From a virus: a DNA stretch of 52,372 bases. The stretch spans positions 1-52,372 of IMG/VR virus record IMGVR_UViG_3300032229_000930; one strand, given 5' to 3'. Shown here one piece after another: positions 1-52,372 of the stretch (positions are counted from its first letter, which is position 1; the number at the start of each line of letters is the position of its first letter). A program made the position numbers and the translations under genes. Under the pieces are notes generated by a model that saw only the letters and a list, made by a program, of their open reading frames with translations, had not been told where the DNA came from and searched no databases.

Positions 1-23
1 CGGTTTATTGCACCGGTCTTGAA
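1..23 (+). repeat. Partial duplicate of tRNA-Ser (D-arm to anticodon loop)
   Basis: These 23 bases are identical to 196-218 inside the intact tRNA-Ser gene, and the match stops right after the anticodon triplet. The copy runs off the window edge on the left. From 24 to 180 I see no gene, only small GC-rich hairpins (for example ctgcc/ggcag and gcccc/gggg between about 47 and 80). It may be the remnant of a tandem tRNA-Ser or of an earlier recombination at this tRNA. Confidence 0.6.
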
Positions 24-180
24 CCCTGCGAATGGGATGAGCAGGTAAGACTGCCGAAGGCAGCCCCGTAAGGGGCGAGACGAGCGGGGGCGAGCGAGTC
101 CAAACCGGAGAGAGGTTTTCGGTGATATTCTTTGCCTCGCAATTCTGGCTGGTTCCGATTAAACAAGAACATAGCAGAAA

Positions 181-269
181 GGAGGGGTGGTAGAGCGGTT
201 TATTGCACCGGTCTTGAAAACCGGAGAGGTCACAAGCCTCCGTGGGTTCGAATCCCACCCCCTCCGCCA
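181..269 (+). tRNA. tRNA-Ser(UGA)
   Basis: An 89-nt gene folds as a class II tRNA. The acceptor stem pairs GGAGGGG (181-187) with CCCCTCC (259-265), followed by discriminator G and an encoded CCA (267-269). The anticodon stem CCGGT/ACCGG closes the loop CTTGAAA, giving anticodon TGA, which reads serine UCA codons. A long variable arm and the T-loop TTCGAAT flanked by GTGGG/CCCAC are visible. Its 3' end is the integration target of the genomic island, and the insertion restores the full tRNA 3' end. Confidence 0.97.
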
Positions 270-270
270 T
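249..270 (+). repeat. attL core of the genomic island (22-bp direct repeat)
   Basis: This 22-bp stretch, from the T-loop of tRNA-Ser through the encoded CCA plus one base, is repeated perfectly at 52171-52192. Identity stops on both sides (t versus c before it, a versus c after it). A direct repeat of a tRNA 3' end is the classical footprint of tyrosine-recombinase integration. Confidence 0.93.
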
Positions 271-282
271 ACCACTTCATCG

Positions 283-287
283 CCTGC
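283..287. repeat. Candidate 5-bp target-site duplication, left (cctgc)
   Basis: cctgc here is repeated at 36468-36472. Each copy is followed or preceded by exactly 14 bp and then the outermost transposase-site candidate. Mu-type transposition makes 5-bp duplications. The match is short, so chance is not excluded. Confidence 0.5.
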
Positions 288-388
288 TGAACCAGGACAG
301 GAGGTTTGGGAGAGGTGGAAACAGCCGGAAAGATCCGGAAGTACCCTGTTAGAAGGTGAATTTCCAGCCAGCGCCAAGGTTTGGGAGA
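288..388 (+). repeat. Prophage left end with two putative transposase-binding sites
   Basis: AGGTTTGGGAGA occurs at 302-313 and again at 377-388 in the same orientation. The same 12-mer recurs inverted at the other end of the phage. In Mu the L1 and L2 sites are well separated while R1 and R2 are about 22 bp apart; here the spacings are 75 bp and 21 bp, a close parallel. The sites are inferred to bind the transposase encoded at 6765-8660. Confidence 0.72.
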
Positions 389-754
389 ACTTGGATGGAA
401 CATGGCATTAAGACAAAGGTTCGCTACAAATTTCAGCGGCCTGCCTGACCACTGCAGCGCTGAAGCATCACGAGTGCAATGCCCTTGCAGGCCATCCATC
501 GCAGGGGTTAGAAAGCTCCCATGACTTCCCCCATGACTTCTTATTGCGAGCGGAGGCGCGGGAATGATGATCCCTGAGTTGGGAGAGCGCCCAGGAAGCC
601 GCAGGTCAATGGATCGGTGAGCAGCACCTAGGAAGAGATCTAGCAGGCAAGGTGATCGACCTGAGCGGAGTCCCACTCCCCCATGAGGGGCTATTCCGTA
701 AGATGGTCCTCAATGCCATTGAGAGGAAGCTACGTCGACGAGGTGCCAGGGATA
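389..754. other. Gap between phage left end and methylase gene
   Basis: No gene can be called with confidence. An open plus-strand frame of 68 codons (574-780) reads reasonably (it contains the segment 'GKVIDLSGVPLPHEGLF') but has no ATG near its beginning and overlaps the 3' end of the methylase gene. The long minus-strand frame over 230-676 is antisense to the tRNA and is rejected. Confidence 0.5.
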
Positions 755-1543
755 TCACCCTGCCGTCGGCGGAAGGATGATCAGTTCCTTATAGGTCTTT
801 CCATTCGTGTGGTTGATCCCCTTGGCCCGCTCCACGGATTTGATCTGGCAGTCTGAAAAGACCCTCCGGATCTCCGGGGCATCGTTCAAAGTGACGATCC
901 AGCGCCCCTTCAGGCGGTCGAGCCGCTCCCGGAACCTCTGAACGTCGGCCACCGTCCAGGCGGAATAGATCCCGGCGTCGCATCCCGTATAGGGAGGGTC
1001 ACAGAAGAAAAACGTCCCCTCCCGGTCATAGAGGTCGAGGCATCGCTGCCAGTCGAGATTCTCGACGGTGACGCGGTCCAGCCGGACATTGAGCTGTCGG
1101 ATTTGATCAAGTCTGGCGCTCCTGGAACCGGAGGCCGCACCGCCCGAGGAAGCTGATGTCCCAAAAGATCCCAGGGAAGCCCCCCGGAAGCAGTTCCGGT
1201 TCCGGAACCACCACCGGGCCGCCCGCTGGATGTCAGTGAGGCCAGGCTGCTGGATAAATTCAGAAAATTCCTGCCGTGAATTTAGCACGAACTCCAACTC
1301 TGTCAGCAGGGCATCCGTGTGAAAGCGAACGCAACGGTAGAAGGTCACCAGATCCCCGTTGAGATCATTGACGACCTCGATCGAGGAACGTGGCTTGGCG
1401 AGCAGGACGGCAAGGCCACCGGCAAAGGGCTCCACGTAGCAGGAATGCTTCGGGATCTTGGGGAGGATGTGCTGGAGGAGGCGGGATTTTCCTCCCGGCC
1501 AGGTGACGGCGGGCTTGCAGGCGGTGGGTGCTGTGGTGATCAT
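755..1543 (-). CDS. dam: DNA adenine methylase (Dam/D12 class)
   Basis: The product of about 262 residues transfers a methyl group from S-adenosylmethionine to adenine N6. Visible motifs are WPGGK near residues 15-19, the SAM-binding FAGG at about 40-43, and the catalytic DPPY at about 182-185, in the order and spacing of the Dam/D12 family. The start at 1543 is chosen because its ATG overlaps the TGA of the preceding small HTH gene (ATGA coupling); a frame opening at 1654 would run through that gene. It is the last gene of the leftward early operon. Inferred role: modification of phage DNA against restriction, possibly including the island's own enzymes. Confidence 0.9.
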   Translation of the reverse strand: MITTAPTACKPAVTWPGGKSRLLQHILPKIPKHSCYVEPFAGGLAVLLAKPRSSIEVVNDLNGDLVTFYRCVRFHTDALLTELEFVLNSRQEFSEFIQQPGLTDIQRAARWWFRNRNCFRGASLGSFGTSASSGGAASGSRSARLDQIRQLNVRLDRVTVENLDWQRCLDLYDREGTFFFCDPPYTGCDAGIYSAWTVADVQRFRERLDRLKGRWIVTLNDAPEIRRVFSDCQIKSVERAKGINHTNGKTYKELIILPPTAG

Positions 1544-1740
1544 GCCGCACACCCTACTCGGAAACCGTCGGATCGTTCCGCGAGAGCTTTCTGGAGCTTT
1601 TGGAGTGCCCTTTGTTCGATCCGGTGAATCGTGGACTTCGAACAGCCGCACCAAGCGGCGATTTCCGCGTGGGAAAGGGCGACACCGAGACGGGCTCGGC
1701 GGGAAAGAAGGGCTAGGCCGAGATCGATCCGGCGCTTCAG
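1540..1740 (-). CDS. Small sigma-region-4-like HTH protein with CTG start
   Basis: A 66-codon frame encodes a helix-turn-helix segment ('SHAEIAAWCGCSKSTIHRIE', residues about 23-42) preceded by arginine-rich helices, like sigma-70 region 4 or phage late regulators. No ATG, GTG or TTG lies at its beginning. The only candidate is a CTG at 1738-1740, which overlaps the TGA of the upstream gene as CTGA, a counterpart of the ATGA couplings used throughout this operon. The stop TGA overlaps the ATG of the methylase. Coding is supported by this tight packing and by the HTH. A late-gene activator like Mu Mor/C is possible but not shown. Confidence 0.6.
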   Translation of the reverse strand: MKRRIDLGLALLSRRARLGVALSHAEIAAWCGCSKSTIHRIEQRALQKLQKALAERSDGFRVGCAA

Positions 1741-1982
1741 GTCTGGGGGTTACTGCCTTCCCTAGCCTTATTTGATAAACGAAATACGAATCTGTTGTTC
1801 AAAAAATCATCGAAGAACAGAAGATCATTTTCCATGGCCCATTGAGCGAGTTGCTCAGATTTTGAAAGATGCGAGTAGCCAGCGATATAACACCCTTGCT
1901 GATCGTAAATATCTTTATCAACCATCAGGGGAATAGGGTGCAGCCTGGCAGTTTCTTTCTTGATGATATCTGTGAAGGACAT
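1737..1982 (-). CDS. Hypothetical early phage protein (81 aa)
   Basis: An ATG-started frame in the leftward early operon. The product is mixed, with acidic and aromatic residues near the C-terminus ('AMENDLLFFDDFLNNRFVF'), and has no membrane segment or motif I recognise. Its stop overlaps the CTG of the next gene. Base composition is more A+T-rich than the flanking phage genes, so it may be a recently acquired accessory gene. Confidence 0.55.
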   Translation of the reverse strand: MSFTDIIKKETARLHPIPLMVDKDIYDQQGCYIAGYSHLSKSEQLAQWAMENDLLFFDDFLNNRFVFRLSNKAREGSNPQT

Positions 1983-2002
1983 AGTTCAATGGAGGCGGTG
2001 CG

Positions 2003-2305
2003 TCAGATCTGTGGATTACCGCGCCACCCCGCTTTTTCTAAAAAATCCTTTGGAATTTGCAAATAAGTTAATGATCCCTTGTAAGCAGGGTATATGAGGG
2101 TGCTTAACGGGCCAACATACCGGAGCTCGACCACACCAGTTCGTTCGATGAGATCATCACTCTCGGTATTAAACCTTGCATTTACAAAAACAAATTCTCC
2201 ATCGAGCGATTTGCCTATTACATCTGTGAAGTTCGAGGGGTCGCACGGAACCGTTATCGGGTTGGGCATCGTTTTCCCACGGAAAGTGCATGTTTGAGGG
2301 ATCAT
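2003..2305 (-). CDS. Hypothetical early phage protein (up to 100 aa)
   Basis: Not recognised. The frame opens at 2305, but a second ATG at residue 13 (2269) is equally possible. The predicted protein is beta-rich ('DGEFVFVNARFNTES', 'VVELRYVGPLSTLIYP') and soluble. It lies between a winged-helix gene and another small unknown in the early operon, with moderate A+T content like its downstream neighbour. Early operons of Mu-like phages carry many such nonessential genes (known for the group); no function is proposed. Confidence 0.55.
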   Translation of the reverse strand: MIPQTCTFRGKTMPNPITVPCDPSNFTDVIGKSLDGEFVFVNARFNTESDDLIERTGVVELRYVGPLSTLIYPAYKGSLTYLQIPKDFLEKAGWRGNPQI

Positions 2306-2314
2306 GATTAAAAC

Positions 2315-2674
2315 TTATACCGCGAAGAGCAGCGCCTGACCACCGTGAACCTCGCGGAGGTCGGGGCGTTTTCCGGTCAGGCAGTTGTGGCGTGAGAGAC
2401 GCCAGTGGCGGACTTTCTTGAGCTCGGCGATTCCATGCTGGCGGAGCCGGTTTTCGATCTTTTTCCAGTCGGATTCGGGAAGGTGCCGGTGATGGATGAA
2501 GCCATGGGCTCCCTCCGAGGTGGATGAGACGGCGAAGTCGTCCAGGAGACCAGCCTTGCCCTCCTTGGCGCGGAGCTCGCGGTCAGAAAGATCGAAGCGC
2601 TCGCAGATTTCCTTGGTGGAAACAAAACCCCCGCGCTCCAGCAGGAAGAGTTCGATGCGGAGCGCGAGATCCAT
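2315..2674 (-). CDS. Winged-helix-like early protein
   Basis: A 119-residue protein whose N-terminal 45 residues look like a winged helix: 'LALRIELFLLERGGFVSTKE' is followed by 'ICERFDLSDRELR', a typical recognition-helix pattern. The C-terminal half is basic, with several histidines ('GFIHHRHLPESDWKKIENRL'). It starts 3 bp after the stop of the GemA-like gene, so it is translated from the same early mRNA. A DNA-binding or regulatory role is inferred from the fold only. Confidence 0.6.
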   Translation of the reverse strand: MDLALRIELFLLERGGFVSTKEICERFDLSDRELRAKEGKAGLLDDFAVSSTSEGAHGFIHHRHLPESDWKKIENRLRQHGIAELKKVRHWRLSRHNCLTGKRPDLREVHGGQALLFAV

Positions 2675-2676
2675 GA

Positions 2677-3153
2677 TCAGAAGGGGCAGTCAGCCCGCTC
2701 CGGTTTGAAATCCGGCTTGGTGAACTTCGCCGCCATGCCTGGGATGAAATCCACGTCCGTCGGATTGTGGGCGTAGGCGCGGTTGTGGACCGTATTGCGG
2801 AACTTCTCCAGGTCATCAAGCGAGAGATCCTGCCAGCAGCCCAGCCCGTAAAGATCGCGGGAGAGCTGTTCGAGATACTGCTCGGTGAAGCCAGCGTCGG
2901 AGGCATCCTTGCGGACCCTCCAGACCATCTTCTCACGCTCCGGATCGCGGAATTTCTTCTCGCCGGTGATCGAGTCACAGAACTTCAGATAGCGGTCGAG
3001 ATCCTTGTTGCCGAACTCCTTCATGCTGGCGGGGCATCCGGCCTCCTTGTGGAGGGCATATCGGCGGGCGGAGTCGGAATTCTTCCAGCCCATGAATTCA
3101 CAGACCTTCGCCCATTGCCGCCAGTAGAGAGTGGTCTGTTTGGAAGAGAGCAT
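2677..3153 (-). CDS. GemA/Mu gp16-like regulator
   Basis: 158 residues from the ATG at 3153; the frame is open far upstream, but that part is antisense-like and overlaps other genes. The helical layout recalls GemA: an N-terminal helix ('LYWRQWAKVCEFMGWK'), then 'FGNKDLDRYLKFCDSI' resembling the GemA 'L...EL..V' segment, then a WRVRK helix and a C-terminal 'LDDLEKFRNTVHNRA'. GemA of Mu modulates host gene expression and DNA topology. Its place after Gam in the early operon fits Mu. Similarity is by pattern only, so the assignment is moderate. Confidence 0.5.
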   Translation of the reverse strand: MLSSKQTTLYWRQWAKVCEFMGWKNSDSARRYALHKEAGCPASMKEFGNKDLDRYLKFCDSITGEKKFRDPEREKMVWRVRKDASDAGFTEQYLEQLSRDLYGLGCWQDLSLDDLEKFRNTVHNRAYAHNPTDVDFIPGMAAKFTKPDFKPERADCPF

Positions 3154-3158
3154 GGGGA

Positions 3159-3380
3159 TTAAAAAGCGGATGAAATGAACCGCTTTCCGCGCATCATTTT
3201 CTTGAGCTTGGCGACGAGCGAGCGGTCGACATTGGCGAGAGACTGGTGGTAGGAAAGCTTCTCCTTGGCAGCATCGAATCGCTCGGGAGTCATCCAGGCT
3301 TCGCGTCCCTTGCAGTAGCCCCAGAAGCGCATACTCAGATCGGCTTTCCACTCCCCACGTGTCAGTCGTCGCTCGCTCAT
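3159..3380 (-). CDS. Hypothetical small basic early protein (73 aa)
   Basis: Unrecognised. A basic protein with 'MSERRLTRGEWKADLSMRFW' at the start and 'SLVAKLKKMMRGKRF' near the end, without cysteine motifs or membrane segments. Its ATG (3378-3380) abuts the TGA of the upstream gene (3381-3383), and its stop is 5 bp before the GemA-like start, so it is embedded in the early operon. Nucleic-acid binding is possible given the charge, but unproven. Confidence 0.6.
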   Translation of the reverse strand: MSERRLTRGEWKADLSMRFWGYCKGREAWMTPERFDAAKEKLSYHQSLANVDRSLVAKLKKMMRGKRFISSAF

Positions 3381-3821
3381 TCAGTTGCCTCCCTGCAGAT
3401 TCCGCCGGAGCTCGGCCATCCCTGCCTCGAACTCCTCTGGGGACACGGAGGGCTCCTCGGGGACAGCAGGGGATGGCGCGGTGATGGTGGCACGGCGTTC
3501 CTTGAGGCGGCGTTCCCGGCGCTTGGAGCGGAAGATCAGGACCATGTCGCGGAAGGTCTCCGGATTGCGCAGGATCGTCGAGGGACGGAGAGCCCATCCG
3601 GCCTTTCCATCGTTCTTCTCGCGGCGCATCTCCCGGACTGCCCCCTCGATGTCGATCGAGGAGAGAGGGCCGCTCTCATCACCAGAGAGGGGCTCCATCT
3701 CCTGCAGGAAATCCCACCATGCCCGCTCATCCCCCATGGATGGTCGGAGTGCAGGAAGGCCGCAGGCCGTGTGCAGCGTATGGTGAAACTCGGCAACGAG
3801 CTCGCGAGTGATGGGATTCAT
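3381..3821 (-). CDS. Hypothetical early phage protein (146 aa)
   Basis: The ATG at 3821 is chosen because it overlaps the TGA of the upstream 57-codon gene. The protein has an acidic middle ('MEPLSGDESGPLSSIDIEG'), then a basic stretch ('LIFRSKRRERRLKERRA'), a proline/serine linker and a helical tail. The combination of an acidic part and an RRERR cluster suggests a nucleic-acid or partner-binding protein, but I do not recognise the family. Confidence 0.6.
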   Translation of the reverse strand: MNPITRELVAEFHHTLHTACGLPALRPSMGDERAWWDFLQEMEPLSGDESGPLSSIDIEGAVREMRREKNDGKAGWALRPSTILRNPETFRDMVLIFRSKRRERRLKERRATITAPSPAVPEEPSVSPEEFEAGMAELRRNLQGGN

Positions 3822-3991
3822 TTGCAGAAGGGAACAAGGATCACGGAGAAGGTGGTCTTGGGGAGCGATCCCTTGAGCAGGTCGGCCTCCATGCGCGCCC
3901 TGATCAGGTCGCTGAAGACCATGATCGGAGTCGTCCGGATCCCGAAGAAGTGACGCTTGTGCTGGAGCAGAACGTAGGAGGATCTCTTCAT
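3818..3991 (-). CDS. Small early protein (57 aa)
   Basis: A short gene from ATG 3991 to TGA 3818, coupled by ATGA overlaps on both sides: its start overlaps the stop of the small membrane protein gene and its stop overlaps the next ATG. The product begins 'MKRSSYVLLQHKRHFFGIRT' and is hydrophobic-basic with a single cysteine near the end. Evidence is the perfect coupling and open frame; function unknown. Confidence 0.6.
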   Translation of the reverse strand: MKRSSYVLLQHKRHFFGIRTTPIMVFSDLIRARMEADLLKGSLPKTTFSVILVPFCK

Positions 3992-4191
3992 GGTTTGGTG
4001 ATGACGCTGGCGAGAGCGAAGAAAGCCGCTCCGCCAATGATTGATAAAAACCCGACGGGAGCCTCATGGATGGCAATCCCCACAAGACCCATCACCATCA
4101 GCGCGAAGCCAAAGGAGGCTACGATGCCTGCCACAAGGCCGGTGAGCACTGCATTGGAGCGGCGCAGCTGGAGTGATTCCTCGGGGCTCAT
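3988..4191 (-). CDS. Small two-helix membrane protein (67 aa)
   Basis: The start at 4191 overlaps the upstream stop (ATGA). After a polar N-terminus ('MSPEESLQLRRSNAV'), two hydrophobic helices follow, 'LTGLVAGIVASFGFALMVMG' and 'GFLSIIGGAAFFALASVIT', separated by a short loop. It forms a pair with the neighbouring membrane gene at 4188-4394. Small membrane pairs in early operons may act in superinfection exclusion, but nothing in the sequence proves this. Confidence 0.65.
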   Translation of the reverse strand: MSPEESLQLRRSNAVLTGLVAGIVASFGFALMVMGLVGIAIHEAPVGFLSIIGGAAFFALASVITKP

Positions 4192-4394
4192 CGGAAGCAC
4201 CTCCCGATTGCGACACCTGTCATCACGAGGACCGGGATCCACCAGCAGAAGGAAAGCAGGAAAAGGGGTAAATTCCCCATGTCCCACCAGTTGCTTGTGC
4301 TTGGGCCAGCCTTTTTTGCCGTCCTGAACCATCCGATGAGGCAGACGACAAAGACGAGGGCGAACAGAATCGGAAACGTGATGGTGATGCTCAT
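4188..4394 (-). CDS. Small two-helix membrane protein (68 aa)
   Basis: A membrane protein with helices 'ITFPILFALVFVVCLIGWF' and 'LPLFLLSFCWWIPVLVMTG' around a basic, tryptophan-containing loop. The start overlaps the Gam stop and its own stop overlaps the next ATG, so Gam and the two membrane proteins are translationally coupled. Function unknown. Confidence 0.65.
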   Translation of the reverse strand: MSITITFPILFALVFVVCLIGWFRTAKKAGPSTSNWWDMGNLPLFLLSFCWWIPVLVMTGVAIGRCFR

Positions 4395-4966
4395 TTGCCC
4401 TCCTTTCCGACCTGAGCCGTGGTAACTTGCTTACCCTCTGTATCGCTGATGAAGGGATCGACGAAGAAGGTCTCCTCCTGGTCGACACGGACACCGATCT
4501 CGCGCAGCTCGGAGCTGGAGATGTTCTTCGAGGTGAAGGCCGAGATGAGTCCTTCCTTGTCGACCTCCTCCTTGACGCGGGTGAAGGCAGCACCCCACTT
4601 CACAGAGCTGAGCATGTGCAGCACGCGTGCGAAGGTGAATCCCGAGAGCGTCTTGAGCTTCGGCATGCCGGTGCGGAATCCAATGACCCCCTGGGAGAAC
4701 TCGATGGACTTCTTCTTGCCGAACTCCTCGGGATTAGCGAGCGCCCAGTCGCGGACCTGCTCGGTGAGCGAATCGATCCTGCCTGAGAGATTGCCGAGGG
4801 TCGCCTCGTAGCGGGAGCGCACTCCGGCGATCTCGGTATCAAGGTCAGCGGTGAGGCTATTATGCTTGATCGTCAGATCCGTGATCTGGCTGACGATGGT
4901 CTCGGCCTGATCTCGGGAGATGGCGGCAGGGAGAGCGGTGGTTTTGATGCGGGTTTTCTTACTCAT
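4391..4966 (-). CDS. gam: Mu Gam-like host-nuclease inhibitor
   Basis: Gam binds double-stranded DNA ends and protects them from exonucleases such as RecBCD; bacterial and phage Gam are related to eukaryotic Ku. The 191-residue product shows the family layout: an N-terminal coiled-coil-forming helix (about residues 20-75, 'LTEQVRDWALANPEEFGKKK'), then the beta-rich 'SIEFSQGVIGFRTGMPKLK' segment characteristic of Gam, then a helical C-terminal part. Length is near that of Mu Gam (about 174). It lies downstream of the transposition genes as in Mu. Confidence 0.9.
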   Translation of the reverse strand: MSKKTRIKTTALPAAISRDQAETIVSQITDLTIKHNSLTADLDTEIAGVRSRYEATLGNLSGRIDSLTEQVRDWALANPEEFGKKKSIEFSQGVIGFRTGMPKLKTLSGFTFARVLHMLSSVKWGAAFTRVKEEVDKEGLISAFTSKNISSSELREIGVRVDQEETFFVDPFISDTEGKQVTTAQVGKEGK

Positions 4967-4975
4967 GGGATGGGT

Positions 4976-5173
4976 TCAGTGGGATTGGGTGTTGTTTTTG
5001 GGAGTTGAGAGGAGCGTTGTCAGACCGGAGGCCTTGAGAGCATTCTCGGCATTCATGGCCTCGTTACGGCAGAGGTAGCAGATGGTTCCGAGCGCTGGAT
5101 CGTGAAGGTCAGTATCGGTTGGATCTTCGCAGATGCAGCAGAGGGGCTGCTCCTTGTTCATCACTTCAGTCAT
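4976..5173 (-). CDS. Small zinc-ribbon protein (65 aa)
   Basis: Two cysteine pairs, 'CCICEDPTDTD' and 'ICYLCRNEA', about 18 residues apart form a probable four-cysteine zinc site. The remainder is short and helical. The start ATG lies inside the end of the preceding CxxCxG gene (8-bp overlap). Such mini zinc fingers are common in phage early regions and bind DNA or proteins; the target is unknown. Confidence 0.65.
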   Translation of the reverse strand: MTEVMNKEQPLCCICEDPTDTDLHDPALGTICYLCRNEAMNAENALKASGLTTLLSTPKNNTQSH

Positions 5174-5324
5174 GGGGTTCGGTGGCTGGCTTGAGGATTG
5201 GAAGCTCTTTGCCGCTCCCCTTGCAGTCCTGACACTTCATGCCTCGGGCAGTTCCATTCCGCTCCATCCAGGTATGGATGCCCTTGCCCTCGCAGGAAGT
5301 GCAGGCCTTAGGTTCCTTGCTCAT
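5166..5324 (-). CDS. DnaJ-type CxxCxGxG mini zinc finger (52 aa)
   Basis: From ATG 5324 the product contains 'CTSCEGKGIHTW' and 'CQDCKGSGKELP', the two half-sites of a DnaJ-type zinc finger, with nothing else of size. The start overlaps the upstream stop by ATGA. Together with the next gene it forms a pair of tiny zinc proteins, possibly adaptor-like. Function is inferred only from the motif. Confidence 0.65.
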   Translation of the reverse strand: MSKEPKACTSCEGKGIHTWMERNGTARGMKCQDCKGSGKELPILKPATEPHD

Positions 5325-5539
5325 GCGGCCTCCTTGACGGGCTCGGTCCATGTGGCGACCCACGGTCCTGCGCCGATGCGCTCGACCTTCAGATCGCGTG
5401 GCGTGTAGCCGTAGATCTTTTTAATCAGGCGTTCTGCGGCGAAGTGGTGGGAGTTTGTGGATGTTGCCTTGTATCCTCCTGCACGGGCCGTGTAGGTGCT
5501 CATGCCCTCGCTGAAGGTGATCGTGAGTGATTCTTTCAT
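5321..5539 (-). CDS. Hypothetical small early protein (72 aa)
   Basis: The start at 5539 lies 4 bp after the MuB-like stop; the longer frame extending into MuB is rejected. The product is a small alpha/beta protein ('LTITFSEGMSTYTARAGGYK', 'HHFAAERLIKKIYGY') with a hydrophobic C-terminal strand. It has no motif I can name. It is coupled to the CxxCxG gene by an ATGA overlap. Confidence 0.65.
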   Translation of the reverse strand: MKESLTITFSEGMSTYTARAGGYKATSTNSHHFAAERLIKKIYGYTPRDLKVERIGAGPWVATWTEPVKEAA

Positions 5540-5543
5540 CGCC

Positions 5544-6734
5544 TTACTCCCAGGAGGCCTCCGGTTGGGCGTTCGACTTGATGAGGAGGTCGGCGGCGAC
5601 GAAGTGTTCCCAGCGGATATCCTCCTCACGCTTGTCGGCGAGCTTGTGGGCGTAGCGGATGCGCTCGGTGATGGCTAGGAGCCCATCCACTTTCGCCAGC
5701 TGCTTGAGCAGATCGTAGGGCTTCTCCGTGAATCCCTGGACGACCACCTCGGCCTTCTTGGCAGGGAAGTCGAGGCCGTTGCGGTGGAGGATCTTTTCCA
5801 GATCTCCCTTGGTCGGCATGGAGGGGAGGATGAGCTTGTGGACTCCCCGCCGCACCAGCTGCTCCATCTCGGTGTGCTGGCCTCCCTTGATCTTCTCCAT
5901 CAGGAGTTGGGTACCACAGAGGGCGATGCCAGCGCCGGTCTCGTCATGGATCTCGCGGATGACTTCGAGGCAGGCAAAGAAGCTCCCGATCCTGTAGGTG
6001 TACATGAGCAGGTGCAGCTCGTCGAAGATGAGCAGCATCTCGGGGGAGATCGCGCGCTTGATATAGTCGATCAGCTGGGCCGTGTTCCCCTTGTCGGAGA
6101 CGCCGACCTGTGAGGCGATCCTCTTCACCATGCCACCGAGACCGCTGGCAGCCTTCATGCGGATGTAGGGAGTGCCGCCGTGGTTATTGTGGACCGCGTA
6201 GTTCTCAAGCGCCCAGGTCTTCCCGATGTGGGATGGGCCGATGATGTAGGAGACCGTTTTTGACTCGCGTGCGAGATCGAGGACCGTCCAGATCCTCTGC
6301 GCCGTGGGAGTGAGGACGAATTCCTCCCGTCCCTGGAAGCGCTTCTTCTGGCGTGCGAGGAACTCGCGCGCTGCCTTGGCCATTTTCTCGGGGACATCGA
6401 GGCGCTTCCCGTCCGGGCCGGTATACTTTCCCTGATAGATACGGGAGACCGTTGTCTTGTCATAGCCAACGGCGGCGGCGAACTCTGGAAGCGTCACCGG
6501 ATGACGCGGATCGATCGACCAGAGGAATGAGTCGATGAGCAGCTTCTTCCGATCCACCGAGCAGTGATGCATGTTCGTGCGCACGTCATGGAGCGAGAAG
6601 TTCCAGGAGGCGCGGACATTGTTGCCGGTATTGGGGGCTATCTGCTGCTCGGAGGGGATAATCTCTCCTCCTGAGCTTGCAGGGTTGTCTTCCAAGTTTT
6701 CTTTGTGGGTTTCTTGTGTGTCGGTTTTGCTCAT
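5544..6734 (-). CDS. MuB-like AAA+ transposition target ATPase
   Basis: MuB binds target DNA in an ATP-dependent way and activates and directs the MuA transposase. The 396-residue product has an N-terminal HTH region (about 80-105, 'LPEFAAAVGYDKTTVSRIYQ'), Walker A GPSHIGKT (166-173), Walker B LLIFDE (234-239), a sensor segment 'ALCGTQLLM' and a C-terminal lid. This order matches MuB and related AAA_22 ATPases. It follows the transposase gene directly, separated by 30 bp holding an A/C-rich leader without a Shine-Dalgarno sequence. Confidence 0.92.
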   Translation of the reverse strand: MSKTDTQETHKENLEDNPASSGGEIIPSEQQIAPNTGNNVRASWNFSLHDVRTNMHHCSVDRKKLLIDSFLWSIDPRHPVTLPEFAAAVGYDKTTVSRIYQGKYTGPDGKRLDVPEKMAKAAREFLARQKKRFQGREEFVLTPTAQRIWTVLDLARESKTVSYIIGPSHIGKTWALENYAVHNNHGGTPYIRMKAASGLGGMVKRIASQVGVSDKGNTAQLIDYIKRAISPEMLLIFDELHLLMYTYRIGSFFACLEVIREIHDETGAGIALCGTQLLMEKIKGGQHTEMEQLVRRGVHKLILPSMPTKGDLEKILHRNGLDFPAKKAEVVVQGFTEKPYDLLKQLAKVDGLLAITERIRYAHKLADKREEDIRWEHFVAADLLIKSNAQPEASWE

Positions 6735-6764
6735 GCGTTCGGGGTGTTTGCTTGGGTTTGGGTG
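6735..6764 (-). promoter_or_regulatory. A/C-rich translation leader without Shine-Dalgarno
   Basis: Immediately upstream of the MuB-like ATG (minus strand) stands AACACCCCGAACGC, preceded by further CCCAAACC-type sequence. The same 14-mer precedes the ATG at 9840 (9841-9854), and a near copy precedes the ATG at 9720. A similar CCAAACCCAAACACCC stretch precedes the capsid ATG at 19098. No purine-rich ribosome site is present. Confidence 0.55.
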
Positions 6765-8660
6765 TTAGAGCAGGTCTTCTGCGCTAAAATTGGTGGTGGC
6801 ATGCGAGGCGGCAGCCATGGCGAAGTCGTCGCCCTCCCCTGACTCTTGGCCGGAGGCATCGAGCAGGCCGGAGGCATCCACTGAGCGGAGCATGCGGACT
6901 CGGGCTCGCTCCTCGGAGGTCACCGGTGCACCGGAGACCACGGAGGCGTTGTGGCGGGCATTGGCGGCCTTGCTCCTGGCCTCCTTGAGGTGGCGGGTGC
7001 GGAAGGGAGCAAGGGCCTCGGCCTCTGCCTTGGCAGCCCGTCCGCATGCCTCCTGCACGGCGGTGATATCGGCGCGATCGACGGAGGTGATGCGCGGGCA
7101 GGCGGCGACGAAGCGTCCCTTGGCATCGAAGGCCCAGATGGTGTCCGGAGCGTAGGGGTTGAGGATCGTCGAGTACCGCTCCCCATCGGAGAGGAGGCGT
7201 GCATCGTAGCGGAGCACATCACCCGAGATCGCCCCGTCGCGGGTCTCGATCATCCCCCGGCGGACCGAGCGCTCCTCACCCATGTCGGGGAGCAGGATGG
7301 AGGCGATCGCCTGGGGGCGGAGACGAGTTAGCTGACGTGCACCTGGACGGAAGATCTCATTGGGCGACTTGCGGCGCATTCCGCCTCTGCGGAGATCGGG
7401 CACATAGTGCATGTCCCAGCCTTCGAGGTCATGGTCGGTGCGGTCATTGATGCGCTGATAGATCTCGGAGGCGATCGCCTGGAACTGCTGGATCGAGAGG
7501 AGCGGCCAGCGGAGCATCTCGACACGCTCGGGGGGGAGGTAGGCGATCGCTTTGAGCAGGGCATCGTTGCTTTTGAGCAGGCCGTCGAGTTGCTCGGGGC
7601 GGTGATCGACATCCTTGCCGGTCTGGCCGGGGAGAGCGGCCATCTCGTTGTGGATGAGATTGCCGAGGGTTTCCAGAGCGGCCTTGAAGCGGAAGTTACC
7701 CTTCGCACGTCCCGCATACTGGTGGGCGGCGGCGGCGGCTCCCTCCATGCCGGAGCGTGCGACCGTGATCAGCCCACCCGATTCATCCCGGAGGAATGCC
7801 TCGAGATCCGAGCGGATCGCGGCGGTGCCATGCTCGACCACGAGTGTGGTTCCCTGGGCAGAGTATCCGAAGTTGCCCAGGACATGAGCGAGGAGGAAGC
7901 GCATGTCGGCCTCCTTGAGACCATCCATGATGCCATCCTCGCGCTCCGTGCGGACACGCATTCCCCAGGCGAACTTGTTGGCGCTGTAAAGATCGAGCGC
8001 GTGGAACTCCAGAGGACGGCCGCTCTTACGCTGATCGAGGTGGTTGACGAAGTGATCGTGCCACATGTCATCGAAGAGGTAGTGGGATCCGACCCAGAGG
8101 TTGGCACGGGTCGTGTAGACCAGCTGCCGCTCACTTGCAGCGGCGCTGCGGCCGATGCGGGCATTCTTGAGCTCGAAGCGTGTGGGGATATGGCGGGTCA
8201 GATTGCGCTCGGTCCAGCCGTAGGGGAACCCGGTCTCCGGAGAGATGGCGGTTGAGGTCGTAACGAGACCCTTGACCCAGTCACCACGGAGAGAGCGGAT
8301 CGCGGCGGCGCTGGAGCGCTGGTAGCGCTCGCAGTAATTCTTGAGCAGCTCCTTGTCGGCGGCAGAGAGAGTGGTGGAGGTATCAGCGCGGCGATTCCAG
8401 GCCGATGGACCGCAGTAGCGGCGGTCGATGAGGGCACCCCACCCCGACTTCTTGACTGCGTAGAACTTCTTGCGAATCGTCCCCTCGCTCTGGGAAATCG
8501 AGCGTGAGAGATTGGTGATGGCCGAGGAGACGCCGCGTTCCAGTTCCAGAAGTGGCTCCAAGTGGGTGCGCCAGAAGTTGAACTCCTCGCGGGCACGGGC
8601 CGGGAGCGTTGCCAGATCCGAGGGGCGTAGTTCTGGGGAGTTGAGAAGTGCGGTGGTCAT
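6765..8660 (-). CDS. MuA-like DDE transposase
   Basis: The enzyme of replicative transposition and phage integration. The 631-residue length is close to MuA (663). An N-terminal DNA-binding region with HTH-like helices (about 45-165) precedes an RNase H-like catalytic core. Candidate acidic residues are D197/D198 in 'HYLFDDMWHDHF', E276 in 'TTLVVEHGTAAI' (MuA has Asp here) and E330 in 'GNFRFKAALETL'. The C-terminal part contains the beta-barrel-like region and an Ala-rich basic tail. It is inferred to recognise the AGGTTTGGGAGA end sites. The second acidic residue being Glu is a point to check against homologues. Confidence 0.88.
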   Translation of the reverse strand: MTTALLNSPELRPSDLATLPARAREEFNFWRTHLEPLLELERGVSSAITNLSRSISQSEGTIRKKFYAVKKSGWGALIDRRYCGPSAWNRRADTSTTLSAADKELLKNYCERYQRSSAAAIRSLRGDWVKGLVTTSTAISPETGFPYGWTERNLTRHIPTRFELKNARIGRSAAASERQLVYTTRANLWVGSHYLFDDMWHDHFVNHLDQRKSGRPLEFHALDLYSANKFAWGMRVRTEREDGIMDGLKEADMRFLLAHVLGNFGYSAQGTTLVVEHGTAAIRSDLEAFLRDESGGLITVARSGMEGAAAAAHQYAGRAKGNFRFKAALETLGNLIHNEMAALPGQTGKDVDHRPEQLDGLLKSNDALLKAIAYLPPERVEMLRWPLLSIQQFQAIASEIYQRINDRTDHDLEGWDMHYVPDLRRGGMRRKSPNEIFRPGARQLTRLRPQAIASILLPDMGEERSVRRGMIETRDGAISGDVLRYDARLLSDGERYSTILNPYAPDTIWAFDAKGRFVAACPRITSVDRADITAVQEACGRAAKAEAEALAPFRTRHLKEARSKAANARHNASVVSGAPVTSEERARVRMLRSVDASGLLDASGQESGEGDDFAMAAASHATTNFSAEDLL

Positions 8661-8674
8661 GAGAGTCAGAGGGC

Positions 8675-8944
8675 TTAGAGAGTGGAGTTGGCTGGGAAGA
8701 CCGAGCTGATCGGCTTCATGGACATCGGCTCACCAGATCCTGAAATGGTTTTCCAGATGACCTCCAGAGAGGGTGGGTGATGCAGGAAGATCCCCGAGCG
8801 AAGGAGCCCGAAGGAGACGGCTGCACCATGCACATGCACCGCGCAGCCCCATACCTCGACATACTCCTTCGAGCCGTCGGGGCAGATCCCCACAGCGACC
8901 CGCTGAGCGCGGGCGATGTAGACGAGATTCTCGGGAAGCTGCAT
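8675..8944 (-). CDS. Hypothetical early protein (89 aa)
   Basis: The start at 8944 lies 5 bp after the stop of the DUF3102-like gene. The product is beta-rich ('RVAVGICPDGSKEYVEVWGC', 'VHVHGAAVSFGLLRSGIFLH') with no HTH or membrane segment. It sits directly before the transposase gene. Not recognised; an accessory to transposition control is only a guess from position. Confidence 0.55.
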   Translation of the reverse strand: MQLPENLVYIARAQRVAVGICPDGSKEYVEVWGCAVHVHGAAVSFGLLRSGIFLHHPPSLEVIWKTISGSGEPMSMKPISSVFPANSTL

Positions 8945-8949
8945 CGGGA

Positions 8950-9720
8950 TTACTTGGAGATGGCCTTCAGCTTCTTTCCTGTACGCTCAGCGCGCGGCAG
9001 GGCGATCCACTCACGCATCTCCTTGCCTAGAGTGAGGAGCAGATCGACCGCGAGACGGGCCTCCTCATCCTTGAGTGTGTGCCAGTCGGCATGCTCCTTG
9101 TGGGAGAGGAGAGTCGTCAGCGTGCGGAGCACCTCCTGGCGGCGCATCTCCTCGGCCTCCTCGGGAGACTTGTTGAGCACCCCAGCGAGGGGTGAATCTG
9201 AGGGAACTCGTTGATTTCCTCCGACCGGCTTCGGAGGGGAGAAGCGGTCGAGCCAGCTGCGCTGCGAGGTGCCGTTGACGAACTCCCAGAGCTCGCTCTG
9301 CTTCTGCTGCAGCTTCTCCGGGAGCTTGGAGAACTCAGTGGTGGCTAGCTCGATGAAGGAGACCTTGGCGGGAAGCTGGAAATCTCGTGCAACTGCCTCA
9401 GCGACATGGAGAAAGCGGTAGGCTGTGGCGCGTTTGATCTCTGGGGCGTTCTGCTCAAGCCAGCCATCGATTCCACCGTCCTTTGATGGGCCACGTTTAA
9501 TTTGTCCACGCGTGGACAAATTCGACCTTAGCCCCATCATCATCGCTCCGAAGCGAAGGACTTCGGTCATGCCGCCGACTGCCTTGCGGTACTGATCGGT
9601 AAGCTGAGCTCCCATCTGTTCATCGGTAAAGGTTCCCGGTGCGACGAGTGTGGATGCCGAGGTAGGCTTGTCGCTTAGTGCGCCGCCGGGAGCGGCTAAA
9701 GTGGTGGAGGTGTTTTTCAT
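8950..9720 (-). CDS. DUF3102-like early protein
   Basis: 256 residues, mostly helical. The central segment 'GWLEQNAPEIKRATAYRFLH' (about 85-105) followed by 'VAEAVARDF' matches the pattern of DUF3102-type phage proteins, in which a Trp-Leu-helix and a 'R.A..YRF...A' helix form an HTH-like unit. An A/C-rich leader (cacaccccgaacc) precedes the ATG without a Shine-Dalgarno sequence. It occupies the place before the transposase where Mu-like phages carry regulators. The coding sequence contains a perfect 24-bp palindrome at 9499-9522. Confidence 0.6.
   Translation of the reverse strand: MKNTSTTLAAPGGALSDKPTSASTLVAPGTFTDEQMGAQLTDQYRKAVGGMTEVLRFGAMMMGLRSNLSTRGQIKRGPSKDGGIDGWLEQNAPEIKRATAYRFLHVAEAVARDFQLPAKVSFIELATTEFSKLPEKLQQKQSELWEFVNGTSQRSWLDRFSPPKPVGGNQRVPSDSPLAGVLNKSPEEAEEMRRQEVLRTLTTLLSHKEHADWHTLKDEEARLAVDLLLTLGKEMREWIALPRAERTGKKLKAISK
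9499..9522. repeat. Perfect 24-bp palindrome inside a coding region
   Basis: The sequence AATTTGTCCACG is followed immediately by its exact reverse complement, with no spacer. It lies within the DUF3102-like gene and encodes 'NLSTRGQI' on the minus strand. A dyad this long is unlikely by chance in about 50 kb and could be a binding site for a dimeric protein. Confidence 0.8.
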
Positions 9721-9738
9721 GGTTCGGGGTGTGGTGGG

Positions 9739-9840
9739 TTAGGACTGCTGAGACAGGGGGATCGGGAGGACTTGATTCAGCCACGTGATGGCGTCGTCGG
9801 ACTCGGGTTGCTGGTCTTTGTTGTCTTCTTTGTGGTCCAT
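9739..9840 (-). CDS. Small acidic peptide ORF (33 aa)
   Basis: An ATG at 9840 opens 33 codons beginning 'MDHKEDNKDQQPESDDAITW', ending 18 bp before the DUF3102-like start. Its leader is the same 14-mer found before the MuB-like gene, which supports translation. It overlaps the low-complexity tail of the gene at 9777-10034 in another frame, so one of the two tails may not be real. Function unknown. Confidence 0.4.
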   Translation of the reverse strand: MDHKEDNKDQQPESDDAITWLNQVLPIPLSQQS

Positions 9841-10034
9841 GCGTTCGGGGTGTTAGGTTGGGGTTTTTGTTTGGGTGAGGTGCGGCGGTTGAGGAGAGCC
9901 TCGATCTCGGAGCGCTTGGCTTCGATGGCATCGAACTCCGCGTCTGTTAGCAGTCCGTGGCGTGCGGCCATTCCGTCGTAGATTGCGTCGATCTCCTTAA
10001 AGAGTTTTCCGATGAGATTTTGTTTATGACTCAT
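9777..10034 (-). CDS. Hypothetical early protein with coiled-coil core (85 aa)
   Basis: From ATG 10034 (ATGA overlap with the upstream membrane gene) the first 50 residues form amphipathic helices ('LIGKLFKEIDAIYDGMAARH', 'DAEFDAIEAKRSEIEALLNR'). The final 30 residues are Thr/Pro/Lys-rich and overlap the small gene at 9739-9840. No known domain. Confidence 0.5.
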   Translation of the reverse strand: MSHKQNLIGKLFKEIDAIYDGMAARHGLLTDAEFDAIEAKRSEIEALLNRRTSPKQKPQPNTPNAWTTKKTTKTSNPSPTTPSRG

Positions 10035-10171
10035 GAGTTCATGAGGTAGGCGATGCGTGCCGCGAGGATCGCGAGCAGGGCAGTAAGGATGAGGCCGAGG
10101 AAGAAGAGCTGCCGGAGTTGTTTCCTGCGGTTCCAGTCGAGGATGACGTCGGATGGGGTATGGGTATTCAT
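10031..10171 (-). CDS. Single-pass small membrane protein (46 aa)
   Basis: ATG 10171 to TGA 10031, overlapping the next ATG. A basic N-terminal part with 'DWNRRKQLRQL' is followed by one transmembrane helix ('FFLGLILTALLAILAARIAY'). It lies between the HTH gene and a helical protein in the early operon. Function unknown. Confidence 0.55.
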   Translation of the reverse strand: MNTHTPSDVILDWNRRKQLRQLFFLGLILTALLAILAARIAYLMNS

Positions 10172-10176
10172 GGGGG

Positions 10177-10437
10177 TTAGATGGTTTTTTTGTTGAGGAA
10201 GGCGATGAGCTCCGCGCGTGGGACCCGGTACATGGTCTTGGAGGCATTGGGGGAGCGGAGGTCGGTGGCCTTGAGCGCTCCCGAGTCGATGAGGTTGATC
10301 CAGTGCTGCATGGATGTTTTGAACCACATGGAGAGCCAAGGAATGGTGAAGCTCTCCATCCCGGCAGGGAGATGGTGCTGGAAGTCGAATTCCGGTGCGG
10401 TCGCGGCGTTGGTCTTCATTGCGAGCTTCACGGTCAT
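10177..10437 (-). CDS. Excisionase/MerR-type small HTH protein
   Basis: 86 residues. The segment 'IPWLSMWFKTSMQHWINLID' followed by 'SGALKATDLRSPNASKTMYR' and 'VPRAELIAFLNKK' has the HTH_17 (excisionase/MerR winged-helix) pattern: an HTH, a wing carrying a DNA-contacting Arg/Tyr pair, and a terminal helix. The start could also be the second ATG (MKTNAATAP, 10419). It follows the RHH gene by 3 bp, so it may serve as a transposition or lysogeny regulator. Confidence 0.65.
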   Translation of the reverse strand: MTVKLAMKTNAATAPEFDFQHHLPAGMESFTIPWLSMWFKTSMQHWINLIDSGALKATDLRSPNASKTMYRVPRAELIAFLNKKTI

Positions 10438-10440
10438 TCG

Positions 10441-10641
10441 TCAGGCAGCGGATGTTGCTCCCAGTCCGGAGCGTTCAAGTTTTTCGCGGCAAGCGGCCCG
10501 GAGGAACTTGGAGCGGTCCAGATCCATTGTCCGGACGGCGAGGTCAATCTGAACCACGAGATCCTTGGGTATCCATGTGGCGACAAACTCCGAGTCCTCC
10601 CTGCGTACTGCTCCGCGCTTCATTGGCTTCCGTTCTTTCAT
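10441..10641 (-). CDS. Ribbon-helix-helix regulator, leftward
   Basis: 66 residues: a basic N-terminus, then a strand 'FVATWIPKDLVVQIDLAV' and helix 'DLDRSKFLRAACREKLERSG', the classic CopG/Arc ribbon-helix-helix layout. It is the first gene of the leftward early operon and diverges from another RHH gene at 10720. Paired operators lie between them, which suggests a c/cro-like lysogeny switch built from two RHH proteins. Confidence 0.75.
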   Translation of the reverse strand: MKERKPMKRGAVRREDSEFVATWIPKDLVVQIDLAVRTMDLDRSKFLRAACREKLERSGLGATSAA

Positions 10642-10719
10642 ATCTCAAGTAAACTGAGTTTAACCGAGATAGTCAAATAAAAATATGGGTTTTTTTGTGG
10701 ATGGGGTTAAACTGAGTCT
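10642..10719. promoter_or_regulatory. Divergent early/late control region with paired operators
   Basis: TAAACTGAGTTTA at 10650-10662 is palindromic except for its centre, and is flanked by the longer inverted arms atctc (10642-10646) and gagat (10666-10670). TAAACTGAGTC recurs at 10708-10718, directly before the ATG at 10720. The two sites are 58 bp apart and suit binding by RHH dimers. A+T-rich stretches between them (10673-10697) are suitable for overlapping promoters, though I cannot assign exact -35/-10 boxes. Confidence 0.65.
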
Positions 10720-11010
10720 ATGAGAGATCGGAAAGGCCAAGTCCTCGTGGGCTTCAAGTGCGATCCAGGATTACAGCTTGAGATTTCAAAAGCCTCGGGA
10801 GGCATTCCTGTGTCTCAGTTTCTGCGCGAGGCAATCGTCGAAAAGTTACACTCGATGGGCTTTAGTATTGATCCCACGCTGGCAAAAGCTCCCTCCCGTG
10901 CTGGGGTAGGGGGGCCAAAACCTAGGCCGAAAAAGTTAAAAAAGAAGAAATCTGCATTGGTCAAAAAACCGGAATTGTCAGACACTAGTCATATAACAGA
11001 ACCAGAATGA
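10720..11010 (+). CDS. Ribbon-helix-helix regulator with basic tail, rightward
   Basis: 96 residues. The first 45 form an RHH unit ('VLVGFKCDPGLQLEISKASG', 'IPVSQFLREAIVEKLHSMG'); the tail is lysine-rich ('PKKLKKKKSALVKK'), which may add nonspecific DNA affinity. An operator-like repeat abuts its ATG, so autoregulation or cross-regulation with the divergent RHH gene is likely. The stop overlaps the ATG of the next gene. Confidence 0.72.
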   Translation: MRDRKGQVLVGFKCDPGLQLEISKASGGIPVSQFLREAIVEKLHSMGFSIDPTLAKAPSRAGVGGPKPRPKKLKKKKSALVKKPELSDTSHITEPE

Positions 11011-11717
11011 AAACCCTCATCACATTAATAGTTCTTTCATGGGCGTGCATCCAAAGTGCAGAAGCTCAGACGCCATCCCCAAGCATACAGATTCCTTCAA
11101 CTCTCAGCGTGGGTTCTCATGACTATAACGGCTGCATCTACAAGAAGCATGATACAGTCTATCTTTACTTCTCGCACGATGCAGGGGCAGGCAGGGTAGA
11201 GATTGCCAAGCTCCCGCCAGACATACAGAAAGGTCTTGGTTTTGATTCTGCAAAAGCTGATGAGCAGAAATCGCAGGATAGGAGCGCTGTTCTCATGCAA
11301 GTGAAATACTTGAAAGAAATTGATGCCCTAAAAAAAACTGAGATCACCTTAGAAGGTGAATACTTTTACTACCCTGAAAAACCGGAGATTGCAGGTGCCT
11401 GGATAAGGCCAAATCATGTGACACTAAGAGATGATGCGATTGTTAGCTCATCCGTAATGTTAAAAGGAGTCAGGTGCCGTTTCCGTACTTCAATACCACG
11501 AGTTTTTGTTGCTGGCATTAAGGATGCCTCAGAGGGTGAAGCATTCGAACAGTTGATCTATCCGACAGGAAGAACTGTAAGTAGGAACGATGTTCCATAC
11601 CGTCTCTTTGCAGCAACTCCTGAACTTGCTCTTTCCCTGATCAATGAAGGCAAGCTGGATGTTGCACAGGTTATTTCAGCCTGCAAAAGCACTCTTGTCC
11701 GCTCTGAGGATCTTTAA
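11007..11717 (+). CDS. Secreted protein of unknown function (moron)
   Basis: 236 residues with a clear Sec signal peptide ('MKTLITLIVLSWACIQSAEA', cleavage likely after SAEA). A following segment with 'GCIYKKHDTVYLYFSHDAGA' and 'AKLPPDIQKGLGFD' resembles a short beta domain I associate with secreted Verrucomicrobiota proteins. The rest is not recognised. It is A+T-rich compared with the late genes, is coupled to the RHH regulator by ATGA, and is probably expressed from the lysogen as an accessory gene. The function, for instance surface modification, is unknown. Confidence 0.6.
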   Translation: MKTLITLIVLSWACIQSAEAQTPSPSIQIPSTLSVGSHDYNGCIYKKHDTVYLYFSHDAGAGRVEIAKLPPDIQKGLGFDSAKADEQKSQDRSAVLMQVKYLKEIDALKKTEITLEGEYFYYPEKPEIAGAWIRPNHVTLRDDAIVSSSVMLKGVRCRFRTSIPRVFVAGIKDASEGEAFEQLIYPTGRTVSRNDVPYRLFAATPELALSLINEGKLDVAQVISACKSTLVRSEDL

Positions 11718-11968
11718 TTTTAGATCCCCACCAGGCTGCCAGTGCACCCCCCTGGTTCCAACGCGTCTTTTCCCTTATAGTTCCCACGGTTTCAAGGGTG
11801 CCCTAACCCCTTTTTGAGAAGCACGGTAATGCTTCTCTCGTGATAAACGAGTCCCCGAATTCCACAAGCACGAACCGCGCTAGCGGGGGATTCCTTTTGT
11901 CTGCCGGTCGTCCCCGACCAGGCATCATCGGCTCTGCTGAGCCTCAGACTGCGCGCCCTGCGGCGCGC
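11718..11968 (+). promoter_or_regulatory. Structured leader before the late operon
   Basis: A 251-bp stretch with several hairpins: gagaagca/tgcttctc (11816-11837, 8-bp stem, 6-nt loop), a bulged tgcc-ggtcg stem (11902-11923), and gcgcgcc/ggcgcgc (11951-11968), which ends directly at the ATG of the next gene. It may hold the late promoter and its transcript leader. A GTG-started frame (11840) runs through it in frame with the downstream gene. No Shine-Dalgarno sequence is evident before 11969. Confidence 0.4.
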
Positions 11969-12592
11969 ATGACTAAGCTGCGCACCCTGCGCACCTTTTG
12001 CCAGCGTCGCGTTCACAATGCGTTCGGGGGAACTCATGCGGCGCTGGCTCTTTTTGTTGGCGCATCCCTCCGCGTCCTGGCGGTGGCCGGACTTGTCATC
12101 ACGGCCACCGCCGCCCTCTTGCTCACCGGATGTGCCCATCCGGTTCCGATGGGCTACACCACCCCATCGGTGGCACCCGTTGCTACTGCGCTCTCGACGA
12201 CTCGCGGTGAGATCGAGCGGACGCGAGTAGCCATTGCCAAGGCAAGCGCCCGCGCAGCACGTCTTGCGATCTCTGCCCCAGAGCGTGAGGAGTTGCAGTC
12301 CTACATCGCGCAGGCTGCCGCCTCAGTGCAGGCCGCTGACAATGCCGCTTCGCTCACGCTGACGAACCTCGGGACCTTCAACGCAAGCGTCACCAACCAG
12401 ACGGCTGTGCTCAATAAGACCAGCGCACGTCTCGACTACATCGAGCCGAAGTATCAGCACTCGGTGGCTCTGATCTGGAAGTGGCGGCTGATCGCCTTCT
12501 CAGTCATCGGGGCGATCGTCGCCTTCCTCATCATCAAGTACGGCAGCCGCCTGCTCGCTACTGCCGCAGCCCTCGCCGCCCGAGTCCCATGA
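11969..12592 (+). CDS. Lipoprotein with C-terminal membrane helix (lysis-type)
   Basis: The frame contains a lipobox 'AALLLTGC' with a preceding hydrophobic stretch, a helical middle ('IERTRVAIAKASARAARLAI', 'TSARLDYIEPKYQ') and a C-terminal transmembrane segment ('LIAFSVIGAIVAFLIIKYG'). The start is uncertain: GTG 11840, ATG 11969 or a GTG near 12083 that gives a short lipoprotein signal. A lipoprotein with a coiled-coil next to holin-like and cell-wall genes recalls spanin-type lysis proteins, but the topology differs from Rz1. The stop overlaps an ATG at 12589. Confidence 0.55.
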   Translation: MTKLRTLRTFCQRRVHNAFGGTHAALALFVGASLRVLAVAGLVITATAALLLTGCAHPVPMGYTTPSVAPVATALSTTRGEIERTRVAIAKASARAARLAISAPEREELQSYIAQAAASVQAADNAASLTLTNLGTFNASVTNQTAVLNKTSARLDYIEPKYQHSVALIWKWRLIAFSVIGAIVAFLIIKYGSRLLATAAALAARVP

Positions 12593-12636
12593 AGATCGTT
12601 GAGGCTCTCCTTTCCCATTAAATCCTTGTCAGCCTC

Positions 12637-12933
12637 GTGCTCTGGACAGTGCTGGCTTTCTGCTGGGGCATATTGCTTGCGGCGTGGAGATATGTGCCAC
12701 GAGCCGCGACGTTCGTTCGTCGTTCTATGGATGCATCCGATACCGCCTCGTCAATGCGTCTTGGGTTTTTGCAGACAATCAGCTGCTGCAGCATCTCGGC
12801 CCTGATCGGAGTCTGCCTGGAGTTTGACTGCACGGCTTTCTGGTCATGTCTCGGAGGCACCTTTGCCGCCGCCTTTGCTGCGAAGGGGTGGCAGCGTGAA
12901 ATCGAACTCTCCAACGAGGCACCCTCCGCATGA
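12637..12933 (+). CDS. Holin-like membrane protein, upstream part interrupted by stop
   Basis: The open frame from GTG 12637 encodes about 98 residues with three hydrophobic segments ('VLWTVLAFCWGILLAAW', 'LQTISCCSISALIGVCL', 'FWSCLGGTFAAAFAA'). Position beside the lipoprotein and the cell-wall protein suggests a holin. In the same frame an ATG at 12589, overlapping the previous TGA, gives 'MKIVEALLSH' and then an in-frame TAA at 12619-12621. The reading frame continues hydrophobic after the TAA, so the gene may once have started at 12589 and been cut by a nonsense mutation. The stop overlaps the next ATG. Confidence 0.55.
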   Translation: MLWTVLAFCWGILLAAWRYVPRAATFVRRSMDASDTASSMRLGFLQTISCCSISALIGVCLEFDCTAFWSCLGGTFAAAFAAKGWQREIELSNEAPSA

Positions 12934-13388
12934 AGATTCTGACAGGCACACGCTATCCATGGACGGTGGAGGTGATCGACGAGGATCTCGTCGTGCGCGG
13001 GCAGGAAGCCACGTGGTTCGGCGGATCTGATGACCCGGAGGACAACGGGGAGACTGCCAGCGGTATCTCCACCAGGGCCAATACCTCCTTCCTCGGCTGC
13101 GCTCTCCCGATGGATCTCAATAGGAAGACCAATAACCCCTGCGCCGGATCCCCGCTTCCAAAGCTCCCCTGGTACACCCCGGTCGTCGTCACCAATTTGC
13201 AGAATGGGAAGACGCTCACCGTGAAGCTCATCGACCTCGGCCCCTCGGCACCACCTCGTGCCACGGCGGCGATCGATCTGACGCAGGCGGCATTCAGGGC
13301 GCTCGGTGGGAAACTCATTCAAGGCCGGCTCAAGGTCGACTTCCGCATTCCTGGAGGTTCCAAGCTCATCACCAGGAGGGTTGCATGA
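12930..13388 (+). CDS. RlpA-like double-psi beta-barrel protein (lysis module)
   Basis: 152 residues. 'EATWFGGSDDPEDNGETASG' at about 26-45 and 'VVVTNLQNGKTLTVKLIDLG' followed by 'AIDLTQAAFRALGG' match the double-psi beta-barrel of RlpA-type proteins, where the Asp of the 'D.GP' element is catalytic in lytic transglycosylases (here 'DLGPSAPP'). It has no signal peptide, as expected for a phage enzyme released through a holin. Likely a peptidoglycan-active protein of the lysis cassette. Other phage DPBB proteins are structural, so this remains an inference. Confidence 0.65.
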   Translation: MKILTGTRYPWTVEVIDEDLVVRGQEATWFGGSDDPEDNGETASGISTRANTSFLGCALPMDLNRKTNNPCAGSPLPKLPWYTPVVVTNLQNGKTLTVKLIDLGPSAPPRATAAIDLTQAAFRALGGKLIQGRLKVDFRIPGGSKLITRRVA

Positions 13389-13768
13389 TCATGGCTACTG
13401 GAATCAGCGACGCTGACTTGCTCTGGCAGATCGTGAAGATCGCCATCCCGCTCGTAGGATTTGCCATCGTGCTCTGGAAGTTGGGCCGTGTGGAGACACG
13501 GAATGTCGGTCCTCAGCCATTTATCACCAAGAAGGCGGTCGAGTATGCCCTCCATGAGGACCTTCTCCGGCATACCGAGGCCAATGAGCTCCACCACCAG
13601 CGACTTGAGGAACGCCTCGCAGCATTGGAGCGCCGCCGCGAGGCCGATAAGGAAGCCATCATCTCGGCCGGGGAAGAGCGCTCACGTGGCATCCACAAGC
13701 GCATCGACATGCTCGTCTCGGCCGTCGGCCAACTCACCGGCGAAGTGAAGCACCTTTCTAGCAAATGA
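13385..13768 (+). CDS. Membrane-anchored coiled-coil protein (DUF2730-like)
   Basis: 127 residues: an N-terminal transmembrane helix ('IVKIAIPLVGFAIVLWKLG'), then a long charged coiled coil ('HHQRLEERLAALERRREADK', 'RSRGIHKRIDMLVSAVGQLT'). This layout is that of DUF2730 proteins, which lie before the terminase genes in Mu-like phages. It is linked by ATGA overlaps to both neighbours. It may take part in lysis or in DNA packaging control; no function has been fixed for the family as far as I know. Confidence 0.65.
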   Translation: MIMATGISDADLLWQIVKIAIPLVGFAIVLWKLGRVETRNVGPQPFITKKAVEYALHEDLLRHTEANELHHQRLEERLAALERRREADKEAIISAGEERSRGIHKRIDMLVSAVGQLTGEVKHLSSK

Positions 13769-13998
13769 TCACCACCGCGATTTTACAAACCCTCTTCAAC
13801 TGCTCCGGCAGCCCCCTGGCAGAATCCGTCCTGCTCACAGAAGTACGCTTAAGCCTCGGCAAGTGCGGTGAGCGCGAGTTCCAGTCGGCACTCGCCCGTC
13901 TGCGACTCGACAACTGGGCAGTGTCCAAGAGCGATGAACTCACCGGAGACACCCTCTGGAGCATCACCAAAAAGGGCGCTGCCCGCATGAACCCCTGA
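13765..13998 (+). CDS. Small winged-helix-like protein (77 aa)
   Basis: A short protein with 'LTEVRLSLGKCGEREFQSAL' and 'ARLRLDNWAVSKSDELTGDT' followed by a beta wing 'LWSITKKGAARM', consistent with a mini winged helix. The ATG overlaps the upstream stop. It stands directly before the small terminase, and may take part in packaging-site recognition, but that is inferred from position only. Confidence 0.6.
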   Translation: MITTAILQTLFNCSGSPLAESVLLTEVRLSLGKCGEREFQSALARLRLDNWAVSKSDELTGDTLWSITKKGAARMNP

Positions 13999-14002
13999 AT
14001 GA

Positions 14003-14560
14003 ATGAGCGACTCACGCACCGACTCCCTGGCGGCCCGGCTCAAGCGGGCCTCTCTCTTCGACGAGTACTTCTTGTGGGTCTTCTCGGAGCGACCCTCCTT
14101 TGCAGCGCGCATGGAGTGGCTGGAGAAGCACTCCTGCAGCACCTCTGTCGGGGCAGTGCACAGGCTCCACAGGTCGCCCGAGGCGGCGGTCTGGAGAGCG
14201 GCGGAGGCAGCCAAGGCGCGCAAGGTTATGGACTCCAACCTACCGAAGGATCTGGAGGAGACGTTCCGCAAGTCGCTGCTCAATGCCCGATTCAACGAGG
14301 TGATGGGCGAGCTCTCCCACAAGGAGATGATGGATCACTATCAGCTGGAACTCGACAGCGCCCACCTGAAGCTCAAGGAGCGACAGGTCGCCCTCAAGGA
14401 GAAGATCGATCCGGCCAAGCTCGCGCAGGCCGATCGCAGGATCGCGCTGCTGGAGAATGCCGCCATCGCCGCCAAGGAGAAGCTGGCTGGGATTGTCTCC
14501 AAGGGTGGTCTCTCGCCCGAGACCTTGCAGCAGATCGAGGAGGCCGCAGGATTGCTATGA
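14003..14560 (+). CDS. Terminase small subunit, Mu gp27/DUF3486-like
   Basis: 185 residues, almost fully helical, with an N-terminal HTH-like part ('DSLAARLKRASLFDEYFLWV', 'AARMEWLEKHS') and a coiled coil ('LELDSAHLKLKERQVALKEK'). This matches the DUF3486 (Mu gp27) layout, a protein encoded just before the gp28-type large terminase. It would recognise phage DNA for headful packaging. Its stop overlaps the ATG of the large subunit, so the two are coupled. Confidence 0.72.
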   Translation: MSDSRTDSLAARLKRASLFDEYFLWVFSERPSFAARMEWLEKHSCSTSVGAVHRLHRSPEAAVWRAAEAAKARKVMDSNLPKDLEETFRKSLLNARFNEVMGELSHKEMMDHYQLELDSAHLKLKERQVALKEKIDPAKLAQADRRIALLENAAIAAKEKLAGIVSKGGLSPETLQQIEEAAGLL

Positions 14561-15951
14561 GGCGCCCGGCCTATGTGTCCAAGGAGTTCGCGGGTGCCTG
14601 CAAGGTCTTCCCCGAGCGCGACACACTGCTGCTCGCCTACCAGGCGAAGTGGGTGCGCGACTGCTCACGCCTCTGCATGGCCGAGAAGAGCCGCCAGATC
14701 GGCTGGACCTGGGCAAGTGGCTACAAGCTGGTCTCCAAGAAATCACTCTCCGCTGCCCGGCTCGACGCCTGGATCTCCTCACGCGACGATATTCAGGCCC
14801 GCCTCTTCCTGGAGGACTGCAAGAGCTTTGCAGGATTGCTGAACCTCGGAGCGCAGGATCTCGGGGAGAAGGTGATCGATGAGTCGGGTCACTCGGCTTA
14901 CGTCCTCGCCTTTGCCAACGGGCTCCGTGCTCACAGCATGTCGAGCAATCCCGATGCCCAAGCCGGCAAGCGCGGAGACCGCGTGCTGGATGAATTCGCC
15001 CTCCATCCCGATCCCCGCAAGCTCTACTCCATCGCCTACCCCGGCATCACCTGGGGTGGGTCGCTCGATCTCTTCTCCACCCATCGCGGCACGGCCAACT
15101 TCTTCAACCAGCTGATTCAGGAGATCCGCCACAAGGGGAATCCCAAGGGGATCTCCCTGCACCGGGTCACCCTCCAGGATGCACTCGACCAGGGCTTCCT
15201 CTACAAGCTCCAGGGCAAACTCCCGCCCGACGATGAGCGCATGGCCATGGACGAGGCCGAGTACTTCGACTTCATCAAGAACGGCTGCGCCGACGAGGAA
15301 AGCTTCGCCCAGGAGTACATGTGCGTGCCCTCCGACGATGCTTCCGCCTTCCTGAGCTATGAACTGATCGACGGCTGCAAGTACAGGGCCGGTGAGAAGT
15401 GGGAACTGACCCTCTCGGAGCTTGCCGCCTGCAAGGATGAACTCTACCTCGGCGGCGACATCGCCCGCGTGAAGGATCTAACCATCTTCTGGGTCATCCG
15501 GAAGGTCGGCAGCTTCCGCCCCACCATCCACCGCATCGCCCTGCGCAACGTGGCCTTCGAGGAGCAGGAGCGTCGCCTCTACGAGTTGCTCTCGCTGCCC
15601 ACCCTCCGCCGGTCCTGCCTGGATAACTCGGGCCTTGGCCGACAGCTCGTCGAGCGTGCCCAGAAGCGATTCGGCACATTCAAGGTGGAGGCCGTGACCT
15701 TCACCGCTGCCGTCAAGGAGGAGCTGGCCTATCCGCTGCGCGCGGCCTTCGAGGACCGCACCGTCCGCATCCCTGATGACCAGACGGTGATCGCATCGCA
15801 CCGGGCCATCCGCAAGGAGACCACCAAGAGCGGGAACGTCCGATTCGTTGCTGAGCACACCGAGGCGGGCCACGCCGATGATTTCTGGGCTCATGCCCTC
15901 GCCCTGCATGCTGGCAAAGCCAACTCCACCTTCCGCGCTGATCTGATCTGA
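14557..15951 (+). CDS. Terminase large subunit, Mu gp28-like
   Basis: 464 residues from the ATG at 14557; the longer frame back to 13999 runs antisense-like through the small subunit and is rejected. The ATPase domain shows a Walker A-like 'EKSRQIGWT' (43-51) and Walker B 'VLDEF' (143-147). The nuclease domain begins with 'YLGGDIARVKDLTIFWV' (first metal Asp), then 'CLDNSGLGRQLVE'. The enzyme drives DNA translocation into the prohead and cuts concatemers or host-flanked DNA. Order gp27-gp28-portal is as in Mu. Confidence 0.88.
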   Translation: MRRPAYVSKEFAGACKVFPERDTLLLAYQAKWVRDCSRLCMAEKSRQIGWTWASGYKLVSKKSLSAARLDAWISSRDDIQARLFLEDCKSFAGLLNLGAQDLGEKVIDESGHSAYVLAFANGLRAHSMSSNPDAQAGKRGDRVLDEFALHPDPRKLYSIAYPGITWGGSLDLFSTHRGTANFFNQLIQEIRHKGNPKGISLHRVTLQDALDQGFLYKLQGKLPPDDERMAMDEAEYFDFIKNGCADEESFAQEYMCVPSDDASAFLSYELIDGCKYRAGEKWELTLSELAACKDELYLGGDIARVKDLTIFWVIRKVGSFRPTIHRIALRNVAFEEQERRLYELLSLPTLRRSCLDNSGLGRQLVERAQKRFGTFKVEAVTFTAAVKEELAYPLRAAFEDRTVRIPDDQTVIASHRAIRKETTKSGNVRFVAEHTEAGHADDFWAHALALHAGKANSTFRADLI

Positions 15952-18110
15952 TGAACTTTTTCCAGCGCTCACTCTCCATCGGACGGGATGCCATTGCCGC
16001 TGTGCGCCGGTCCTTCATGACCGACTTCACACGCGGCCTCGACATCGAAGGCGGCATGGCCAGTGGCCTGCGCAATCCCTACCGCCACTCGGTCTGGGTG
16101 CAGTCTGCCATCGGGCTGGTCTGTCAGCCGATCAAGGCGGTGGCTCTCAAGTTCTACCTCGGGGAGACCGAGTACGAGGAGCCATCGCTGGCTGCCTGGT
16201 GGAGGAAACCAGCCGAGCGGATGAGCTACGACGAGTTCCTCGACGCCACGGCCGGATGGTTGAAGCTACGCGGGGAGTTCTTCTGGGTGCTCGATGACAC
16301 ATGGCTGGGGAAATCCTCCCGCCGCAGTCCCTTCCTGGTCGCCTCTCCCGATAAGATGCGTCATGTGGTGGTGGGTGGGGAGCTTCTCGGCTGGGTGCTG
16401 ACGGGATCCAACGGCCAGCAGATCCCGCTTCTCCCCGAGCAGGTCATCCACGAGAAGCGGTGGAATCCCGACGACGAGTGGCGCGGCCTCGGTGAGATCG
16501 AGGCGGCACGCCTCGCAGCGGAGACCGACTTCGTGGCCGGACGCTATGCCCGCGATACCTGGGCGAACCAAGGCGAGGGTGGCGAGTACATCTCCGCCAA
16601 GAATGGCTCGCTCACCGATGAGCAGCGGGATCAGGTGACTACCGCCCTCCGGGCCAAGCGGGCAGCGAAGCTGCGTGGCGACTTCCGCCCTCTCTTCTTC
16701 TCAAGCGACATCGAGGTGAAGAGCCCGACGATCACCCCTCCCGATCTGGCCTTTGCCCAGAACCGTTTGCAGTCCCGGCATGAAGTCTTCATCGCCTTCG
16801 GCGTTCCCGCCTCCATGGCGGACGTGCAGGCCAGCTACTCCATCGGCAGCGCCTCCGACTACTTCCGCCTGATCCATGGAACAAGCATCCCAGTGGCCGC
16901 GAAGATCGCTGCCGCCATCTCCCGCCTGCTTGCCATTCAGACAGGCAAGGAGATCGAGGCCTACTTCGACTTTGACGATCACCCAGTCATGCAGCAGGTC
17001 CGGAGTGAGCGGATAGATTCCGCCATCAAGCTCTGGGGCATGGGGATGCCCATGAAGGAGATCAACGGCTACCTCGACATGGGACTCAATGCCTATGCCG
17101 GATGGGAGACCGGCTATCTCCCGTTCTCCGTGCAGCCGACCGGCATTCCCCTTGCAGACCCACAGCCTGAGCCCGGCATGAATCCTGCAGAGCCGTTGGA
17201 TGATGCGGTCTCTCTCATGATCCGCAGCCTAAAGGATCCATCAGCTATAGCCGATCCCATGGCACTCCCAGCTACCCAGGAGAGCCAGGAGAGCGATTGC
17301 GGATGCGGTGATGATCCGATGCTCATCTCCGGCAAGGAGAATGATGCCTGGGCTGCTCATTGGAAAGCTCGTCAAGGCACCATCAAACTCTACCAGTCCA
17401 AGTTCAACCGGGTGCTCATGGAGGCCCGCGCCGAAGTCCTCTCACGGATCAACCGCGCTGCCAAAGCTCTCGGGGATGCAGGTTCGACGATAGTGGCCAA
17501 GGCTGTCTCCGCCGACTTCAACTTCGACCTGCAGGAGTGGGAGGATGGTCTGATCGTCGAGATGAACAAGGCCGGTCGCGAAGCCCTCCAGACGGCAGGC
17601 CAGCAGTGCTTTGCAGAGATCGGGAAGGATGATGCCTGGAGCATGCCACCTGCCAAGGCGATCAACTACCTCAAGAGCCGCGAGAACTTCTTCTCAGACC
17701 TGGCCGACTCCATCCACACCCAGATCATGGGCTCCCTGGAGGAAGGGCTGCGCAGCGGCGACACGATGGAGGAGCTGGCCGGGAGGATCCGCAGCGAGTT
17801 CACCGGGATCTCCGCCCAGCGTGCCATGCGCATCGCCTCGACCGAGACAGGTGCCGCCTACGGGGCAGCACGTCAGGAGGCGCTTTCCCAGTCCGGTGTC
17901 AGCTTCAAGAAATGGCTCTCCAGTGGCAATGCCTCCGTGCGCCCCACCCACCACATGGCCAGCGGCCAGATCGTCAAGGTAAGCGATCCCTTCGTCGTCG
18001 GCGGTGCCAAGCTCATGCATCCGAGCGACGGCAGCCTGGGAGCACCCGCACAGGAAATCATCAACTGCCACTGCGTGGCGATCGCGACACGGGAGAATCC
18101 CCAGTCATGA
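15951..18110 (+). CDS. Portal protein fused to MuF-like head morphogenesis domain
   Basis: A 719-residue fusion. Residues about 1-400 are a portal domain ('HSVWVQSAIGLVCQPIKAVA', 'PPDLAFAQNRLQSRHEVFIA', 'SIGSASDYFRLIHGTSI'). A Pro/Gly-rich linker (about 400-460) leads to a helical part and a C-terminal Mu F domain ('ISAQRAMRIASTETGAAYGA', 'NASVRPTHHMASGQ', ending 'IINCHCVAIA' with the family Cys-His-Cys). In Mu these are separate genes (29 and 30). The start overlaps the terminase stop by one base. The portal forms the DNA entry ring; MuF proteins enter the head. Confidence 0.88.
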   Translation: MNFFQRSLSIGRDAIAAVRRSFMTDFTRGLDIEGGMASGLRNPYRHSVWVQSAIGLVCQPIKAVALKFYLGETEYEEPSLAAWWRKPAERMSYDEFLDATAGWLKLRGEFFWVLDDTWLGKSSRRSPFLVASPDKMRHVVVGGELLGWVLTGSNGQQIPLLPEQVIHEKRWNPDDEWRGLGEIEAARLAAETDFVAGRYARDTWANQGEGGEYISAKNGSLTDEQRDQVTTALRAKRAAKLRGDFRPLFFSSDIEVKSPTITPPDLAFAQNRLQSRHEVFIAFGVPASMADVQASYSIGSASDYFRLIHGTSIPVAAKIAAAISRLLAIQTGKEIEAYFDFDDHPVMQQVRSERIDSAIKLWGMGMPMKEINGYLDMGLNAYAGWETGYLPFSVQPTGIPLADPQPEPGMNPAEPLDDAVSLMIRSLKDPSAIADPMALPATQESQESDCGCGDDPMLISGKENDAWAAHWKARQGTIKLYQSKFNRVLMEARAEVLSRINRAAKALGDAGSTIVAKAVSADFNFDLQEWEDGLIVEMNKAGREALQTAGQQCFAEIGKDDAWSMPPAKAINYLKSRENFFSDLADSIHTQIMGSLEEGLRSGDTMEELAGRIRSEFTGISAQRAMRIASTETGAAYGAARQEALSQSGVSFKKWLSSGNASVRPTHHMASGQIVKVSDPFVVGGAKLMHPSDGSLGAPAQEIINCHCVAIATRENPQS

Positions 18111-18304
18111 GCTACCCACCCCTCCGATCCTACTCATCCATGAAGACCCTCAAAAACGCCATCGCGCTGAGCGCCAAAAATAAGCGGATTTCTTATCCCT
18201 CTGCCGTGATGAACCGACTCGGAGGAGAAACGGGCCTTAGCGGGGCTTTGCAGGAGTTGCAGCGCGGGTCACACCCCATGCTCACGACCCGATCCGGCCA
18301 ATAA
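18107..18304 (+). CDS. Hypothetical small virion-region protein (65 aa)
   Basis: ATG 18107 overlaps the portal-MuF stop. The product is basic ('MKTLKNAIALSAKNKRISYP') with a C-terminal 'LGGETGLSGALQELQ' helix and no known domain; an internal ATG (MKTLKN, 18140) is an alternative start. It lies between portal and protease and could be a small head protein. Confidence 0.5.
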   Translation: MSYPPLRSYSSMKTLKNAIALSAKNKRISYPSAVMNRLGGETGLSGALQELQRGSHPMLTTRSGQ

Positions 18305-18342
18305 GCTTCAATTCACCGACTTTGCCCCAAAAAAACCACACC

Positions 18343-19047
18343 ATGAAACAACTCCGCCGCACCATCCACCCGGAGATCAAAGTCCTCGACGCAACCGCCG
18401 GTCTCGTCGAGTACATCGCCAGCGACGAAACCCTTGACCACTACCGCGAGATCATCCGCGCCGATGGCTGGAGGTTCAACTTCTTTAAGAAGAACTCCCC
18501 CTTCGTGGACAGCCACGACACCTCCACCATCGAGAAGCTCCTTGGCAGCGTCCTCGACTTCCGCGTCGAGGGCCGCCAGCTCATCGAGACCTGCAAGTGG
18601 GAGCCCGATGCCTCCCCCCTGGCGAAGATCGGCTGGGCGATGACCCAGGCGGGCCACCTCAAGGCCGTCTCGGTGGGCTTCATCCCCACCAAGGAAGTCA
18701 ACCGCTGGGAGAATGGCGGAGCAGACCTGGCACGGGAGGCCACCATCCTCGGACTCGATACCGCCACGGCGGCACGCGTCTCCTGCATCTACCTGGAGCA
18801 GGAGCAGATCGAGCTCTCGGCCTGCATCATCGGGGCTAATCCCTCGGCTCTCGCCCGCTCGTTCAAGGATGGCGTCCTGAGCGATGCCGACATCGATCTC
18901 CTCTCGGAGAAAGCCATGAAGATTTCCGCAGACACAGAAGCAACCGCCCGGTTGGCAGAGGAAGACGCTGCCGCCATCCGGAAACAGGAACAGCGTCAGC
19001 AAGCCGAGTGGCTACGGAAATTCGAGACCGCAGTCGGTCAACTCTAA
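18343..19047 (+). CDS. HK97-family prohead protease
   Basis: 234 residues from ATG 18343, preceded by an A/C-rich leader (aaaaaaaccacacc) without a Shine-Dalgarno sequence. The serine protease core of family U35 is visible: His58 in 'FVDSHDTSTIEKLLG' and Ser110 in 'HLKAVSVGFIP', followed by 'QIELSACIIGANPSALA'. The C-terminus is a charged helix ('AAAIRKQEQRQQAEWLRK') that may be scaffold-like. It cleaves the capsid delta domain during maturation. Confidence 0.9.
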   Translation: MKQLRRTIHPEIKVLDATAGLVEYIASDETLDHYREIIRADGWRFNFFKKNSPFVDSHDTSTIEKLLGSVLDFRVEGRQLIETCKWEPDASPLAKIGWAMTQAGHLKAVSVGFIPTKEVNRWENGGADLAREATILGLDTATAARVSCIYLEQEQIELSACIIGANPSALARSFKDGVLSDADIDLLSEKAMKISADTEATARLAEEDAAAIRKQEQRQQAEWLRKFETAVGQL

Positions 19048-19097
19048 ACCCAAACGCCAGTAACCCAAAAGTCAGTCCAAACCCAAACACCCACATC

Positions 19098-20390
19098 ATG
19101 AAAACATTCCGCAAATTCTTCGGGCTCATGCCCGTCACCCTCCTCTGCCTCGAAGCCGACAAAGGCGCAGGCTCCGGAAGCTCCGACTTCCAGACCAAGG
19201 TCCTCGCCGGAGTCGAGAAGCTCCAGACTGATGCCAAGTCCCTCGCCGATAAGGTCGAGGCTCTTGAAAAGAGCGGTGGAGACATCACCTCGCTCAAGGC
19301 TGAGTTTGACAAGCTCGCTGAGGAAACCCGTCGTCTCCGCAAAGCCCAGCTGGCTAGTTCCACCAAGGCTGCTTCCCGTAATGGTGAAGTGACCGAGGAG
19401 TGCGCCCGTCACCTTGGTGGTCTCGCCATTGTCGCCGGCCTCAAGGGTGGCCAGATCACTGGCGACCGCTACGAAGGCATCGTCAAGGATGTCCTCGGCA
19501 TGGAGGCCAAGGCCGCGCTCACCACAAGCGACATCCCACTGCCCACCGGCTACGGATCTCAGGTGGTGGAGCTGGTTAGCACCTTCGGTGCGGCTCGCCG
19601 CTTCGGCACCGTCATGCCCCTCGGCAACGGCACCGTCAAGCTGCCTAAGCTTACCACCGATCCCACCTTCGGCCTCATCGCCCAGAGCGGTCAGGTCACC
19701 GAGAAGAGCCCACAGATCGGCTGGGTCACCTTCAATCCCGAGAAGTTCGGCGGACTGGTCCGTCTCCCTTCCGAGATCGATGAGGACTCCATCATCGCCA
19801 TCGGCCAGTTCGTGGCGCGCTACAGCGCCCGCCAGCTCGCCCGCGTCGAGGATCACAACTTCTTCATCGGCACCGGTGCCGGTAGCGGAATCAATGGCAG
19901 CGTGAAGGGCATTGCCCTCTCCGTCATCGACAACGCAAAGGTGGTTGTGCAGGCAACTGGGAAGACCAAGACGAGCGACATCACGCTCGCAGGAGCCCGC
20001 GCCATCCGCTCGGTGGTCGATGCTCCCGCCATCCTTGGTGGAGCCTACTACGCCCACCCCTCCATGGAGCAGGCCTTCAGCGGTCTCAACACCGCCGGAG
20101 ACAAACCCTACGTTGCCAACGGCGCACGTGGAGCGACCCTCGACGGCTTCCCCATCAACTGGGTGGACATCATGCCTGCCTACAGCACCACGGCTCAGGC
20201 CGGCAAGACCTACCTCCTCTTCGGAGACCTCTCCTACCAGTACCTCGCCACCCGTGGCGGCGTCCGGTTTGACACCTCCAAGGAAGCTGGCTTCACCACG
20301 GATGAGATCCTCATCCGCGCGCTTGAGCGCTTCACCATCGGCCTCATGGCTGACGGTGCCGTCTCCGGTCTCCAGACCGCAGCCGCCTAA
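19098..20390 (+). CDS. HK97-type major capsid protein
   Basis: 430 residues from the ATG at 19098; the longer frame overlaps the protease end and is rejected. The N-terminal 100 residues form a coiled-coil delta domain ('FQTKVLAGVEKLQTDAKSLA', 'EFDKLAEETRRLRKAQ') that serves as internal scaffold. The HK97 fold follows: 'TTSDIPLPTGYGSQVVELVS', 'EDHNFFIGTGAGSGINGSVK', 'FPINWVDIMPAYS' and 'LLFGDLSYQYLATRGGVRFD'. A 50-bp leader rich in CCAAACCCAAACACCC precedes it, consistent with strong SD-independent translation of the most abundant virion protein. Confidence 0.94.
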   Translation: MKTFRKFFGLMPVTLLCLEADKGAGSGSSDFQTKVLAGVEKLQTDAKSLADKVEALEKSGGDITSLKAEFDKLAEETRRLRKAQLASSTKAASRNGEVTEECARHLGGLAIVAGLKGGQITGDRYEGIVKDVLGMEAKAALTTSDIPLPTGYGSQVVELVSTFGAARRFGTVMPLGNGTVKLPKLTTDPTFGLIAQSGQVTEKSPQIGWVTFNPEKFGGLVRLPSEIDEDSIIAIGQFVARYSARQLARVEDHNFFIGTGAGSGINGSVKGIALSVIDNAKVVVQATGKTKTSDITLAGARAIRSVVDAPAILGGAYYAHPSMEQAFSGLNTAGDKPYVANGARGATLDGFPINWVDIMPAYSTTAQAGKTYLLFGDLSYQYLATRGGVRFDTSKEAGFTTDEILIRALERFTIGLMADGAVSGLQTAAA

Positions 20391-20415
20391 GCGATAGCTT
20401 GCGATTCTTCGCACT

Positions 20416-20443
20416 CTGCATCGGGTCAACAGGCCCGGTGCAG
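20416..20443 (+). terminator. Hairpin after the capsid gene
   Basis: Arms ctgcatcggg (20416-20425) and cccggtgcag (20434-20443) form a 10-bp stem with one G-U pair and an 8-nt loop, 26 bp after the capsid stop. There is no U-tract, so it is probably an mRNA-stabilising hairpin or weak attenuator that lowers transcription of downstream connector genes, not a full terminator. Confidence 0.5.
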
Positions 20444-20502
20444 CAGCGAGGAACTCCTCACGACCTTTCGACCTTTAACCTTCTCACTTTCCAACTCATT
20501 CC

Positions 20503-21120
20503 ATGAACGCCGGATTCTCCAGCCTGAGTGCCCTCAAGCGCGAACTCCTCTTGCCCGCCGACGTGGCCAAGACGGAGAACGACGCCTCCATCCTTGCGCT
20601 CGGCCTCGGAATGGCCTCCCTCTTCGAGAGCCTCTGCGATCGGAAGTTCCGCCGGATGAACATGGTCGATACTTTCGCCGCCGATCGCTCCTACTGGATC
20701 ACGCGTGCCTATCCGATCGAGCAGGTGATCTCGGTCGAGGTCCGCAGGGACTACGCCTCGGGATTCCAAGTGGTGACCGGGCAGCCATCCAACGTGGTCG
20801 AGCTAAGCGGCAAGGTCGACTTCCTGGGATTCCTCGGAGCCTATGGGGAGACCGGCCGCATCACCTATCGCGCAGGCTACTGGTGGGATGAAAGTGAGAA
20901 CGGGAGCGAGACCCTTCCCGAAGGGGCCACGCCTCTTCCCGAGGATCTCCGTGCCGCATGGGTCATGCAATGCCGCTGGTTCTGGGACCGCCGATCCATC
21001 ACCGAGCGGGCCAAGGCAGGATTCGCCAAGGATGGAAGCGATGGCTTCGCCACCCCGAGCGATGACCTGCTCCAGCCGGTGCGCGGGATCGTCGCCACCT
21101 ATCGGAGGATGGCCCCATGA
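20503..21120 (+). CDS. Head-tail connector (gp6/adaptor-like)
   Basis: 205 residues, encoded directly after the capsid gene, where HK97-type phages place the adaptor that docks under the portal. The helical start ('SLSALKRELLLPADVAKTEN', 'ILALGLGMASLFESLCDRKF') and later 'GRITYRAGYWWDE' resemble gp6-like connector proteins. The assignment rests on position and length (family 100-200). It overlaps the next gene by ATGA. Confidence 0.65.
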   Translation: MNAGFSSLSALKRELLLPADVAKTENDASILALGLGMASLFESLCDRKFRRMNMVDTFAADRSYWITRAYPIEQVISVEVRRDYASGFQVVTGQPSNVVELSGKVDFLGFLGAYGETGRITYRAGYWWDESENGSETLPEGATPLPEDLRAAWVMQCRWFWDRRSITERAKAGFAKDGSDGFATPSDDLLQPVRGIVATYRRMAP

Positions 21121-21596
21121 TCATTAACCTCTCACTCGAGGCGCAGGAGGTTCTGCGCTCGCTACAGACGATGCCAGAGCGCCTGAGCATCGCCATGGCG
21201 GCAGCCATGAATGACGAGAACCAATACATTGTTGGCTCCATCCAAGAGAACAAACTTTCCGAAAGTGGCAGCACGACGCTGGCAGTCCGTAGCAACCGAT
21301 TGCGCAAGTCAGTCCGTGCGACGAAGCCAGTGATTAATGGCACCTCCATCTCCTCCTCGATCGGTACGAACGTCAAGTATGCCGCTGTGCATGAGTTCGG
21401 CACTGGTCCCTTCACCATCCGCCCCAAGAACAAGAAGGCCCTCCGATTCAGCGTCGGGGGTGCCTTCCACTTTGCCAAGCAGGTGCGCCATCCCGGCTTC
21501 CCAGCCCGCCGCATGTTCGGAAGCGCTATCGAAGAGCGTGAAGCTGAGTACAACAAGGCTATGAGTGCGGCCATCACCTCCACTCTCCAGTCATGA
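21117..21596 (+). CDS. Phage virion morphogenesis / HK97 gp10-like protein
   Basis: 159 residues with the pattern of HK97 gp10 and Mu gpG-type neck proteins: 'LRSLQTMPERLSIAMAAAMN' at the start, then 'LRKSVRATKPVINGTSISSS', 'KYAAVHEFGTGPFTIRPKNK' and 'HPGFPARRMFGSAIEERE'. The 'YA..HEFGTG' and 'R.FPARP'-like segments are characteristic. It connects head to tail; its gene is coupled on both sides. Confidence 0.82.
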   Translation: MIINLSLEAQEVLRSLQTMPERLSIAMAAAMNDENQYIVGSIQENKLSESGSTTLAVRSNRLRKSVRATKPVINGTSISSSIGTNVKYAAVHEFGTGPFTIRPKNKKALRFSVGGAFHFAKQVRHPGFPARRMFGSAIEEREAEYNKAMSAAITSTLQS

Positions 21597-22036
21597 GTGA
21601 TCTTCCCAACAACAGCCTGCTCAAGGAGCGGCGCATGCAGGAGGCTATCAAGAATGTCATCCTCTCGCTTCCCGATTGGCCAGCCTCCGCCGAAGTCCTC
21701 ATTGAGAAGAGCGGCGATCTCCTCACCGAGATCGAGACGAAGCTCCAGCAGTTGAGCCTTGTGGCCGTCGTCAATGAGCCCGACATGCTAGAGAGCGTCG
21801 AGGGGGAGGCCACCTTCAATGCCTCGTCCACCTGGACCATCTCCGTCTTTTCCAGCGAGCTACTCAACGGCACCGGCCTCGACAACCTGGAGGCCTGCTT
21901 CCTGATCCGCGCAGCTCTGGCTGATACCAACCCAGAGGGCCTCTGGAGCGAACCGCTCTCCCGCGTGCGCATCCAGCGCGTCGGACTCTCCCCCGTCACC
22001 CGAGACATCACCTTTACCGCCGCTCATCAGTCCTAA
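21593..22036 (+). CDS. Tail-terminator-like/minor tail protein
   Basis: 147 residues with no clear motif; alpha/beta with 'RMQEAIKNVILSLPDWPASA', 'LQQLSLVAVVNEPDMLESVE' and 'TFNASSTWTISVFSSELLNG'. Position after the gp10-like protein is that of the tail terminator in siphophages, and size fits. Inferred from order only. It overlaps the upstream stop by ATGA. Confidence 0.5.
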   Translation: MSDLPNNSLLKERRMQEAIKNVILSLPDWPASAEVLIEKSGDLLTEIETKLQQLSLVAVVNEPDMLESVEGEATFNASSTWTISVFSSELLNGTGLDNLEACFLIRAALADTNPEGLWSEPLSRVRIQRVGLSPVTRDITFTAAHQS

Positions 22037-22062
22037 AACCCTCCATCCTTCAGCCTGTCCGA

Positions 22063-22932
22063 ATGAAACTCTACCTCGACACCAACTCCTGGCTGCTCTC
22101 CCCAGCACCCGGAGGAAGCAATACCACCGTCATCTTGCAGGCGAAGCAGGGGACTGACCTAGCCATCGAGATCATCCCATCCCGCCCCCTGGAAAGTGGG
22201 GCGCTCGGCTCACTCATTGCCAAGCCCAAGGACGACTATGCCGCCAGCTCTGTCTCCTGGGATCTCGCCTGGGAGAATCCCGCAACCTCCGAGAGTGGCT
22301 ACCGCTTCGATCTCTCTCTCAAGACGGCTGCTCTCGGTGATCTCTTCACAGGGTCAGTCAAGAGCATCCCGCTCATGGCGGAGATCACCATCACCCAGGG
22401 CAGCGAGGTGTCCAAGACGCAGACCTTTGCGATCAACGTCGCCCGTCAAGTCAGCATTGGTGAGGCGGGGACACCTGCTGACCTCCCAGACCTCAAGGCC
22501 AATGAGCAGGAGGCTGTCGAGGGAACCGCAAATAACAAGTGGATGACTCCTCTGCGCACGAAGCAGGCGGTCCTCCAGGCGATCTCCGAAATCGGTGCGG
22601 GGGTAAATGGTGCGTCAGCCTACGAGCTGGCTGTGGAGGCGGGCTTCTCCGGCAGCGTGGAGGAATGGCTTCTGTCGCTTGTGGGGCCTCAAGGCGTCTC
22701 CGCATCCGTCCTTAACCTCCCGACCGATTACGACAATTTCACGCTCACGCGCACTGATGGCAACGTAACGAGCGTCTCGTACTCCAAGAACGGCGATGAG
22801 ATCGGAGTGGCCATTCTCACCTGGGACACAACGGCGACTCCCAACAGGGTGGCCACCGCCTCAGATGGCACGAAGACCGTGACGCTGATCTATGACGAAG
22901 CAGGCCAAGTGACCCGAGGAACAATTTCCTGA
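22063..22932 (+). CDS. Virion protein with BppU-like start and fibre-type motif
   Basis: 289 residues. The N-terminal half is beta-rich ('KLYLDTNSWLLSPAPGGSNT', 'SSVSWDLAWENPATSESGYR'), like proteins that bind baseplates or fibres. The middle contains 'GTANNKWMTPLRTKQAV' and 'AYELAVEAGFSGSVEEWLLS' followed by LVGPQG, motifs common in tail-fibre stems before collagen-like or trimerising parts. It stands directly before the LamG fibre gene and probably forms part of the same appendage. Confidence 0.6.
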   Translation: MKLYLDTNSWLLSPAPGGSNTTVILQAKQGTDLAIEIIPSRPLESGALGSLIAKPKDDYAASSVSWDLAWENPATSESGYRFDLSLKTAALGDLFTGSVKSIPLMAEITITQGSEVSKTQTFAINVARQVSIGEAGTPADLPDLKANEQEAVEGTANNKWMTPLRTKQAVLQAISEIGAGVNGASAYELAVEAGFSGSVEEWLLSLVGPQGVSASVLNLPTDYDNFTLTRTDGNVTSVSYSKNGDEIGVAILTWDTTATPNRVATASDGTKTVTLIYDEAGQVTRGTIS

Positions 22933-22933
22933 T

Positions 22934-24733
22934 ATGAGCCTAACTAACGGACTACTTGCTTATTGGCCGCTGGATACGGCGGGCGGCGCGATTAGCCTTG
23001 CTGATGCAAGCGGCAATAATAAGCACCTCACAAAAATAAATTCCGGAGTTAGTCCTGCAACAGGAAAGGTTGCGGGATGTGCTGGGTTTAACGGTGATCT
23101 CTCTACCCACCTAAAAACCTCTTCCCCGATCTGGTCGGGGAATGAGACACAGGCTTCAATTGCCTACTGGGTAAAGATCCCCGCGACGACGGATTATGCA
23201 TTCGGGTTGATATGCTCAACTGGATATAGATACCAAGTCGGAGGGCCTGGCCTTTCAGAGAATAATTTCACAGTACATCTGAACAATAATAGGAGCCAAT
23301 TTGATCAGGTTGGTTTTCCAAGTGGTCTAAGGGACGGGAACTGGCACCACCTTGTAGGAACATGGAACCGATATGGCCAGATCCGTGTTTATGTAGATGG
23401 TGTTTTGTCGAACAGTAGAACGTCACAAGGGCTACCCATCAACAGCACGATCTCCGAGCCTGCCGTTATTAACGGCAACTCCGATCTTACGTTCGCTGTC
23501 GGGCGCAAGTTCAGTATTGACGAGGTCGTGGTATATAACCGCGAACTTTCCTCGTCTGAAATTGCGGGATTGTATGTCAACGGCCTGATTGGAGTTGGCC
23601 TTTCTGACTCAGCGTACTCAAGCCAAATCTATCAGAATGGAGTTCTATTTTCTGGCATCTACGACGCCGGAAATGGCAACCGATACTACCTAAATAACGG
23701 ACTTGCTGCCTCCGGCTTCTACAACGACGGGGTGAGCCGGTATTACCGAAACGGGGTGCGATTTACCGGCCTCTATAACAGCGGAAGCGGCGACCGCTAT
23801 TACATTGATGGCGCACTTGGAACTGGGGTTTACGGGGGGCGCTACTTTATCGACAGCGTTTTGGCAACTGGGCTTTACGATAACGGTAACGGATCTCGTT
23901 ACTATGTCGGGGGTGTATTTGGAACCGGATACTACCAAGGCACCTACTACATCGTTGGGACGGCTACTGATCTCCCTGCGAGCGGAACTGGCCTCTACGA
24001 TGACGGAAACGGATCTCGCTACTATGTCGGGGGTGTATTTGGAACCGGCTTCTACGAAGGCACCTACTACATCGTTGGCGCGGCTACTGATCTCCCTGAG
24101 AGCGGAACTGGGCTTTACGATGACGGGAATGGATCTCGTTACTATGTCGGGGGCGGACTCGCCAATGGTCTTTATGACAGTGGAAACGGCCCCCGTCTGT
24201 ATGTTGACGGCCTCGTTGCAACCGGAGTGTACGGAGGCAACTACTACCTCGATGGGGTATTTGGAACCGGATTTTACGACGATGGTGTAAACCGATACTA
24301 CGAAAACGGCGTAGCTTTCACGGGCCTCTTCGACAACGGCGATGGAGAGAAACGCTACAGCGACGGCATTCTCCTAACGGGAACCTACGACAGCGGAGAC
24401 GGGGAGAAACGCTACTCAGACGGCGTTCTCCTCACCGGAACCTACGACGACGGGAACGGGGAGAAACGCTACTCAGAAGGAGTTCTGCTAACGGGTGTCT
24501 TTGATGGCAGATATTATGTGGACGGGCTTCCTTCCACCGGCAGCTACGATGGAGGGTATTACGTAGATGGTAACCCCTACTACCCAGCGAGCGCGCTCCC
24601 GCAGCCCTCCCAAGTCCAAGCAGGCGTGAGCTATGGTAACGGACTCACCGGAACGCTTGCCGACTCTAATGCTCCCAAACCCGGCGTCAATCTGGCGCAA
24701 CTTCTTGGTCTCCCGCCATTCATTCAACTCTAA
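22934..24733 (+). CDS. LamG-domain fibre protein with YY/G tandem repeats
   Basis: 599 residues. Residues 1-215 form a concanavalin A/LamG domain ('GLLAYWPLDTAGGAISLADA', 'DGNWHHLVGTWN', 'IRVYVDGVLSNS', 'FSIDEVVVYNRELSSSEIAG'). Residues about 230-550 are tandem repeats of 13-20 residues with the theme 'TGLYDDGNGSRYYVGGVFG', which resemble cell-wall or choline-binding-type hairpin repeats. The C-terminus ends with 'GLTGTLADSNAPKPG'. Likely a carbohydrate-binding adsorption fibre. DNA-level repeats of 120 and 57 bp within it allow copy-number change. Confidence 0.75.
   Translation: MSLTNGLLAYWPLDTAGGAISLADASGNNKHLTKINSGVSPATGKVAGCAGFNGDLSTHLKTSSPIWSGNETQASIAYWVKIPATTDYAFGLICSTGYRYQVGGPGLSENNFTVHLNNNRSQFDQVGFPSGLRDGNWHHLVGTWNRYGQIRVYVDGVLSNSRTSQGLPINSTISEPAVINGNSDLTFAVGRKFSIDEVVVYNRELSSSEIAGLYVNGLIGVGLSDSAYSSQIYQNGVLFSGIYDAGNGNRYYLNNGLAASGFYNDGVSRYYRNGVRFTGLYNSGSGDRYYIDGALGTGVYGGRYFIDSVLATGLYDNGNGSRYYVGGVFGTGYYQGTYYIVGTATDLPASGTGLYDDGNGSRYYVGGVFGTGFYEGTYYIVGAATDLPESGTGLYDDGNGSRYYVGGGLANGLYDSGNGPRLYVDGLVATGVYGGNYYLDGVFGTGFYDDGVNRYYENGVAFTGLFDNGDGEKRYSDGILLTGTYDSGDGEKRYSDGVLLTGTYDDGNGEKRYSEGVLLTGVFDGRYYVDGLPSTGSYDGGYYVDGNPYYPASALPQPSQVQAGVSYGNGLTGTLADSNAPKPGVNLAQLLGLPPFIQL
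23867..24160 (+). repeat. 120-bp tandem repeats in the fibre gene
   Basis: Units begin at 23867, 23987 and 24107 (third partial) and are nearly identical at the DNA level, including a shared tactatgtcgggggtg segment. Each encodes 40 residues of type 'TGLYDDGNGSRYYVGGVFGT'. The frame is kept if units are gained or lost. Confidence 0.85.
24331..24501 (+). repeat. 57-bp tandem repeats in the fibre gene
   Basis: Three consecutive 57-bp units (24331-24387, 24388-24444, 24445-24501) encode 19-residue repeats of type 'TYDSGDGEKRYSDGVLLTG'. They keep frame and differ by a few bases each, which suggests recent amplification. Confidence 0.85.
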
Positions 24734-24750
24734 CCAACCCCAGACACCCC

Positions 24751-25170
24751 ATGACTACTACCCAACTTACCACTCCCGTTACCCTTCAGATCGCGGATCG
24801 CCCATCCTTCCCAAACCAGCCAACTCCTGAGACCCGCGCGGTCACGATCACCTCGCTGACCTTGCGCCAGGCCATCGACGATCCCGTTCAGAAGCGGGTG
24901 GCCGTTCTCTTCTACGAGACTCGCTTCCCAGTCACGATCTGGTCGGGAGCTGCCTACGATGCGGCTGGTAACTGGACACAAGAGCAGCTTGAGGCCGCTG
25001 TCGCCGCTGCCATCGTCTCAGACGCCTCGCGCGTCGTTACCACCGCGCTCGCCTTCCCAACGCAGCCCTCCGAGGCCGAGCGCAAGGCCCAGGCCGACCG
25101 ACTCAAAGCCGCCTTCCCGAATGGCCTGCCCCGTCCGGCATGGGTTCCCGCACCCGCACCGAAGAAGTAA
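24751..25170 (+). CDS. Hypothetical virion-region protein (139 aa)
   Basis: The start is preceded by an A/C-rich leader (ccaaccccagacacccc) without a Shine-Dalgarno sequence. The beta-rich first half ('TPVTLQIADRPSFPNQPTPE', 'VAVLFYETRFPVTIWSGAAY') precedes a helical, alanine-rich second half and a Pro/Lys tail ('PAWVPAPAPKK'). It lies between the LamG fibre and the tail-tube candidate. No family recognised; it could be a fibre chaperone or a small tail protein. Confidence 0.55.
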   Translation: MTTTQLTTPVTLQIADRPSFPNQPTPETRAVTITSLTLRQAIDDPVQKRVAVLFYETRFPVTIWSGAAYDAAGNWTQEQLEAAVAAAIVSDASRVVTTALAFPTQPSEAERKAQADRLKAAFPNGLPRPAWVPAPAPKK

Positions 25171-25224
25171 GCAACCCAAGGAAGCAATAGCCCTTCACCA
25201 CCTCAAACCAAACCCGCAATAACC

Positions 25225-25962
25225 ATGAAAACATTCGGATCACACATCGAATTCAGCACCGTCAACGCACCTAAGCCGATCTCAGGAATCTGCGAGGGAT
25301 ACTCTTACAAGGACGCCCAGCAGTTCACCGAGATCCCCGGCGAGGGAGAGATTGCTGCCCTCGTGCGCCACGGCCGCAAGGGAGCCATCACCTTCTCCTC
25401 GACGCCTCCCTCTTCGGTCACCTCTCTCGGTGTGCGAGCCGGTGGTGTGATCACGATCACCGGATTAGGCGCGGGCATTGTCCTGGTCACCACAGCCGGT
25501 GCGAAGTGGCAGAAGGGCCAGCCCATGGTCATGGATGCCCAGGCGACGCACTACCCGGACGTGGCAGGCGGTGGTGCAGGCTCGATCGACCCCGCTGACT
25601 TCTCCCTCTCATCAGGCACAGGTGCTCTTCAGCTTCCCACTGGCAAGGTCTGGTGGAGCACGGCCGGGATCGAGCCGATTGTGCCAGGTATCGTGCAGAG
25701 CTGCTCGATCTCCGAGACCGTGCAGGTGCAGGAAGAGGAGGGAAGTGGAGACGACGTAGGCAAGATCGTCTGTCTCGCGGTACACTCCTACAAGGCGACG
25801 GCCTCCATGGAAATCATGACGACGGCAGCCATGCCGGAGATCGGCAGTGCGCTGGAAGTCTTTGGATCCTTCAAGGTCACCGATGCAGAGCCGAAGTTCA
25901 CGCGTGGCAATAGCCGCGTGATCGTGGTCAACGGGATCTGCATCCCTGGGGTCACCGAGTAA
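25225..25962 (+). CDS. Major tail tube protein candidate
   Basis: 245 residues, beta-rich, with 'QFTEIPGEGEIAALVRHGRK', 'GAITFSSTPPSSV' and a C-terminal strand series ('VFGSFKVTDAEPKFTRGNSR', 'VIVVNGICIPG'). A strongly A/C-rich leader precedes the ATG, as for the capsid gene, suggesting abundance. It is followed by a chaperone-like gene and the tape measure, the usual order for siphophage tail tube genes. The assignment is by order and fold impression. Confidence 0.6.
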   Translation: MKTFGSHIEFSTVNAPKPISGICEGYSYKDAQQFTEIPGEGEIAALVRHGRKGAITFSSTPPSSVTSLGVRAGGVITITGLGAGIVLVTTAGAKWQKGQPMVMDAQATHYPDVAGGGAGSIDPADFSLSSGTGALQLPTGKVWWSTAGIEPIVPGIVQSCSISETVQVQEEEGSGDDVGKIVCLAVHSYKATASMEIMTTAAMPEIGSALEVFGSFKVTDAEPKFTRGNSRVIVVNGICIPGVTE

Positions 25963-25974
25963 GGGAATCCTCCC

Positions 25975-26640
25975 ATGATTGATCTGGAGGCACTGGAAGC
26001 AGAGAGCGAGGCGCTGGCCCGTGAGCGTGAGGACACGCGCACGCCGGCCATCGTGCGCCGTGCATTCCTGCCTCCCTTCTGCGCTCTCACGCCCCGCAGA
26101 CTCATGGAGCTTGAGCAGGTAGAGTCTCCGGTGCTCACGGGAGCATGGCCGTGGGAGGATCCTGCAGGGATGGCGCAGGCCTTCTGCACCTCCTGGGCAA
26201 TCCTCTTCCCTGAGCGTGAGGTGCCTCCTCCTTCGGACATGTCATCCGGTCTGCTAGCCCTGCTAGGCGAGGTGCGGCGGGGATTCACGGCCATCATGCC
26301 GATGAAGGCCCGTCAGATGCCAGGCATGACTCAGCAGGCTCAGCTGAGCGATGGCATCGGATGGCTGCCACGTCTGCTTGCCATCGGACACAAGGCCAAT
26401 CTGCCCAATCCGCTCGATATGCCGCTCGATCAGCTCTTCATCCTAACGGCCGCAGCCGCCTCCCTCGAGGGAATGGAATGCGCAGGAACTGACTACCGCG
26501 ATCGGGAGATCTCAGCGGCTGGCGAGACTGAGTCAGCTATCCCAAGTGATCCCGAGCCAAATGCAAATGATGACAAAGGAAATCATGGGCAGAAGGGGAA
26601 CGACGAACCACCACAGCAGGAAAAGAATCTCCATAGCTAA
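25975..26640 (+). CDS. Tail assembly chaperone-like protein
   Basis: 221 residues, helical ('LEAESEALAREREDTRTPAI', 'LLALLGEVRRGFTAIMPMKA', 'LPRLLAIGHKANLPNPLDMP'), with a polar, unstructured tail ('DDKGNHGQKGNDEPPQQEKN'). The location between the tube and the tape measure is that of tail assembly chaperones, which are often made in two forms by frameshifting. I see no clear slippery site and no second open frame, so a single product is likely. Confidence 0.5.
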   Translation: MIDLEALEAESEALAREREDTRTPAIVRRAFLPPFCALTPRRLMELEQVESPVLTGAWPWEDPAGMAQAFCTSWAILFPEREVPPPSDMSSGLLALLGEVRRGFTAIMPMKARQMPGMTQQAQLSDGIGWLPRLLAIGHKANLPNPLDMPLDQLFILTAAAASLEGMECAGTDYRDREISAAGETESAIPSDPEPNANDDKGNHGQKGNDEPPQQEKNLHS

Positions 26641-26645
26641 AACAT

Positions 26646-28550
26646 ATGGCTCCTGAAGTAAAAATCAAGATCACTGCGGCAGCGGAGCTTTCTGCACTCC
26701 GCTCTCTGAATGATTCTCTTGCAAAGCAGGTCATCCAGGCCAAGGCCCTTGGAAAGGATTATCAAGATCTGGAAAAAGATCTTCAGCGTGTCCAGAAGGC
26801 GATGGCTGATATCAAGCCCCCGTCCTTTCTTGATAAGGGGAAAAATGCACTCAGTGAGATTGTCAAAGAGCTGCCTGTCATTGGAGCCATCAGCCGCAAT
26901 TTCAATGGCCAGACCCCATACGTAGGAGCTGCTGTTGGCGGAGCTGTGCTAGGTGTCGAGGCGGCAAAGTCATTTGGAGAAGGAATCGTAAAAGCCGCTG
27001 AGTACGCCGATCAGATGGAAGAGCTCGGTTCGCGGACAGGACAGTCCGCCGCTGACGCCATCGTAATGACGCAGGCATTTAAAAATGTCGGGTTGGAAGC
27101 AGGCAACGTGGGCCAGGCCGTCAACATGCTTCAGATGGCCCTCACGGGTCTGAATGAGGAGGGGCTGCCCACCAAGGGAGTCTTTGACAACCTCGGTCTC
27201 TCGCTTGAGGCACTCAAGGACATGTCGCCGATCGCGGCGCTGCAGGCCATTAGCGAAAAGATCTCCGGGTTGTCGACAGCCGCTGACAAGACTCGGGCAG
27301 TTAAGGATCTGTTTGGTAGAGCGGGAGGCTCCCTGTTACCCCTCTTGGGCGACAATAAGGCATTCGACACGGCCAAGACTCAGGTAGGTGACCTCGGCGA
27401 AATCATCGAAAAGAATTCCGCTGATTTAGGCAGGTTCGCGGATGCCTGGGCAGGGTTGGACGTTAAGAAGATGCAGTTATTTGCAGGGTTTGCTGCCGAA
27501 CTTTCTGGATCTCTAGGCAGTGCTGCTGACCATATCAATGAGATGGATTTCACCAAGATTGGTGAAGGTCTTGCGAACTTTACAAAAGGTGCCGGTAGTC
27601 TAGCCGGAGATTTTTATGATAATAGTCAGATCCTTCAACACGTCGTTGGAGGCTTTAAGGCTGTCGCAGCGTATGGCGAGCTAAGAAAGGTTCAGGAGCA
27701 AACTGCAGCGACTGATAAAACCAATGCCCAACTAGAAGCCGATCTCAAGGAGCGCATGGCTGACCCGGCCAAGCAAGCAGAACACCTGAGATCCATTGCT
27801 GATTCAGGTGGATCTACTGGAAAGGGTACGATGCCTGTAGACGACGGGGGTGCAAATAGCTCGTATCAACGGCTGCGTACTCGCGATGGCGCTACTGAGG
27901 AAGAGTTAAAAAAGGCTCGTGATGCAGACCGCTTCAAGCGGATGACACCCCAAGAACAACTGGCTGGCATTGATAAAAACCTTGAGGAGGCGAGAACTGC
28001 ATCTAGGCGCACAGGCATTTCGGATGAGGATTATAGTTCCCAAGTTAAAAAAGTCGTCGCCCTAGAGCAACAGCGCCTTGAAGTCCTTGCAAAAATCTCC
28101 GAAGAGAAGAAGAAAAACCAAGAGCTTGAGGCGGCCAACTCCACCAAGCGTGAAGCCCTCGATCTGGAGCTCTCCATCAAGGAGGCTCAAGCCGCAGGAA
28201 ACAAGGATCTCGTCGCCAAGCTCCAGTGGCAGAAGGAGTACACGGCTCTCCTGAAGGCCGGTCTCGATGCCAAGGATCCCGATGCCTACAACAAGGCCGC
28301 TCGTGGGGCCAATGCCTCCATGGCGGATCCTATCGCCAGCGCCCGAGACATCGAGAAGCAGGCCACCTCGGCCGTGCCACTCTCCTCGCTCGGCCGTCTC
28401 GGCATGGCGATGGGTGAGAGCAGCAATGCCGCGCAGACGATCTCTAAACTCCAGGAGCTCATCGTGGCCCAGCAAGGGTCTTCCACGGCCCTCTCGAAGA
28501 TCGAGAAGAACACGGCCGACATGGCACAACAACGCGGAGGCTACCAATGA
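26646..28550 (+). CDS. Tape measure protein
   Basis: 634 residues. The N-terminal coiled coil ('LRSLNDSLAKQVIQAKALGK', 'DLEKDLQRVQKAMADI') is followed by a glycine/alanine-rich hydrophobic part ('VGAAVGGAVLGVEAAKSFGE'), the 'GRAGGSLLPLLGDNKAF' segment typical of tape measures, and a long charged helical part to the end. By the usual rule of about 1.5 angstrom per residue, tail length would be roughly 95 nm. Part of the gene (about 27450-28050) is more A+T-rich than its surroundings, suggesting mosaic exchange. Confidence 0.85.
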   Translation: MAPEVKIKITAAAELSALRSLNDSLAKQVIQAKALGKDYQDLEKDLQRVQKAMADIKPPSFLDKGKNALSEIVKELPVIGAISRNFNGQTPYVGAAVGGAVLGVEAAKSFGEGIVKAAEYADQMEELGSRTGQSAADAIVMTQAFKNVGLEAGNVGQAVNMLQMALTGLNEEGLPTKGVFDNLGLSLEALKDMSPIAALQAISEKISGLSTAADKTRAVKDLFGRAGGSLLPLLGDNKAFDTAKTQVGDLGEIIEKNSADLGRFADAWAGLDVKKMQLFAGFAAELSGSLGSAADHINEMDFTKIGEGLANFTKGAGSLAGDFYDNSQILQHVVGGFKAVAAYGELRKVQEQTAATDKTNAQLEADLKERMADPAKQAEHLRSIADSGGSTGKGTMPVDDGGANSSYQRLRTRDGATEEELKKARDADRFKRMTPQEQLAGIDKNLEEARTASRRTGISDEDYSSQVKKVVALEQQRLEVLAKISEEKKKNQELEAANSTKREALDLELSIKEAQAAGNKDLVAKLQWQKEYTALLKAGLDAKDPDAYNKAARGANASMADPIASARDIEKQATSAVPLSSLGRLGMAMGESSNAAQTISKLQELIVAQQGSSTALSKIEKNTADMAQQRGGYQ

Positions 28551-29314
28551 GCATGATCCTTGGGACTCCTCCACCACAGCATGTGGTGTCAGTCGAGCAG
28601 TTGCCGAATGGCTCTTCGCGGCTCGTTCTCTCCATACCGATGCTCTTTGACAAGAGCAATGGTACTGACTATCCGGCACCGCAGAACTTCTCACTTCCAG
28701 GGGGTTTCGGTTTCGCAGGCGCACGCGGCAGACAGGACGCAAGCGGAAGCTGGAACTGGGAGATCACTTGTGAGGGTGGGCCATCCATCTCGCCCGGTGG
28801 AAGCCCAGGCGCTGGCGGGGGAGTGGAGGAAATGGCGGAGTATGCCTTCGAGCCATCTGATCTGGAGCTCCCGATCACGTCGCACCCAGATATCCTGAAG
28901 CTCATCGACACCTATGGAGGACGCGTTGAGGATGGCCGAGTCATCTTCCGCGATAAAGTCCCCAAGACCAAGGAGGGTGACCAGGCGGCAGCCAAAGATT
29001 TGGTTACCAAGAAAGGGGCATCTCCCATGTTCGGTGTCGAGGCCTACACCTCCTTCGCAGGCACCTGGACCAAGAGCTACACCCTTACAAAAGGTGATGG
29101 GCTCAAAGATATCTTTGCAGACGTCGAGAAGATCGTCGAGAACCCGCCCATGCCGGGCTGGATCACGTTCACTTTTGGCAATAATCGGAACTGGCTCAAG
29201 AGGATGCCCAGCATCCGGGTGAAAGGAAACTCGCTGCAGATCACCGAGCGCTATCTGCTCTCCGGTCTGGGAGGGCATAACCCCGCCGTCTACACGGGCA
29301 GACAATCCTTCTGA
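28547..29314 (+). CDS. Hypothetical tail protein (255 aa)
   Basis: Coupled to the tape measure by ATGA. It is beta-rich at the start ('HVVSVEQLPNGSSRLVLSIP', 'WNWEITCEGGPSISPGG'), with a Gly-rich linker at about 80-95 and a C-terminal 'TFTFGNNRNWLKRMPSIRVK' domain. Position after the tape measure corresponds to distal tail or baseplate proteins. I do not recognise a family. Confidence 0.6.
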   Translation: MSMILGTPPPQHVVSVEQLPNGSSRLVLSIPMLFDKSNGTDYPAPQNFSLPGGFGFAGARGRQDASGSWNWEITCEGGPSISPGGSPGAGGGVEEMAEYAFEPSDLELPITSHPDILKLIDTYGGRVEDGRVIFRDKVPKTKEGDQAAAKDLVTKKGASPMFGVEAYTSFAGTWTKSYTLTKGDGLKDIFADVEKIVENPPMPGWITFTFGNNRNWLKRMPSIRVKGNSLQITERYLLSGLGGHNPAVYTGRQSF

Positions 29315-29316
29315 CG

Positions 29317-29898
29317 ATGAACGATGATCTGACACGGCTGGAGGTGAGACCTGGAGATGACATCCGAGCGGAGGATCATAATGCCCTCGTGCGTGCTATC
29401 AGCCGGCGAACGATCAGGGGGGGCAAGGGTGTCCTCGTGAAGCAATATGATGACCATACGGCCGTCTCCTATCTCGCTCCCCGGCCGATCATCCGCCATG
29501 CCTGGAAGCCGACCATGACCAGCTTCGATGGGAAGCCTGCCGTGAACTTCTCACGCGGCCTCATCAATGGGATCGAGCCGATGATCGATGAGAAGAAGCT
29601 CTCTGATGCTGATCAGAAGCCGCTGGTCCTCTCAGAGTTCGACAAGGATCTGGGTGACTGTCTGATTTACGCCGAGCTGAAGCTCGACCTACAGACTTGG
29701 GCGATCAAGGAGGCCAAGATGATCGCCTCGGCCAAGCCACCTGCCTTCCAGCCCTTCACGGCCCGCAAGCTCATCGCGATCGCGAACTGGGATGGGACAG
29801 TCGAGCCGAGATGTTATTTCGATCTGGGGTTCATCGCTTCCAACCGAAAGCCGAGCGGTATCTTCCGTGCGTGGTGGTTCCAGGGAGGTGTCTCATGA
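29317..29898 (+). CDS. Hypothetical baseplate/tail protein (193 aa)
   Basis: 193 residues; begins 'MNDDLTRLEVRPGDDIRAED', then 'HNALVRAISRRTIRGGKGVL', a pattern ('DDIRAEDHNAL..AI..') also seen at the start of the next gene ('LDPIRAADRNALLLAMKERT'), so the two may be related baseplate components that arose by duplication. The C-terminal half is beta-rich. It overlaps the next gene by ATGA. Confidence 0.6.
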   Translation: MNDDLTRLEVRPGDDIRAEDHNALVRAISRRTIRGGKGVLVKQYDDHTAVSYLAPRPIIRHAWKPTMTSFDGKPAVNFSRGLINGIEPMIDEKKLSDADQKPLVLSEFDKDLGDCLIYAELKLDLQTWAIKEAKMIASAKPPAFQPFTARKLIAIANWDGTVEPRCYFDLGFIASNRKPSGIFRAWWFQGGVS

Positions 29899-30731
29899 GA
29901 ATGGTCACTCCGCTTGATCCTATCCGTGCTGCCGATCGCAATGCGCTCCTGCTGGCCATGAAGGAGCGGACACCCCGAGAGGGTCCGCGCCCGGTTGCCA
30001 CCGCTGCCTCTCACCCGTGGAAGTGCCGTGTGGAGGCTGGCGAGAAGCCCCGCCAGTGGAAGCTTCGCATGAAGGCTGGCTTCGTGGATGACCGCGAGGC
30101 CCCTGTGGCCTATCTCGCTGAAGCCGACCCACGCGGTTGGAAGATGCCTGAGAGCTTCCCTGCAGCACGTCTGCATGGCGGAGTCTGCGAGCGCTCATGG
30201 AGGGAGAAGGACGATCCTCCGTACCTGCTGCTCGATCTGAAGCGGGATTTCCTTCCCGTGGCCGATGCGGCCCGCCCTCCCTTCTTCATGACGGCCGAGG
30301 CCTGGAAGTTGGATCTCTCCATGTGCTCTGTCTACCTGACGGCGCGGCCTGTGAATCTCATTGCGGGTCGCGTCCTTCCAGCCCGTCATCGCACGTGGGC
30401 TGGGAAGATGCCATCCTCCCGAACGGCCTATCCCTATGGGATCCGAGAGCTTGCCCGCGTCTATGTGCTCGCGGGAAAAGAAGAAGCCGATGCAGCAGCC
30501 TTCGTGCAGCAGCGGGAGTTCTTCGATCTGCATTCTTCCCCAGTGGAGCCAATCATGTTCCTGCCAGACTATCAGCCGATCAATACATCCTTCGGCGGTA
30601 TCGGCTTTGGCCTCGCTGATGGAGCTCTAGCTGGCTTCAACATCGTGAACGACTTACTGACCCGTCAGGTGAATGAGGCCTTGGCCAATATGGCGGTGGG
30701 CACCTCAAGCGTGGAGATGTGGAGCGTATGA
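29895..30731 (+). CDS. Hypothetical baseplate/tail protein (278 aa)
   Basis: The start at 29895 is set by ATGA coupling; the longer frame overlaps the previous gene and is rejected. It shares the N-terminal 'PIRAADRNALLLAM' layout with its upstream neighbour. A middle of aromatic-basic strands precedes a C-terminal region with 'INTSFGGIGFGLADGALAGF' and a helix 'NDLLTRQVNEALANMAVG'. Its family is not known to me; it belongs to the distal tail module. Confidence 0.6.
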   Translation: MRMVTPLDPIRAADRNALLLAMKERTPREGPRPVATAASHPWKCRVEAGEKPRQWKLRMKAGFVDDREAPVAYLAEADPRGWKMPESFPAARLHGGVCERSWREKDDPPYLLLDLKRDFLPVADAARPPFFMTAEAWKLDLSMCSVYLTARPVNLIAGRVLPARHRTWAGKMPSSRTAYPYGIRELARVYVLAGKEEADAAAFVQQREFFDLHSSPVEPIMFLPDYQPINTSFGGIGFGLADGALAGFNIVNDLLTRQVNEALANMAVGTSSVEMWSV

Positions 30732-30922
30732 GAACCATCGTCGAGAACCCTGCTCCCCTCAATGCCAATGGGAACTTCCCATTTAAGGTGACTCCATTCC
30801 CTGCTGACTGGCTTCTCAAGTTCACCTCCCTCGGAAAAATCAAAGACTCTGCAACCCCCAGATCCTCCCAGGCTGACAAGCCAAGCATCAACAAACTCAC
30901 CTCCCTTGAATCATGGACCTGA
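30728..30922 (+). CDS. Hypothetical small tail-module protein (64 aa)
   Basis: ATG 30728 overlaps the upstream TGA. The product starts 'MRTIVENPAPLNANGNFPFK' and contains 'PADWLLKFTSLGKIKD', with a Ser/Pro-rich end. Its last codons overlap the start of the large fibre gene by 10 bp. Evidence is coupling and frame only. Confidence 0.5.
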   Translation: MRTIVENPAPLNANGNFPFKVTPFPADWLLKFTSLGKIKDSATPRSSQADKPSINKLTSLESWT

Positions 30923-33510
30923 AACTCGGCCTCGACATCCAAAACAAGGCGCTCCTCTCCCCCGATGGGACGCCGCTCACCCTTCCACCACTGGTCCAAG
31001 GAGACGATATCTCCATCACCATTCAGGGGATGGAACGTCTGCAGAATGGAGGCTACCTGCGGGTCCCGATCAACTTTTCCCGGATTAAGATCGGCATCGG
31101 CCTCGTCGATGCACCACCGCTGGAGGGAACATTTGCCCTCGAAATCGCTGGTGATCGCACTCCTGCCATCGCCTTCAATGCCTCGAAGCAATTCATCGCA
31201 GGAAAGCTCAATGATCTCCCGAGTGTCATCTCACGGGGTGGCTTACGTATCTCCGAAAACGGCGCTCCCAATGTCTATCTCATCGCTTGGAATGACAAGA
31301 CGGTCACCACACCGATCGCGGTCGTGGAGAAGAAGCTCTTCCCCCACTGCTTCTCCCGAGTCGTCATCCTCTCGCAGGATGCCGGAACGCTCTTCATCCT
31401 CAAGATCATCCAGGCCCCGCTGGCATTCACAGATGCCTTTTCCCTGCCGCTAGCTCCCCCTGTCACTGTCGTGGCAGTGCGCTCGGGCACAGGTACCCGC
31501 AATGAGATCCAGCGCATCAATATCCCCCGCGATGCGCAGGGAGAGTTCTCCCTGACCTGGAATGGCCTGACGACCGTCATCATTCCGGTGGCCGAGGCTA
31601 CGGCTGCAACGATTGCCACTGCGCTTAATGATCTCTACTCGGACTCAGTCGCCCGCTTCAGGGTCACCCAGCCCGGAACGGGATACTATTATGTGGAGTT
31701 CATCGGTCCCCTTGCAGCGGCCGCGCAGGCGACGATCTCGGCGACCATGGAGAGTCAACAGCAACTTACCACCCCCACTGGTACTCTCGACCTCAATAGC
31801 GTGGGACTGGAATACCTTCTCGCAGGCAAGTCCTCCCTGCTCATGCGCCTGGAGATTGAAATCACCACGGCAGACGGTGCCATCGGCACACCGATCCAGC
31901 GGGAAGTCACCATCCTCAATGACATGCTCGACTCGACCATGGCCCTGGTTCCAGATCCCAAGTGGATCGAGGAGCAGCGGAGCAAGTCGGTCGTCGTCGA
32001 ATACAACTGGGAGGCCCCACCGACCTTCCTCGGGACCATCGGCTATGCCAACAACGCAGGAGATGCCGTGGCAAGCGACTGGACCTTCGTCCATAACATG
32101 GGCACCCGCGATGTCCACATCAGCGTACGCGACAATGTGACCGGGATCCGCGTGCCGGATAATGAGTACGAGGCGCTGATCCTCGATACGAACACGGTCA
32201 AGATCATCTTCCCGGAAGCTCCTCCTGCTAATCGCTACGCAGTCCTCATCACGGCCGCGAATGTGGGTGAGCACTTCCGCTCCCACCACCATGCCATCAG
32301 TGATATCGACGGCCTGCAGGCCATCCTCGATGTGCTCACAGGCGGAGGGAATCCGCTCGATCTCTGGCCCACCGTCCCAGTCTCCAAACTCCCTCAGATT
32401 CCTTTCTCGAAGCTCATCGGTTCCCTTCCGGATGACAAGGTCCCGGCCAATATCCCGCGACTGGATGAGGAGGGATTCCTGAATCTCTCTCAGCTTCCAC
32501 CCGAGATCCCGCGTCTCTCCGAGGATGGGTCGCTGATCTTTCGCTCTCGCAATGACGAATCGTGGTCCCTCCTGCTCAATGCCAATGGTCAGCTCAACCC
32601 TTCTCGTCTTGGTGATCTCTCCAATTACCCAGGCTTCACCGATTCCGTCCGCAAGGTGATCGGCGGCGGGGGTACCGGGTCGAGTGATCTCTTCCTTGGC
32701 TTCACGATTCCCTCTTGGAAAGAAATCTATCCCGGTCGCGTGGCAGCACCCGCCACGGATGACGCCCTCGATGCGATGGCCCTTCCCAAGCCGGGCGGTC
32801 TCCTTCCAGCCGTCACCACGGCCGCTGCCATCGAAAATCTCCCACTCCCCTTGCCAGCTCCTGCAGGCTATGCCGGGAGAGTCTACCAGCACGGCGGATC
32901 CTCCTCGATCATCCTTCCTGGTGGGGCTGGTCGTAAGGCCGGTACGCTCCTTCCTGGAGAGCATGTTGCAAGCGATGGGCGTTTCTGGTTCAAGGTCTCC
33001 CGCCAGGGATCCACCACAAGCTGGCATCCATCGGACTTCGACCGTGAACTCGTGCTTCTCGACATCAATGAGTCGATGCTCCCGGAGGACGCTCTGGCGA
33101 CCCTGAAGATCGACTTCGAGCTGCAAGTGCTGCGCAGTCAAACCCGATGCCAGTGGGTGCTGGTGATGGAAACAGGCACCTTCTCTTCTATCGCAAGCCC
33201 TGCCGGGACGAACATCTCCGGCATCACCTGGGCTGCACCGATGCTGACTTGCCCTCTGCATCTGACGAGTATCCGGACCCCTCACAGTTTCGGACTGCGC
33301 TTCACGCGAGGAGCAACCGGTATCACAGCCGAAACCAAGCTCTACCGCTCGCCGTGGCAGGCCTCGGCATCGGCTCCGGCTGCCGCTGGATTCCTGATCC
33401 GGGCACGACTCATCCGATTCGACACGGAGGACTCGCTGAGCGATCCGCGCGGCTATGTCTACCTGAACTTCAACCCCACCAAGCAATCCCTCGCCACGAT
33501 CGTCCTATGA
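30913..33510 (+). CDS. Large tail fibre/baseplate protein (865 aa)
   Basis: The largest structural protein apart from the portal fusion. The N-terminal 450 residues are beta-rich repeats ('GDDISITIQGMERLQNGGYL', 'QGEFSLTWNGLTTVIIPVAE') of the type that attach a fibre to the baseplate. At about 450-470 the motif 'HHHAISDIDGLQAILD' is the widespread tail-fibre 'H.H.ISDV.GLQ.ALD' element, followed by linker repeats ('PQIPFSKLIGSLPDDKVPAN') and a C-terminal beta domain. Probably a receptor-binding or fibre-base protein. Confidence 0.75.
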   Translation: MDLKLGLDIQNKALLSPDGTPLTLPPLVQGDDISITIQGMERLQNGGYLRVPINFSRIKIGIGLVDAPPLEGTFALEIAGDRTPAIAFNASKQFIAGKLNDLPSVISRGGLRISENGAPNVYLIAWNDKTVTTPIAVVEKKLFPHCFSRVVILSQDAGTLFILKIIQAPLAFTDAFSLPLAPPVTVVAVRSGTGTRNEIQRINIPRDAQGEFSLTWNGLTTVIIPVAEATAATIATALNDLYSDSVARFRVTQPGTGYYYVEFIGPLAAAAQATISATMESQQQLTTPTGTLDLNSVGLEYLLAGKSSLLMRLEIEITTADGAIGTPIQREVTILNDMLDSTMALVPDPKWIEEQRSKSVVVEYNWEAPPTFLGTIGYANNAGDAVASDWTFVHNMGTRDVHISVRDNVTGIRVPDNEYEALILDTNTVKIIFPEAPPANRYAVLITAANVGEHFRSHHHAISDIDGLQAILDVLTGGGNPLDLWPTVPVSKLPQIPFSKLIGSLPDDKVPANIPRLDEEGFLNLSQLPPEIPRLSEDGSLIFRSRNDESWSLLLNANGQLNPSRLGDLSNYPGFTDSVRKVIGGGGTGSSDLFLGFTIPSWKEIYPGRVAAPATDDALDAMALPKPGGLLPAVTTAAAIENLPLPLPAPAGYAGRVYQHGGSSSIILPGGAGRKAGTLLPGEHVASDGRFWFKVSRQGSTTSWHPSDFDRELVLLDINESMLPEDALATLKIDFELQVLRSQTRCQWVLVMETGTFSSIASPAGTNISGITWAAPMLTCPLHLTSIRTPHSFGLRFTRGATGITAETKLYRSPWQASASAPAAAGFLIRARLIRFDTEDSLSDPRGYVYLNFNPTKQSLATIVL

Positions 33511-34247
33511 TTCCTGTCATCTCTACTATCACCTCCATCCTCGGCTATGCGGAGCGCGAGTTCTGGGTCTATCAACCCGCCGTCACCCAAGGTGCTCCAG
33601 TCACTGAGTGGAGCTGGAGCGGGCTACCGCCGGGTGTAACGGTCAACACCTCCACAGGAGCCATCACCGGCCCTGCAACCAATACTGGTGTCTATCTGGC
33701 GACCGTCACCGCGACCAACTCCAGCGGCACTGCATCGCTTGTCATCCCCATCGGCATCTTCGCTGCAGGATGGCAGCAGCAGGGGGCAATCGCGGTGGAT
33801 GTCGACCTCAACACAGGCGTGGTCACACCGATCATCTCGGGATATAAGGATGGGTCGCCGGTGATCTATGGTCAGCAGGGAGCCACTCTGATGATCGATG
33901 TGGGCTTCACGCAGAATGCCGGGGTGAGCCTCATCCCTCTCTACCCCTCGGAAGTGGCGATCACGCTGAAACAATTCGACTCCGAGGCCGCACCGATGTG
34001 TGCCTCCGATGGCACCTTCCAAGTCCTCGGTAGCTATCAGTCCACACGCTACCGTCTGCTGCTTCCTCTCACGGGTGATCTGCTCGCATCAGCACTCAGC
34101 GACAATGAGCAGGACAAGGGGACGCTCCTCACGCTGCTGGGTGAAATCCGCTGGGAGCAACCCATTGATTTCAACTCTGAGGCGAAGCTGATCCCGCGCT
34201 CTTCACTGACCTTCTCCGCACAAGTAGGCAAGGCCCTCGCTGCATAA
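33507..34247 (+). CDS. Ig-like (He_PIG) tail-associated protein
   Basis: The start at 33507 is fixed by ATGA overlap with the fibre gene. Residues about 25-90 form a putative Ig domain of the He_PIG type ('EWSWSGLPPGVTVNTSTGAI', 'TGPATNTGVYLATVTATNSS'). The remainder ('GATLMIDVGFTQNAGVSLIP', 'TRYRLLLPLTGDLLASALSD') is a beta-helical or chaperone-like domain. Ig-like domains on phage tails often give weak carbohydrate binding at the cell surface. Confidence 0.7.
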   Translation: MIPVISTITSILGYAEREFWVYQPAVTQGAPVTEWSWSGLPPGVTVNTSTGAITGPATNTGVYLATVTATNSSGTASLVIPIGIFAAGWQQQGAIAVDVDLNTGVVTPIISGYKDGSPVIYGQQGATLMIDVGFTQNAGVSLIPLYPSEVAITLKQFDSEAAPMCASDGTFQVLGSYQSTRYRLLLPLTGDLLASALSDNEQDKGTLLTLLGEIRWEQPIDFNSEAKLIPRSSLTFSAQVGKALAA

Positions 34248-34258
34248 TATCTCTCTCG

Positions 34259-35179
34259 ATGGAGGCTATCACCACATCAGGGCCATTCGACAAGACGCTC
34301 TACCTGGGACAGCCCATAAGTTTCCGCCTCGCATTCCTAGGGATGTACGGAAAGGCGGTGGTCAGCGTAGCGCTTTCACCCCTCCCTCCTGGATTAACTT
34401 CGTCGCTGAATCCATCAGCCTATGACCAATCTTTCATTTCTGGAGTTCCCACTGAATTAGGTGTTTTTACCGTTACACAGTCTTTTGTACTAAAGAATGG
34501 CAGCTATCCGATTTCCCCAGTTTTTCCGATCACATTCACGGTCACGAAACGTCAGCAGCGCATCGACGACTTCCTGCCTGTCTCACCGAAGCGCCCCGGC
34601 CAGCCTCCCTTCTCAATCGCACTGCCGGTAGCATCCAGCGGATTACCCGTCACGGTCACGGTGAAGAGTGGCCCGGCCACGATCTCTGGCGAGATGATCA
34701 CCCTCACGGGAACTGAGGGATCGGTCGTCCTCGCAGCAAACCAAGCTGGCGATGAGGACTATGCAGCAGCCACAGAGGTGCTGATGACCTTCATGGTCTC
34801 AGACACGAACTCCGCACCTGTGGCCGAGATGCCCGATGCCTACGTCACGAGTGGTGTCTACTTTGGGTGGGCGGTAGCCCGACAGGCCGGTATGGAAGGC
34901 CATCCCGTGCGTCGGTCGGCATGGACTGATCGCTGGCTTTATTTTTACAATGGACTCTGGTGGGTCATGCCGTCATCTGGAACTCCGAGAGTCGTGAGGA
35001 CGGTGGATTTCACAACCGATGACTTTCTGGCCACCGACTGGACCAATCTTTCTGCGACTTGCATCACTTCATCGGCTATCTCAGGCGGCGGCGCGGCACC
35101 CTGCCCGCTACCCTACGACCCGATCTCGCCAGCCATCGGACCTCTTGCCATTTCCGGGGCCTCCACCCTGCCTAAATAA
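34259..35179 (+). CDS. Ig-like protein with C-terminal DUF2829/Tad2-like domain
   Basis: 306 residues. The N-terminus has an Ig-like segment ('LSPLPPGLTSSLNPSAYDQS', 'FISGVPTELGVFTVTQ') and a second beta domain ('LPVTVTVKSGPATISGEMIT'). Residues about 198-260 ('GWAVARQAGMEGHPVRRSAW', 'TDRWLYFYNGLWWVMPSS', 'DDFLATDWTNL') fit the DUF2829 pattern: a helix, a VRR..W element, aromatic strands and a closing 'D.LA.DW'. DUF2829 includes Tad2, which sequesters Thoeris signals. Here it may instead be a structural or ligand-binding module. The next gene carries a near copy. Confidence 0.65.
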   Translation: MEAITTSGPFDKTLYLGQPISFRLAFLGMYGKAVVSVALSPLPPGLTSSLNPSAYDQSFISGVPTELGVFTVTQSFVLKNGSYPISPVFPITFTVTKRQQRIDDFLPVSPKRPGQPPFSIALPVASSGLPVTVTVKSGPATISGEMITLTGTEGSVVLAANQAGDEDYAAATEVLMTFMVSDTNSAPVAEMPDAYVTSGVYFGWAVARQAGMEGHPVRRSAWTDRWLYFYNGLWWVMPSSGTPRVVRTVDFTTDDFLATDWTNLSATCITSSAISGGGAAPCPLPYDPISPAIGPLAISGASTLPK

Positions 35180-36360
35180 TGTCCTCGGGAGTCGTAGCCT
35201 TTAACTTCCAGACCGCCTACTCAGCGGCGATGTCAGGTCATAGGATCCGTCGCATGGCGTGGACCGACCGATGGCTTCGCTTCTACAACGGACTCTGGTG
35301 GGTCTTGCCCTCATCCGGTACGCCGCGCGTGGTGACGACGGCAGATTTTTCAGCGGATGAGTTCAAGGCGCTCGACTGGACACACCTCTCTCCCGCATGC
35401 CTGAGTGCCCTGCAAACCTCTGAGCCAACTAAGTTCCCAGTCTGCCCGCTTCCATACCGCCCCCCGCAGCCTCAGCCTGTACCATCTCAGGGTGGTGGCT
35501 CTGCTGGTGGCTCTGCTGGTGGCTCTGCTGGTGGCTCTCCCCCTTCAGGAGCGCCCGGAGAACCATCCATGCCATTCTCAGGTGGAGGGGGCGGCGGCAC
35601 GATTAGCCCTTCTGGTTCGATTAGTCCACCGCGTCCCGAGCCTACGGAGATTTCATGGCCAACTCTCTCCCTTGAGGCGGCCTCTGTGGAAGAATGCCTG
35701 CTTAATGATGGCACTGGCAAATCCTCTTTCCAAATTGCTGGCTCAGTCAGCCTCGGCACCACCGATGACTCTCATGCTCAGGAATACTATTTTGTGACCG
35801 TCCGGGTCGGAGGGAAGCACCACGGCTTTCTTATGCCGCTTGGGGCAACCCGATACTTTGACGACACGATTGGCCCAGTCCTCATTGGCCATGGGCAAAT
35901 TTCAGTCACGGCCTCCGCAGTCATGAGTCATGGTCCAGGAACCAACATTACGGCCCCTCCCGTCACAATTCCGGTACCTGGTCTGTGCGCAGACCTAGGA
36001 TTTGACAGTGCGAATCCGGAGGATGGGACCGTTCTGCAAATCAAAGAGCAGGGTGTAGAGTCGGCGTTTTATAGCGCTCAGGGCTTTGATGGCACATCAC
36101 TCGGTCTGAGCGTCCGCAATCCATTGAGCCGCTCTATCACCTTGACTGTCTCAGGGAGCGTAGACGATGACGTGTTGTTCGACGGGGAAGTCTTTGAGCC
36201 GGGTATGCACCTCTACGGCGACACGTTCAATGGCGCGCACAACTTCTCGCGGCGGATCACTCTTGCGCCTGGTGCCACGGTGACGATCCAAGGTAAGGAC
36301 AACTTTGAAGGAGGATCCGGAATTTCCTGCACCCTTATTGCCCAAGAGATTTCAGACTAA
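35179..36360 (+). CDS. DUF2829/Tad2-like N-terminal domain, Gly-rich linker, virion-type C-domain
   Basis: 393 residues; the ATG overlaps the upstream TAA (TAATG). Residues about 8-75 duplicate the Tad2-like domain of the previous protein ('SGHRIRRMAWTDRWLRFYNG', 'LWWVLPSSGTPRVV', 'DEFKALDWTHLS'). A linker of GGSA repeats (about 105-120) and a Ser/Pro-rich stretch follow. The C-terminal 200 residues are beta-rich ('AGSVSLGTTDDSHAQEYYFV', 'RRITLAPGATVTIQGKDNFE'). It is the last late gene before the phage right end. A distal fibre or an effector carried on the tail is possible. Confidence 0.65.
   Translation: MSSGVVAFNFQTAYSAAMSGHRIRRMAWTDRWLRFYNGLWWVLPSSGTPRVVTTADFSADEFKALDWTHLSPACLSALQTSEPTKFPVCPLPYRPPQPQPVPSQGGGSAGGSAGGSAGGSPPSGAPGEPSMPFSGGGGGGTISPSGSISPPRPEPTEISWPTLSLEAASVEECLLNDGTGKSSFQIAGSVSLGTTDDSHAQEYYFVTVRVGGKHHGFLMPLGATRYFDDTIGPVLIGHGQISVTASAVMSHGPGTNITAPPVTIPVPGLCADLGFDSANPEDGTVLQIKEQGVESAFYSAQGFDGTSLGLSVRNPLSRSITLTVSGSVDDDVLFDGEVFEPGMHLYGDTFNGAHNFSRRITLAPGATVTIQGKDNFEGGSGISCTLIAQEISD
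35494..35537 (+). repeat. 12-bp tandem repeat in a glycine-rich linker
   Basis: ggtggctctgct is repeated three full times (35494-35529) with a partial fourth copy. It encodes GGSA repeats. Being a multiple of three, copy-number changes would alter linker length without frameshift. Confidence 0.9.
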
Positions 36361-36420
36361 TCACGCAGGCCAGCTTCAGCGTCTCTGCAGAGATCTTGCA
36401 GCCCTCCTGAAAAAGACTGT
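36361..36420. other. Short gap between last phage gene and right-end sites
   Basis: No gene. A 12-bp perfect palindrome, tctctgcagaga, lies at 36382-36393, 22 bp after the last late stop. It could be part of a weak terminator hairpin, but no U-tract follows. Confidence 0.45.
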
Positions 36421-36467
36421 TTTCCCAAACCTTTGTCATTTTCTCCCAAACCTCGCGTCGCTATACT
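36421..36467 (-). repeat. Prophage right end with two putative transposase-binding sites
   Basis: On the minus strand AGGTTTGGGAGA (36442-36453) and AGGTTTGGGAAA (36421-36432) lie 21 bp apart, in the opposite orientation to the two left-end copies. This is the Mu R1/R2 arrangement. Fourteen bases separate the outer site from the cctgc repeat at 36468-36472, the same distance as on the left. Confidence 0.72.
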
Positions 36468-36472
36468 CCTGC
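36468..36472. repeat. Candidate 5-bp target-site duplication, right (cctgc)
   Basis: Matches 283-287. Joining the two flanks would place the island attL core about 80 bp from the integrase arm sites and about 250 bp from the integrase start, a normal island layout. Confidence 0.5.
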
Positions 36473-36697
36473 AGACCCGCATAAATACTAGGGTCAGCAT
36501 TTTGATGAGTGGTCAAAAAGGGGCCTTTTTGGGCCAAGTGTCCCTAAAAGTGTCCCTCCTTGGTGGTTGTTGGGGACTGCTAGAACCAACTCCGGCACTA
36601 GGCGACGACTACTCGCATCTTGCTCCCGGTTGGGTGTCAGGGCATGGGAAATTCCGGTCACGCTGCTCTGCACAACCCGGAGGAAAACACCCCCACC
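36473..36697 (+). promoter_or_regulatory. Island integrase upstream region with arm-type repeats
   Basis: This stretch holds a compact hairpin caaaaagg-gg-cctttttg (36514-36531) and a 22-bp sequence at 36538-36559 containing two direct AGTGTCCCT units. The whole 22-bp sequence recurs at 52053-52074 near attR. The interpretation is integrase arm-type binding sites and possibly integrase autoregulation. A ggagg motif lies about 14 bases before the integrase ATG. Confidence 0.65.
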
Positions 36698-37780
36698 ATG
36701 CAGGCACGATATCGGCTCTACCGCCGGTCCAACCGCTCCCACGGTACCTACTACGCCCAGGACAGCACCACCGGCGCTCGCGAAAGCCTTGGCACGAAGA
36801 ACAAGGCCGAGGCCCAAAAACTCCTCCAGGCCAAGAATGACGCGCAGATTCAGCCCGTCCTCAGCCGCGAGCTGGCCAAAGTCTACCTCCACACCCAGGA
36901 CCCCGACTTTGCCACCCGCACCTGGTTCGATGTGGCCCGCCTCATCGACAACTCCTATGACGGCAATACCAAGACCCGCTTCCAGAAGTTCCTGAAGAGC
37001 CAGCCCGTTCGTCGCCTGATGTCTAGGAGACTCATCGAGACCTCAGCCTCGGATTTCCTCAGCGTCTTCTCACACCCGCGAGCCGGGGTCTCCACCAACG
37101 TCCAGCTCCGCATCCTTCACAACCGGGCCCTCGACCTTGAGTGGATCCTCAAGCCCGTCCTCTCCCGGCGAGCTTGGCCCAAGATCCGCTACGCCTCCCG
37201 CCATGGCATCACCCGCGAGCAGCATGAGGCCGTCCTGCGGGTCACACCCAATAAAGAATACCGCATTTACTTCGAGCTCCTCTGGCACACCGGCGGCAGC
37301 CAGACCGACATCGCGAGCCTCACCGCCGAAAACATCGACTGGGGCACCCGCAGGCTCTACTACGAGCGACAGAAACTCCGTTCCAAGGGCATGGGGCACG
37401 CCTGCCTCGTCATCGGAAAGGCCCTCGAAGCCATCCTCCTCCAGCTCCCCAAGGAAGGTCCCCTCTTCCCCAACCTCGGCACCCTCAAGGAAAGCAAACG
37501 CAGCAACTATTTCTGGACCAAGCGGGTCAAGGCTGGCCTGCCCGACGGTATCGTCCTCCACTCTTACCGCTACGCCTGGGCAGAGCGTGCCCAGTCGGCA
37601 GGGATGCCCGAGCGCGAGGCCATGGCCCACCTCGGTCATGGGAGCAAAGCCGTCCACCGTGCCTACGCGAGGTCCGCCGACCGCGTCACCATGCCCCTTG
37701 AGTACTACGAGGAACAGGCCTCTAAGAAGTTCATCGACCTCAGCGCCGAACTAGCCAAGAAGCACCATGCTGTCGCTTGA
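36698..37780 (+). CDS. int: Island tyrosine recombinase/integrase
   Basis: 360 residues from ATG 36698. The N-terminal arm- and core-binding domains (1-170) precede the catalytic domain. HxxR is present as H288-SY-R291 ('VLHSYRYAWAERA'), the second box as 'HLGHGS' (311-316) and the nucleophile is Y323 in 'HRAYAR'. At the place of the first catalytic Arg ('TG.R..E') the sequence reads 'WHTGGSQTDIASLT', so this Arg is replaced by Ser201. Similar 'HTG.SQ.D...L' proteins occur in PVC bacteria, to my recollection. It presumably catalyses integration at tRNA-Ser. The long frame from TTG 36620 is not needed. Confidence 0.88.
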   Translation: MQARYRLYRRSNRSHGTYYAQDSTTGARESLGTKNKAEAQKLLQAKNDAQIQPVLSRELAKVYLHTQDPDFATRTWFDVARLIDNSYDGNTKTRFQKFLKSQPVRRLMSRRLIETSASDFLSVFSHPRAGVSTNVQLRILHNRALDLEWILKPVLSRRAWPKIRYASRHGITREQHEAVLRVTPNKEYRIYFELLWHTGGSQTDIASLTAENIDWGTRRLYYERQKLRSKGMGHACLVIGKALEAILLQLPKEGPLFPNLGTLKESKRSNYFWTKRVKAGLPDGIVLHSYRYAWAERAQSAGMPEREAMAHLGHGSKAVHRAYARSADRVTMPLEYYEEQASKKFIDLSAELAKKHHAVA

Positions 37781-38475
37781 ACCATGCCCCGCATGCCGAG
37801 GATCAGTAGCCGGGCACCCGCTGGATTACACTCGCTCATGGGCTGGGCTTGCGACGTCATCGGGGGCTTGTTGGGTGCCCCGCTCCTGCCTGCCTCACCC
37901 ACCCCATCAGCTCACCATGCAGGAAGGCCATGGATGCCCCCTGAGAGCCCCTTGCCGATCGTTCGGAGGCCAAGGCCATCCTCCTCTTGGCAAGCGGCTC
38001 CTGGACCCTCCTCTCGACCCCGCATTTGGACACCTTGGGAACCATGCTTGGACCCTCAAAACCTCGGGATTTCCCCGCACTCCAAGTCATGCAGGATAGT
38101 GATTTCCCCCGGGGAGAAATCACAGCTTCGCCTTTGCTGTGCAAAGAACATGTTCCTGCGCGTGTCAGGCACGCTCCGGAATCCACCCGGCCTCATCATA
38201 AAAAAAACGATGCCTAGAACACAAAAACCCGGCACTTGCCGTATCGGCTTCAACGCCATTCTCCGGAGCCTTCAGTGACGCGATTTGGTCGAGAAATGAT
38301 GACACTTGAGAAGCCGGAGCGAACTCCTTGAGCACCTGTTTTGCCAGTCACATCCGATCAATAAATCGATCCGTATCCGAGCAGTCGCCTTGAGCAAAAG
38401 GTGAGCGATCTTATCGAGAAAACTGAAATAATAACGTGAGGATTTAGCGATTTTCAGCCTCTAAAGCTCTTCCTT
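37781..38475. other. 695-bp region without a confident gene
   Basis: Several open frames overlap here, but all have unusual Pro/Ser/Arg-rich composition and no domain, so none is called. One frame (37767-38099) starts 'MLSLEPCPACRGS' inside the integrase end and has a single CxxC; it is too weak. An inverted repeat gtgatttc/gaaatcac with a GC core stands at 38099-38123. The right half (after about 38200) turns A+T-rich. It may be the degraded junction between the integrase and the defence cargo. Confidence 0.5.
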
Positions 38476-38790
38476 TTAGGTGCGGATTCCTAGGCAATTT
38501 ATCTTTTCAGTGAGATTGCGCCAATCTGGAATATGCGCTCGAAGAAGGCTGTAAAATACCCGGCTATGATTGGGATGCTTCAAATGAAGAAGTTCGTGAA
38601 TGATGATGTAGTCTTGAAGGCGGTGCGGCAGTTCAAGCACATCCCGAGCAAAGCAAATTCTGCCCTTATCAGAGCAGGAGGCCCACTTACGTTTCATCTC
38701 CATGATGACTATCTGTTTCGGTGTGGTCCTGAGCTTTTGAGCCCATGCAGAGACGCGCTGTTTGAAATCATTCATACCCCTGAGGATCAC
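38476..38790 (-). CDS. YgjP/DUF45 (M48-like) metallopeptidase
   Basis: About 104 residues from GTG 38790 (or 99 from ATG 38775). 'YIIIHELLHLKHPNHSRVFY' contains the zinc-binding HELLH with a downstream Asn-His, and 'KRKWASCSDKGRICFARD' matches the conserved 'WGSC...G.i..N..L' element of the YgjP family. Usual family length is about 165-230, so this is a short version. Genes of this family frequently follow hsdR in type I operons. The biochemical role is not established; it begins 4 bp after the hsdR stop. Confidence 0.8.
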   Translation of the reverse strand: MILRGMNDFKQRVSAWAQKLRTTPKQIVIMEMKRKWASCSDKGRICFARDVLELPHRLQDYIIIHELLHLKHPNHSRVFYSLLRAHIPDWRNLTEKINCLGIRT

Positions 38791-38794
38791 TCTT

Positions 38795-40819
38795 TCAGGA
38801 CGGTCTAGCCGCCATGACTTTCTCGGCAAGATCGATCATCTGCTTTCCAGAAACAATTTTCAGGAGGACTTTGTAGACTTCTGCCTTTAGTTGCCTCATT
38901 TCATCTGGATTAGCTGCTGCATTTGGAAAGCGGTGGTAGGCATCTTCAATTTCTAAAGCCAATTCTTTGGATTGAGCGTCATCAAATCCTTCGCTTTTGA
39001 GTTCCCAATACACCGCGAAGGGTCCGGCATCTAAGCCGCTTTCTTTGCGTGCTTTTTCTGCGGCAAATCGTTCAGTGACTAAAGATTCAAGTTCCTTGAG
39101 GGCCTTCTCCGTTGTTGTCTGCCTCTCATCTAAAGCCTCCATCACTTTGGCAGCGCGTTCAGAAATTGAAATCAGATGGGGTTCCTGTCCTGCGCCATCT
39201 CCTGTCTTTTGAAGTGATCGAATAAGATTGATGACCTTACCCTCATCTGGCCCCTTCTTTTTGCGGAGAGCATTCAAAGCCTCTTCGTCAAATTCCACCG
39301 GTTTTGTGAGACGGTCTAATCCATGAGCGGCAGCATGGGTTTGAACCAGTTTTGCAGTTTTGTTGGCAAGATCTCCGATGAAGCTCGTCGACTTACCATA
39401 CGCCTCTTTCATCATCGCATAGATGTCAGCCAGAGCGTTGTAATTGCCTATGTCGTTAGATAGATCAGGATCAGGAGAGAGGATCTCGTAGAGGGTCTCA
39501 GTTTCTTTGAAAAGCTCCGTGAACTCCTCTCTGGCCTCTTTTGTAAAGAGTGTTTCATAAAGCAGTTTCTCCAACTGCTCATCCCTCGGCAGACCAGAGG
39601 TTGCACTCAGATACTTTTGAGCTGGCCCATCCATCAACGTACGGAAGCGTTGAAACAACATGTCCAAATCCTCAATAACTCCCGAGTAGTCCTCGGAATC
39701 AAATGAAAGGGCTTTTCTCAAGTCCTTGAGTATTCCGACAAAATCAATGATCAAACCACAGGGCTTTTCAACACCACGGGCATCTTCATAGGGACGGTTA
39801 ACACGAGCGACCGCTTGAAGGAGAACATGATCCCTCATCGGTTTATCGAGATACATGCAGTAGAGGATCGGCGCATCGTATCCCGTTAGGAGTTTATCCG
39901 TAACGATCAGAATCTTTGGTTGGCTGGAGGCCTTGGGAAATTCCTTTCGAACTGCCTTCTCTGCATCATCATCAAGTTGCTGTTTAGCGACAAGCGGGCG
40001 TTCCACCGCATCGTTTGAGTTCTTGGTATAAACGGCCTGCGAGAATTCTGTTGGTAAAAGCTGATCGAGGGCCTCCTTGTATTTAGCGCATGCTTCTCGG
40101 TCCACGGCCACGAGGAAGGCTTTGTAGCCCAAGGGCTCAACATTCTCGCGGAAGTGCCTTGCAACAAAGGCGGCCACTTTCTTGATTCGATCATCCGCTT
40201 TTAAAAAGGTCTTCAGATTGACAGCTCGATCCAAAGCACGATTGAGATCGTCGATATCTGAAACTCCCTCTGTTTCGGCAAGTGAGAGGAATTCCTTTTC
40301 AAGGAGAGCCTCCTCCAAGACTACATCACTCGGTGCTAGACTATGGCGCAGCTTCAGTGTCGTGCGATCCTTGATGGATTCAGAAATCGGATATTTGTCC
40401 AGATAACCATCTGGATCCTGCAACCCAAAGGTCTTGAACGTACCTTCACCACGTTCTGTTTTCGCAATAGGAGTACCTGTAAATCCAATGAAAGTTGCAT
40501 TGGGAAGGCCCCCCATTAGGTAATTCCCAAAGTCACCGCCTGTGGAGCGGTGCGCCTCGTCGATGAGCACAAAGACATCCGAGCGCAGATTAATTTTTGC
40601 GGGCATCCCATCGAACTTGTGAATCATGGAGATGATCAACCCCCTGAAATCCGCCTTCAGTAGCTCTTCGAGTTGAGCGCAGGTATCGGCACGGCGCACC
40701 TGAACGCCTGATTGACTCACCTCTCCAAGAATCCGCTCCACCCATCCGGAGAGCTGTCCTTCAAGTTCGTTTCTATCCACCACTAGGAGGACTGTAGGAG
40801 TAGCACTCTGGGTTTTCAT
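38795..40819 (-). CDS. hsdR: HsdR C-terminal part (helicase domains), split gene
   Basis: 674 residues with the SF2 motor from motif Ia on: 'VLLVVDRNELEGQL', DEAH at 87-90, 'FIGFTGTPIAKTERGEG', and in the second RecA-like domain 'ILIVTDKLLTGYDAPILYCM' and 'LLQAVARVNRPYEDARG'. A helical C-terminal domain for M2S binding follows. It lacks the nuclease and Walker A, which lie in the upstream gene; the ATG here overlaps that gene's TGA. Together they cover one complete type I restriction subunit of about 1020 residues. Confidence 0.9.
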   Translation of the reverse strand: MKTQSATPTVLLVVDRNELEGQLSGWVERILGEVSQSGVQVRRADTCAQLEELLKADFRGLIISMIHKFDGMPAKINLRSDVFVLIDEAHRSTGGDFGNYLMGGLPNATFIGFTGTPIAKTERGEGTFKTFGLQDPDGYLDKYPISESIKDRTTLKLRHSLAPSDVVLEEALLEKEFLSLAETEGVSDIDDLNRALDRAVNLKTFLKADDRIKKVAAFVARHFRENVEPLGYKAFLVAVDREACAKYKEALDQLLPTEFSQAVYTKNSNDAVERPLVAKQQLDDDAEKAVRKEFPKASSQPKILIVTDKLLTGYDAPILYCMYLDKPMRDHVLLQAVARVNRPYEDARGVEKPCGLIIDFVGILKDLRKALSFDSEDYSGVIEDLDMLFQRFRTLMDGPAQKYLSATSGLPRDEQLEKLLYETLFTKEAREEFTELFKETETLYEILSPDPDLSNDIGNYNALADIYAMMKEAYGKSTSFIGDLANKTAKLVQTHAAAHGLDRLTKPVEFDEEALNALRKKKGPDEGKVINLIRSLQKTGDGAGQEPHLISISERAAKVMEALDERQTTTEKALKELESLVTERFAAEKARKESGLDAGPFAVYWELKSEGFDDAQSKELALEIEDAYHRFPNAAANPDEMRQLKAEVYKVLLKIVSGKQMIDLAEKVMAARPS

Positions 40820-41859
40820 ACTTCCTCGGTTGATGGAGCTTTCCCCTCAAGCAAAAGACGGGCAGCAGTGATCATGGTAAAAGTTTTTCCCGAGCCCTGC
40901 GTGTGCCAGACAAGCCCCCTTGTTTTCTCTGGATCAAGACAGCGCTCGACGACCTTGGTGGCTGCACGGGTCTGGTGCTGTCTTAGCACTGTTTTCCTTA
41001 ACTCATCATCCTTCATGAAGAAGACAATCCATTCCTTTAGAAGCATCATGAATCTTCTGCGGTGAAAAAAAGACTTTACCTGCGTTCCATAGGAAGGAGG
41101 TGCTACAGGGCTCTCCGCAGCTAGAGGAAGTTCATCAAGCGGATTATCAGAGTGCAGAGCGCTTGTTGGTGGCGGAATATCTGCGTATCCCATTCCTTTC
41201 ATTTCAGTAAGCTGCTGCCTCCAGTTGAAGACACCTTTTCTTTCGTAGCTCCAGGTAACGCCGTAGAAATATTCAATCAGGTGAGTGATATTGAAAACTT
41301 GCGGTGAGGACATCATTTCCGGTGTCTCCACTTCGTAGCGACGCAGCTGGAGTAATGCTTTCTCCATCGCATTTTTCAGCTTTGGATTTTTGCACTCTAC
41401 CAGTGCCACAGGTATCCCATTGATCAGGAAAACGACATCGGGACGATTGCCTTTTTTCCAATGCTTCCTGAAGGCCCATTCCACTGTGACTTGGAAGACA
41501 TTCCTCCCCGGGTCCAGAGGGTGCTCAAAGTCTATCACTTTGACATTGAGAGAACGCTTTTCAGAAGGAACAAAAACTGTTTTCAAGCCCCTGATCCATT
41601 CTAGCAGATGACGGTTTCCTTCCATGGTAGGAGGAACTGCCTCTATGGAGGCGATCACCGAAGCCACATTGTCAGAGGTGACAACTCCAGGGTTCAACCG
41701 AAGGAGTGCAGCTTCCAGGTGTGGATAGAAGAAGAGTCCTTCTTCACCGCGCCGAAAGGCTAGGGCATCGGTTTCCGAGACAAAATCCCATCCGGCATCC
41801 ACCGCATGGCGCACGAGGGGAAACTGGACGGAAGAAGCTTCAAGGGCGAGGCTGCTCAT
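40816..41859 (-). CDS. hsdR: HsdR N-terminal part (nuclease and Walker A), split gene
   Basis: 347 residues. The PD-(D/E)xK nuclease motif reads D141 ('RPDVVFLINGIPVALVECKN') with E155-C-K157. Walker A HTQGSGKT lies at 319-326. The frame ends 21 residues later at TGA, within ATGA, and the motor continues in the next gene. Intact HsdR proteins have about 25 residues between GKT and the next conserved 'VLLVVDRNEL'; here the combined distance is somewhat longer. It may be a stable split through translational coupling or a recent frameshift. Confidence 0.9.
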   Translation of the reverse strand: MSSLALEASSVQFPLVRHAVDAGWDFVSETDALAFRRGEEGLFFYPHLEAALLRLNPGVVTSDNVASVIASIEAVPPTMEGNRHLLEWIRGLKTVFVPSEKRSLNVKVIDFEHPLDPGRNVFQVTVEWAFRKHWKKGNRPDVVFLINGIPVALVECKNPKLKNAMEKALLQLRRYEVETPEMMSSPQVFNITHLIEYFYGVTWSYERKGVFNWRQQLTEMKGMGYADIPPPTSALHSDNPLDELPLAAESPVAPPSYGTQVKSFFHRRRFMMLLKEWIVFFMKDDELRKTVLRQHQTRAATKVVERCLDPEKTRGLVWHTQGSGKTFTMITAARLLLEGKAPSTEEV

Positions 41860-41925
41860 GACATTTCATTGTTGACGCATTTTAACTTCTGGAGAAGGTT
41901 GTAGTTGGCTCGGCGTCCACCGAAT

Positions 41926-41944
41926 CCTGACGTTATGCGTCAGG
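41926..41944. other. Hairpin between DUF3800 and hsdR genes
   Basis: cctgacg/cgtcagg is a perfect 7-bp stem with a 5-nt loop in the 90-bp gap between the DUF3800 stop and the hsdR start. There is no U-tract on the minus strand, so it may be a processing or attenuation structure that separates the M-S-accessory message from hsdR. Confidence 0.45.
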
Positions 41945-41949
41945 GGTTA

Positions 41950-42801
41950 CTAGGTGACGCGGGGCCCCTTTTTTGTCTTCGTTGAGTCGTGGTGGACATC
42001 GGCAGGGACAAATGCCCAGTGCAGGTAGGGCTCCTGCCACTTGCCAGTAAGCCCCTCCCTCAGACCTGTGCTGATCCCGATATTCAATCTGGGACGGATG
42101 CGTTGGATATGTGTGTAGATGGCCTTGTAGAGCTTTTCCTTGGCGATGGTTCTCTTTCCCCTCCTGCGTTCACCGGGTAGCTTCTCCTTGTGCTTGTCAT
42201 TCAGTCGGAAGCTCATCGAGCCGAGGACAATATCAAGACATTGTGCCAGAACATGATCATGAGAGCGGATCTCCGCGATATCTTCCTCTCTGATCTTGAA
42301 ACCTGCATTGCGGATCCAGGGGTCATTCTGCAGGGCGAGAATAAAGCCCTTAAACTGAGAAGCTCCCTCACGTGTATGGGGGAGCTCATCGAAATGGATG
42401 CGTAGCCAACAAGGAGTGATGCCTCCCTCACGGTGCCTGAATCCGAAGGCATGTTTCAGAAACTGGTAGTAGAGTTTGAAATACCGTTCCTCAAATGAGC
42501 TGCCATCACCGCGACGTGTTTGAGCATTCTGTTGGAACATGATACGAACTCGAACACGCCTTGCCTCGATTTCTTCAAAGAAGGCTTCAATCAATGCCAG
42601 GTATTTATCCAAGTAGCGCTCGGTGACCTTGGACCACTTTACCTCTCCATAGAAATTGAGATCCACTTTCTTCTGCCTGAGCCGATCGGAGACGATATCG
42701 TAGTCGTTTGATCCGATTAGCACGCCTCCATAAAAGTTGGAGAAGAACTCCCCCTTTGCATCGGACTCATCGCAGAAGATGATGTATTCTTTGTGGTTCA
42801 T
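41950..42801 (-). CDS. DUF3800 protein
   Basis: 283 residues. The start 'MNHKEYIIFCDESDAKGEFF' followed by 'SNFYGGVLIGS' is the hallmark of DUF3800: a first strand with an 'D-E-S' acidic pair (D11, E12), predicted RNase H-like. Downstream acidic residues in 'WLRIHFDELP' and 'AEIRSHDHVLAQCLDIVLGS' complete a possible metal site. DUF3800 genes often accompany defence systems; the activity is unproven. It is inserted between the ApeA-like gene and hsdR in the same direction. Confidence 0.85.
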   Translation of the reverse strand: MNHKEYIIFCDESDAKGEFFSNFYGGVLIGSNDYDIVSDRLRQKKVDLNFYGEVKWSKVTERYLDKYLALIEAFFEEIEARRVRVRIMFQQNAQTRRGDGSSFEERYFKLYYQFLKHAFGFRHREGGITPCWLRIHFDELPHTREGASQFKGFILALQNDPWIRNAGFKIREEDIAEIRSHDHVLAQCLDIVLGSMSFRLNDKHKEKLPGERRRGKRTIAKEKLYKAIYTHIQRIRPRLNIGISTGLREGLTGKWQEPYLHWAFVPADVHHDSTKTKKGPRVT

Positions 42802-42828
42802 GCTGGAGCGGCTTTCAGATGACAGAGT

Positions 42829-44229
42829 TTATGACCCCAGATTTACCATGCGGATGCCTTCGGCCTTACGAACAATATGCTCAACCGGTGATCCCCCCAG
42901 GCCAATTTCCTTCAAGAGAATAACCCAAGTCAAAGATTCCAAACACCATGAAAATCGCCCAATTTCCGCGCTGGTGAGCAACCTCTTTTCATCCACGTTT
43001 TCATGATGATGAGTGAGATGATTGCGGGTATAGGCTATTTTTGATGCAGCATTCTCTATATCCCCGATAAGGCGAGGGCTCTCTGCTTTATGTGCTGTAA
43101 AAATATCCAAAAGCTTCTGCTTTAGAGAGCGACTGTTGAGTGAAAGTTTTCCTTTAGCCCAAGGCCAGATCTCATTCGGCAGCACCGCTTCTGCTGCTGC
43201 AACCCGGCTTGCATGTTCATCCTTAGGTAGATCCTTCGATTCAAAGCAAGAGGAACGGGAATGGTAGATTTCAAGCGCCTGAACAAGGAAAAGGAATCGT
43301 GCCTCTAGATAGAGAGAGTGATGGAGGGCCACGGCACTAAACAAGGCGAGCATTGGTTCCAGCTCTGAGCAAACTCGATTCCATTGAACAACCAGTTGAT
43401 CCAACTTATCTTTAACGGTACTGAACGAAGCGATCATCTCATGCGGCAGAGGATCTCGGGATCGGTTTTGTTTGCGCTCCGACTTCCCACTCCGGAGCAG
43501 AAGTCCCTCGCATCCAAACATACTAGACCCCGGTTGATACGGATCTTCAGTGAAAACACGGACCTCAGTCGCATGAACGGAGGTGCCTATCAGCATACCA
43601 AAAAGCCGAATCACCCAGGGAACCCAGTGGCTGGATACCTCTGCCATTGATCGAGGCCCTTCAAAGTGAAAGCACACACTACTCCCATGACGAAATTGAT
43701 CTTCATCCCATGAAGTAGACCTCAAAACACTATCTGAAAATCGGATTTGAACGCCACTCTCTACAAAAAAGGGTAAATCTATCACTTCTACCTGAGAGTA
43801 AGTGGGTTGTTGGTTTTCTGATACACTTGGAATGAGTAAGTTGCGCCCAAACCAGCGGTTCAGTAATTCCAGATTGATTGATACAGCTCGTACAACCGGT
43901 TCGCTCCACGAGTTGATATGCAACCCTTTTACAGCAGCGAGCGCAAAAATCTCCCAATGTTCTAGACCCTGAGAAGAACCATGCTCAGATACACCACATC
44001 CAAAGAGAGTGACCGGACGATTCTCCTCATCTTGTCCATGTATGACCTCAGTAATCTTAAAAGAGTCCCCATTTGCAGATTGAAGTAGGATGTCTTCGAC
44101 TCCTTTTTCACATGGGGACCAAATCGAAAGCTTGGGAGAGCCGGCGCCGACATCCAGGGTTCCTGGAAGAGGTTGCCCCTCTGCTCCATGAATCCACCAT
44201 CGACCTCGAATGGAATCCTGACTTCTCAT
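42829..44229 (-). CDS. ApeA-like abortive-infection protein with HEPN domain
   Basis: 466 residues. The N-terminal 300 residues show the ApeA-N layout, starting 'GRWWIHGAEGQPLPGTLDVG', beta-rich, with 'EHWEIFALAAVKGLHINSWS'. The C-terminal 170 residues are helical and hold the HEPN ribonuclease signature 'RNHLTHH' (R402, H407), preceded by 'ARFLFLVQALEIYHSRSS'. ApeA is a known single-gene anti-phage factor thought to cleave RNA. The start overlaps the hsdS stop by ATGA, so it is co-translated with the type I system, which is an unusual setting. Confidence 0.8.
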   Translation of the reverse strand: MRSQDSIRGRWWIHGAEGQPLPGTLDVGAGSPKLSIWSPCEKGVEDILLQSANGDSFKITEVIHGQDEENRPVTLFGCGVSEHGSSQGLEHWEIFALAAVKGLHINSWSEPVVRAVSINLELLNRWFGRNLLIPSVSENQQPTYSQVEVIDLPFFVESGVQIRFSDSVLRSTSWDEDQFRHGSSVCFHFEGPRSMAEVSSHWVPWVIRLFGMLIGTSVHATEVRVFTEDPYQPGSSMFGCEGLLLRSGKSERKQNRSRDPLPHEMIASFSTVKDKLDQLVVQWNRVCSELEPMLALFSAVALHHSLYLEARFLFLVQALEIYHSRSSCFESKDLPKDEHASRVAAAEAVLPNEIWPWAKGKLSLNSRSLKQKLLDIFTAHKAESPRLIGDIENAASKIAYTRNHLTHHHENVDEKRLLTSAEIGRFSWCLESLTWVILLKEIGLGGSPVEHIVRKAEGIRMVNLGS

Positions 44230-45407
44230 GCCAATGTTTCCCTCAAAAAAGAATCAACCCGCCTCTTGCCGCTTATCAGATCGTGAAGCAGTGATTGAAA
44301 AAGTTCGCGGAGGAGCTTCTGACGCGCTTCGTGGTAAGAGAGCTTCGCGTCGATTGTTTGGAGGATAGAAGCGATTTCTTGCTGTTCATCCAGACAGGGT
44401 AGCAACACCGGAAACGCTTTGAGCTTGGTAGAATTAATGCAGGCTAAATTGGTTGTCTTGTGTGCAACCGATAGGAAATATGATTTTCCGTAAGGACTCT
44501 GGGCAAGGTAGGCAAAGTAACGAGGCAAAAGCTTCAACTGGTCAGTTCGAACGGCAAAAATATGGTTCTGGTGAACACATCGTTCAATCTGCCCCTCCCA
44601 TATAAAACCTCGGCCCAGCTTGTCGAAATCCCCCCCCTCCGTCAGAACCACATCGCCCTCTTGTAAAAGACTCGATTCTATATCCCTCCTAGAAGCTTTT
44701 ATGGTTTTAATTTCACGAAGGTCTAAGTGCCCATCTTGTACGTTTGCTACTCTCAAATAAGGCACTTCAACATCATCAACAGACTGTTTCCTCGTATTCT
44801 TGGCTATGCCTGTTTGTACAAATGCGCATTCGTTGAGGGCCATTTCTTCCCAGGAAACCGGTACTACTCCAAAACGAGTTTCTCGCGGGGCAGTACCATG
44901 AAGCCCCCTACTGAAAAGGTGGTGGAAGGCAGCTTTCTTCAGCTCCCGCGTAACCTTGATAATCTCGGATTCAACTTCAACAGCTTTCCAAGCATTTCTC
45001 AAAACATCTGCTATCTGATTCTGCTCTCCAATTTCTGGAATCCTAACTGGTACCGAATAGGCCGTTTCTCGGTTTAATCCCGGAACCACGGCATGACCAT
45101 TCATCTGCTCCAGTCCTAACGAGAGAAGCAAAAAGTGAAGAAAATCCCAATTATGATTGGCTTTGTTGACCACATAGTAGGTGGTATCAATCGGCCAATA
45201 CGATTTCTCGGTGAAGTTCACCGCGCCAACAGAACCTTTGCGTCCAATAATTATACCTGGTCCGTCTAGGAGGCTTTCATTGTGCCAACCTACAATTCCA
45301 TTGGACCCGTAGACTGGGACTTCACCAGAAGTACGTGCTGATTGGGGTAGACTCTTGCCGTAAGCAAGCTCAATTTCTTCACCCAGAATACTCTCTCTCC
45401 AGCTCAT
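44226..45407 (-). CDS. hsdS: Type I restriction specificity subunit HsdS
   Basis: 393 residues with two target recognition domains. TRD1 begins '[20 protein letters not shown]' and ends in the first conserved helix '[20 protein letters not shown]'. TRD2 begins '[20 protein letters not shown]' and ends '[20 protein letters not shown]', followed by '[13 protein letters not shown]'. The repeated helical spacers set the gap in the bipartite DNA target. ATGA overlaps join it to hsdM upstream and the ApeA-like gene downstream. Confidence 0.95.
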
Positions 45408-47254
45408 TGTGTTACAATATGATTAAGAGCTATGGAAAGTGCCTCATCAAGCTGCCGAGCCCTCATATCAAGAGATTTTAAATCGGAGATGATGATCTCC
45501 ATCTCGCGATCTATTCTTTCAATCTCAGCAGCCACATAGCGACTTGGGCTAAGGTTATAATCCTCGGCAACAGCAACCTCTGTTGTAATAACCTTCACAA
45601 ACCCTGGTAGATCTTTAGCAGAATGATAGGCCTCAGCTATTTTTGAAATCGCCTCATCTGGAAGATAGTTTTTAGGTGACCTCTTCTTCGCTTCGCCAGA
45701 GGCATTCACTAGGGTGATTTTGCCAATGCGATCCTTGGGTTTCCCCTTCCGCAAGAAAACGATCACCCCAGGAGCTGTGGTATTGTAGAAAAGATTGTCA
45801 GGCATCAGGACAACACCATCAATCAAATCCTGCTCCACGAACCATTTGCGAATTGCACGCTCTTTATCCTCGTTCTGGCTACCTGAACCACGAGATACGG
45901 CACCAGTATCGAGTATGACAGCAGCGCGGCCTCCCTCTGCCAGACTTGCGGCAGTATGTTGTAACCATGCCCAATCACCCTTGCCTGTGGTCGTCCCTCC
46001 CTGACGCTCGAAGCGGTCGAATCCATCGTTTTCAAAGACCTCGGTTTCGAAGCCTTGATTCCACATCGGGTTGGCTACGATGAGAGGAAATTTCTGAAGC
46101 GTTCCATCCAGAGAGCGGAACTTCGGATTCTTCATAGAATCCCCGCGGACTATTTCCGCCTGAAGGTCATGAATGATCGTATTCATCCATGCGATGGCAT
46201 AGCTGGGGGCTTGGAGTTCCTGACCAAAGAGCTTCAGAGGAACCTTCTTCGCCGCTGGATCGATCCTCTCGGCGACGAGCTGTAGCTTGATCAGAAGTCC
46301 AGCTGATCCGCACGCATAGTCATAGGCCAACTCCCCCGGACGAGGGCGCAAGATCTCCGCCATGAGAAATCCTACTTCGGTTGGTGTAAAAAACTCACCC
46401 GCACTTTGCCCGGAGCCCTCAGCAAACTTTCGGAGGAGGTATTCATAGCACCGGCCAAGAAAATCAGGCTCCACATCACGCAATCCAAGGCGGTATCGAG
46501 GATCCGAGAGGGCCTCAATAATGCCCTTCAGGGCTGCATCGCTGATTTCACGTTCTCCGCCAGCCCCTACATGGTTGAAGTCCACCTGATCAATGATGCC
46601 CATGAGTTGTTGATTCTGTCGGGCAATCATGCGGCAGGCCGTGGTTACATGCTCACCGAGTGTCGTGGGTTTTTTGCCTTCCGGCCACTCGAAGGGAAGA
46701 CGACCAGCAAGAACAGGCCAACGAGCTTCGGGAGGAAGATAAAAACGAACAACACGATCCTTAGCTGCCACCCCTTGCTCAACTTCACCCTCAATAATCG
46801 AGAGAGCCGTCTCTGCTTCACCGTAGGTTTCCGTGAGGCGGGCAACCTCGTCATCGAAGACATCGGAGAGGCGCTTGATGAATAAGAGCGGTAGGATGTA
46901 GTCCTTGAACTTCGGCGCATCCTTTTCACCGCGGATGGCGCAAGCCGCATCCCAGAGCATCTGCTCCATAGGCTTGGTGCCAAGAACCTTACTCGAAGCG
47001 GTCCCTCTCCTTCTTCGACTGCTTGAGACGGTTGCAACTTCAGATGGCGTTTTCGAGCCTTCTCCTGCAACAAAGCCGTTTTCCTCCATCAGTTTTTCGA
47101 TGGCCTGCATCTGCGCTCTTTGAGGCTTGGACTTCCCTCCTTCCCAACGGTTCACGGTTGCAAAAGATACATTGAGCCTGGCCGCAAGCTCCTCTTGGGA
47201 AAGCTGTAGATGACTACGGAGGCGCGAAAGGTCTGAAGATATGTGGGAAGGCAT
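45404..47254 (-). CDS. hsdM: Type I methyltransferase HsdM with N-terminal Xre-type HTH
   Basis: 616 residues from ATG 47254. The start is chosen because AAAGGA (47261-47266) lies 6 bases before it; ATG 47260 is the alternative. Residues about 5-60 are an HTH ('[20 protein letters not shown]', '[17 protein letters not shown]'), not part of usual HsdM (about 500 residues). The rest is HsdM: N-terminal helical domain ('[20 protein letters not shown]'), '[17 protein letters not shown]', SAM motif '[15 protein letters not shown]' and catalytic motif '[14 protein letters not shown]', where NPMW replaces NPP[FY]. It could autoregulate and control the divergent CBASS genes. Confidence 0.93.
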
Positions 47255-47290
47255 TGACATTCCTTTATGTATGATATAGCAAATCAATCA
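47255..47290. promoter_or_regulatory. Shared start region of divergent hsdM and capV
   Basis: The hsdM Shine-Dalgarno (minus strand, 47261-47266) touches the first capV ATG (47267). If capV instead starts at 47291, 36 bp separate the two genes. Either way each promoter must lie in the other's 5' coding part; TATATC/TATCAT-like elements occur at 47270-47279. The HTH on HsdM is a candidate regulator. Confidence 0.5.
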
Positions 47291-48238
47291 ATGCAAGATC
47301 GATTTCAAATTTTATCACTGGATGGTGGAGGAATCAAAGGCCTCTTCTCGGCCTACTTATTACAAAAATTGGAGGAAGACCTCCAAATCGATATTGCCTC
47401 TTGTTTTGACCTAATCATAGGAACTTCAACAGGTGGGATAATTGCACTTGCGCTCGGTATGCAGAAGACTCCCGCTCAGATTGTGGATTTATACAGCGAT
47501 CTAGGAACCAGCATTTTCCCAGGTCCGAGATGGCTCGGTGAGTTGAGGCAATATCTAGCGGTTCGCTACAGTTCCAAACCTTTGGAAAATGAACTCAAAA
47601 AATGTTTCCCAGAAGAGCAGCTTCTTGGGCACTCCAAAAAGAGACTTGTCATTCCCAGCTATGATCTTGGCCGAAGGGAGGTGCGCGTATTCAAAACTGC
47701 GCACGATGAAAGATTCACTCGTGACTACAAAGTGCCAGCCTGGCAGATCGCAATGGCAACTAGTGCCGCTCCTACATATTTCCAAGCATTTCGATCAATC
47801 GAAGAGAGGCGTTTAATAGATGGCGGCGTCTGGGCAAACAATCCGGTTATTGCAGGCATTGTCGAAGCTGTTGGTGTTCTGAAAATACCGCTCCCGTCAG
47901 TTCGTGTTCTGAGCATAGGTACTACAGCAGAAGTTACGTACCCACCCGACAAATTGGATCGTGGAGGGTTTTGGCAGTGGAAAAAAGGTGCTGCGGTAAT
48001 TATGGATGCACAATCTTCGGGCGCCACCGGCCAGGCATATCTCTTGCTTGGAAAAGATCGCTTCAAGCGAATCAACCTATCAGTGCCAAAGGACTTGTTC
48101 GCCCTTGATAAACCAGCCCCTGAGAAGCTACGTGCAGCAGCCAGCCATGTCTCGATGCATGAAGCGCCAGACATTAAGAGAATTTTTCTTGATCACGCAG
48201 CTCAGCCCTTCACCCCAAAACACCAACTAGAAAAATGA
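47267..48238 (+). CDS. capV: CBASS effector CapV, patatin-like phospholipase
   Basis: 323 residues (or 315 from ATG 47291). Patatin motifs: oxyanion loop 'DGGGIKG' (19-25), nucleophile S54 in '[14 protein letters not shown]', and catalytic Asp185 in '[11 protein letters not shown]'. When activated by a cyclic nucleotide, CapV enzymes degrade membrane phospholipids and kill the infected cell. It is the first gene of a rightward operon; its stop overlaps the start of the CD-NTase. A+T content is higher than in the phage. Confidence 0.93.
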
Positions 48239-49443
48239 ACCCAATTCAATCCATTGCCCCCAGACCTTCAAATCCCATATCCAGAAAGAAGTATGTTGGA
48301 GGCTTATTGGAGCTTGCCTGTAGAGATATTGAACTCCCGAAATCGAGATTTGATGCAGCTAAAATCGCGTATGAATCAGTGGGAGAACACCTCAGTGATT
48401 CAACAAAAATAAAAGGATTTGAGCCGCGGATTTTCCCACAGGGGTCTATGTCACTTGGCACAACCGTTAAACCTCTCGATAGGGAAGAATTTGATGTGGA
48501 TTTGATATGCCATCTTCAGCGTTTGAAAAACACTGAATCCCAGGCCGCAGTAAAGACCCTTGTTGGAAAGTGTTTGGAAGAGTACGAAAAGAAGTTTGGA
48601 CCCAGCCTGACAGAACACAAGAGGTGCTGGAGGCTCAACTATGCCGAAGCAAGCCGCTTGCATCTCGATATTACACCTGCCGTACACAATCTAGAATGCC
48701 TGAACAAAGGGCTTGCAGTCCCCGATAAAGATAAAAGGAGATGGGAGCCAACACACCCAGAGGGATATGTAAATTGGTTTGAGCGTAAAGCAGCTCTATC
48801 AGTGAGAATTGGAAGCCAGCAGTTTGCCGCCAAGGAGGCTCTAGCTGTAGATCCTTTGCCGGAGAATGAAAGATTTAAGGGCATCTTGAAAAGATCTGTG
48901 CAACTTCTGAAAAGACACCGAAGTATTATGTTTCAAGGGAATGCTGATTTGGCTCCAATTTCCGTTATCATCACAACCCTTGCCGCTAAATCCTATGAGC
49001 GGATTTGTATTACCGGGCAGAACTTTGATTCTGAATTCGATGTTCTTTTCGCAATAATCAGCGGGCTTCCTCAATTTGTAGAACGCCGGATGATAAATGA
49101 ACGCTCGTTTGAATATTGGGTTCCGAACGAAACAACAGCAGGTGAAAATTTTGCGGAGAAATGGAACAATAATTTTGCATTGTATCAAGCCTTCGATGGT
49201 TGGCAGAAAAAGGCACTTCAAGACTTTGGCGCACTTGCTGAGTCTGAAGATGCACCGAAAACCTTCCACATGCTTGAAGCATGTACAGGCAATACAACAA
49301 GCAGGGTAGTACAGAGTCTGGTAACAGAGCGAATTTCTAGGAACAGAGTTGGAAATCTCCTGCGTACCAGCAGCCTTGGAACAATAAACCTCGCAGCGGG
49401 TGGTTCAGTTAAAGCTAATACCTTTTTTGGCAACCAGGAATAA
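48235..49443 (+). CDS. CBASS CD-NTase (cGAS/DncV-like nucleotidyltransferase)
   Basis: 402 residues. The active site is visible: 'IFPQGSMSLGTTVKPLDREE' with G70-S71, then D87 and D89 in 'EFDVDLICHL', and the third acid D145 in 'LHLDITPAV'. The helical C-terminal domain follows ('IVITTLAAKSY'-like segment near 'SVIITTLAAKSYERI'). On phage sensing it makes a cyclic oligonucleotide that activates CapV. The C-terminus ends 'TFFGNQE', not in a bare glycine, which matters because the neighbouring E2-like protein may conjugate the cyclase. Confidence 0.93.
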   Translation: MNPIQSIAPRPSNPISRKKYVGGLLELACRDIELPKSRFDAAKIAYESVGEHLSDSTKIKGFEPRIFPQGSMSLGTTVKPLDREEFDVDLICHLQRLKNTESQAAVKTLVGKCLEEYEKKFGPSLTEHKRCWRLNYAEASRLHLDITPAVHNLECLNKGLAVPDKDKRRWEPTHPEGYVNWFERKAALSVRIGSQQFAAKEALAVDPLPENERFKGILKRSVQLLKRHRSIMFQGNADLAPISVIITTLAAKSYERICITGQNFDSEFDVLFAIISGLPQFVERRMINERSFEYWVPNETTAGENFAEKWNNNFALYQAFDGWQKKALQDFGALAESEDAPKTFHMLEACTGNTTSRVVQSLVTERISRNRVGNLLRTSSLGTINLAAGGSVKANTFFGNQE

Positions 49444-49446
49444 TCC

Positions 49447-49875
49447 ATGTTAACACAGAAGATTCGATTTACTCCCGCCCAGCAGTGGGCGCATATCAAA
49501 GGCGCATATCCAAGTGCCTGTGGGAGTCTCAATCGAGGAATTATGGATTGTCGGTTATGGCTACAACCAACCCCAATCAGTTGTGATTATCTAGCACGCA
49601 TCGTTTATAAGCAGGGCGATTTACCCAGAGTTTGGATTGAAGAACCTAACTTTAACATTATCGCTTCTGGTAAAATCATCCCTCATTTGTATGACCGAAA
49701 AAAGGTTCAACTGTGCCTTTATCATCCAAAATATAATCCATGGTCTTCTGAAAAGAGCATTTCAAAGACAATCATCCCCTGGGCATCGCTTTGGCTATTC
49801 TTTTTTGAAGACTGGCTGATTTCTGGAGAATGGCGGGGTGGAGGTGAACACTCTACATTAAAGAGGGAAAAATAA
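49447..49875 (+). CDS. E2-like protein of type II (short) CBASS
   Basis: 142 residues with the E2/UBC-like pattern seen in short type II CBASS: a start with a beta sheet ('LPRVWIEEPNFNIIASGKII'), 'PHLYDRKKVQLCLYHP' with the probable catalytic Cys90, then 'IIPWASLWLFFFEDWLISGE' and 'WRGGGEH'. No E1 domain or JAB protease gene is present, so this is the E2-only form. Such proteins are thought to prime the CD-NTase by conjugating it. Starts 3 bp after the cyclase stop. Confidence 0.85.
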   Translation: MLTQKIRFTPAQQWAHIKGAYPSACGSLNRGIMDCRLWLQPTPISCDYLARIVYKQGDLPRVWIEEPNFNIIASGKIIPHLYDRKKVQLCLYHPKYNPWSSEKSISKTIIPWASLWLFFFEDWLISGEWRGGGEHSTLKREK

Positions 49876-50348
49876 AAGCTTCCTACTACCGGATCTGATG
49901 GCCTCTTCATCAGAACTAATCAGAATACGGAGTTTTGCGATTTTCTAAGGCGCTTCTCTCAAAATCTGCTCCCGAACGGGAGCACCAGGGGGTGATTGAG
50001 GTGCGATACTCTGGGTCATGTTCAACACGAAGAAAGCCATTTCCGGTGAGGAAGAGGCACTCTTCCTCGATGGTCGTCTCCCCGAAGCATTTTGCCACGG
50101 TGGACATCATGGAGGTCGCCCAGAACCGCGAATGGCTATCTATCGCCACCCGCCAGATCTCCCGGTACTGGCAAAGCCGTAACGAGAAGAAGAGGATTCC
50201 TCCTGCCCAGGAGAAAACCCCATGATGGAGGTTCTGAAAGAAAAAGAACCCACGATTTCTTTCAAAAGAAAGGGAAGCTCTCTCGGTAGATCCAAGCATC
50301 CAGGAGATTCTGCGAGTATGGGTACCACTCAAAGATAGTAAATAGGAT
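49876..50348. other. Region without a confident gene between CBASS and hipBA
   Basis: A 7-bp hairpin tctgatg/catcaga (49894-49914) follows the E2-like stop and may aid termination. A plus-strand frame (49935-50225) has a plausible tail ('VDIMEVAQNREWLSIATRQI', 'SRYWQSRNEKKR') but a poor start, and another frame continues it upstream, so it may be a decayed gene. A stem gaaagaaa/tttctttc lies at 50236-50263. Confidence 0.45.
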
Positions 50349-50395
50349 ATACTACCTTTAAGTAGTATCTTGCGCATACTACTTTGGAGTGGTAG
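50349..50395. promoter_or_regulatory. Paired hipB operators
   Basis: ATACTAC-N6-GTAGTAT is perfect at 50349-50368, and ATACTAC-N6-GTGGTAG at 50376-50395 is an imperfect copy with the same spacing. Centres are 27 bp apart. They lie directly before hipB, as expected for cooperative autorepression by HipB/HipAB. Confidence 0.75.
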
Positions 50396-50403
50396 AAGAG
50401 ATC

Positions 50404-50685
50404 ATGCATCAGAACTATCCGGTATCCACGCCGATCCAACTTTCTCAGACCCTCAAGGCGCTGAGACATGCTGCTGGATTGAGTCAGGAGGCAGCAGGTC
50501 AGCTGCTGGGGGTGAACCAGAAGCGCCTCGCTAGGATTGAAGCAGCTCCAGAGCGGACGAGTTTTGAGCAGATTTCCCGGCTTGTTACGGCATTGGGTGG
50601 ACGACTGGAGGTGAGTCTAGCCTCTTCGATGCCTGCCAAGCAGTCTGCGGCGAAGGGTTCTCAGAAGGCATCTTCAACCTGGTAG
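50404..50685 (+). CDS. hipB: HipB-like antitoxin (Xre HTH)
   Basis: 93 residues from ATG 50404. A GTG at 50389 is in frame but overlaps operator 2, so the ATG is preferred. The HTH reads 'LSQTLKALRHAAGLSQEAAG', 'QLLGVNQKRLARIEAAPERT', followed by 'FEQISRLVTALGGRLEVSLA' and a Ser/Lys tail ending in Trp, as in HipB where the tail is flexible. It represses the operon and neutralises HipA. Confidence 0.9.
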   Translation: MHQNYPVSTPIQLSQTLKALRHAAGLSQEAAGQLLGVNQKRLARIEAAPERTSFEQISRLVTALGGRLEVSLASSMPAKQSAAKGSQKASSTW

Positions 50686-50693
50686 GACTCGCC

Positions 50694-52019
50694 GTGGCCA
50701 CCAAATCGCTCAGATCTCAGCTGGTTATCTGGATGAATGGCATCCGGGTGGGTGTCTGGAGTCCTCCGGTTTCCAATGCATCGAGTTTACAATATGACCC
50801 GGCTTGGATTGAGTCACCGGAGAGGAGGGTTCTGTCGCTCTCTCTTCCCTTCACGCCGGGCAATATTCCCCTGCGTGGAAAGATGGTTACGGATTTCTTC
50901 GACAATCTGCTACCGGACACGGAAGAGATCCGCAGAAGGATCATGACTCGTTACGGGACGCGCTCGACGAAGCCATTTGATCTGCTCGCAGCCATAGGCA
51001 GGGAATGCGTGGGTGCAATCCAGTTGCTGCCGGAGAGTGCGACGCCGGAGGGCTTTGATCGGATTGAGGGAGAGGTGCTGGATGAGAAGGGTGTGGAGCA
51101 GGCACTCAATGCGGCTATCTCGGGGAGCCCACTCATGGCCATGGATCAGGAGGACGAGTTCAGGATCTCGATTGCCGGAGCTCAGGAGAAAACGGCGTTT
51201 CTTTTTCATCAGGGGCGCTGGTGGCGTCCCTCTGGATCTACGCCGACGACCCATATTTTCAAACTACCGCTGGGCCTGATCGGAAATCTCCAAGTGGATA
51301 TGCAGGGATCCGTGGAGAACGAGTGGATCAGCTCGCGCATCATGAATGCCTTTGGGCTCAAGACGGCGCAGTGCGAGATTCTGCGCTTCGGAGACAGGAA
51401 GGTGCTTTCGGTGGAGCGATTCGATCGCGCGTTGATGGATGGATCGTGGATCGCCCGTCTTCCTCAGGAGGATTTCTGTCAGGCTCTCGGAGTTCCGGTC
51501 ACGCAGAAATACGAAAACCAAGGGGGCCCTGGCATTGCGAAGATCTTGGGTATTCTCAACGCAAGCTCGACCTCCGTGGAGGACAAGAGGGCCTTTGTGA
51601 AAGCCCAGATCGTTTTCTGGCTGATGGCTGCCACGGATGGACACGCCAAGAACTTCTCCATCTTCCACGAGAGGGGAGACACCTACCGATTAACCCCATT
51701 CTATGATGTGCTCTCCATGTGGCCGGTCATTGGGCATGGCTCAGGGCTGCTTGACCTCAGAAGGGCCACCATGGCCATGGGGTTAAAGGGGAAGAGTCTG
51801 CATCGAAAGATTCAGGAGATTCGTCCTTACCACTGGGACGAGGCTGCGCGGCTTGCCGGACTGGTCAAAGCCTCCGACTTAATCGAGGAAATCATTGAGC
51901 AAGTTCCCGGTGTTCTGGAACATGTGGATCGAGAAACCCCGCCGGACTTTCCCGGAAAAATCCGAGATGCGATCTTTGAGGGAATTCGCAATCAGACGGA
52001 AAAACTGAAGACTGCATGA
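50694..52019 (+). CDS. hipA: HipA toxin Ser/Thr kinase
   Basis: 441 residues from GTG 50694, 8 bp after hipB; usual HipA length is about 440. The N-terminal subdomain ('LPFTPGNIPLRGKMVTDFFD', 'NLLPDTEEIRRR') is intact. The ATP loop region 'RISIAGAQEKTAFLFHQG' and the catalytic 'ATDGHAKNFSIF' (D315, K319, N320) with metal-binding D338 in 'PFYDVLSM' are present. HipA kinases phosphorylate targets such as glutamyl-tRNA synthetase to halt translation. It is the last island gene and may stabilise the island. Confidence 0.94.
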   Translation: MATKSLRSQLVIWMNGIRVGVWSPPVSNASSLQYDPAWIESPERRVLSLSLPFTPGNIPLRGKMVTDFFDNLLPDTEEIRRRIMTRYGTRSTKPFDLLAAIGRECVGAIQLLPESATPEGFDRIEGEVLDEKGVEQALNAAISGSPLMAMDQEDEFRISIAGAQEKTAFLFHQGRWWRPSGSTPTTHIFKLPLGLIGNLQVDMQGSVENEWISSRIMNAFGLKTAQCEILRFGDRKVLSVERFDRALMDGSWIARLPQEDFCQALGVPVTQKYENQGGPGIAKILGILNASSTSVEDKRAFVKAQIVFWLMAATDGHAKNFSIFHERGDTYRLTPFYDVLSMWPVIGHGSGLLDLRRATMAMGLKGKSLHRKIQEIRPYHWDEAARLAGLVKASDLIEEIIEQVPGVLEHVDRETPPDFPGKIRDAIFEGIRNQTEKLKTA

Positions 52020-52042
52020 CGCCTTCATGGCAGCAAAAAAGA

Positions 52043-52074
52043 GTGTCCCGAGGTGTCCCTAAAAGTGTCCCTCC
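52043..52074 (+). repeat. attR-proximal arm-type repeats
   Basis: Three AGTGTCCC-like units in direct orientation (beginning near 52042, 52052 and 52064). The last 22 bp (52053-52074) are identical to 36538-36559 beside the integrase. They are inferred to bind the integrase N-terminal domain. Confidence 0.7.
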
Positions 52075-52170
52075 GGAGTAGTTTTTGGTAGTCAGCGAGT
52101 AGGTGCTAGTTTTTCTTGAGTACTCTGTAGAGCCCCATAAAATAGGGCTCTAAACCCGCAGATCAGCGGC
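52075..52170. other. Spacer before attR core with hairpin
   Basis: A perfect 8-bp stem tagagccc (52128-52135) / gggctcta (52145-52152) with a 9-nt loop stands about 20 bp before the attR core. It may end hipA transcription or be part of the attachment complex. No coding sequence is seen from 52020 on. Confidence 0.5.
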
Positions 52171-52192
52171 CGAATCCCACCCCCTCCGCCAT
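52171..52192 (+). repeat. attR core of the genomic island
   Basis: Perfect 22-bp copy of 249-270 (3' end of tRNA-Ser). The sequence to its left does not form a T-stem with it, so this copy is not a functional tRNA. It marks the right border; host sequence resumes at 52193. Confidence 0.93.
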
Positions 52193-52299
52193 CTCTTTGG
52201 GTGGGAGCCTAGGCCATCGAGGTGGAAATCAGCCTCAACTCGTATACCATTGCTTTTCCGGCCATTGACTGCACTTCAGTGATGTGTCACTTTGAGCAC

Positions 52300-52372
52300 A
52301 TGATCGCCATCACCATCAGGGATCTTCATATGAAGACGGGGGACTGGGTCCGCAAGGCGGCTCGTCGTGACG
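52300..52372 (+). CDS. Phd/YefM-type antitoxin, N-terminal fragment (runs off window)
   Basis: From ATG 52300 (or 52282 in frame) the first 24 codons read 'MIAITIRDLHMKTGDWVRKA', then ARRD. This is the typical N-terminus of Phd/YefM antitoxins ('I..RDL...TG..vR.A..gE'), a DNA-binding beta-alpha element. It lies outside the island, in host sequence, and a toxin gene would be expected just beyond the window. Confidence 0.6.
   Translation, partial: MIAITIRDLHMKTGDWVRKAARRD

Follow-up and report, generated by a model that had tools for sequence, protein, structure and literature searches.

Two candidate auxiliary defence modules in the hsdS-hsdR junction of a type I restriction-modification operon in a prophage-like element

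INTRODUCTION

Restriction-modification (R-M) operons are already known as carriers of back-up RNases, as in EcoprrI, where the anticodon nuclease PrrC is encoded within a type Ic hsd operon. For proteins containing DUF3800, RNA motifs were reportedly described in a paper in NAR in 2017. A review of 2013 predicted back-up RNases of R-M operons for many HEPN families, naming ApeA among the genes inside such operons in epsilonproteobacteria and proposing, by analogy to PrrC, a guard mechanism for 16 HEPN clades (PMC3710099). An RNase H fold has already been given for DUF3800 at CRISPR-linked loci (PMC10910872, PMC12669027).

Here we describe a type I R-M operon with an ApeA-like gene and a DUF3800 gene between hsdS and hsdR. 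It lies within a viral record of 52,372 nucleotides (IMG/VR IMGVR_UViG_3300032229_000930), the whole of which was analysed and is called the window.

RESULTS

Organization of the operon

Open reading frame calling in the window gives a single run of genes on the minus strand in the order hsdM-hsdS-[ApeA-like]-[DUF3800]-hsdR-ygjP (Table 1). There are ATGA overlaps at the hsdM/hsdS and hsdS/apeA junctions, with 27 bp between apeA and the DUF3800 gene and 90 bp between the latter and hsdR. The N6_Mtase, HsdM_N and Methylase_S domains, the last with two target-recognition stretches, are present as a type I R-M system requires. The fusion of an XRE domain to HsdM is shared with loci L222-L226 and L228, and may autoregulate the divergent hsdM/capV region.

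Table 1. Features of the operon and its surroundings, in window coordinates
Feature	Position	Strand	Content and evidence
tRNA-Ser match	1-24 and 181-269		short match to part of tRNA-Ser (cggtttattgcaccggtcttgaa)
22-bp exact repeat	249-270 and 52171-52192		3' end of tRNA-Ser(TGA)
Integration genes	5544-8660 (minus) and 36620-37780 (plus)		TniB/MuB-like ATPase beside possible MuA-like gene (without Pfam hit), plus tyrosine integrase
ygjP / SprT-like metallopeptidase	38476-38829	minus	operon end; YgjP-like E 2.3e-29 (Pfam)
hsdR part 2	38795-40819	minus, other frame	remainder of SNF2 motor, with C-terminus; SWI2_SNF2 E 3.8e-36 (Pfam)
hsdR part 1	40816-41859	minus	nuclease domain and Walker A; HSDR_N E 9.2e-23 (Pfam); alignment to intact HsdRs
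DUF3800-VIII small RNA (Rfam RF03075)	41905-41968	plus	cmscan, covariation, strand and promoter test
DUF3800	41950-42801	minus	283 aa; PF12686
ApeA-like	42829-44229	minus	466 aa; HEPN_Apea PF18739 and ApeA_NTD1 PF18862
hsdS	44226-45407	minus	specificity subunit, two target-recognition stretches; Methylase_S E 3.4e-23 (Pfam)
hsdM	45404-47287	minus	type I N6-adenine methyltransferase with N-terminal XRE helix-turn-helix fusion; N6_Mtase E 6.5e-79, HsdM_N E 2.3e-21, HTH_3 E 1.2e-7 (Pfam)
CBASS pair	47267-49443	plus	patatin-like CapV phospholipase, CD-NTase
hipBA	50389-52019	plus	hipB-like and hipA genes

A sequence-only reading of the window had placed an ApeA-like gene overlapping hsdS by ATGA and a DUF3800 gene next, both ahead of hsdR, and open reading frames and Pfam domains agree with this. 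The gene order stands, but that reading missed that hsdR is split and that the gap before it contains a DUF3800-VIII RNA. It had named independent promoters as evidence that would count against it; a consensus scan of the operon and its flanks placed two promoter-like sites, upstream of hsdM and beyond the end of ygjP, and none between the operon genes, although with 7.9 sites expected by chance such a scan is weak evidence. The genes would form one transcription unit, probably read from upstream of hsdM.

The break in hsdR lies between Walker A and the remainder of the motor, in a variable loop, and alignment with four intact HsdR proteins indicates that both halves are complete. The frame break may equally be a real mutation or an error of sequencing. 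The window copy lacks the intact hsdR required of a type I R-M system, while hsdR is unbroken in relatives with 49-56% identity, and the frameshift weakens any claim that the R-M system works.

The ApeA-like protein

The protein comprises a beta-rich ApeA_NTD1 domain followed by a C-terminal HEPN domain, which is the architecture of ApeA. Both ApeA_NTD1 (E 1e-17; 65.0 bits, cut-off 25.5) and HEPN_Apea (E 3.4e-18; 66.8 bits, cut-off 24.4) are above the Pfam cut-off, and PADLOC gives matches to PDC-S58 (2.5e-37) and Cas13-ApeA (6.6e-24). The HEPN Rx4H motif is intact as R402-N403-H404-L405-T406-H407, in agreement with the Rx4-6H pattern. E320, R402, N403 and H407 are invariant across 13 relatives; a 13-row ApeA alignment was too diverse to serve as a search query. 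These features suggest that the protein is a catalytically active HEPN RNase. Because it is just ~20% identical to the sampled ApeA proteins, its activity and ligand may differ from theirs.

The structural model has a pLDDT of 64. Residues 8-103 give weak split-barrel matches (PilZ, tail-tube and flavin-reductase-like proteins; Z up to 9), to which we attach no weight, and the fold search of this low-confidence model gave no HEPN match among those listed. A sequence search of the PDB with the ApeA-like and DUF3800 proteins gave no usable relative. Membership of the PrrC family was considered and rejected, as the ABC-ATPase is absent and Pfam finds ApeA_NTD1 and HEPN_Apea alone. The title of a 2026 preprint on ApeA reportedly names deoxydinucleotides as its activator, and DNA-breakdown products are thus a plausible trigger.

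The DUF3800 protein and its small RNA

The second inserted gene encodes a protein with PF12686 at E 3.9e-7 (31.3 bits, cut-off 21) and a PADLOC match to PDC-M04A at 4.1e-20. Its AlphaFold2 model (pLDDT 91.4) confidently adopts an RNase HII-like fold. Among solved structures RNase HII matches it best, with a Foldseek E of 1.2e-4 and a VIA Z of 10.2 across 183 residues. The earlier expectation of an RNase H-fold protein and a HEPN RNase-type protein together within a type I R-M operon is borne out by this match and by the Pfam domains. A putative acidic set, D11-E12-D138-D190, is invariant in 58 sequences. In RNase HII, too, the first strand starts with Asp-Glu, and we infer that D11, E12, D138 and D190 are the catalytic residues.

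Convergent to this gene lies the DUF3800-VIII RNA, whose 3' end and T-run overlap the final DUF3800 codons. It scores 42.1 bits with the Rfam model in cmscan (gathering score 40.2, E 3.6e-5), and 61.3 bits with a purpose-built model made from 17 copies. The RNA was found in 92 of the 94 sources that carry DUF3800, in nearly every case immediately 3' of the gene on the opposite strand; in the two exceptions the DUF3800 gene is decayed (L062) or the contig ends (L077). Since a structured RNA accompanies this subfamily so regularly, the cargo of the operon is best described as ApeA plus a protein-RNA module.

The pairing is well supported. Double changes occur at 16 of the 17 base pairs, and 91.7% of cells form a pair against 73.9% in shuffles (none of 500 reaches 91.7%) and at most 51% in slid controls; this alignment was fitted to the structure, and the initial MAFFT alignment already contained 13 covarying pairs of 17. 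On the strand of the RNA, G-U pairs outnumber A-C pairs by 211 to 42. Predicted promoters upstream of the RNA score 9.2 of 12 compared with 7.5 in shuffles, and the TTGACA/TATAAT consensus is perfect in L010, L012 and L034. The G-U excess and the upstream consensus promoters together indicate an RNA with its own promoter, transcribed convergently to DUF3800. In the window the promoter is poor overall, with a good -35 (TTGACG) and no good -10.

Two known types of RNA partnership were rejected. An RNA-guided nuclease of the OMEGA/TnpB kind has its RNA on the strand of the nuclease gene, overlapping the 3' end of that gene, and does not fit an RNA on the opposite strand, as placed by the pair counts and promoters above. 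A type III toxin-antitoxin system has tandem repeats 5' of the toxin, whereas here there is a single RNA, which in almost every source lies 3' of the gene and is convergent with it.

Linkage of ApeA and DUF3800 to R-M genes

The neighbourhood survey comprised ApeA loci (42 genomic, 8 viral), DUF3800 loci (80 genomic, 19 viral) and, for the window R-M system, 8 viral relatives. Across all of these the order hsdM-hsdS-apeA-DUF3800-hsdR occurs in the window alone, so that the sequence-only reading is not supported as regards a conserved five-gene order; taken singly, however, each gene type is linked to R-M above chance. Six genome groups, each defined by a chosen centre taxon, contained HEPN_Apea above the cut-off in 3/388 (Verrucomicrobiota), 6/349 (Pseudomonadota), 8/199 (Planctomycetota), 11/296 (Bacteroidota), 9/244 (Cyanobacteriota) and 4/249 (a Bacillota group) genomes. 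Single-protein scans of viral and genome contigs with ApeA gave no match, the search patterns being too specific for this to indicate absence, and PF18739 had no match in 41 genomes of DUF3800 loci or in the controls, a result that therefore carries no information.

ApeA is linked to R-M genes on the same strand in 4 of the 42 neighbourhoods. The orders are hsdM-hsdS-ApeA-membrane protein-AbiH-Schlafen-hsdR (L093), hsdR-hsdM-Fic-hsdS-ApeA-YhcG (L094), hsdM-hsdS-hsdR-ygjP-RexA-like-RexB-like-ApeA (L216) and a type IIG R-M gene followed by ApeA (L213); in L150 hsd genes are near ApeA on the other strand. The R-M system of L216 is the closest relative of that of the window in the genome sample (HsdM 50%, HsdR 45%). 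Its segment 8138-17000 presents the window's R-M subtype with ygjP, a protein in the RexA position (PDC-M67A), a RexB-like protein and ApeA.

DUF3800 adjoins R-M genes at 8 of the 80 loci (L008, L011, L017, L020, L062, L065, L071 and L075), L017 being a DISARM-like methyltransferase locus. ApeA and DUF3800 occur together in none of the R-M-linked loci listed here. L020 (103-9914) reads hsdR-hsdM-DUF3800-TIR protein-unknown-hsdS, another R-M operon with several effectors, and in L071 (2174-5089) an HsdM that ends in a GIY-YIG nuclease domain is upstream of hsdS, DUF3800 and hsdR.

With an hsdR density of ~0.33 per Mb, 0.38 loci with a confident hsdR beside DUF3800 are expected and 7 were seen; beside ApeA 0.20 are expected and 4 were seen (including L150 and excluding L213). 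Clustering in defence islands inflates both enrichments, and part of each is therefore non-specific.

Insertion at the hsdS-hsdR junction and repeated recruitment

In all 8 IMG/VR relatives of the window HsdR (49-56%) hsdS overlaps hsdR with nothing between, and in four plasmid operons hsdS overlaps or abuts hsdR. Because relatives join hsdS straight to hsdR, we regard the ApeA-DUF3800 pair as an insertion in this junction. The ygjP gene also follows hsdR in L186, L187, L216, L222, L225 and L226.

On the ApeA tree the R-M label, which 5 rows bear, requires 5 changes, of which at least 4 are forced, and on the DUF3800 tree 7 changes for 8 proteins; neither is better than shuffles, and both are quick trees with long branches. 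As linkage to R-M exceeds chance and the linked forms are scattered on the trees, recruitment has been repeated. R-M-linked ApeAs retain ApeA_NTD1 as do the stand-alone forms, and R-M-linked DUF3800s retain the same small RNA as their stand-alone counterparts. Most members of both families have no R-M partner, and their positions vary. All of this makes the modules look self-contained.

This bears on the closest alternative, in which a complex of HsdM, HsdS and HsdR silences ApeA in the manner of PrrC, and a phage anti-restriction protein or failed restriction releases it, so that abortive infection backs up restriction. The review of 2013 proposes such a guard for the HEPN genes that R-M operons carry, apeA among them, and ApeA directly follows hsdS in the window, L093 and L094, with its start overlapping or nearly so. 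But no R-M-specific ApeA clade emerges from the tree, ApeA varies in position elsewhere, coming two genes beyond ygjP in L216 and following a type IIG enzyme in L213, most ApeAs lack an R-M partner, and the PrrC-type ABC-ATPase is missing. The sequence-only reading had likewise suggested that failure of restriction triggers abortive infection; the lack of R-M clades, with domains and RNA the same as in stand-alone forms, counts against a trigger built around such failure. We consider a guard of this kind rather unlikely, and prefer layered, co-transcribed and independently triggered modules because the modules look self-contained.

The element enclosing the operon

The exact repeat of the tRNA-Ser(TGA) 3' end brackets almost the whole window, and its two copies are likely attL and attR of an element of ~52 kb. 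This repeat, the tyrosine integrase and the phage genes within the window mark it as a prophage-like element enclosing the operon, the CBASS pair and hipBA. A search of viral contigs gave no relatives of the integrase. The two CBASS genes are divergent from hsdM, with hardly any sequence in between, and hipBA is near the right attachment-like repeat. The TniB/MuB-like ATPase with its possible MuA-like neighbour and the tyrosine integrase make two integration systems in one element, perhaps a Mu-like prophage inside another element. The tRNA-Ser fragment that opens the window is possibly the remnant of another insertion.

The G+C content of the defence segment is ~0.48, compared with ~0.59 in the phage part. 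This would suit passive cargo, in which mobile genes have piled up as in a defence island, here within an R-M operon to which they have no functional tie, and the broken hsdR marks a decaying operon. The gene order unique in the survey, the frameshift and the usual stand-alone occurrence of both modules are also in keeping with this. Set against it, the genes are on the same strand with an ATGA overlap, reading frames and active-site motifs are intact, and R-M operons have been entered repeatedly by each gene type. We think it improbable that the cargo is merely passive.

DISCUSSION

We propose, with a probability of about 0.5, that a prophage-like element carries a type I R-M operon of ordinary subtype to which two auxiliary defence modules, each self-contained, have been added as further layers. 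The backbone would consist of the XRE-HsdM fusion, HsdS, HsdR and YgjP, with both modules recruited to the hsdS-hsdR junction. The first would be the ApeA HEPN RNase, probably held off by its own N-terminal domain until an infection signal arrives, whereupon RNA would be cut and growth would stop. The second would be the RNase HII-fold DUF3800 protein and its obligate RNA partner, which is read convergently from the opposite side; the pair probably works as a nuclease that is either a ribonucleoprotein or under the control of the RNA. Joint transcription, starting upstream of hsdM, would add shut-down at the RNA level to DNA restriction as layers of a single transferable unit. ApeA is more likely to be triggered by a signal of its own than by the failure of restriction. 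Counting against layered modules is that this exact combination was seen once, which could be chance assembly.

A bolder form of the proposal is held tentatively, as possible but on the less likely side. This is a three-tier operon of type I restriction, signal-gated ApeA and an RNase HII-fold DUF3800 protein that acts with its own convergent small RNA as a ribonucleoprotein effector; restriction operons would take up this effector again and again. If true, it would be a previously undescribed class of RNA-protein effector plugged into R-M systems. It is very doubtful that successful restriction arms ApeA, with DNA fragments from restriction and exonucleases raising a sensed dinucleotide signal and DUF3800 with its RNA processing or clearing such nucleic acid: the title of the ApeA preprint and the invariant RNase HII-like acidic set point that way, but type I restriction would have to produce dinucleotides and DUF3800 to act on them, hsdR is frameshifted, and the split-barrel match of the ApeA N-terminal domain is weak.

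Comparison with known systems

Layered modules on an R-M operon can be set beside four described systems. As in PrrC-EcoprrI, the gene for a HEPN-type RNase sits between hsdS and hsdR of a type I R-M system; the window differs in that its ApeA has another N-terminal domain and no ABC-ATPase, and in the presence of a second nuclease module. The type I R-M systems with YgjP/SprT (L186, L187, L222, L225 and L226) have the same hsdM-hsdS-hsdR-ygjP backbone, but without cargo between hsdS and hsdR and with hsdR intact, the opposite of the window on both counts. The two-domain architecture and Rx4H motif are common to the window protein and ApeA, which is known as a stand-alone phage-defence protein, whereas the window ApeA is ~20% identical and lies between hsdS and the DUF3800-RNA module. 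Lastly, the window has the same subfamily of DUF3800 (PF12686) and the same adjacent, convergent RNA as the DUF3800/DUF3800-VIII (RF03075) pairs described, yet its copy is in a type I R-M operon beside ApeA and the promoter of its RNA is weak. What matters here is that one and the same slot contains two unrelated modules, and that the DUF3800 and DUF3800-VIII RNA pair enters type I R-M operons repeatedly; an orphan Rfam family and DUF3800 thereby gain a setting in defence.
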